Part shown: positions 1-39,686 of the stretch, piece by piece
Position numbering within the stretch: position 1 is the first letter of the stretch
Layout: each line of letters begins with the position of its first letter
Assembly: GCA_000310025.1 (NCBI GenBank)
Contig: FN648791.1
Coordinates: 1 to 39,686 of the forward strand
Direction of reading: 5' to 3'
DNA length: 39,686 bases
Source of the DNA: Ectocarpus siliculosus
Taxonomy: Eukaryota > Sar > Phaeophyceae > Ectocarpales > Ectocarpaceae
Position numbers and translations under genes: made by a program
The notes under the pieces: generated by a model
Databases searched by the model: none
What the model was told of the DNA's origin: nothing
Seen by the model: only the letters and a program-made list of their open reading frames with translations

Positions 1-3000
1 ACCGTCAGTAGATTTGTTTGTCACAAATGTTGGCTGTTACACGCCATTATGTAGCCATCATTTCACAAGCAGTTGCCTCATGACGAAATCCCTGCAAGAC
101 ACGCTGATGTTTTGCCCGCAGCAGGCCTATACGCCGCTATGCTTGCGACCGTCGGTAGATTTGTTCGTCACAAATGTTGGCTGTTACACGCCTTTGTATA
201 GCCATCATGCACAAGCAGTTGCCTCATGACGAAATCCCTGCAAGACACGCTGATGTTTTGCCCGCAGCAGGCCTATACGCCGCTATGCTTGCGACCGTCG
301 GTAGATTTGTTTGTCACAAATGTTGGCTGTTCCACGCCTTTGTATAGCCATCATTTCACAAGCAGTTGCATCATGACGAAATCCCTGCGAGACACGCCGA
401 TGTTTTGCCTGCAGCAGACCTTGCCTTTAGCATACGCCGATATGCTTGCGACCGTCGGTAGATTTGTTTGTCACAAATGTTGGCTGTTACACGCCATTGT
501 ATAGTCATCATTTCACAAGCAGTTGCCTCATGACGAAATCCCTGCGAGACACGCCGATGTTTTGCCCGCAGCAGACTCTGCCTTTAGCATACGCCGATAT
601 GCTTGCGACCGTCAGTAGATTTGTTTGTCACAAATGTTGGCTGTTACACGTCTTTGTATACCCATCATTTCACAAGCAGTTGCATCATGACGAAATCCCT
701 GCAAGACACGCCGATGTTTTGCCCCCAGCACACTCTGCCTACAGCATACGCCGATATGCTTGCGACCGTCGTTAGATTTGTTTGTCACAAATGTTGGCTG
801 TTACACGCTATTGCGTAGCCATCACGCACAAGCAGTTGCATCATGACGAAATCCCTGCAAGACAAGCCGATGTTTTGCCCGCAGCAGACTCTGCCTTTAG
901 CATACGCCGCTATGCTTACGACCGTCGGTAGATTTGTTTGTCACAAATGTTGGCTGTTACATGCTATTGTAAAGCCATCATTGCACAAGCAGTTGCATCA
1001 TGACGAAATCCCTGCGAGACACGCCGATGTTTTGCCTGCAGCAAACTCTGCCTTTAGCATACGCCGATATGCTTGCGACCGTCGGTAGATTTGTTTGTTA
1101 AATATCGTTGGCTGTTACACGCCATTGTGTAGCCATCATTGCACAAGCAGTTGCCTCATGACGAAATCCCTGCGAGACACGCCGATGTTTTGCCTGCAGC
1201 AGACCTTGCCTTTAGCATACGCCGATATGCTTGCGACCGTCGGTAGATTTGTTTGTTAAATATCGTTGGCTGTTACACGCCATTGTGTAGCCATCATTGC
1301 ACAAGCAGTTGCCTCATGACGAAATCCCTGCGAGACACGCCGATGTTTTGCCTGCAGCAGACCTTGCCTTTAGCGTACGCCGATATGCTTGCGACCGTCG
1401 TTAGATTTGTTTGTCACAAATGTTGGCTGTTACACGCCATTGTATAGTCATCATTTCACAAGCAGTTGCCTCATGACGAAATCCCTGCGAGACACGCCGA
1501 TGTTTTGCCCGCAGCAGACTCTGCCTTTAGCATACGCCGATATGCTTGCGACCGTCAGTAGATTTGTTTGTCACAAATGTTGGCTGTTACACGTCTTTGT
1601 ATAGCCATCATTTCACAAGCAGTTGCATCATGACGAAATCCCTGCAAGACACGCCGATGTTTTGCCCCCAGCACACTCTGCCTACAGCATACGCCGATAT
1701 GCTTGCGACCGTCGTTACATTTGTTTGTCACAAATGTTGGCTGTTACACGCTATTGCGTAGCCATCACGCACAAGCAGTTGCATCATGACGAAATCCCTG
1801 CAAGACAAGCCGATGTTTTGCCCGCAGCAGACTCTGCCTTTAGCATACGCCGCTATGCTTGCGACCGTCGGTAGATTTGTTTGTCACAAATGTTGGCTGT
1901 TACATGCTATTGTATAGCCATCATTGCACAAGCAGTTGCCTCATGACGAAATCCCTGCGAGACACGCCGATGTTTTGCCTGCAGCAGACTCTGCCTTTAG
2001 CATACGCCGATATGCTTGCGACCGTCGTTAGATTTGTTTGTCACAAATGTTGGCTGTTACACGCGATTGTGTAGCCATCACGCACAAGCAGTTGCCTCAT
2101 GACGAAATCCCTGCAAGACAAGCCGATGTTTTGCCCGCAGCAGACTCTGCCTTTAGCATACGCCGATATGCTTGCGACCGTCGTTAGATTTGTTTGTCAC
2201 AAATGTTGGCTGTTACACGCTATTGCGTAGCCATCACGCACAAGCAGTTGCGTCATGACGAAATCCCTGCAAGACCTGCCGATGTTTTGCCCGCAGCAGA
2301 CTCTGCCTTTAGCATACGCCGATATGCTTGCGACCGTCGTTAGATTTGTTTGTCACAAATGTTGGCTGTTACACGCGATTGTGTAGCCATCACGCACAAG
2401 CAGTTGCATCATGACGAAATCCCTGCAAGACAAGCCGATGTTTTGCCCGCAGCAGACTCTGCCTTTAGCATACGCCGATATGCTTGCGACCGTCGGTAGA
2501 TTTGTTTGTCACAAATGTTGGCTGTTACACGCCATTGTATAGCCATCATTTCACAAGCAGTTGCCTCATGACGAAATCCCTGCGAGACACGCCGATGTTT
2601 TGCCCGCAGCAGACTCTGCCTTTAGCATACGCCGATATGCTTGCGACCGTCAGTAGATTTGTTTGTCACAAATGTTGGCTGTTACACGTCTTTGTATAGC
2701 CATCATTTCACAAGCAGTTGCATCATGACGAAATCCCTGCAAGACACGCCGATGTTTTGCCCCCAGCACACTCTGCCTACAGCATACGCCGATATGCTTG
2801 CGACCGTCGTTAGATTTGTTTGTCACAAATGTTGGCTGTTACACGATATTGCGTAGCCATCACGCACAAGCAGTTGCATCATGACGAAATCCCTGCAAGA
2901 CAAGCCGATGTTTTGCCCGCAGCAGACTCTGCCTTTAGCATACGCCGCTATGCTTGCGACCGTCGGTAGATTTGTTTGTCACAAATGTTGGCTGTTACAT

Positions 3001-3735
3001 GCTATTGTATAGCCATCATTGCACAAGCAGTTGCCTCATGACGAAATCCCTGCGAGACACGCCGATGTTTTGCCTGCAGCAGACTCTGCCTTTAGCATAC
3101 GCCGATATGCTTGCGACCGTCGTTAGATTTGTTTGTCACAAATGTTGGCTGTTACACGCGATTGTGTAGCCATCACGCACAAGCAGTTGCCTCATGACGA
3201 AATCCCTGCAAGACAAGCCGATGTTTTGCCCGCAGCAGACTCTGCCTTTAGCATACGCCGATATGCTTGCGACCGTCGGTAGATTTGTTTGTTAAATATC
3301 GTTGGCTGTTACACGCCATTGTGTAGCCATCATTGCACAAGCAGTTGCCTCATGACGAAATCCCTGCGAGACACGCCGATGTTTTGCCTGCAGCAGACCT
3401 TGCCTTTAGCATACGCCGATATGCTTGCGACCGTCGGTAGATTTGTTTGTTAAATATCGTTGGCTGTTACACGCCATTGTGTAGCCATCATTGCACAAGC
3501 AGTTGCCTCATGACGAAATCCCTGCGAGACACGCCGATGTTTTGCCTGCAGCAGACCTTGCCTTTAGCATACGCCGATATGCTTGCGACCGTCGTTAGAT
3601 TTGTTTGTCACAAATGTTGGCTGTTACACGCCATTCTGTAGCCATCATGCACAAGCAGTTGCCTCATGACGAAATCCCTGCAAGACACGCCGATGTTTTG
3701 CCCGCAGTAGACTCTACCTTAGCATACGCCGCTAT
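1..3735. repeat. 157-bp satellite array, about 24 monomers
   Basis: Head-to-tail monomers each carry the landmarks GATTTGTTTGTCACAAATG, GGCTGTTACACG, CACAAGCAGTTG, CATGACGAAATCCCTGC and CGCCGATATGCTTGCGACC. Successive GATTTGTTTG landmarks at 304, 461 and 618 are 157 bp apart. The first two monomers, starting at 11 and 158, are 146-147 bp because they lack part of the TTGCCTTTAGCATA segment. A variant with TTAAATATCG in place of TCACAAATG occurs near 1098, 1256, 3292 and 3450. Because 157 is not a multiple of three, the short ORFs of 64-139 codons seen here shift frame every monomer and are not genes. The left edge of the array is outside the window. Confidence 0.97.
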
Positions 3736-4061
3736 GCTTACGACTGTCTGTTTGGTGTTCGTAACTGCCGTACACAGCCGGATGTGCTTGTCAGCTGCCT
3801 TACCGCTACATTGGTTGGCTGTTACACCTTTGTCCAGCTATTATTGCGCAAGTGGTTGGCCTCATGACGAAATTTGCGTTGTGTTGGCTGGTACACGCCG
3901 TTCGATCGTTCATGTCGGAAACGCTGTAGAACCACACGCTGGTGTTGTTTCTTTTGTTAGAGTCCCCCCCCCTTGGTGGCTGTTACCCACCGTTAGAGGT
4001 GACGGCTGCATTTCCACGCGCTGATGTGGTTATTCATCGTTTCACAGCTGTTGTCGCTGTG
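3736..4061. repeat. degenerate satellite monomers leading into ORF1
   Basis: The satellite decays here but stays recognisable. GGCTGTTACACC, a CAGCTATTATTGCGCAAG stretch and CCTCATGACGAAAT at about 3827-3874 follow the monomer order GGCTGTTACACG, AGCCATCATTTCACAAG, CTCATGACGAAAT. A second, weaker copy starts at GGCTGTTACCCACC (about 3977) and ends at TTTCACAGCTGTTG...GTGATGAATT, where the ORF1 start codon sits. The stretch is non-coding apart from possibly holding the 5' leader of the retroelement. Confidence 0.75.
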
Positions 4062-4646
4062 ATGAATTGGTGCCGTTGCGGCGCGCCGCTGCCGAGGTCC
4101 TGCCGCTACGTCCCATTGGCTGTACACGCGTTGTACCACTACGCCAGTACAATTAGAATCCAGAAGGCCTTGGGTCTCTCTGGGGGTCCTCAGCTGAAGC
4201 CCGCCGCGGCGGCCGGCGGCGGTTCCTCTCTCCAGGTCGGTGGGGGGTTTTCTTCCCCTCCCAGCCTTGGAGCCGCTGCGGGCCTCGCGCCGCAGGGTTT
4301 TTCCAGCGGCGTAGCACAGAGTGTTGCCGCTCTGCAGTACCCATCTGTTACCCTTCCGCTTGGCGGCGACGTCGCCAGGAAGTCCAAGGCCAAGGCAGTG
4401 GGATCACGGGGGGGCGGGGGCGCACGCGCATCGCTTCCGAGTAACCGTGGTCTGTCCAAGATCGACGTGTTTAACGGCGCTCTCCAGGACGCCCAGCAGC
4501 ATCTCCATCCCGTGGCGGGCGGCCCCACTTGCGAAAAATGCAAGGCCGCGGGCAGGAACGCCAACCACAATCACAAGACTTGTGCGTTCTCCATATGCTC
4601 CAAATGTTGGCGTGCCGGACACCGGTCCAACGGTTGCCCTTATTAG
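4062..4646 (+). CDS. Gag-like ORF1 with CCHC zinc knuckle
   Basis: A 194-residue nucleic-acid-binding protein, the probable Gag of the DIRS-like element. The frame is open from about 3942, but the first ATG is at 4062 and the upstream part reads through degenerate satellite, so the ATG start is chosen. The middle is low-complexity Gly/Ala/Ser, followed by a basic stretch (RKSKAKAVGSRGGGG). The C-terminus has a cysteine/histidine cluster (C157, C160, H169, H171, C174) and then a perfect zinc knuckle, C179-x2-C182-x4-H187-x4-C192, three residues before the end. The protein probably packages element RNA. The spacer to the RT ORF is about 1 kb. Confidence 0.72.
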   Translation: MNWCRCGAPLPRSCRYVPLAVHALYHYASTIRIQKALGLSGGPQLKPAAAAGGGSSLQVGGGFSSPPSLGAAAGLAPQGFSSGVAQSVAALQYPSVTLPLGGDVARKSKAKAVGSRGGGGARASLPSNRGLSKIDVFNGALQDAQQHLHPVAGGPTCEKCKAAGRNANHNHKTCAFSICSKCWRAGHRSNGCPY

Positions 4647-5635
4647 TTGCGTAGGCTCTGCATTCCGTCTTCCCGCCCCGAGTAGGTGTGTGCAGTGAGG
4701 GGGGCCGGGCGCCTTTTGTTAACTCGTTGCTGGGTTCCCTCAGGCTTTGCGGATCTTTCCTTTGTCGACACGAACTATTCTGAGGTTGTCGTTCGTTTTA
4801 GCGTTGCACTTATCGCCGGCAGCCGCGTGGGAGGTATCCCTCCCACCTAGAGAATGTCTTGATTCATGTAGCTTGTGCTTCATACATATGCTACTATTGG
4901 CCGTTCGGCCGCACCCTTTTCGTTTTGGGTTTGCGTGGCCAATATATACATACCGTTTCATCGGTGCCTTTTCCCTTGGGGGCTGCGTGTCCAACGCGCA
5001 CACTACACACCCACCTAATAATAAGTAGTGATCGTTCGGGTTGTTTACGATCACACCACACGGTCACATGCCGTCTTAGTTCATGTGCCTCTCGCGTACT
5101 GACGTACCTCGTGGTGCACGCCCAACTAACACCAACACATATGCACACCAATATCGCCATAGCTAGCAATCCCGTCTGTGAGTAGGTAGACTTACACTTG
5201 GATAAGCCCGGCGAGACGTTGTGTTAGTTGGTCTGTGCGCTGTCATGTTTTCTCGACGGTACGCCTGGATACACAGCATCGAATCGACGTTCGCTTTGTA
5301 ACGTAATTTCACACGCGGCCATACAAATTGGGCCCCGAAAAGAAATATATATATACCATGCTGTGTGCCTTTTATATGTTGATGGGAACCCGTGCGGTCA
5401 CTTCTCCGCGCCCAGTTTTCCTCTTCACAAAAAAAAAAAAAAAAAAAAAGAGCAGGGGAGGGGGGGGGGGGGAATCTTGATCTCTGTTTTCCCGACGCCC
5501 CTCCACCGAAATTCGAAATCGTTGTCTGTGTCGCCCCACTCCGAACTGTTCTTTTTACGCTTGACTCACGGGTAAGTGGCAGCAGAAAACAGGCTGCGGA
5601 CGCTTGACCTCCGCCACAAAAGCGTGGAGTGGATC
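4647..5635 (+). other. spacer between ORF1 and ORF2
   Basis: About 990 bp with no recognisable coding sequence; the short ORFs here overlap in several frames and look random. It contains a run of 21 A at 5429-5449 directly after CTCTTCAC, and a run of 12 G at 5461-5472. A GTAAGT at 5572-5577, just before the open RT frame, resembles a splice donor but has no matched acceptor that I could support. The leader or promoter for the RT transcript may lie here. Confidence 0.5.
5429..5449 (+). repeat. A21 tract upstream of ORF2
   Basis: Uninterrupted run of 21 adenines preceded by CTCTTCAC and followed by GAGCAGGGGAG and a G-run. A tract of the same length and similar left context occurs at 7880. 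Confidence 0.95.
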
Positions 5636-7741
5636 ATGCCCCCGGCCCCCCTGTTGCCGCCAGATGAGTCCGAGTGGGCGCAAGTGGGCGCCTTTCCCAC
5701 GGCCTCTCGCGGGTTTCCTACTTTGGACGAGGTCACCCGGGACCCGATGGAAGGCGAATTACGTCGCTTGCCATGGCAGGCTCCCGTGTGGGATGCCAAG
5801 GGTTTCGTCCCAGGATTCGTGCGAGCCCATGCTGGGTTCTGGGAGGACTGCATTCTCCGTGATCATCCCTTACGAGATACGTTGACTTCGTACATCCGGG
5901 ATGGTGTTGACCTTTATGACCTTCTGCTTCCCAAATTCCGAGGCGAGTCGCCGTCTCTCCCCTACAATGTTGATTATTTCCCGCAGCGTATTTTCTCCAA
6001 CCACCGTTGGCCGCTGGAATTTGACAACTTCGTCGACGCGGAAATGCAATCCTTGCTCGCCCGAGGTTGCATTTCCCGGTGGGCTGACGTCAAGAGCTCC
6101 ACCGGTCCGGTGCATCCTCGCATGATCATGGCTTTGTCGGTGGAGACGTCCAAACCGCGTCTTATTTATGACGCTCGACCGCTTAACAGCTGCACACGGA
6201 AAATACCTTTCGCCATGGACACGGTAGCGCGCGTGGCTAGCATTGCGTCGTCGGGATGCTACATGACGTCACTCGACGACTCCTCAGCGTTTCATCATGT
6301 TCTTCTGCGGCCATCGTCATGGCCTCTCTTCGGCTTATCCTACAAGGGCGTCGACTACTGCTGGTGCGTCCTCCCGTTCAGATTTAACCTCAGCCCGTAC
6401 GTCTACCATACTCTCAGCGAAGCGAAGGCGGCCTTTCAGCGTTCCAAAGGCGCCCCTTCTCTCGCATACCTCGATGATTCTTGGCGGAGCAACTTTCTGG
6501 CCACATATGGTCGGCCGGCGAGGGATCAGTGGTTGGCAGCCGGGGAAGCGACTCACGTCGCCATGCTGACTTCGCTCTTCTGCGGACAGTTCCTGTCACT
6601 CAAGAATTGCGAGCTTCGACCCGTCACAGCTCTACAATACCTCGGCATCATCTGCGATTCGGAGACGATGACCTTCCGGATCCCGCAAGAGAAGCTGGAC
6701 AAGCTGCATGGCTTACTGCGGACAGCTCTGGCCGATCGGGGCGTGTCCTACCGAACGCTGCAGCGCGTTGCGGGTAAGTGCATGAGCATGACGGTGGCGA
6801 TTCGGCCGGCGTCGCTTTGGACGCATGCCATGTTTGCCGTCCTTTCCGCGATGGACAAAACCAACCAGCGTCAGATCGATCTGACACGTGATGCTTACGC
6901 GGATCTACGGCAAGAATTCCAGAAGTGGCTGTCGCTGACGGCTTCTTCACACGAAGGGCCGTGGCAGCGAGCGAGCCACCTCATCGTCAAAATCGACGGA
7001 TCATCAGACGCGTCTTCCCTTGGCTGGGGTGGTGCTATTAACATTAAAGGAGCTCAATACCGCGCAGGTGGCGTGTTCCCCGACGATTGGCTACACAAAC
7101 ATATTAACAAGAAAGAGATGCTTGCGTTGTACCACTTGTTGCGCCTATTCTGTGCGCGCTTTCCGGCTTCCTTGCAGCGGGCGCACGTGCTCATCGACGT
7201 CGACAACACCGCGGTGTGTGGATCTTTCAACAGGGGGCGGGCGCGCGACCCAGAAACGCACGCACTTCTTGTTCGTTTGTTCGAGCTACAAGTCGAGTAT
7301 GAGTTTATGCTGTCCCTCAAATGGGTCCCGTCGGCTGCCAATGTCGTCGCTGATGATATCTCTCGCCCTTCGCGTGAGGGCATCATCAGGCTCAACCCGG
7401 CGGCCTTTCAGGCTCTCTGGGCAGACATGGGGCCGTTTACTATCGACCTCATGGCCTCCGACGCTTCGGCTCAACGTATCTCGGAGTCGGACGTTGTTCT
7501 GCCGTTTTTCTCGCGCTATGATTGCGAGGGTTCATCGGGTGTAGATGTTTTCGCCCAAGACGTGTCGTTGCGCCCAGGTTCTCTGGATCGAGCATTCGGT
7601 TATTGTTTCCCGCCGCCGGTGATGGCGGGCCACGTAGTGCAACACCTTGCGGAGTGCCACGCGCATGCGGTTATTGTTGTACCGGTTATAGGTCTTACTG
7701 GTTCCCTCGAGTGCAGCAGGCGGCAGTACGGTCTTTGCTGA
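5636..7741 (+). CDS. DIRS-type reverse transcriptase / RNase H polyprotein (ORF2)
   Basis: A 701-residue polyprotein that copies element RNA into DNA. The frame is open from 5576, but the first ATG is at 5636. The reverse transcriptase core spans about residues 130-340. KPRLIYDARPLNSCT is the conserved block before motif A, SLDDSSAFH is motif A, VLPFRFNLSP is motif B, and AYLDDS (about 277-282) is the catalytic YxDD box. RNase H follows: KIDGSSDASSLGWGG supplies the first Asp, NKKEMLALYH the Glu, DVDNTA the next Asp, and NVVADDISR the last Asp (about 452-575). A C-terminal domain (FTIDLMASDASAQR, then AFGYCFPPP) resembles the segment after RNase H in DIRS ORFs. The final 16 or so residues are out of frame with this family: the natural continuation lies one frame back, ending at 7863. 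Confidence 0.93.
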   Translation: MPPAPLLPPDESEWAQVGAFPTASRGFPTLDEVTRDPMEGELRRLPWQAPVWDAKGFVPGFVRAHAGFWEDCILRDHPLRDTLTSYIRDGVDLYDLLLPKFRGESPSLPYNVDYFPQRIFSNHRWPLEFDNFVDAEMQSLLARGCISRWADVKSSTGPVHPRMIMALSVETSKPRLIYDARPLNSCTRKIPFAMDTVARVASIASSGCYMTSLDDSSAFHHVLLRPSSWPLFGLSYKGVDYCWCVLPFRFNLSPYVYHTLSEAKAAFQRSKGAPSLAYLDDSWRSNFLATYGRPARDQWLAAGEATHVAMLTSLFCGQFLSLKNCELRPVTALQYLGIICDSETMTFRIPQEKLDKLHGLLRTALADRGVSYRTLQRVAGKCMSMTVAIRPASLWTHAMFAVLSAMDKTNQRQIDLTRDAYADLRQEFQKWLSLTASSHEGPWQRASHLIVKIDGSSDASSLGWGGAINIKGAQYRAGGVFPDDWLHKHINKKEMLALYHLLRLFCARFPASLQRAHVLIDVDNTAVCGSFNRGRARDPETHALLVRLFELQVEYEFMLSLKWVPSAANVVADDISRPSREGIIRLNPAAFQALWADMGPFTIDLMASDASAQRISESDVVLPFFSRYDCEGSSGVDVFAQDVSLRPGSLDRAFGYCFPPPVMAGHVVQHLAECHAHAVIVVPVIGLTGSLECSRRQYGLC

Positions 7742-7863
7742 TTTCCCCGCCTAATGCGGGGGGATATTTCCAGTGGCCCTGCCCAGATGGGTCCCTGAAA
7801 GAGTGGAAGTACCCGAGGTGGTCCATGGTAGCTTACGAGGTTGATTTTGGTTCTTGTTCTTAG
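7684..7863 (+). pseudogene. out-of-frame C-terminus of ORF2
   Basis: After VIVVPV the RT frame ends in an unrelated tail and stops at 7741. The frame one base back reads SYWFPRVQQAAVRSLL, then GYFQWPCPDGSLKEW, and stops at 7863. This is aromatic-rich sequence that looks like the true end of the protein. The pattern fits loss of one base (or gain of two) around 7684-7700. It could also be a -1 programmed frameshift, but I see no clear slippery heptamer. The call rests on protein character and on its position abutting the A21 tract before ORF3. Confidence 0.55.
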
Positions 7864-7879
7864 GTGGCCGCCGCTCTTC

Positions 7880-7900
7880 AAAAAAAAAAAAAAAAAAAAA
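7880..7900 (+). repeat. A21 tract upstream of ORF3
   Basis: Uninterrupted run of 21 adenines preceded by GCTCTTC and followed by TCTCTTTG. It lies between the end of the RT reading frame and the recombinase ORF. Confidence 0.95.
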
Positions 7901-8008
7901 TCTCTTTGATTGACACCGGTACCTTGTAATGCAGCATGCGACTCTCGTCCATCTTGCCCAGTTCCCTCCCTTTGGCTTGTAGATGGCTTGTGCTTCGTCT
8001 CACAGGTC

Positions 8009-8234
8009 CCCACCCTTCCTCCGGGCGGCTGTGTCCAGTTTGTCGCGTGTTCGTCGTGCCAGACGGAAAACGTGGGACATTACAACTATTGTTGGTCCTG
8101 CGGTGTTCAGCCTGCCCGCGGGCGTCCGGTACCGCGTGACCCCCAAGCGGCTCGGGTGTTGATCGATTTCGACGCGCTGCGCGCTCGGGGTGATCAGGTC
8201 CTCTCGGCCGCGTCTAACCGTCGTGCTCAACAGC
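8009..8234 (+). CDS. zinc-ribbon N-terminal part of ORF3
   Basis: An open frame (7910-8497, no in-frame ATG) carries a four-cysteine zinc ribbon: CSSC, ten residues, then CWSC (C-x2-C-x10-C-x2-C). A charged helix-like stretch follows (VLIDFDALRARGDQ, SNRRAQQR). The frame then drifts into non-coding character, while the tyrosine-recombinase frame begins one base back at about 8239. The two are probably one protein with a frame break at about 8220-8240. I set the start after CTCACAG at 8008 because a splice acceptor there would explain the missing ATG; this is inference. The ribbon may bind nucleic acid or help the recombinase bind its sites. Confidence 0.5.
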
Positions 8235-8238
8235 GTAA

Positions 8239-9375
8239 GTGCGCCGTAGCGGACGGGTTCTCGACGCTTTCATACTTTCGGCGATTCAACAACGTCGGGG
8301 TTGGAAGCAGGCGTCGGACCGAGACGTGTTTGACTACCTCTGCTTCTTGGACACACAAGGTAGTGGTACCAAGTGGGTGCACGACAGGGCATGCCCTGGT
8401 GTCGGTACGACTCACGGCCGCGATTGCCTTCCAAACTCGCCATGTGCTAAGCGGTATGCCGCCGCGTTCATGCAGAAAGGGATCGTGTCCAAGCTGAAGA
8501 TGGCGATGCAAGAACAGTTGGGAAAAGACAGCAGCTGGGACCCTGCCGCGCGCTCGGGCAACCCCTGTTGTAGTCCTCTCGTCGACTCCTACCTCGTCTT
8601 CACGGGGGAGGAACAAAAACGTGTGGGTGTCGCTGTCAACCAGGCAGAGGCTATGTTACCGCACGTCCTCATCGATCTGTTGAGGGACATGCGCTCTCGC
8701 GCGCAGACTGCGTCCTATAAGGCGGAACGTATTGAGCTCACCACGGACGTCGCTTTGTTTTCGCTGGCGTTCGCCTCCATGCGGCGAGGCCATGATCTCT
8801 CCTTCACTATGGGATCGCAAGTTCTGCGGTTGCCCGCGGGGCAGGGTCTTCTGATTTTCAACTTCCAGTTCGGCAAGACCCTCCGCGACTCCGTTGATGC
8901 CGTGGTCGTGCGTCCGGACGTCGCTTGCCCGTCTATTTGTGCTGTAAGCAATGTTACGGGCTACATCAGTGCGGCGGAGGGTATTGGCTGGGATTTGTCC
9001 CAAGAACATCTGTTTCCTATCGTTCTGCTGGATGGAACTCGGGGCTGTGCTCCGCTTACAGCGGTTCAGATGACGGCTGCCCTACAAGGGCATCTGCGAG
9101 CGGCGGGACTGCCGCACCGCTACACTATGCACTCGTTCCGCGTTGGAGGTTCGGTAGCGCAGTCGCTTGACGGAACGGCGATGGACGCTATCATGAAAAT
9201 TGCCGGGTGGCGTACGGAGAGTGTAGCGAAGCGATATGTTGGCGCCACTACTAGTGTGGGGGCAACGGGTTCCAAGAGGATCCGTAGCGAGCTGTACGCA
9301 GACTCAAACGCGTTGCCGTTGTCGGCTGACTTCACATGCGATTTCTCTGCGTGTGCTCGCCGCGAAAAAAAATAA
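8239..9375 (+). CDS. tyrosine recombinase of the DIRS-like element (ORF3)
   Basis: Integrase of the element: it cuts and rejoins DNA through a covalent phosphotyrosine. The frame gives 378 residues but has no ATG at its start; the first Met is at about residue 78, so the N-terminus probably comes from the zinc-ribbon frame upstream. The N-terminal half holds the core-binding region (RDVFDYLCFLDTQGSG, then RSGNPCCSPLVDSYL). The catalytic set is complete: Arg in FASMRRGHDLS (about 182), Lys in FQFGKT (213), H298 and R301 in MHSFRVGG, Trp in IAGWRTES (324) and Tyr in KRYVGA (333). An (AAAT)n repeat starts at the stop codon. Confidence 0.9.
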   Translation: MRRSGRVLDAFILSAIQQRRGWKQASDRDVFDYLCFLDTQGSGTKWVHDRACPGVGTTHGRDCLPNSPCAKRYAAAFMQKGIVSKLKMAMQEQLGKDSSWDPAARSGNPCCSPLVDSYLVFTGEEQKRVGVAVNQAEAMLPHVLIDLLRDMRSRAQTASYKAERIELTTDVALFSLAFASMRRGHDLSFTMGSQVLRLPAGQGLLIFNFQFGKTLRDSVDAVVVRPDVACPSICAVSNVTGYISAAEGIGWDLSQEHLFPIVLLDGTRGCAPLTAVQMTAALQGHLRAAGLPHRYTMHSFRVGGSVAQSLDGTAMDAIMKIAGWRTESVAKRYVGATTSVGATGSKRIRSELYADSNALPLSADFTCDFSACARREKK

Positions 9376-9411
9376 ATAAATAAATAAATAAATATATAAA
9401 TAAATAAAGAA
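9366..9411 (+). repeat. (AAAT)n microsatellite at the 3' end of ORF3
   Basis: AAAT units run from the recombinase stop codon, interrupted once by ATATAAAT. Such tails are common downstream of retroelement ORFs. Confidence 0.9.
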
Positions 9412-9517
9412 AGAAAGTTTGGGTGGGCGAGACCTAGCTTAGAGGCGTGAGTGGTCAATAAATATGATGTGACAGATCGGATAATTAACAAGAAAGTAAT
9501 GGGCGGGACCACAGACC

Positions 9518-9594
9518 GGCGCAGGAGGCCTCACCCAACCAAATCCAATACTTGCATTGAATGATCTGGGTAAGGGATAAGAATACAACAGTAA
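9518..9594 (+). repeat. 77-bp direct repeat, copy 1
   Basis: Starts GGCGCAGGAGGCCTCACCC and ends AAGAATACAACAGTAA. It is identical to the copy at 9861-9937. The pair may be the B1 and B2 repeats of a DIRS/PAT-type split direct repeat, or a small independent repeat. Confidence 0.97.
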
Positions 9595-9804
9595 TCTCGG
9601 ATTTGAGACGCATCTAGATTTCGGAACGAAATCGGGAAGAGTCAGATATTCCAGAAAGGATGTTGGAAAATGACCCCACCTAGTTCAGTCCCCCTTTTCT
9701 CTCCCGAAATACGCCGGAGCAGAGAAGAAGGGGAATATTTGAGACCACCCCACCCGCCCTACACAATGCTTACTATATTCATGAACTTGCTGATCATTCA
9801 AACA

Positions 9805-9833
9805 CTTTGGGCCTGGGTACACCCAGCCCAAAG
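9805..9833. repeat. 29-bp hairpin between the 77-bp repeats
   Basis: CTTTGGGC and CTGGGT pair with ACCCAG and GCCCAAAG around a 2-nt centre with one bulged base. Function unknown. Confidence 0.7.
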
Positions 9834-9860
9834 GGTTACTTGTGGCGAGGCCCTCCTGCA

Positions 9861-9937
9861 GGCGCAGGAGGCCTCACCCAACCAAATCCAATACTTGCAT
9901 TGAATGATCTGGGTAAGGGATAAGAATACAACAGTAA
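9861..9937 (+). repeat. 77-bp direct repeat, copy 2
   Basis: Exact duplicate of 9518-9594, 343 bp downstream. Its left flank forms a small hairpin (GGCCCTCCTGC against GCAGGAGGCC). Confidence 0.97.
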
Positions 9938-12900
9938 CCCATCAACACGGCAAAGCGGTACAGGGAATGTAGAAGAGGGCTCACCTTCTTCTGAACCGAT
10001 TCCTCTGATCCACGCGAGATTCCTGGCGTCCACGCAAAAGGGTTGTTTCACCTGACGGGAACGACATCGGCATCAGCATCAGCATCTTTTCAGTCACTCG
10101 CCGTAGGTCGGGTCGGTGCGTTGGGCGAGTAAGTTTGCCCAAACACTCGGTAGAACGACGAGAACGGCAACTGGGTGTCCAATAGTGACTTCAGTTAGGT
10201 CAGGGGGGGGGCTCTCTGCAACATGGGCCCTAAGCGTAACTTGACATGCCCAACGGCTAAATAAACGTCTAGCCAAGGCTATAAAATACCGGCGAAACAC
10301 TAGCAGCATCCGTGCCGCTCGACTGCGGCGAAGACGTCAACCAAATAAGACAGTCAACCCAACCCTCGTCTAGCCGAGCACTGTCGTTGGAGCACTATCA
10401 ACACTTCGCACCTCTTCGGTTACAACTGCTTCTCCTCCACTTACTTGATATAGTGTGCGGTAAGGATCTCCTCCCCATAAGTAAGCCACGCATTCCAACG
10501 CCAGGCCTGCAGTCCCTGCGTCGCCGCAGCCGGGCAAACACCAGCAACAGCGGGAGGACCACATGCAGAAGGTGAAACAGACATGGAATCAGCCAGGGTT
10601 TTATATTGTACATCCACATCAAGCCTGACACCAGCCATGGGCGAAACATGTCCGTCTTGTAAATAGTCTCACTTTGGGTAATGGGGTTGGTTGTGCTGCC
10701 CCTACTTCTTCACACACCAGGTGATACATGCCGGATCCGGTGTGCGAGCTGAGTCGAACGCGTAGGAAGTGTATCTTCACCTGCTGCGGAGGGGTTTGAT
10801 TTATTTGCTTGAGTTTATCTCAAAGACTATAGTCGGGGGGGCAGCCTTTCCCTCACCGTGGTGGAAGGTAGACCGTGAATACAATGAATGGTAGACGGCA
10901 GACACATATGCTTCTTGGGCAATATCAAGGTGCCGCGTTGAAAAAGGATCGAAGCGGAAAAAGCACCACGCATATGGACGGGCGGCGTCCGGCTTCTCCA
11001 CGGCGAACGCTATTTAGGAAACTCATCGTTCAGCATCCTTCTGCGGCCAGCATTCGTCAACGCATCGCTTAATGATGCATGTGTTCTTCGCAATCTCAAA
11101 CGCCAAGGTTTGAACCATCGATTCCCATCGATAACCTCAAACCAAGAACAAAAATATGGACCTTCATCGTCTTGGGGAGGAATTGTTCCCACGGAAGAAG
11201 ATTGGGGGGGGCGTACAACTAAGTACGGGAGGAATGGAAAACGAGCACGCGCCTAAACGTGCACGAAGTGTGGACCTACGGATGCTGTTCGCAAAAAACC
11301 ACCGCCAATGTTTCAGATACCTACTTTCTGATACGACCTCCAGTTAGGTCATCCAAACTAGCCCTCACCCTAACACGAACAACGTGCCTTTAATTTGTCT
11401 TCATCGCTCCCTGTCGACCTTCAACAGAATGCCGCCGCTTACGACAGAACCCGTTCCGACGATAAAAAGCACGAGGGCGCTACCAAAGTCAATCACTAAC
11501 CCTTTTGCCACACCACTGCTTAAACAACTATTTTTCCGATGCGCCCCTACTTCAACCTCGCACGCGGAGCAGGGGTCGTCCTTGCTTCCGCCCTTCAAAC
11601 CCCCGTGCAGAGATTGCCAGTAAATGCATCGCCTAATTCTGCAACCCCAAAAACCGAGACTAGTGTACTCCTGCAACAAGCGTGATCCAGCCTTCCTTGA
11701 ACTGGGAAACGGTCTTCAATCTCGCACCTCGCCCAGACGCTTCCCGCAGACGCGGCCTCAAAGATTTCGCGTAGCCTCTTTCCACGTGTATCCCCCAACC
11801 ACAATTCGAAGCGGCGGCCAAAGCGACGCCAGCCCTGGCCATGAAGCTGGCCTGTAGACATTGTGGCAGAATTATTAGAATAGACGAAGGGCAAAGATTG
11901 ACCGTATGGTAAAAAACATCAGCCCGAAGCAGGGCGATCATGTGGGACTACACAGGAGTACACAGGACAAACCCTCATCACACAGCGAGCTTACAGAAAC
12001 GTTGACACCCAGTCACACGTGTACAGTTTTCGTTCATGGTGCGAATTAGCCCCTCGAACGCGGTCGGTCATGTCGCGCTCCGTATACACTCTCGAACCTC
12101 GAACGCCGTCGATAAAATTACACCCCATACATTTACATCCTCAAACGCAAGCGGACCGATAGAGTGTGTGGGTCTCTTCGTAGCGCTAGGCATGTATAAC
12201 CTCCCTGGGGTGAGGCACACAGCGATATTACGCTGCCTCGAATGATCGTAAACATCCATATGAACATGGAAGGGTCTCGCCGCTTCCAAACAATAATTTT
12301 GACCTAATTCCCGCGAAGCGCTAAAAATAAGCGGGGTAGAGAGAGAGTTGAGGAGACGAAGATTACTATGGAAGGAACCTCAGACAGAGGCCACCACTGC
12401 CACTGCATAGGCTCACACATCACCCGTCCACAGCAGTCTCCCGTGGACGCAGGACTGACTGCTGCTGGGCAGCCCGGGGACGAGTTCAAGTTTTGTTTGG
12501 TGTGGACGAACCTATCATCCATCTTTGATTAACCAGCTGCTTCCCTGGTGTTGTGATAATGTGCAACACGTGCCCCCCTAGCTTAAGCTAGTAGCAACGG
12601 CAACGGGCTACAATAACAGCCCCCGACGCCTCGTATGTGGATACTTAGCCGCCCTTTGGCCTACGGCAGTGTGTGTGCGTCTTGCTGTCTCTGTTTGAGG
12701 AGGGGCTCCATCTGTGTGGCAAGCTCCAAGACCAAACTGCAGATTACAGCAGAGCACGTTCAACTGCTGTGTCGCCTCGTTTGCTTGTTGTGGTGCCGCC
12801 AGAAGGCAACCGCCCATGACAGTCGAACCCGACGCCCACTACAACGCATGCCTTTCGCTGCCCTTTGTCCGAACAGCGGTCTCATGCATTGCTGTGCTGT

Positions 12901-13287
12901 AAGTCTGTGCTGTAAGTCTGTCGCCCGCCACACCCTCTCGCCAGCGTGACCGTCAGACAATCAGCTACAGTACCTCCCTCCTACATGATGTCCTACAGCA
13001 GTAAGTACTTTATTTTGTTTTCTTTCGAATTGCTTCATTATTTCTTCGGTTTCTAGGCTACGTGTTGGGGAGAGAGACGCACGAAACGCTCATCGTCTCT
13101 CCGGCCGCGTTAGCTGCAAAGGCCGGCGTCAACTCTTACAAATCCATCTCTCTCCCCACAAATACTAGCCGGGGCACTACGACTGCAAACGCAGGAGTCC
13201 CAAAACTGACCAAGTCCTCAAATGGTACACACCATTCTACAACACCCACATCGAGGTCAGTTTCTGGACGACTACCGAATAAGTCAA
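9938..13287. other. no gene recognised, 3.3 kb
   Basis: Only short overlapping ORFs of under 100 codons, with no family signature. A minus-strand stretch at 11.4-11.9 kb is open in two adjoining frames and could be decayed coding sequence, but I cannot identify it. No clear repeat or element boundary was seen. Confidence 0.5.
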
Positions 13288-14373
13288 CTATCCGTTCCCC
13301 CAGACGGTTCCCTCCCCCGGCTGTCTCGATACGATCCTACTGCCGTCTGTAAGTTTCCGTGACACTCGCCGCGAATCCTCTACATTGTTTCGCGCGTACG
13401 GCTTGTATGCATCCGACCTCCACTTCCCTTCTCTCTGAATCACTCGTTCTGCGATGTCTCCGCCCGATGCAAGAGCCGTCGCGCCTCCAATTCGCAACGA
13501 GTGCAACGCGTACTCCTGGGGGTTACGCCCCGACTTCGCTACCCCTTCTCTGACTGCACGGAGGGCAGCAGTATACCTCACTACTCTCACTGCTCTTCCA
13601 CTACGGTACGAAGCCAACGGTGCGGAGTCAGGCAACGTCGCATGACACGATAACAGCTCCACCACAAGAGCCACCGCGCCGCCGCGTGCTCTCACACCTG
13701 ACTGCGGTCCGGTGACTTCGTCTCGCGTACGAACCCGTATGTTTCCTTTCTGCTCTTGATCGGCCTTGTGCCCTCTAAACCTCATTTCGACACGGTCTGC
13801 TCTACGATAGTGACTAAAGACTAATTGCGTCTCGCCAGCAAACAATGCTACGTCCGCCCTCGTAAGACAGTGTGCCTCATGCACCCTGCCCGCATCATTC
13901 GCGAACACCTCATCAGACCGTGTGATAAAAAGATAGGACAAGCACAGACACAGCCACATCACTCTGCCCCCTTCCCCCCAGTTCTGGCTTGCGCTTTCCC
14001 CGTCCAGCAGCATACGCCAAGACACAGGCAGGCGCACACGGCGTACCGTCCCCATAGCCACGTGGTTCCTCGCAATCCCCCTTAGCGCACATTTCAACAT
14101 CGGAGACGACAAGTCTAGCTCGACAGAAGCTTCCAGCCTATGAAAATGTTGTACAGCCGTGAGTTTTCCGGATATTGTACTCGCTAGATTACCCTCAGAC
14201 TCGAAACACCAGGCTACGAAGTCTATCAACTCCCACACATGAAGGTCCCCGGCACGTTGCCCTAGGAACTTAGGCTTCTCCGTCAGCCTGCGAAACGTGC
14301 ACCAAGAGTTGAAGCCTGACGTGTAAGTCCTTCTAGACGATGCCGCAGGGTTCCTCCACCCCGTGCAGTACAA
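13288..14373 (-). CDS. second tyrosine recombinase, 5'-incomplete or decayed
   Basis: A 361-residue frame on the minus strand. An N-terminal core-binding region (SGFNSWCTFRRLTEKP, then DFVAWCFE and TISGKLTAVQHFHRL) precedes a full catalytic set: Arg in LFITRSDEV (152), Lys in FRGHKADQ (203), H291 and R294 in HSLRIGGATAL, Trp in REGKWRSD (318) and Tyr in YKPYAR (326). The RGxKxDQ box is typical of eukaryotic element recombinases. There is no ATG near the start: a TAG lies three codons upstream, and the first internal Met is at about 92. A 5' exon is therefore missing or the copy is broken. No reverse transcriptase lies next to it, so it may be a Crypton-like DNA element or a remnant of another DIRS-like element. 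It is clearly different from the recombinase at 8239-9375. Confidence 0.82.
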   Translation of the reverse strand: MYCTGWRNPAASSRRTYTSGFNSWCTFRRLTEKPKFLGQRAGDLHVWELIDFVAWCFESEGNLASTISGKLTAVQHFHRLEASVELDLSSPMLKCALRGIARNHVAMGTVRRVRLPVSWRMLLDGESASQNWGEGGRVMWLCLCLSYLFITRSDEVFANDAGRVHEAHCLTRADVALFAGETQLVFSHYRRADRVEMRFRGHKADQEQKGNIRVRTRDEVTGPQSGVRARGGAVALVVELLSCHATLPDSAPLASYRSGRAVRVVRYTAALRAVREGVAKSGRNPQEYALHSLRIGGATALASGGDIAERVIQREGKWRSDAYKPYARNNVEDSRRVSRKLTDGSRIVSRQPGEGTVWGNG

Positions 14374-14462
14374 TGGCTGCTATCGTGGCACGTACAGCAA
14401 CCGCGACAAGTCAGCGTGCGACCATACAACAGGCCCCGCTCTTTCTTTTTGCCGTTGAATTG

Positions 14463-14549
14463 TTTTTCTTCAGCGAGAGTACGTCTCGGTTGGGATGAAC
14501 CGCATTTTTTTCTTCAGCGAGAGTACGTCTCGGTTGGGATGAACCGCAT
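14463..14549 (+). repeat. 44-bp tandem duplication
   Basis: Two copies of a unit containing TTCTTCAGCGAGAGTACG and TCTCGGTTGGGATGAACCGC; the CAGCGAGAG landmarks are at 14471 and 14515. The two copies are near-identical. Confidence 0.95.
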
Positions 14550-17027
14550 CCCATGTTTGGGAAGGGACCTATCTGAGCGGCGCGGCGAACGAGACTGCGG
14601 TGGCTTGCCGCCGCTTATCTTACTGCACCCTCCCCCCTCGTGCTAAACGCACGCAGCGGTGAGGTCACAAGAGTAGCGGGACGCGAATAGGAACACGGCC
14701 GACACGATGGATGTTGGACACGAGTACACACCTTTATATGGAGAGTCGCGTGCTGGTCGCTTCCCCAATGCTTGCGCCGTGTCCCGTCCCGCCCTTTTCT
14801 AAACTGCCGCCGCTACTGCATTAGGCGGCTGCTGCTGTCCTTCCGTTGCTTCACGCGCTCTGTAGCTGTCACACGTTACCCGACTTTGCTACAGCCCCTG
14901 CGTGGACTCGATCACGGAATGACACCCCCAACTATAGACTAATAATTGCAAACACCGTGACCCTGGGTTTCCGGTAGAAAATGAAGCCAAATTCTAATTC
15001 CACTGTTACAAAATAAACAACAGTTTATTCTCTCTGCTTCGACGAACAAACCTTCCTGTTTTCGACACGTGATTGGTGGGAGGACGGACATCTCCAAATC
15101 TCTACTCCTATGATTAGTTCTTCCGGAACAACTCCCGAATTGCCCTATAAAATGATATGCAGACGTATCATACACGCATATCATGCCGGGGGGGGGGGCA
15201 GGGCAACAGCGAGGGCGGAAGCAGCGAGGGCGGAAGCCCCGCGAAGCACCCTCACGCCGCTTATGTTCCCTTCCCCATGTACACGAGTATACATACGGAG
15301 ATGGTGAAAGGAGGTACGGGTGGGCTCATACAACACTCCAACGCTACTACTGCCGGTCCTATCATTTAACTAGTGAAGGCATAAGTTGAGTTGTTCTCGT
15401 GCACCTCGCTCTTCCCGCTCGAGTCGTCCCCCTCCCCCCCCCCCAAATGAAAAGAAGAGAGTTCCATTGCGTCGGAGGAGCGATGTCGCGGGAGAGCTTG
15501 GTATGTAGAGCATCTAAAATACTTCGAGCTCTGCCGGTGCCACCGCTTACGCTTATTATCGCTTGCACATTCACTGTTCGTGTCTTGCTACAGCATAGTA
15601 TACGTTAAGCAGACCCACGTTGCAGAATGAATTGCAATTGCAGCTGTGGGAGATAAACACAATACCTGGCTTGCCCGTCGAAGCGCTTGTGTCATCTCCC
15701 CACTCCTCCAACAGCATGAGCTGTAGACATGGTGGTTTCCGTTTGTAGATGATCGCGGTCACGCACAGACTCCCGTCACCTGGCCATGACTTTTCTAACC
15801 TCTCCGTGGTGGTTGATCGAGGAGGTGCATCTAGGTTATGTTCCATCACCCTTGCGGAGGGGTGCCGCCTGTTTCAATGTATGCATCGCATGCCTCTATC
15901 TTTGGAGCGGTGTAGTGTACGAGTCTGCTGTCACGCGCTCTTACACGAACGAAAAAACACACAAACATACTCACGCTGTCGAGCGTGGAGAGGGATGGGG
16001 AGAGGATCCTCCCCGTGCAAACTTCTTTCCTATACTACTATCCTCGCAACGATTTTACCACTACACGTTTGGGGAGCTCTCGACTCCCCCTGTGGGAGGT
16101 CAGCTACTACCTGCGCTGCAACGTCACGCTTGTCCGCGTGTGCTCGCTGTTGTTGAGAGAGCAGCAGCAGCAAGAACCTCAGTGCACACGGGAATACCAA
16201 AGCTGGATATGTACACCGCCATACACATATCTAGAGAGAGGGTACCGGCAGGGACACAAGTTACACGGGCGGGTGCGTGTTGCTGCTGGGGGCGTTCACA
16301 TGTACAGCAGTACACTGCTGTACGTCACCCACCACCCTATGGACCCTAGAGTACCCACCTCGCCTTCGTGCAGATTTTTATGTCATATTCTTTGACCACT
16401 ACATCTGTCGCGCCTTTTTCTCATTCTTCCTGTTCTCTTCCATCCCTACTGCTGCTGCCTGTCCATATATCCACTAACAACGTGCTGCGTATGTATGTGA
16501 GTGGTTTCGGGCATGTGTGAGGAGGCGAGGGATAGCCTCCAAGGTCTACACCAGGTAGGATGTCACAAGCATTCCGGCGCGTGTGGTTGTGTGTCAACGA
16601 AAGGGCTCGTTCTCTCTCCGACGACGAAAGGATTTCGGTTTGGTCCTATGGGGGCACCGTGCTGCTACACACCCTAAAGATACGGCAACGTCTCTGCCTG
16701 GCAGGTACCAGCAGAATGTACGCGCCAATGTAGGGGCTTACGGCTTACCTGCGCCAGGAGCGACGGAGAGTTGGAGGTTTTTCGGGCGCCTGTACGTGAG
16801 GTGTTCCCAGATAATGCCATCCGTGTTGCTTGCTTGTCTTTCCGTTGTTTTCTCGGAATTGAAATGCGGTGACGGCTCCGGACCGTTCTTCGACCGAAGT
16901 CCGTTCTTTAAACCGAAGTCTGATTTATCTGTCGATTGGGGGTCTTGTTCTTGTGGTAGGCTGCTGATTCCGTACACCTGACTTCCTTTCGTGAGAAACA
17001 GCACTTTCCAATTTCGGCATTTTGTTC
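14550..17027. other. no gene recognised, 2.5 kb
   Basis: Short ORFs only. One 22-bp near-palindrome lies at 16302-16323 (GTACAGCAGT and ACTGCTGTAC around AC), and related GCTGTAC words recur in the region. A G9 run and GAGGGCGGAAGC repeats lie near 15188-15240. Confidence 0.5.
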
Positions 17028-17858
17028 AACCCTGACCACATTTTCATCGAGTGCGACCTGAGTTCTTGACGTGCCGCTCCCGTATAGCGCTCCCATCAAC
17101 CCTTCGCTGAAGGACTTTCTATTCTGCACGCTGGCTGTTGATAGTCGCTCGGCACGCGTCCCTAAAAAAGAACTATCGCATGACACCAAGGCCGCCGCAA
17201 CAGGCCAAACCGCCACGTGACAGGAAAAAGAGCCGCTTTTTGTCAGGGAGGGGAGGACACCGCAACCGATTCCTCGCTCCCTAGGCCACCGATCGAAACC
17301 AGGCCGGTCCGGGCGTGCTCTCTGTTCCTTGGTCTCTCCCGGAGTATGTTTTGTGGGCAGCGTGTACTCTCCATCGACGGGGATAAGCATGCGCGTGGTG
17401 CCCGTTGCTTTTCCGAACTGTGAAACATTGAGAATAGACTGCTTGCTGCCTGGAAACAAAATTCTACAGACAGCTTGTGCACACGCAGACGACGATTTCG
17501 AATGGTTGGATTAATGAGCTACCGATACAATCTACTCCGGGAGAGACCACGGAACAGAGAGCACGCCCGGACCAGTCTGGCTTTGATCGGTGGCCTAGGG
17601 AGCGAGGAATCGGTTGCGGTGTCCTCCCCTCTCTGACAAAAAACGGCTCTTTTTCCTGTCACGTGGCGGTTTGGCCTGTTGCGGCCTCTCCATGCTTGGT
17701 GTCATGCGATACGTTCTTTTTTAGGGACGCGTGCCGAGCGACCATCAACAGCCAGCGTGCAGAATAGAAAGTCCTTCAGCGAAGGGTTGATGGGAGCGCT
17801 TTACGGGAGCGGCACGTCAAGAACTCCGGTCGCACTCGATGAAAATGTGGTCAAGGTT
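17028..17858. repeat. long inverted repeat, arms about 320 bp, loop 186 bp
   Basis: The left arm 17028-17346 and the right arm 17533-17858 are reverse complements of high identity. The ends match AACCCTGACCACATTTTC against GAAAATGTGGTCAAGGTT, and the inner edges match CTCTCCCGGAGTA against TACTCCGGGAGAG. The right arm has about 9 extra bases near 17690. The same reading frame is open in both arms when each is read toward the outer end (RPGFDRWPRERGIGCGVL on the left arm), so the arms may derive from a coding fragment that was copied in inverted orientation. It could be a fold-back element or a hairpin-RNA locus. Confidence 0.93.
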
Positions 17859-18179
17859 GTTGTGTTGTTGTACACCCCCCAAGACTCCGCCTAGGAAATT
17901 CGGGTCACGGTAAGAACGGCCGGACTTTTTTCCAGCCGGAATAATGCGATCCCGGAAATCAGGTGTGTAGGAAATGGTCTTAGACTCGGAGGAAATTAAG
18001 TGCGATAGACACATTTACAGATTTACAAGCAGTGCTCATGTATTTTATTCTGAAACTTGTCTTAAGACGTCGCCGTCCACAGGCAGGCGCTTATCTTACA
18101 ACATCCTAACAACCATGGTGCACCAATAAGACGATTCTTTTGTGATCATGGTGGACCATGGGCGTCACGGCGTGGCCCA
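17859..18179. other. unannotated spacer
   Basis: About 320 bp between the inverted repeat and the palindromic satellite. I see no gene or repeat in it. Confidence 0.4.
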
Positions 18180-19082
18180 TAACAGCCCGTGGTATCTCGT
18201 GGTGCCTCATGGGGCCCGTGAGATGCCGTCAAAAACTTATCGCCAACATGACGTTATCTCATGGGCGCCCATGAGAATCAATATGGTGTCTCGTGGTGCC
18301 CCATGGGACACCATGGGGTCTCGTGAGATAACAAAAATACTTATTGCCAAAATGCTGTTATCTCATGGGCGCCCATGAGATTCAATGTGGTCTCTCGTGG
18401 TGCCCCATGGGACACCATGGGGTCTCGTGAGATAACAAAAAAAACTTATTGCCAAAATGCCGTTATCTCATGGGCGCCCATGAGATTCAATAATATATGG
18501 TGTCTCGTGGTGCCCCATGGGACACCATGGGGTCTCGTGAGATAACAAAAAATAAATTATCGCCTAAATGCCGTTATCTCATGGGCGCCCATGAGAATCA
18601 ATGTGGTGTCTCGTGGTGCCCCATGGGACACCATGGGGTCTCGTGAGATAACAAAAAAAATTATTGCCAAAATGCCGTTCGTTATTATCTCATGGGCGCC
18701 CATGAGATTCAATGTGGTCTCTCGTGGTGCCCCATGGGACACCATGGGGTCTCGTGAGATAACAAAAATAAATTATCGCCAACATGCCGTTATCTCATGG
18801 GCGCCCATGAGAATCAAGGTGGTGTCTCGTGGTGCCCCATGGGACACCATGGGGTCTCGTGAGATAACAAAAAAAACTTATTGCCAAAATGCTGTTATCT
18901 CATGGGCGCCCATGAGATTCAATGTGGTGTCTCGTGGTGCCCCATGGGACACCATGGGGTCTCGTGAGATGACAAAAAAAACTTATTGCCAAAATGCCGC
19001 TATCTCATGGGCGCCCATGAGAATCAATATGGTGTCTCGTGGTGCCCCATGGGACACCATGGGGTCTCATGACATACAGTGA
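18180..19082. repeat. palindromic satellite, 8 copies of 104-111 bp
   Basis: Each unit contains the perfect 18-bp palindrome CTCATGGGCGCCCATGAG (at 18258, 18362, 18467, 18578, 18689, 18794, 18899 and 19004). It is followed by TCTCGTGGTGCCCCATGGG, ACACCATGGGGTCTCGTGAG and an A-run ahead of TTATTGCCAAAATGC. Period is mostly 105 bp. The plus-strand ORF at 18591-19082 and other ORFs here only reflect the repeat. Confidence 0.97.
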
Positions 19083-19866
19083 GAGTTACCCCATGACACA
19101 CCATGGGGTGCCATGGGATACCATGCTGTCTCATAATACTCCAGGGGGTGCCATGGGAGGACATGAGACACCACTACATTCTCATGGGCGCCCATGGGGA
19201 CGCTAAAATATCTCTTTTTTAGTTATTGTGGATCTCATGACCCACCATGACCCACCATGTAACACCATGGTTCACCACGGCGCACCATGAGGCCCCTTGA
19301 AACACATTTTCGATGGATCTCATGAGAATCTCATGAGAAATCTCATGGGGCACCATGGCCATTTTACTCAAGGATATTTGGCATAAATATATTTTGTTTA
19401 TTCAAGATTATTTTCCAATATCTTATGATCCGCCGTGAGTGACCATGGGTCCTCGTGGTGCACTATGGGAGGTTTGGTAGACTCATGGGCGTTCGGGGTA
19501 CCCCATGAGATTGTTTAACAAAAAAAATACTTTTCATTTTTTTTGTTTTTCTGTATTTTTTTAACCGTGGTGCGCCATGGTCGCCCATGGTACACAATGA
19601 GGTCCGATACTTCACTAGATTATTTTCATATTTATTTTTGTTTTCAGTTTTATATCCCCATGTCTCCTCATGGTGCACCATGGGTTCACTATTCCCAAAG
19701 TCCCATGAGATCGGCCATGGCATGCCATGGGCTGACACGGAAATGCTCTCGTGGTGCCCCATGGCCTATCTCGTGGGATTACATGGGACCCCATGACCCT
19801 GTTCTCATAGTAGCTCATGCGACCTTATGGTTCCTCATAGTGCCTCATGGGCCCCCATGAGACGCT
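19083..19866. repeat. CCATGG-rich degenerate continuation
   Basis: Words such as CACCATGG, CCCATGAGA and GCCCATGG recur at irregular spacing between AT-rich stretches. This is a decayed or expanded relative of the adjacent palindromic satellite. Non-coding. Confidence 0.7.
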
Positions 19867-19904
19867 ATAATATCGTTTTTTATTTATTACACAATAATGT
19901 TATA

Positions 19905-20870
19905 GTCTGGACAAACTGCTCAGACAAAAAGAGGGTCAGATTTTTTGGAATGTGTAGCCGGTAACGGTTTTATTTGTCTGAGGCTGGCCCACTTTTCTCC
20001 CGCGGCTCAGACAAAAGCCTCTCTCCACCCTCACTTTATCTGAGGCGAGGGTTCCTGTTCAAATAGGTCCAGATTTTTTAGCAGCAACAGCGTCGTAGTG
20101 TAGTAGGAACCCACAAGATGGTATCGCAGGGTACAGACAGACTCGTCCGAGCCTCCTGTCACCACACCACGACCACTGGACGACGGACCTACTCCTCCTC
20201 CGATGCTGGCGGTGTGTGTCTACAGCATAATATGTGTGTATGAGGTGATCGATGGGGAAGGAACCGACCAAGGGTGGGATGAGACAAGTGTCATCAGCCT
20301 CAAAATAGAGCAACTCTCTTGTCTACAACCAGTTCAGGAGAACACCCAGACCATGAGCTGTAGGCCACTCGAACTGCTGGGAGGTGGCCCAAAAGTTGCC
20401 TTGTGTTACTCTCTATCGGCTCCACGCCCTCTAGACAGCGGCTGCGGTTTGCAATGCTGCTTGAAAAATCCCTGTGTAAGAAGTGTGAGGGTGACTGTAC
20501 TCGGCTCAAGCTGTGCCGCTGCTGCTGCTGCTTTTGAATGAACCGCCACCCCTCTCTTTCGCAAGCGGCTGAGAGTTTGCTTGCAAGAAGCCTTTACACG
20601 GGGTACTTCTCTGCGGTGGCAGCACCCCCCCCGCTGGATGCTCCCGGCACCTTGGATGATAGCAGCAGCCAACCAAGCACAACGACACCTCTTTTCGTTC
20701 GTGTAGACAAAAGGGAAGAAGCGGCGTGGGTAACGGTGCACGCGAGTCTTTCGGCCAATCAGCGGGGGGGCCGTTGCCACGTCATGCCGACAAAAAATCT
20801 GAGCCTCTTTTCAGATCTTTTGATTCCAATTTTTGTCTGGGCAATTTTGTCTGACCATTTTGTCTGACCA
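19905..20870. mobile_element. non-autonomous element with TCAGACAAA terminal inverted repeats
   Basis: The left end reads GTCTGGACAAACTG, CTCAGACAAAAAGAGGG and TCAGATTTTTTGG. The right end, reverse complemented, reads GGTCAGACAAAATGG, TCAGACAAAATTGCCC, AGAGGCTCAGATTTTTTG. Both ends carry repeated TCAGACAAA words, so the termini are inverted and internally repetitive. The interior has only short ORFs and no transposase. No convincing target-site duplication was found, so the exact edges are approximate. Confidence 0.6.
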
Positions 20871-22376
20871 AAACGAAACAATTTGCAGGCGAGCAGAGAA
20901 CGGTAGGTCTAGGTAAACACGTACCAGTTTTTTCTCGCGTCCTGGTCAGGCATGTTCGGTGTCGGCAACGGTCGGACGGGTGATGGGGCGTATTCCGACA
21001 AAAGCATTGTACTCGTACAATACAATCCACACTTTGTCTCACAAGGACCGCTGGCAGAATGGCTGTTGCTGTACTTCTAGACGAACACGCCACAACGCAT
21101 GAGCGCAAAAAATGCTGCACATGGTATGCATGTCACTACAAAAGATAAACGATATAATACCACTGCTGCCGACTTGACCGACGGATTGCAGCAGGTTTCG
21201 GCGATACTACTGCTGTATCCGCGACAGGCAGAAAATAGACGGCGTGTCGTCTATTTTGTAGGTAGAATACAAGTACTCTCGGCATGTATTTGCCCACACG
21301 CAAAAAGTACAGACATGCAGCGGTGGATCACAAATTAGGTACAGCACCTGCGTGGCACCAGCATGTTTTGATGTGTTTGTATGCTACAGATTCAAGAGGA
21401 CACATGTGGGTGCAGCAGCTTGTACCATGAATACCACCTGGCACATGCTTCGACTTGCAGTGCGAGACAAAGAGTTGGGGGTGGCGCGGGTGCGAGCGAG
21501 TGCGGTGAGACAACAGAGAGGGGACGAGAGCGAGACACACACACACACACCAGGCCGCGTAGACAGAAAACTCGCTTCTCACAGACCTGCTGCTGTAACC
21601 TCGAGGCCCGAGACATGGGCTTCTACTTTCAACAACCTGGCTGGCTCTATCCAGCAAGTAGGACATGCTCTCGGTATCGTGTTGCTTCGCGCTTCGCCTT
21701 GGCCCGGGGTGTTGCCTGGCGCCGAGCAGGGAAAACTGCATGCGGCTGGACCTACAGCAGCGCCATTATCCGCCCTGTCTGCTGAATCCAGCCGGGACTT
21801 GCCTTTGGTGACCACCAACCCCATCTATGTTGGGCCCTACCATGGTATTGCGCGTGTGGGGTCGTTGTCTGTGGAGTGCGGGGTGTGGTTGAAGGGGCAT
21901 GCCCTCTCGCCATCACATGCGGCGAGATTTATTTGGAAAGTTGCCTTGCAGCGTGTATAAAATGAAAGTGTTGGTTCCAAACATTTGGACCCAAATTTCC
22001 AGAAATTTTGGACAAAAAAATTGGAATGTATAAAACGCCCCTTATCAACAAGAAGTTTGAAGGCCGGCTGAGAAGGTTTGAAGACACAAATACATAAGCG
22101 ACGATGGCAAGCGCATCGTCAAAACTTCACAAGAAGAAAAGTGAATACAAAAAAGAAAAGGCCGGATGCCGACCTATGGCTCTCTCGGAATGCAGGGATT
22201 CCCACAATGTCCAATAGGTAACACAGGTGGAGGTCGAACCCCCTTGGGGACTTTTGGGCAAGGGGGGGGGGGGGGGGTCATCGGCATGGTCGAGCCCCTG
22301 AAGAGTCCGTTGGGTTGTCCAACTTCCGTCCCTTGACCAACCTTGGCAACCCCTGACAGAAAAACGGTTTGGCAAA
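20871..22376. other. no gene recognised, 1.5 kb
   Basis: A plus-strand frame of 202 codons (21352-21960) is the longest here. It has no recognisable domain and could be open by chance. A G17 run lies near 22261-22277. Confidence 0.4.
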
Positions 22377-22720
22377 CTCATTGCCTACGATGTGCTTGCC
22401 AAGCTCGTTCGCGTACGTGAGATTGGCAAGGCTAGTTAGCCAGCGTGCGATTGGCGATTGGCAAGGTCGTTTTCGAACTTGAGATTGGCAAGGCTAGTGC
22501 GGGAACATGTGATTTGCAAGGCTCATTGCCTACGATGTGCTTGGCAAGGTCGTTTTCGAACTTGAGATTGGCAAGGCTAGTGCGGGAACGTGTGATTGGC
22601 GATTGGCAAGCTTGTTCGCGAAAGTTGGATTGCAAGCTCGTTCGCGACCCGGAGATTGGCAAGGCTCATTGCCTACGATGTGTTTGGCAAGGCTAGTTCA
22701 CGAGCGTGAGATTGCCAAGG
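22377..22720. repeat. 144-bp tandem array with GATTGGCAAGG sub-repeats
   Basis: CTCATTGCCTACGATGTG recurs at 22377, 22521 and 22665 (period 144). Within each unit GAGATTGGCAAGGCTAGT or close variants repeat several times. Two full units and a partial third are present. Confidence 0.93.
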
Positions 22721-24388
22721 TGCACTGAGCACTTCGACTGGCAGGCTCGGTGAACGTACGAGATAGTTAGCCAGTCACGTTCGCTAAGGCCGACAACGCG
22801 AAGGTCGTACCCGCCCCCGCCCCCGGCACCTCACAGCCGTCGTGGTCGAGGACAGTAAGAGATGCATCTAGAGTTCTTCCTTTTCTCGCGAATCCACACA
22901 TGCTTGTAAATTACAAAAAAAGCGACAGCGACTCTTCTCGATGCAATATGTGCCTCTCTAGAGTAGACCGACGCACAGCGCGAGAGGTATATCGGCAAAA
23001 AGGCAACAAAGTCATGCAGTAATAGAAACATACCAGCAAGTACAATCAATTGAGTCCGTAGCGGAAATACGCGCACAACTCCCCCCATGGCAAAAAAAAA
23101 ACGCGACACATGAGTCATCATCATCACCCTCCACCCTCTCCAGATGACACGCTACAACACGAAGCGCCACCACATGTAACTCACAAGAGTAGACACCATA
23201 AAACCAAGAGAATGGTCGAAAGCTACACAAGAGACACAGCATATGCCACAAAACGCACACCGAGATATCACCGTAACCCGCCTTCTCACTTTCTCTATCA
23301 CAAGACAAGCAAAAACAACCGACATAATCGAACACCCGCAGACCACAACACTAGAAACGCCCCCGCACGCAGGGGCACAAGAAGAGACACCCCTCTCTAC
23401 TTCTACGCGCAGCCTATGTACCGTCCTCGAGGAACTCAACATTTTACACGTGCATATACATGATTCGGATACTTGAACAACACCCCGCGAGCTTTCTTGG
23501 TCGAACCCGGCAAGGGTCAGACCACCAGATAGCAACAAACACGTGGATAAGACGTACTCACAAAAAACCATACAAAGTCCTTGGCGAGAGGAAAGTCCGC
23601 GGCTTCGCGCACCTCCTCCGTCAGCCACGACTAAAACACCACAGCAAGAAGAGTAACCACCCTCTCTACGACAGTCTAGATGTAAAAACTAAGACAATGT
23701 ACCACAACAACAGCGGTACCAAACCCTGTGCCATTCGACCGGCACCGTCCGCCGTGCAACGTCGATGACCTCGCATTATTTTACAAATGAACAGGATGCA
23801 CACGCATCCCTTGAGCCTCTCTCGACAAACACATGATCACCCGTGATTTTACAGAACCCCCGCCCGCGCTAACAAAAAAAAAACACAGCACCGTCTGCAG
23901 TCACAGACAAAAATACGAAAACAAAATGTAAATACACACGTCGATAACAACAACGGAACAAGACCGTCTTCTTCTACGCGCAGAGTACCCTACCATTCGA
24001 CTAGTGTACCGTCCGCCCTGCAGCGTCGACGACCTCACACTATTGTACACATGAGGATATGAACACGATGAGGTGATCTCATAATTTACATGATCATCAT
24101 AATTTTCATGATCATCCGCAAGTTTTCAAAAGTCCGTGCCCCAATGCTAAAACAAAAAAATGCAGCAAGAGTCGTCACCTTCTCCCATCACGGGGAAATA
24201 ACGAAACTAAAATGCCTTCTGTTGGCAGTGCGCGCAACAGAAAGCTAGACACACGCCAAAACCAAACCACAGCGACTCGCCTCCGAAGAGACATGGTCGG
24301 CCACCTTGCGACCTTCCACCTGCGTTCATTTTCGCCCCGCACGGGGGGTTCTGAACAGGCTGTGGTAGAGGCCAAGAGGGCACAGCTT
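22721..24388. other. A/C-rich region without a recognised gene
   Basis: 1.7 kb with short ORFs only. It contains a diverged direct repeat: a 65-bp block with ACCGTCCGCC, TGCA(A/G)CGTCGA and GACCTC lies at about 23726-23790 and again at about 23991-24055. The start of the region follows gene B, whose last exon ends at 24389. Confidence 0.5.
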
Positions 24389-24605
24389 CTATCCAGAAGC
24401 CTCTCCTGCTGCTCCTGCCCCTCCGGCAGCTGCTCCCGTCGCCGCCCCTTCAGCAGCTGATCCAGCCGCGGCCGACGCCGGACTCGAAACCGTCAGGTAC
24501 GGCTTGAAGAAAATGTCCGCGTCTGCTTTGGACGTAATGATGTCCGGCGTCGGGTTCTTGTCTTTGGCGATCTTGGACACGAAATTGCCCAAAAATGTGC
24601 GCACC
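24389..24605 (-). CDS. gene B, last exon
   Basis: The acceptor is TTTCTTGCAG; the first G completes a Thr codon split AC|G with the previous exon. The protein reads VRTFLGNFVSKIAKDK, NPTPDIITSKADADIF and FKPYLTVSSP, then a low-complexity Ala/Gly/Ser tail (AAAGSAAEGAATGAAAGG) to a TAG stop. The pattern F-x3-F-x9-P-x-P-D and then D-A-x4-K-P-Y-L is shared with the last exon of gene A, which also has a split Thr codon at the same point. The tail is poorly constrained and differs entirely from gene A. No known domain recognised. Confidence 0.75.
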
Positions 24606-25225
24606 CTGCAAGAAAGGGAAATGGGCGCGAGCCGAGGGAGAACAGGAGGCGACGCTCAGCCCGTGTCCCGAGGGCGATTGCAAAGCCCCCAAAACGTCCA
24701 CAGTCATCAGACACCGGTAGAAAATTCATGGTCCAAAGCCTTCACACATAGGAGAGATCAGATCCACGCAGATCGAGCTAAATAGCTCTTTTGTTGAGGG
24801 GTATGATATGTCCCTGTTGATCGTTAGGGCATACTCCGAGTAGTAGGTGTTCGGTGTAAGTTTCCCCGAGGTGATCTGAAGGACATAGGGAACCGGGCCC
24901 ATACGTAGGCCATTTTTATGTTTGACAGGAAGACACAAATAAAAATCATCGAGTATGAGTGGGGTGGAGGCGGGTTGTTACCCGCGCTCCCACCAATCAC
25001 ATGTCGATAATGTAGGACAGAGATATGTGTAGAAGATTGACTGGTTGTTTCACACCGCCAAGCGGGAATCCCCTGAAAGACGTAGCACAGCAGAAGAAGC
25101 GGTAGCAGCAGCACATACATGATGACACACACACGTAGACAACACACGAGACAACAAGCACAGCAGCACACGAGACTGCTGTAGACCAAGGCGAGCCAAA
25201 GGTACACATCATAGGAGGCTTCGGG

Positions 25226-25475
25226 TGCGAGACTGTCAGAGCCCGTCACCTGCTGCTGGCAGCGTAAAAGCGAGGGAAAAGCAAGTGCACACAAGTCAAT
25301 CAATCTGCGGTCTTTCTCCGTCGACTGCCGGCAGGCCAATCTTTGACCCACAACAGACGCACCCCGAAACAGCGAGACAACGAGACGTACACACTTAGGG
25401 GCCATCGGGGCGATTTTTTTAGAGCCTGTTGCCTGCTGCTAGCAGAGTCAGCGAGGGAAGTAAGTAGTGCACATG
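25226..25475. repeat. diverged direct duplication in a gene B intron
   Basis: Blocks at about 25226-25290 and 25418-25475 share AGAGCC, CCTGCTGCT, AGCGAGGGAA and GTGCACA in order. Nearby, GGTGATCTGAAGGACATAGG also recurs in variant form at about 24870, 25770 and 25817. Intronic, function unknown. Confidence 0.6.
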
Positions 25476-25979
25476 CACACAGCAGCAGCAGCAGCAGCAA
25501 GCAACAGATTTGAGAGCTTCTCGTTTACACCATCAAATGACGTCCGGCGTTCACGTCTGGCTGGTGGTGGCGGGTGAGGTGTGTGTGTGTGTGTGCAGTG
25601 GCAGTGGTGGCCTCTGTGTGGTGGCTTACATGGGCTACATCCATATCGAACTACACCTGTTTGCCTCTCTCTCTCTCCCCCCCCCTTCTTTTTCGCGCTC
25701 GCTTCATTATATTTCGCTGGACCCTACGTATGGGAGGCGAGCCGGACATAGCGATCAGGGTATGTTTGCCAGAGGTGAGCTGAAGGACATAGGTGATCGT
25801 GGAATGTTGGTTCGGTGGTGACCTGAAGGACACAAGGTGAGCTAGCTCATGATCTATCCGATGTGTGAAAGCCGTGTGAGTGACAATAAAGTGTGCATAG
25901 ATCGACCGGGTGCGGCCGGGGTAGCACGTCGTCGGAGATTCTCCGTTGATTGTCCTCGAGGAGGCAACACTACACTCAC

Positions 25980-26269
25980 GTCTGGTTTAAGACCTGGTCG
26001 TTGCTAGTATCCAGGTACTTCCACTTGATCTTCTTCTTGCTCGGAGGCGCGCCGCCGTTCCTTCCTCCTCCGGACGCCGGAGTGCGGTACTTGTCCGCCC
26101 AGTCAGCTGCTCGGAGCATGGCGTTGAACCCCGGAGCCTCGTAAACATGCAGCTGTTCAGGCCCCATCTGTCCCTCGGACCCCTGGCTCTCGTCGGGGTT
26201 CTCTTTGTTGTACTGCAGGCGGTCCTCGTTGAGGACTTCAACGAGCCAATGCACCACCTGGAACTTGAT
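25980..26269 (-). CDS. gene B, penultimate exon
   Basis: The acceptor is GATGACTCAG and the donor is GTGAGT at 25979. The exon is 290 bp, phase 0 in and phase 2 out, and its last two bases begin the split Thr codon. It reads IKFQVVHWLVEVLNEDR, then an acidic/polar stretch (ENPDESQGSEGQ), a middle part (YEAPGFNAMLRAADWADKY), a Gly-rich basic linker (PSKKKIKWKYLD) and ends NDQVLNQT. An ATG lies just upstream at a weaker acceptor (TTTTAAG), but that choice puts a stop in frame with the preceding exon. Character is that of a soluble protein; no family recognised. Confidence 0.75.
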
Positions 26270-27896
26270 CTGAGTCATCACTTAAAAGGCAGGGAAGTCG
26301 CGCGTCGGCCGAAGATGTGATTGTTATTAGAGCAAGCAGAAACAAGGCGATAGGTAAGGATTGTGTAGCTGGGTTATCACAGTCGACGGAGCGTCCTGCT
26401 TGTCAGCACAAACCACGATTTACCGAACCCATCGACTTGCTGGACCATCTGTGGGGGTACCATCGCTTTCTCGAGAGTTCACGTACAAGGGAAAGCAGCC
26501 TAGATAGAACAGGGGAAAGAGGGCTAATATAGTAGGGGTTTGCCAGGTTTGGAGGCCAATACCTTGGCTTCCTTCCTGCCTACACCTCCTTTGAGGTGAA
26601 AGAACGGAAGGTATGCGGGGCAAAGTGAACAGGGGGGTACATGTACCCTTCGGGGACAAGAAGGCGTGCCTGGTTTCTCTCCCTCTCTCTCGCTCGGCTC
26701 GTGTTGAGCAAAACCTACAGCTGGGAGGGAAACAATACACGGGCTCCCATCTCGACCAAAATCTAAGCAAAAGAGCGTAGTGCGGGACGTGGGGCACATC
26801 ATTCCAAGCAAATGAAAGTCGATGATGCGCGAGCGGGGGGTAGGTGGGTGGGCGGGGAAGCGAAGTCATGCCGGGGCCGTTCATAGCAGTGGGACAGGAA
26901 CTACATGATACAGACACGGTTAAGTTTGATAAGTTCAAGAATTCTGGCATTTTTTTTCTTCGACGTACACCTATACTGAATGAAACATTCGGGACGCCGT
27001 GTGGAACACCGACAGACGAAAGAAAAACGATACCCTCAACCCTCGCGTTGTATACCCTTCATGTCTCCGCTCCATTCCCCCAAGTTAACTACTCAGCCAA
27101 CCCGTATAGCCTCCACCCCTGTGGGGCTACCTGACCCTCTCTCCTCACCCCAACATACAACATATGAATGTTCTCGACAAAACAAAATGACAAAAGATTC
27201 ATAATTTTTTGTGGGCGCTTGTCGTGACCGACCGATTTTGTGCAACCTGACCCCCCCCCCCCCCCTCTCCTGAGCGACGAGGGCGGGCGGGTGGGAAAGT
27301 CGATCAGTCCTGTATCCACTCCTTCACTCTCTTCTCTATTGTCTCTCTCTTGGTACCACAGGCTCCCCGCTGTCGAGCGGTGCGCGTCGAGGGCGAACTG
27401 CAGGCGGGCCTGATCCGTGTGTCCTCCGGGGGGGGGGAGGGCACGGAGCACAGCTCACTACACCCCCCCTCTGGTATATGTTTTCAAATTCCGATCCACG
27501 ACACAAACAACGCTTTCCTTCTGAACGCTACATATTCGCCCTGATCACGTTGAGCCGCGTGCCATAAGACATACTAGGTGTCGCTACAACGAGCGACAGC
27601 TGATAAATGTAACTGTCGTCAGACGTGTGCGTCCACGGTGGAAACAGAGTGCATACACCACACACTTGATACTTCACCTACCTGCTGTGCGCTGGTGTGA
27701 GACCTGTGGTAACGTTACCTTTCACCTACCGGTTAACTCCCCCCCCGTCCACATCCCGCTTTCGTGGTCATACATACCCCCCGCATACTATTGCTGAAGC
27801 TCCTGTTCTCTCTTTTTTGTTCGGTGTTGTCCAACTGCTAGCGAAACAGCAGGACACAAGTCAGTTCTCGTCACCTAGCGCACCAATCGTCTTGGT

Positions 27897-28156
27897 ACCA
27901 CTTCGAGCGTGTGCTCCATTGCGATATCTAGGGCCGTGACAGTTGTGTTAGGCATGGGTGCTGTGTGTGGGAAGACCTTCGTGGCGGCGTGGAATCCAAA
28001 TCGTTTTTTTGGCCCGGGCAATTGGGCCACATCGCAAGGCGAAAACGCCAAACCGGATTTCACATCACCACGATGCTCTCGCCCCACACAGCACTCAATG
28101 CCCAACGCAACTATCTTGCCCAGAGACACCACAATGGATCACACGCTCGAGGTGGT
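27897..28156. mobile_element. small fold-back element (imperfect 260-bp palindrome)
   Basis: The left arm starts ACCACTTCGAGCGTGTG and the right arm, reverse complemented, starts ACCACCTCGAGCGTGTGATCC. The arms keep pairing to the centre, where GGCCCGGGCAATTGGGCC lies. Identity falls inward. There is no coding capacity, and it sits in the 2.3-kb intron of gene B. This looks like a miniature inverted-repeat element; no target-site duplication is evident. Confidence 0.75.
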
Positions 28157-28582
28157 GCGATGGCGATCGGCGTCCTAGGTGTCGAGAACTAACGTGGTGC
28201 TGTGCTCACATTGCTGGCAGTTGATGAACGCGGCGGTAACAAAAAATCATGCGCGACAGACAGCACAATGCATACCGTCATCACACCACAGAGAGTCCAG
28301 CCCAATCGAGCCCAGATGCTATTGCCCGCTGTGCGTGTGTTGTCTGCTGTGTGGTGTCGCCCGCAGTGCGTATGTTCTCTGCTGCAATCCTCTGTGCGTT
28401 CCGAGAACAAAAGGGCATCTGCTGACCCCTGTATTCTAAAATCAAGTCATGTACTCTAAAACCGAATAGACTGTACAAACGTTTTGGTCTTGATGGGGCC
28501 CTCTATTGCGGCGAGACCTCAGGCCAGATTAGAAATCTCGCTTCGCTCGAGCAAAATCTAAAAACAGGTTAGAATGTCTCAC

Positions 28583-28699
28583 CCGAGCGTCGAAATCCTT
28601 GTCCCGGCTGAGCGCGAAGATCTCCCTCAGGGGCCGATTTGTGCGCTGGTCGCGAACGGTTTGGAACGCTCGCCCCGCAAGCTCTCCGGCCGATGCATG
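28583..28699 (-). CDS. gene B, 39-codon exon
   Basis: A 117-bp exon, phase 0 in and out, between acceptor AAACACGCAG and donor GTGAGA. It reads HASAGELAGRAFQTVRD, QRTNRPLREIFALSRD and KDFDAR. Gene A has an exon of exactly the same length and phase, with Gly-Arg-Ala at residues 9-11 in both. It is predicted to be a basic helical segment. It follows the exon that contains the in-frame TAG and precedes the 290-bp exon, with matching phases on both sides. Confidence 0.78.
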
Positions 28700-29458
28700 C
28701 TGCGTGTTTGTCGAAACGTCAGTCCAACACAAGTAACAGTTCGATTTTCGGGTTTTGCGAGAAAGCTACTTTGAACCTTGCAGCAGTTGCCGACAAATCA
28801 AAACACGCGCCAAGAAAATTGTGTTCGAGCCGGGCGACAACATGTATCCGCGAGCTATTGAATGAGGAAAACAAAGAGGGAGAGCGCAAAAGCAGCGGGT
28901 CGTAGCCTACGACCACAACCGCTTCATGTAGTAAGCTTCAGGAATCACGCAACACGCCGCGGGTATGTATTGCCGAATAGTACGCCTTTCCCCAGTATGC
29001 TCGCAAATATGTCTTCTGGTACAACCAAGTAGCCCACGACACGTGACCAAAAACATATTCTTTGGAGAGCATGTGCTTGAGCTTATCATAGTACAAGAGA
29101 GAAACATGCGCGTCCCTGTTGAAGCATATATCGACCACCATTTTTGCTCCATTTGGCGCCTAAGGCAACAAGATTGTGTTCTGAGGCACGCTGCAATAGC
29201 TCTCTCCGATTCACTGGCTGTAATTCAATGAGCGAAAAAAAAGACTTCCGCAACACGCACACGCACAATATGAGCACAAAACAACACGGAACAAGCCAAT
29301 ACGGACTAATGTACGACGAAGAACCCGCCATCGCCTTCCCAAGGGCACACACTCACCAAGACATTGTGGAGAAAACAAAATGAACAACGCCCAACAGCAC
29401 ACAAGTTGCGTCGCCCCCGAGAGGCAACCACCAAACAAAAGACGAATCAGCCACTCAC

Positions 29459-29697
29459 ATCCTTCCATTTCTTGAGCTACGTCTCTTTGAGCTGGGCGAG
29501 GGCGATGAGGCATGATTGCCGACGCGCGGGAACCTCGTTCTCCCTGAAACTATCATCCTCGGACTCCTCCTCGTCGGCGGTCTCGATGTTCCTCTTGGTT
29601 ACGCGGTCGAGGGTTGCCGTGAGGCTGTCGAAGATGACAAGCCGTATGGCCTTGTACATTTCGCAGGACCTGGTCGTCAATGCCGCGACAAACTTTG
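29459..29697 (-). CDS. gene B, exon with an in-frame TAG
   Basis: The acceptor is CGCTTTTCAG and the donor is GTGAGT at 29458. It reads AKFVAALTTRSCEMYKAIR, LVIFDSLTATLDRVTKRN, then an acidic stretch (IETADEEESEDDSF), and CLIALAQLKET. A TAG at 29479-29477 follows, and the frame then continues LKKWKD to the donor in phase 0. It joins the next exon cleanly, so the exon looks intact apart from this one codon. The first two bases need one base from the previous exon, which does not fit the likely donor there, so the upstream junction is unresolved. The TAG means this allele is broken, is read through, or carries a base error. Confidence 0.72.
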
Positions 29698-29811
29698 CTG
29701 AAAAGCGTGCGGCAGCGGGCATTACGGCGACAAATGCGTGCGACAGGATGGGGGGAGGGGCGAGGGGGGGGGGTTAGTGGAAAACACACAGGACGTTTTC
29801 TTCGACGATAC

Positions 29812-29954
29812 CCAAAGAAGAGTGGTGGCGCGTTTTCGCATTGGGGGCTGGAACCCATTCCCAAGGGGATCGAGAGCTGGCCGGCGTGTCTCTCTCTTTC
29901 ATTGTCGTCTTCCGTAATGATGAAGTTGCAAATCCTTTGCTTCTCGGCGAGAAC
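29812..29954 (-). CDS. gene B, third visible exon, 3' edge uncertain
   Basis: The acceptor is AGCTCACCGTAG. The start is in phase 0, continuing the previous exon as ...NNNINLV|VLAEKQRICNFIITEDDN. The frame stays open through ERERHAGQLSIPLGMG and beyond. The candidate donor GTATCG at 29811 leaves two bases, and GTGTGT at 29789 leaves none; neither fits the acceptor at 29698 in phase. The intron downstream has a good branch-point-like CACTAAC and a pyrimidine tract. The last part of this exon is therefore uncertain. Confidence 0.5.
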
Positions 29955-30100
29955 CTACGGTGAGCTCTCCAGAGCGGCTCAGCCCGACGTCCTCATCAGG
30001 GGCTACAATACGCCACAACGATTTTCATGTCCAATCTTGCACAGCAGTGGGGTCGAGGCTGTGTAGCTGAGCCTAGCTGTAGAGAGCTTTCGAACCTTAC

Positions 30101-30241
30101 CACTAAATTGATGTTGTTATTGGCGAGCAGCGCGCCCTTCACCGCCGCTTCGCTGCCCGTCAGACCGTGGGACATGTGCTTCGCCAGGAATGAAACGAGA
30201 CGCTTCCCGTCCTTGTAGTCGTCCACGTCGATCCACCTGGT
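30101..30241 (-). CDS. gene B, second visible exon
   Basis: A 141-bp exon, phase 0 in and out, with acceptor TTTATTGCTGTGCAG and donor GTAAGG at 30100. It reads TRWIDVDDYKDGKRLVS, FLAKHMSHGLTGSEAAVK and GALLANNNINLV, well-balanced coding sequence with an amphipathic helical look. It joins VLAEKQ in the next exon in phase. No family recognised. Confidence 0.78.
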
Positions 30242-30845
30242 CTGCACAGCAATAAATACAAGCAGGGACAGGGACGAGCAGCACGGAGATCAAAGAATGG
30301 TAACATTAAATTCAAGGTCGCGACACGAGGGATTAGTGTTTGATTCTCTCTTCTCTGCGCGCTGTCGTCGAATGTAGTGTGCGGACAGGTACTTCATTTA
30401 TTTTTTGGCACGTATACGTACTGCAGGGATTGTAGGTGCACTTCTTCTTGACGCCGGCCCTTTCCTTGCAAAGTGTGAGTGTTCTTTATACTGTATCTTC
30501 TGATGGCTCTAGCATTTTTGTGACCACCGACCGAGTCTTCGCTAGATTTTGGGAATAGCAACTGACACTTGTTTAATGTGAAGAAAAGAACAACAACAAC
30601 AACAACAACAACAGCGAAAGATATGAATATGACAACCAGGGTGACGCTGCTTCTCGACGCCCGCACTCGTTCGGTTGCACATCCTCCTGACTCCTCAGCT
30701 CCTCAGCGCTCTCCCGCATCCCACTCTTGCCCAGCCTTCGTGAGTCTCTTTTCTACTCTTCTCTTTCGTATGCACAGATGTCGGAAAGGCGCAGTATCTT
30801 TCAGCCAGTCAACATCGTTTAAAACTCACCAACCGCATCTTTTAC

Positions 30846-31064
30846 GCGATAAAAAAACATGTATCTTGGAATCGCTTCCTTAAGCGTGACGGCGGAAGCC
30901 CCCGAAGCCCCTTGCACTTGTACTGTAGTGTGAGGATTCTTCGATAGAGATGGATTCGTTGGGTCGTAATTAGTAGTCTTAACCCTTAGGTGACTACAGG
31001 CTGATTCAGCTCCGTTCTCAGCTCCGATCACTTTGCGTGCCGAAAGGTCGCCGTTGTGCCTCGG
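30846..31064 (-). CDS. gene B, first visible exon
   Basis: A strong acceptor, TGTTTTTTGCTCTTAG, begins a 219-bp phase 0 exon: PRHNGDLSARKVIGAENG, AESACSHLRVKTTNYDPT, NPSLSKNPHTTVQVQGAS, GASAVTLKEAIPRYMFFYR. The chosen donor is GTAAAA at 30845, because it leaves phase 0 for the exon at 30241. A stronger donor, GTGAGT at 30829, would leave one base and break the junction unless another exon lies between. The exon starts at an acceptor, so the gene has at least one further 5' exon that I could not find. Confidence 0.6.
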
Positions 31065-31295
31065 CTAAGAGCAAAAAACACACATAGAGACCAGCAGGGA
31101 GACACAGGCAGCCCACCCCAAAAGCACGCTTATCAGCAATGCGCACAGGACTCACATAGTGCAATACTATTCACCCATGCCTAACCTCTCTGACGTGGGG
31201 CAGATATCCTTTCCAGATCCAATCTACCGGTACTGCCTACCGGTACTGCAAGATTCAAACGCAAAATACCACCGGAGGGTGCATACAGCACCCTG

Positions 31296-32506
31296 AGACC
31301 CATGTTTATGGTCGCCAAATCTTTGAAAAAAATCTTCAAATGTTGTCAAACATTTGCGCGCGAATATCTGCCAGAGGAACATTTGAGTACCGTTTTTATG
31401 GGCAAAAAATCTTTATCGTGTGTTTTTCTCGAAATGCATCGCATGTGCGGCGGGAATCGTGGTCTACTGCTACCAAACGATTTGTGACAGACGAACCACA
31501 AATGCGTCATGGAAACTGAATGTAACGAGCTCGCAAAGGGCTCCCCACAACCCTTGATGCACTGAGCTGATGCTGTGCCCGCCAATATGTAGCGATAGCG
31601 CTCCGGGCGTGCGAGAAAAAATGTTCTCGGTGTCAAAAAGAGACCAAAACGTTCGTCAGCGCTTCCCAACGGCAAAAAGTCGGCCGCTTGAGAGGACATG
31701 TGAGTACAAAACTATCCAGCTCTCGTCCTCTAGACCATCGATTCATGTTTTGTCTTCTTGGGTGTCTTCTCCATCAACGACTCTCATCCGGTTGTGCGTG
31801 GGTTAGCAGTGGCCGCGCTCAGCCGACAGGGAGGCACATCGTTGTGCGCGCAAAGTTGTGGACACAACGTTTTTTTCGGTCTATTTTTTCACTTGGATAT
31901 AGAGCGCTTGTTCCTCCGTCCAAAAAAAAAAATTTTCAACACATCGAGTTCACAGCGACGCGCCTCCCTGCCTGTTGAGTAAGTCCACTGCTTAACCACG
32001 CACATCCGGATGAGAGCTGTTGATGGAGAAGACACCCAAGAAAACAAAACATGAATCGATGGTCTAGAGGACGAGAGCTGGATAGTTTTGTACTCACCTC
32101 TCCTCTCAAGCAGCCGACTTTTTGCCGTTGGAGACACAAACCACGCTTTCTCCGTGCCCTCCAAACCACCCCTGTCTGTTTGTTTTTTTGTGCACGCTTG
32201 ACGAGCTCCCGCCATGTATCAGCCGGCAAAACATTGACACGGTGACTCTAGGGTTGTCCGGATCCCTTTATGAGCTTGCTACGTTGAGTGTGCGCTACGC
32301 AGTGGTTGGTGCTTAGGACGGAAGGGGCGGTCGTCTACTAATCCCGCCGCTCTTGGGAAACATTTTCGCGACCTGCCCCATTCCAAAATATTTGAGAATA
32401 TTTTGCTGAAGATTTTCTCCCATAAACAGTGAAACAAAATCTTTGTCCGCAAATGTTTGAAAATATAAACATTTTCGCAAAGATTTGGCGACCATAAACA
32501 TGGGTC
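31296..32506. mobile_element. 1.2-kb fold-back element with TIRs
   Basis: The left end AGACCCATGTTTATGGTC, continuing GCCAAATCTTTG, matches the reverse complement of the right end. A second, well-conserved inverted block lies near the centre (about 31665-31830 against 31965-32125; CTCTCGTCCTCTAGACCATC and its complement). Between these, the arms can still be aligned with lower identity, so the whole element is one long imperfect inverted repeat with a short loop near 31900. The two halves therefore encode similar short peptides in opposite directions. TGA flanks both ends if the TIR starts at GACCC, but three bases are weak evidence for a target-site duplication. No transposase. Confidence 0.85.
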
Positions 32507-33174
32507 TGAACATGTGATCAACTCGGTGCCGCATCCGCGGGGGAGAGCAGAGCAAGCGTACACCGGAGCCGATGCTAACGTACTGCCTCGGTGCTTGATG
32601 TTGTTGTGATTGCGGTGCGTGTGGTTCCCAGTATTGGGAGTGGACGGTGGTTCGTCTGCTGTGTGCAAAATTTCGCTCAAAGGCAAGGGTTTTCGGGACT
32701 ACAGCTCTGATCACAGCTCCGATCACAGCTCTCTATTTGTAGTACAGATTAGTAAAATTTATCACGATTTTTATGCATTTTGTGCGATAGTGGATGATGG
32801 TCTCGATTCTCTGATGCGCGGGCCGTTTTTTTCGTCGATCTGGCGCTTCTGTGAGGCGGTTTCCCGTCAGTGTATGCTCTGTCCAAAGATGAGGTGGAGA
32901 AGATGTGCCAACAGGTATTGCTTGGACAGGTACATCCTCTGTGCGGACGGTTGCTGTCGGAGACGGCATGCACATGCTCAGAAACTACTCCTGCTGTACA
33001 GTCTATTTCTCTCTGCATAGCTGCTACTGCTGTACAACAGTAGTACGACTGTGCTCACTCCTGTTCGTCACCCTTACATACACCGCGTCCCTATCCCTGT
33101 GAGCCCATGTCTCACAGGGACCCACTGCTGCACTATCCTTGCCACCGTGACTTATGGGTGTACACGCATGCTTG

Positions 33175-33184
33175 GAAAATCTTC
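33175..33184. repeat. target-site duplication, left copy
   Basis: GAAAATCTTC, directly left of the TIR element; the identical decamer is at 34884-34893. Confidence 0.85.
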
Positions 33185-33242
33185 GCACCCTGTACAACTT
33201 TAACCATTAACTGACTAAGTTAGTTGTTTGCCAGACAACTAT

Positions 33243-33700
33243 CGGCTAGTTGTTCGTAAACACCTAGGTGCGCGAGCTCCTGGAAGAGTAGTCATCTACA
33301 GCCAACTAGGTGCGCACGCTCCTGGAATAGTAGTCATCTACAGCCAACTAGGTGCGCACGCTCCTGAAAGAGTAGTCATCTACAGCCAACTAGGTGCGCA
33401 CCCTCCTGGAAGAGTAGGTGTCTGCAGCCAACTAGGTGCGCACGCTCCTGAAACAGTAGGTGTCTGCAGGCAAGTAGGTGCGCACCCTCCTGAAAGAGTA
33501 GGTGTCTGCAGGCAAGTAGGTGCGCACCCTCCTGGAAGAGTAGGTGTCTGCAGCCAACTAGGTGCGCACCCTCCTAGAAGAGTAGGTGTCTACAGGCAAC
33601 TAGGTGCGCACCCTCCTGGAAGAGTAGGTGTCCGCAGCTAACTAGGTGCGGACCCTCCTGGAAGAGTAGGTGTCCGCAGCCAACTAGGTGCCCGGGCAGT
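33243..33700 (+). repeat. 42-bp tandem array, left (about 11 units)
   Basis: The unit contains CTAGGTGCGCAC, CTCCTGGAAGAGTAG and CATCTACAGCCAA. The 42-bp period equals 14 codons, which keeps a long frame open (33228-33641) without it being a gene. Confidence 0.95.
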
Positions 33701-34019
33701 TGTCAATATAGAACATGTTCACGTCGTTTGTTGCCCGGGCAATTGTCAACCACAGAATCGCACACACTAACACCCAAACATAGACAGACACGGGCAGATG
33801 TCAAAATAGAACATTATTTTATTATTATTATTAGTTGCGCCACCTGCCGGCGCAGCAGGGGACTACTGCAGACCACGCAGTCGCACCCACAGATACACAC
33901 GGACGGGCAGGTGTCAACAGTCAATACAGAACAGCTGCCGGCGCAGTAGACTACCACCGCACACCACGCACTCTCTCACACACACAACACACCACCCAAC
34001 GAGCGAACAAGCGCACCAC

Positions 34020-34313
34020 ATGGCGGCGGCTGTTCCACCAGCCGACCCTACACCAGCACCACCAGCAGATGGTGGCCAGCAAACAGACGGAGGGATTGGT
34101 TCGTCGGAAGAAGAGGCAGTGACGGTCGATGATGCATGTTCAATTAGTTTTTTTCACGACCCAGCATATAATAAGCGGATGTTGTTTGGCAGGTCTCCCT
34201 CGCATAGGAGAGAGCTTCTGGTCATCTGGCTAGGTTGGCGTGTCATGCTCGCGGATCATCACACAGCATGCTTGCGTTTGTTGTGGTTCGTTTCACCAGG
34301 AATAGATCGATAA
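34020..34313 (+). CDS. 97-codon ORF in the centre of the TIR element
   Basis: Starts at an ATG (MAAAVPPADPTPAPPADGG). The N-terminal part is Pro/Ala-rich, an acidic stretch (GSSEEEAVTVDDA) follows, and the C-terminal part is more hydrophobic (RELLVIWLGWRVMLADHH, LRLLWFVSPG). No transposase motif or known domain is visible. Its place at the centre of a short element suggests a captured fragment or the decayed end of a larger ORF. It may also be open by chance. Confidence 0.3.
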   Translation: MAAAVPPADPTPAPPADGGQQTDGGIGSSEEEAVTVDDACSISFFHDPAYNKRMLFGRSPSHRRELLVIWLGWRVMLADHHTACLRLLWFVSPGIDR

Positions 34314-34505
34314 AGGTTCACAAGGTGTAAGGTTTGGCTGATCTTCCTCGTCTGCACCCCTTTCTGCGCAGAAACGACCTCTCACTGCTACTACCACTGT
34401 TAATGCGTTCTCCTTGTAACTCCAGGACAGACTATCAACTCTAACTAGTAAGCCAGCTAAGTTAGTTGTTAGAGACAGACAACCACCGGCTAGTTGTTCG
34501 TAAAC

Positions 34506-34845
34506 ACCTAGCTAGGTGCGCACGATGCTGGAATAGTAGTCATCTACAGCCAACTAGGTGCGCACAAATCTGAACCAGTAGGTGTCTGCAGCCAACTAGG
34601 TGCGCACGCCCCTGAAAGAGTAGTCATCTACAGCCAACTAGGTGCGCACTCTCCTGAAAGAGTAGGTGTCTGCAGCCAACTATTAATAGGTGCGCACGCT
34701 CCTGAAAGGGTAGTCATCTACAGCCAACTAGGTGCGCACACTCCTGGAAGAGTAGGTGTCTACAGGCAACTAGGTGCGCACAAATCTGAAACAGTAGGTG
34801 TCTGCAGCCAACTAGGTGCGCACCCTCCTGGAAGAGTAGTTGTCT
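34506..34845 (+). repeat. 42-bp tandem array, right (about 8 units)
   Basis: Same unit and orientation as the left array. Some units carry ACAAATCTGAAACAGTAGG in place of CCTCCTGGAAGAGTAGG. Confidence 0.93.
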
Positions 34846-34883
34846 GGCAAACAACTACCACCTAAAGTAGTTGTACAGGGTGT

Positions 34884-34893
34884 GAAAATCTTC
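34884..34893. repeat. target-site duplication, right copy
   Basis: GAAAATCTTC, directly right of the TIR element and identical to 33175-33184. Confidence 0.85.
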
Positions 34894-35035
34894 TGACCGC
34901 AGAGAGCCAGTTGTGGGGAAAAAGACATACAAAAATTCAAATCAACCCAGTCACGAAATAAATTAAGTTGGGTCATAGTCTACAGCAGTACTGACATCTT
35001 CGGAGAGATCCCAGGGAACGAATGGGAGAGCGAGC

Positions 35036-35049
35036 CAGCGAGAGAGAGA

Positions 35050-35122
<73 letters not shown>

Positions 35123-35212
35123 GCAGACAGAGAGAGGCAGGCAGACAGAGAGAGAAAGAGAGAAAGAGACAGAGAGACAGAGAGAGAGCGAGCGAGAGAG
35201 AGAGAGAGAGAC
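35036..35212 (+). repeat. (GA)n microsatellite
   Basis: A long GA run, perfect near 35055-35115, then interrupted by GGCAGACAGA and AAAGAGA variants. The Glu/Arg and Ser/Leu ORFs across it are artefacts. Confidence 0.97.
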
Positions 35213-35354
35213 AAACAGACACAGGTGGCCAAAGTACCGCCTTGTAGAGGCACATTGGGCAATCTCGAAAAAAAAACATTGGGCACCGATCGCAACCTGC
35301 TGATCTTGGGTAATTCTTGCAATGATGAGGTGGCCAGGTTTGGCAACCTGGACT

Positions 35355-35820
35355 TTTCTTGGAGGTTGGGGCGTAGTCTACAAGGCGGTTGGTGGGTTGG
35401 GGATGATGCGCAAGGTGTGCCTTTTTTCGAGGTTGGCGGACTGTCTACAACCTGGTACGCTGCCAGGTTGCCGAAGTTGGTGCAAGGTGAACCTTTTTGT
35501 GGAGGTTGGGGCACTGTCTGCAACCTGGTACGCGGACATGTTGCCGTTGCTGGTGCAAGGTGAACCTTTTTGTGGAGGTTGGCGGACTGTCTACAAGCCG
35601 GTTGGTGGGTAGGTTGGGGATGGTACGCAAGGTGTGCCTTTTTTGGAGGTTGGCGGACTGTCTACAACATCGTACGCGGACAGGTTGCCGTTGCTGGTGC
35701 AAGGTGAACCTTTTTGTGGAGGTTGGGGCACTGTCTGCAACCTGGTACGCGGACATGTTGCCGTCGCTGGTGCAAGATGTGCCTTTTGTGGAGGTTGGCG
35801 CACTGCAGTGTACAAGCCGG
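35355..35820 (+). repeat. complex tandem array, unit about 72 bp
   Basis: GGAGGTTGGCGGACTGTCTA or GGAGGTTGGGGCACTGTCTG recurs with CAACCTGGTACGC, GGACATGTTGCCGTTGCTGG and TGCAAGGTGAACCTTTTTG. Groups of three units form a higher period of about 216 bp (for example the T-run before GAGGTTGGCGG near 35424 and 35640). The overlapping ORFs in all frames reflect the repeat. Confidence 0.9.
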
Positions 35821-35849
35821 TTGCCTAGGATTTCGGAGGCAACAGCAGC

Positions 35850-36056
35850 ATTGCTGCTCAGCAACAATAACGTTGGTTCAATACCCCCCTCATGACCTTT
35901 TTTTTCCCCTCCCTTTTTTTTCCAGAATTATTTCGATGCGGGTATCGAAACAGATCATTGCTGCTCCGTAACAACGCGGGTTCAATATCCCTTCATGGCC
36001 TTTTCTGCTTTCCTCCCGTTTTTTCCAGTCTTTTTTCGATGCGGGTATCGAAACAG
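35850..36056 (+). repeat. two copies of a roughly 105-bp unit ending in a stem-loop
   Basis: Copies at about 35850-35953 and 35957-36056. Each has ATTGCTGCTC, GGTTCAATA, a pyrimidine tract ending TTTTCCAG, and TTTCGATGCGGGTATCGAAA, in which TTTCGAT and ATCGAAA form a stem around GCGGGT. Confidence 0.92.
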
Positions 36057-36163
36057 TACTACCGCGGCTCATCCATCATCTCGAGCCCGTTGTCGACAAC
36101 TCTCGACTTGCACGAACAAAAAGCGAGGAGCAAGAATTCATAAAACCCAACACATACCCAAGC

Positions 36164-36914
36164 ATGGTTTCCTTTTTAGAACTTCAACCAGCGACGTCGA
36201 TCATGGAGAAGATCCGTAATGCACTCGTAGAAAACGACTGCCTTCTCTCAGCACTAAACAAAGCACTCCCCCCCCCCCGCCGCCCCGAAAGCCCCAGCAG
36301 TATCCATAATATGGTTCCCGTCCTTGTTGAACTTCCCCCCTGCACCACCCACCGCCGTCGATCATGGAGATAATCCGCAGGAAAGCATTACCATTGATTT
36401 AGGAAGACGGATAAACGACGAAGCCGGAGACAACAGCTACACGTAGCGACAGCGGGCCGCCCCCGAAGTCACAGTTCTATACACGGAAAAACGTCGCTTC
36501 CCGAGGACAAAATAAAGTCAAACTGCAGGGACTGCAAAGAGAGACGTCTCTACCCTCCCAACACCACAGGAAAACACCTTCAAGATGGCCTTCCACGCGG
36601 GGACAAGAGAGAAGCATGACGGCAACGACTGGAGAGGCCGCCGCAGTGACAAATTCCAAACGCGCTTGCAAACACGGCAAAAAACCCTACCCGAGAGCAC
36701 TAAGCACTTCGCAGCATTCTTCATCCAAACGCAAACATCAGCCATTGAAAGCGGGGGATAATCTATTCCGCCTCCCCCTGCAACACTGCGGCCCGCCGTG
36801 GAAGAGAGGACCCGGGAAAACGCGTCGAACGACGTTGAAGTGGAGATTCCGGCGACTGCGCCTGGGGGGTGTCGGTCAGCAGTGAAAGAACATGCGAAGA
36901 AGACATCAGAGTAG
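36164..36914 (+). pseudogene. possible decayed plus-strand gene
   Basis: It starts with ATG at 36164 (MVSFLELQPATSIMEKIRN, then VENDCLLSALNKALP) and reaches a run of 11 C at 36268-36278. One base later the neighbouring frame stays coding-like to 36914: DHGDNPQESITIDLGRR, MAFHAGTREKHDGNDWRG, KHFAAFFIQTQTSAIESGG, ENASNDVEVEIPATAPGG. It is broken only by TAG at 36444 and TAA at 36513 and 36759. About ten stops would be expected by chance over 212 codons. Against this, the minus strand also has a 149-codon open frame here (36518-36967), so composition may explain part of the effect. No homologue is recognised. Two copies of an ATGGTT...GTCGATCATGGAGA block (36164 and 36312) suggest an internal duplication. 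Confidence 0.3.
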
Positions 36915-37393
36915 AGTAAACATGGGCAGTCGAGCAATGGAGTGCACGCTTCCACCCTTGGGTGCACTATGTAAATATAAACTTAAAAAACTGACTCTGT
37001 TGTACTCCAGACAACTGTACCTGGTGCCACTTTTGGAATGCCGGGAGGCATAGCGGGACAAACGACCAAAAAACACTACTTAACGGGGTGAAGCACAGGT
37101 GACGCAGGTTGTAGAATACGTCAGAGACAAGAGGGTATGCTACGCAACTCAGCAGAACTAAATCTAATGGGAGGCGAGGTGTATTCAAATATCAGCAGTC
37201 TAGCGGCGAACAGACTCGCTGATGAAACACATGTCGAGGGGAGCCGCGGGTTCTGGACGAAACATGCGACGAAAAGCACCCAGACATTATACATCTCGCG
37301 GGCAGGGGAAGAAAGAAGAAAAAATAGGGAGGCACGAAAGTTCTAGAAGGACAAGCCACGCACCAGGCCAAACGCCCACCTTGTCAACGCGGC
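36915..37393. other. spacer downstream of gene A
   Basis: About 480 bp with no recognised gene. It lies just 3' of the gene A stop codon, so part of it should be the 3' untranslated region of gene A on the minus strand. Confidence 0.4.
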
Positions 37394-37820
37394 TTAAGCG
37401 TCCATAGAGCCATCGGAGCCATCGTCGCTGCCCCCATCTCCATCCCCATCTCCATCACGGCCCGTTCGTCCGCCCCCATCCCCATCCTCATCCCCATCCC
37501 CATCCTCATCCCCATCCCCATCTCCATCACGGTCCGTACCTCCGCCCCCATCTCCATCCCCATCTCCATCACTGTCCGTCCCTCCGCCCCCATCTCCATC
37601 CCCATCTCCATCACGGTCCGTCCCTCCGTCCCCATCTCCACCACGGTCCGCCCCTCCCTCTTCTTGCTCGTCGTCGTCCTTGTCGTCGTCCTTGCCGTCG
37701 TCCTTCTTGAAGAGGTAGGGCTTGAGGTAGCGCTTCGCGTCCTCCGTGCACTTCAAGTCGTCCTTGTCGGGGATCGGCCCAAGGTACTCTTCGCCGAATT
37801 CCATGAACCTCTCCCAAAAC
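37394..37820 (-). CDS. gene A, last exon with Asp/Gly repeat tail
   Basis: The acceptor is TATCGTGTCTTAG; the first G completes a Thr codon split AC|G with the exon ending at 38157. It reads FWERFMEFGEEYLGPIPD, KDDLKCTEDAKRYLKPYLF, then KKDDGKDDDKDDDEQEEGG and about 80 residues of GDGDGDGG-type repeat to TAA. The repeat comes from GATGGG/GGAGAT-type hexamers in the DNA. The motif F-x3-F-x9-P-x-P-D ... D-A-x4-K-P-Y-L matches gene B. Aspartate-rich tails can bind cations or basic partners, but that is only a possibility here. Confidence 0.78.
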
Positions 37821-38156
37821 CTAAGACACGATACAAACAACAAAGAACGTTTCGTTCGCATGGCAGCTGGTGGAACGGCTAAACATGCCGCGGTACATTC
37901 CTCTCTTGTAAGGCTTGCGCTAACCACCTTCGGGTGGAGTCGAAGGTAGGGCACAGTGGAGCTGCCGCAATATATAACGCTAACCGGGAAAATCGCCGGG
38001 AACAAAAAACAACGAAGTGCGTTGTATGATGGCAGAGTTGCATGTGTATTGGGCGCTATGTGGGCGACAAACCTACTCAGCGAACGCCACGGACAACAGG
38101 GCTGGACTACAAGAATACGTCAGCCTTGTTAACATAGCGAGCCAAGCGCAACGTAC

Positions 38157-38374
38157 GTCTCGCGGATGACCGGGTGGTTCTTGTCTCCGCCGCCCTCCTT
38201 TGCTCCTCCCATGGCGTTGTCCAAGAACTTCTTGATCACCGGGAAGGTGCGGTAGCCCACGGGGTCCCACTTGTTCGAGGGGGGCATACGAGCGCGCCTC
38301 CTCGCTGCGATTACATCGCTCAGGAGGACCGGCGCCGCCTCCTCGATAGTCACGGCAAGGACCGGCCCGATTAT
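38157..38374 (-). CDS. gene A, penultimate exon
   Basis: The acceptor is TTGTTTCGCAG and the donor is GTACGT at 38156; 218 bp, phase 0 in, phase 2 out. It reads IIGPVLAVTIEEAAPVLL, SDVIAARRRARMPPSNKW, DPVGYRTFPVIKKFLDN, AMGGAKEGGGDKNHPVIRET. It starts with a hydrophobic helical segment and continues into a basic one. The ORF would otherwise run on for a few codons and stop, but the donor restores the Thr codon and joins FWERF in the next exon. It corresponds in position and phase to the 290-bp exon of gene B, with little residue identity. Confidence 0.78.
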
Positions 38375-39104
38375 CTGCGAAACAATCAGTTCAGTTCACG
38401 CCATGAGGGGGTGGGAGTCGTTGCTGAGCTAGAAAGGCGCAAAAATTAGGGATACACCTGGAAAGGGTGACAGAGCGAAGGAGGACTACCATAGCTTTCA
38501 AATGTCCCGTAGCACGGGGAACGACCAATATCTTATCGTCCCGACGTCTGAGAAGAAGGCTCGCAGGGCGAGCAACCCAGGGTTACCGGTGAAAGGCTGT
38601 TCGTCGGGAACTTGCGTTATGAAAAGTCGGGTTACCCGCCCGAGCTACTCTGCGTGATAGCTACAAGGCGGCCGTGTGTGCGCGCGACATTTTCATACCA
38701 ACAGCAGGAGCAGCAGCGTGTGCGCCAACAATGCTTTACACCGGGCTACAACCAAACACTCCGGTTCTGCATACTTCTTACTCTTCCTTTGCCTCTAAGC
38801 GTGCGGTCGACTCGCCACTCCTTACGCGGACCGTTTGGAGCCTTCATCATCAAAACGAGAGAGGGCCTCAGACTGTTTGATCGACCATTTACGCACGATC
38901 CTCACAGCAGGCACAGGAGCAGACCCCTTCTGTTCTCCGCGGAAAGATGATCTTACAAGCGCCACCCTATGTTTCCAGACTATAGGGCGCCGCGGTTCCG
39001 GGAAATATCAAGTTTTTAACGCCAGGGGTGACTTTTCCCTGGTGTCTGCAAAGGGGAGACGACGGTACCTGGTGATAGGGTGCGGTGGGTTGGCACCCGT
39101 ATAC

Positions 39105-39221
39105 GTCCATGTAGGTCATGGTCTCCATGATCTCGCCCGGACCCACGGGCCTGCTGTGCCTGGCTGGAGGTAGACCCTTGGAGAACATAGCCCGCCCTAA
39201 ACCGCGCATGGCCAGCTCCGA
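39105..39221 (-). CDS. gene A, 39-codon exon
   Basis: The acceptor is TGCGTCATTCTAG, preceded by a long C-rich tract; the donor is GTATAC at 39104. It is 117 bp, phase 0 in and out. It reads SELAMRGLGRAMFSKGLP, PARHSRPVGPGEIMETM and TYMD, joining IIGPVL in the next exon. Length and phase equal the 39-codon exon of gene B, and Gly-Arg-Ala occupies residues 9-11 in both. What lies upstream is not clear: a candidate exon at 39671-39603 is bounded by TTTCAG and GTGAGT and is in phase, but its sequence does not resemble the matching gene B exon. Confidence 0.72.
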
Positions 39222-39686
39222 CTAGAATGACGCAGGGGGTGGGGGGGCGGGGGCGCAGGGAATACCAACTGGGTGAGAGGCAACACTCGTGAGAAGTCAT
39301 GATAGGTGTTTATTGTGACAAAAGTTGAAATTCACGCTACAATTGTGCAGTTTTCCCGCAGTTAGGGTACAAATTTTGGTCAAGAAGGACAGCGCAAGGG
39401 GGTCCCCCGAACAAAGACGATGAACAAGCGAGCAATGCGGGGTGCATCGGCCGGTCGTTGGGTTAAGCGTTTTGGCCGATATCGTGCGCGTAGACGCCGC
39501 ACTTTTACAGTCTGGGGCCTCGTGGTTCGCGTCATGTTCGTTTTGTGAGACCGAGCCAGACCAATTCATCGACACACCCAGCAACGACGACACGCCACTC
39601 ACTACCTTCACTACACCAGACGCACTCATGCAAAAAGCACACCCGCATGTAGTCCGCTGGACGCGTCGACTCTGAAACACACGCCG

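Follow-up and report, generated by a model that had tools for sequence, protein, structure and literature searches.

Two co-oriented KPYL-motif genes of Ectocarpus siliculosus lie in separate DNA transposons

Two multi-exon genes, A and B, lie 13 kb apart and in the same orientation in a contig of Ectocarpus siliculosus (FN648791.1, 39,686 nucleotides, analyzed at its full length and referred to below as the window), and both end in an exon with the same unusual motif around Lys-Pro-Tyr-Leu (KPYL). Based on the sequence alone, they had been described as tandem paralogues of an old or fast-evolving family, and the question is whether the locus holds a duplicated host gene family or something else. 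We find that each gene resides in a DNA transposon of its own, and hence that the pair is transposon content, not a duplicated host family.

The shared features of this sequence-only reading, that is, an exon of 39 codons with Gly-Arg-Ala at positions 9–11, a Thr codon split as AC|G, and the KPYL motif, are all present, on the minus strand. In gene A, the 39-codon exon 3 (28583..28699) has phase 0 on both sides and GT/AG borders, exon 4 (25980..26269) ends with the AC of the split Thr codon followed by GTGAGT, and the last exon (24389..24605) carries the KPYL motif and an Ala/Gly-rich tail; upstream, two further exons are recognizable, namely, exon 1 (30101..30241), the first detectable one, with a similar exon in the C29 element, and exon 2 (29459..29697). 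In gene B, exon 3 (39105..39221; 39 codons, Gly-Arg-Ala at 9–11), exon 4 (38157..38374; AC of the split Thr codon at its end), and the last exon (37394..37820; KPYL motif and a tail of acidic Asp/Gly repeats, as found by TRF) lie within the window, and exons 1 and 2 lie beyond its end, which is also the contig end (39686 bases), and were read in the copies on C3 and C60. Both last exons conform to F-x3-F-x9-P-x-P-D…D-A-x4-K-P-Y-L, and the strict motif occurs in only two places of the window scanned in six frames, genes A and B; the tails after KPYL differ, as had been stated. The predicted protein comprises ~290–310 amino acids over five recognizable exons, plus the free low-complexity tail. 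Conserved stretches that lie past the last exon (in B, the C74 element, and the C21 group) were considered as additional coding parts but are taken to be non-coding, since the mismatches in them have no clear codon periodicity and the gaps are not in threes. A candidate gene on the opposite strand in the C120 copy of A was rejected as well, the longest such open reading frames crossing runs of N.

Between the A and B lineages, the last exons align far better than expected by chance (zero of 1000 shuffles in each of four comparisons). Exons 2 and 4 align above chance in some comparisons only, and exons 1 and 3, each taken alone, produce no above-chance alignment in the shuffle test; hhalign of the two lineages yields E = 4e-4 over exons 2–3, with a probability of only 35%. 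Judging by these alignments, A and B are real, distant copies of one undescribed protein, homologous at least C-terminally, which is in line with the earlier observation of low identity on a fixed exon plan; homology of the whole genes is probable, the signal being strong for the last exon only. Three comparisons between lineages gave dN/dS of 0.42–0.46 at dS of 0.84–1.11. Thus, the gene was under purifying selection in the past, and the family appears both old and diverging, consistent with the age or fast evolution ascribed to it.

Further members, without which there would be hardly a family to speak of, are numerous: the genome contains at least 24 A-like last exons, including the window copy, and at least 33 more family loci, and a matching gene is present in at least five element lineages (A, C29, B, C74/C91, and the C21 group). 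The family had been called unrecognized, and it remains so, as no credible known domain was found in Pfam, NCBIfam, PHROGs, or PDB with exon reading frames and spliced rows; weak matches such as DUF5494, the E+ motif, PRK13450, and similar ones fell below the cut-off and were seen in one member only. Pattern searches produced 46 matches in viral contigs and 21 in prokaryote genomes, none of them confirmed, in collections that are not of algal genomes and possibly lack near relatives of the source; a giant-virus or bacterial origin of the family is unsupported by these non-algal collections. The genome itself shows the EsV-1-7 expansion, which marks the host as a brown alga.

Gene A is a part of a long element, transposon A, which extends in the window from its left end to the start of element B (22222..35219), the right ~1 kb and the right inverted repeat missing in the contig. 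Its copies are 87–98% identical and have a sharp edge at 22222. The inverted termini are CACAGGTGGAGG…CCACCTGTG, i.e., CAC…GTG ends; the left terminal inverted repeat, CACAGGTGGAGGTCGAACCCCCTTG (22222..22246, plus strand), was defined by genome pattern counts and by the end match in the C120 copy, where 29 bp are shared by the two ends. With at most two mismatches, the terminus occurs at 93 places in the genome (45 exact, seven with one mismatch, and 41 with two), vs. zero for the reversed pattern used as a control. Seven pairs of ends lie 11.1–12.5 kb apart, and among 11 A-type insertions examined, seven are flanked by 2-bp target duplications (about 1e-6 by chance) and four are not. Next to the left end there are ~28-bp repeats with the motif TTGGCAAGG (22369..22720; found by repeat finding and TRF), and in the C120 copy the two ends (1570 bp together) contain TTGSCAAG 21 times and the 10642-bp interior (runs of N included) four times. 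The gene follows the left end: of 24 A left regions extending as far as the exon border, 23 continue into the last exon, and C158 is the exception. Two insertions are nested in A, a palindromic 1.2 kb element (31297..32505) with the 4-bp duplication CTGA, and an insert with 42-bp tandem repeats (33184..34883) with the 9-bp duplication GAAAATCTT and inverted ends CACCCTGTACAACT; both are absent from the compared A copies that span these sites, and C120 retains empty sites.

Gene B belongs to another element of ~6.3 kb, transposon B, the left part of which (35220..39686) runs off the contig end. Its copies on C3 and C60 are 95–98% identical and share the left edge, and its left terminus, CACAGGTGGCC, related to that of A, is found at 14 places in the genome with at most three mismatches (control, zero). 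It also has subterminal repeats, of ~73 bp with a GTTGSC core (35353..35823). The start of B at 35220 falls at the GA tract of A, where other A copies run on; apparently, B was inserted into the right part of A. It is on this point that the sequence-only reading fails: co-orientation, equal phases at three junctions, and a distance of 13 kb would suit an ordinary host family that arose by tandem duplication, but each gene sits in its own dispersed repeat with terminal inverted repeats and a defined left end, A copies and B copies are found separately on many contigs, and the unit is not a gene segment confined to one locus and free of mobile ends. We consider such a duplication very improbable.

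As to the class of the elements, the 5′-CAC…GTG-3′ inverted repeats of A (for B, the left end alone is clear), the 2-bp duplications at seven of 11 A-type insertions, and the repeated subterminal motifs at both ends of A and the left end of B are those of EnSpm/CACTA-like (CMC/CMCT) elements, which mostly have CA..TG ends and 2–5 bp duplications (PMC12730594). Thus, the A-type ends fit this group, and A probably belongs to it. No DDE transposase bearing the C(2)C and H(3-4)H motifs of CMC elements was found in A or B: a Pfam scan of 20 window reading frames in the two elements detected no transposase, and PF02992, PF18758, and PF18759 had no match over the genome, where the controls were equally silent. 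KDZ (Kyakuja-Dileera-Zisupton) identity was rejected for A, as its duplications are 2 bp rather than the 7–8 bp given for KDZ (PMC12730594).

What, then, might the KPYL protein do? In the reading that we favor, a set of long DNA transposons would carry one and the same protein gene, of which A and B represent two distant forms and whose product would be a DNA-binding helper similar to TNPA of maize En/Spm. Its targets would be the motifs repeated beside the ends, TTG(G/C)CAAGG in A and GTTGSC in B, and by binding there it would draw the ends together for a transposase provided in trans; both the binding and this provision are our best guess. The chances that these are CMC-like transposons with a TNPA-like helper, moved in trans, seem to us about even. 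Three short elements of 234–274 bp have nearly the same ends as A, as expected if a transposase acts on the ends alone.

The protein could instead be the transposase itself, of a type missed by current models. In B, as in the comparison of A with the C29 element, no other conserved coding unit was found, purifying selection has acted on the gene, and it travels with the A left end, all of which would suit this role; however, the recognizable protein has only about 300 amino acids, the four A1 rows contain neither C-x2-C nor H-x3-4-H, the motif pair of CMC transposases, and the databases offer nothing credible, which makes this unlikely. A still bolder version, which we regard as quite improbable, would make the KPYL protein the sole and sufficient element-encoded protein of a transposon lineage of its own, defined by CACAG ends and duplications of 2 bp: a recombinase, or a factor obligatory for end synapsis, without any known relative in fold. 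Selection would have preserved it in several lineages of a single brown-algal genome, with ends and bodies being exchanged among the elements. It is possible, if on the unlikely side, that the gene is a passenger, captured once from the host and acting outside transposition (e.g., in countering silencing), on elements mobilized in trans. Precedents include giant Ectocarpus families described as carrying only genes without transposase homology and fungal and red-algal giant elements with accessory genes (PMC12477816), as well as TET/JBP genes on fungal transposons (PMC12730594). Against it, the gene is retained under selection in at least five divergent lineages, and no host homologue appeared among the examined part of the best-candidate loci.

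Returning to the TNPA-like helper, proteins of this type have subterminal repeats as their binding sites and bear little resemblance to each other across families, according to PMC2613891. The KPYL protein resembles TNPA/TNP1 of plant CACTA elements, as described there, in being encoded by a fast-diverging element gene accompanied by repeated motifs beside the ends; it is likened to them by element context, not by sequence similarity. The soybean CACTA element makes a 3-bp duplication, vs. 2 bp in A (PMC2613891). Giant transposons that carry unknown genes have been reported before from brown algae, and the Ectocarpus EnSpm/KDZ/Sola elements share with ours the host group, a size mostly >10 kb, nested insertions, genes without transposase homology, broken genes, and a proposed mobilization in trans, the comparison being one of descriptions, not end sequences (PMC12477816). 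The nested insertions are generally common to the copies of a family there, whereas the two inserts of A are absent from other spanning copies, and B, with ~6.3 kb, is short compared to elements mostly >10 kb (PMC12477816).

Recasting an apparent orphan gene family as transposon content bears on gene annotation in brown algae: left as it was, the family would have its open-exon copies counted as lineage-specific genes. Defined ends and repeats together with a conserved protein make it possible to test directly how giant elements move in brown algae and whether this movement requires a small helper protein. All five recognized exons are open in the C3 copy of B, and in the C60 copy exon 1 is open and a TGA falls in the intron after it. 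All four A copies with five exons read, the window copy, where an in-frame TAG disrupts exon 2, and three others, are broken, and gene A may thus lack activity today. In eight A copies, most 100-base blocks differ by ~1–7%, in exons as in introns, and divergence is of no use for exon calling.

The KPYL gene, represented by genes A and B, is an undescribed gene on transposons whose class we infer to be EnSpm-like; it is real but ordinary in kind. The sequence-only reading presented A and B as tandem paralogues sharing an exon plan and a C-terminal motif, and all the features it listed are present, both genes lying on the minus strand. The strict last-exon motif, F-x3-F-x9-P-x-P-D…D-A-x4-K-P-Y-L (KPYL), occurs twice in a six-frame scan of the window, only in genes A and B. 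The exon 2/3, 3/4, and 4/5 junctions have phases 0, 0, and 2, respectively, in both genes. At the exon 1/2 junction, phase 1 fits B; the splice sites visible in A (donor and acceptor) are mismatched, hence A may have an extra small exon here.

Shuffle tests were applied to the A lineage (window A and its relative on contig C29) and the B lineage (B and its relative on C74). The last exons scored above 1000 out of 1000 shuffles in four out of four comparisons; depending on the comparison, the observed score was reached by 8–434 out of 1000 shuffles for exon 2, and by 3–290 for exon 4; exons 1 and 3 aligned at the chance level. Comparison of the lineages by hhalign yielded E = 4e-4 across exons 2–3, but a probability of just 35%. 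Judging by sequence similarity, we accept A and B as homologous in the C-terminal part, while homology over the whole gene is likely, due to the common exon plan, but not proven.

According to the alignment of copies, the element A repeat starts sharply at window position 22222 and spans all of gene A and further. The element ends are inverted copies of CACAGGTGGAGGTCGAACCCCCTTG, found with at most two mismatches in 93 genome places (46 forward and 47 reverse; 45 exact, seven with one mismatch, and 41 with two), compared to zero for the backward-read control pattern; the two-mismatch places mostly carry …GACCCCCCTTC, which terminates a related type of short element. The ends are 11.1 to 12.5 kb apart in seven pairs (contigs C120, C130, C182, C460, C94, C143, and C121) and 38.7 kb apart in an eighth, on C50, which may not be a single element, and three short elements with A-type ends (234, 251, and 274 bp) are on large contigs. 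Of the 11 sets of flanks compared (three from the short elements, eight from the long pairs), seven show a 2-bp target duplication (C2 TA, C18 AC, C30 AA, C94 TA, C121 TA, C143 CA, C182 AA) and C50, C120, C460, and C130 show none; the chance of at least seven out of 11, at 1/16 each, is about 1e-6. Tandem repeats lie directly inside both ends (28-bp unit on the left, 91-bp unit on the right), and TTGSCAAG occurs 21 times in 1570 bp of both ends of the C120 copy vs. four times in its 10,642-bp, partly N, interior. In 23 out of 24 A left regions that extend to the exon border, the last exon comes next. At C130:66616/66617, two inverted A copies abut without a spacer, one lacking its own left terminus.

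The element B repeat starts at 35220 with CACAGGTGGCCAAAGTACCGCCTTG, bordering the GA tract of A, and this left edge is identical in the C3 and C60 copies. The terminus has 14 places with at most three mismatches (control, 0). Other A copies extend approximately 1 kb beyond this position, up to the right end of A; this last part is absent from the window, as the contig stops at 39686 inside B, and thus it is from the left junction only that we infer the insertion of B in A. Subterminal repeats of B (~73 bp, GTTGSC core) are found nine times in 490 bp vs. four times in the 3847-bp interior. On the right side, the sequence common to both copies extends to (C)ACACGTATC, with neither a clear end nor a readable target duplication there.

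The family was searched for in the 189-Mb genome. Among the matches listed, the A last-exon query found 24 places including the window, 23 of them with 78–100% identity over 34–37 residues and the remaining one, on C29, with 55%, and the A exon 2 query gave 27 rows, several copies having two rows each. The A family may reside in poorly assembled regions. The B exons 4–5 query produced 38 rows among the matches listed: six from three B copies (window included), two from C74, one at the chance level, and 29 with the last exon only (47–58% identity, E from 3e-5 to 0.1), nine of these with a stop inside. Five of the 29 loci (C21, C11, C57, and two on C26), about 85–97% alike over stretches up to kilobases, form a third lineage. 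The B exons 1–2 query matched B on C3 and C60, as well as the C74 and C91 elements. Members beyond the window do exist: with those of the window counted in, the matches listed comprise 24 A-like last exons and 33 loci besides A copies. All A-like last exons except that on C29 (1.05 Mb) lie off megabase-sized contigs (at most 340 kb where the size is given), and C4 carries a truncated A copy.

Between lineages, dN/dS is 0.45 for B and C91 (176 codons), 0.42 for B and C74 (107 codons), and 0.46 for A and C29 (223 codons), which indicates that the protein was under selection during lineage divergence. Eight A copies were compared, all five exons being in the fetched sequence for four (window, C120, C130, C182). 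Exon 2 is broken in all four, by an in-frame TAG common to three and a frameshift in one; this frameshift recurs in the C4 copy, which was read in part, and the C230 copy has length changes and an altered acceptor. From such lesions, the A copies are judged to be decaying. Unlike them, the C3 copy of B has all five recognised exons open; exon 1 is open in the C60 copy.

As far as mid exon 5, 40–67% of sites differ between window A and the C29 element; from there to the terminus, the figure is mostly 10–23%, with two blocks of 28–36% and no codon periodicity. This shift to closer similarity (region compared: 22222–24620) is abrupt, suggesting that the end of one element was acquired from the other; alternatively, the similarity would be explained by strong constraint on the ends.

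No known domain was found in the KPYL protein in Pfam, NCBIfam, PHROGs, or PDB, and C-x2-C and H-x3-4-H are absent from all four spliced protein rows, thus the protein itself bears no apparent resemblance to CMC (EnSpm/CACTA-like) transposases. It may rather be compared, by analogy, with TNPA of maize En/Spm, which recognises subterminal repeats, and which is required together with TNPD, both being able to act in trans (PMC2613891). The three likenesses are repeats adjacent to the element ends, also seen in A and B, a fast-diverging multi-exon gene, and travel with the ends. Helper proteins are described as unalike between different CACTA elements (PMC2613891). CMCT elements mostly show CA..TG ends with duplications of 2–5 bp, compared to 7–8 bp in Kyakuja-Dileera-Zisupton (KDZ) members (PMC12730594). 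Giant EnSpm, KDZ, and Sola elements with carried genes and broken transposase genes are reported in Ectocarpus, as are giant-element families bearing solely genes without transposase homology (PMC12477816); A or B may already be named among them. Indirect literature searches for the protein or the ends retrieved no mention of the KPYL family, which does not prove it unpublished. Its interest lies in testing whether giant brown-algal elements require an element-encoded helper.

The window has further mobile sequences. An insert of 42-bp tandem repeats (33184–34883) terminates in inverted copies of CACCCTGTACAACT and is flanked by a 9-bp duplication, GAAAATCTT, with an empty site in the C120 copy; by the 9-bp duplication rule, it presumably resembles a non-autonomous Mutator-like element. 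A palindromic 1.2-kb element (31297–32505; inverted ends (G)ACCCATGTTTATGGTCGCC, 4-bp duplication CTGA) has more than 20 copies on other contigs among the matches listed, which were scored out of a much larger number of candidates. On the plus strand, a 721-aa reverse-transcriptase-like ORF (5576–7741; RVT_1 E = 2e-5, below cut-off) and a 378-aa ORF (8239–9375) together resemble a DIRS-type retroelement; the latter, like a 363-aa ORF on the minus strand (13288–14379), looks by eye like a tyrosine recombinase and had no match in the Pfam search. EsV-1-7 motifs (PF19114) are abundant in the genome (150 scored matches out of 880 candidates; zero in 14 control genomes), which marks the host as a brown alga; proliferation of the domain in this group is described in PMC12477816.
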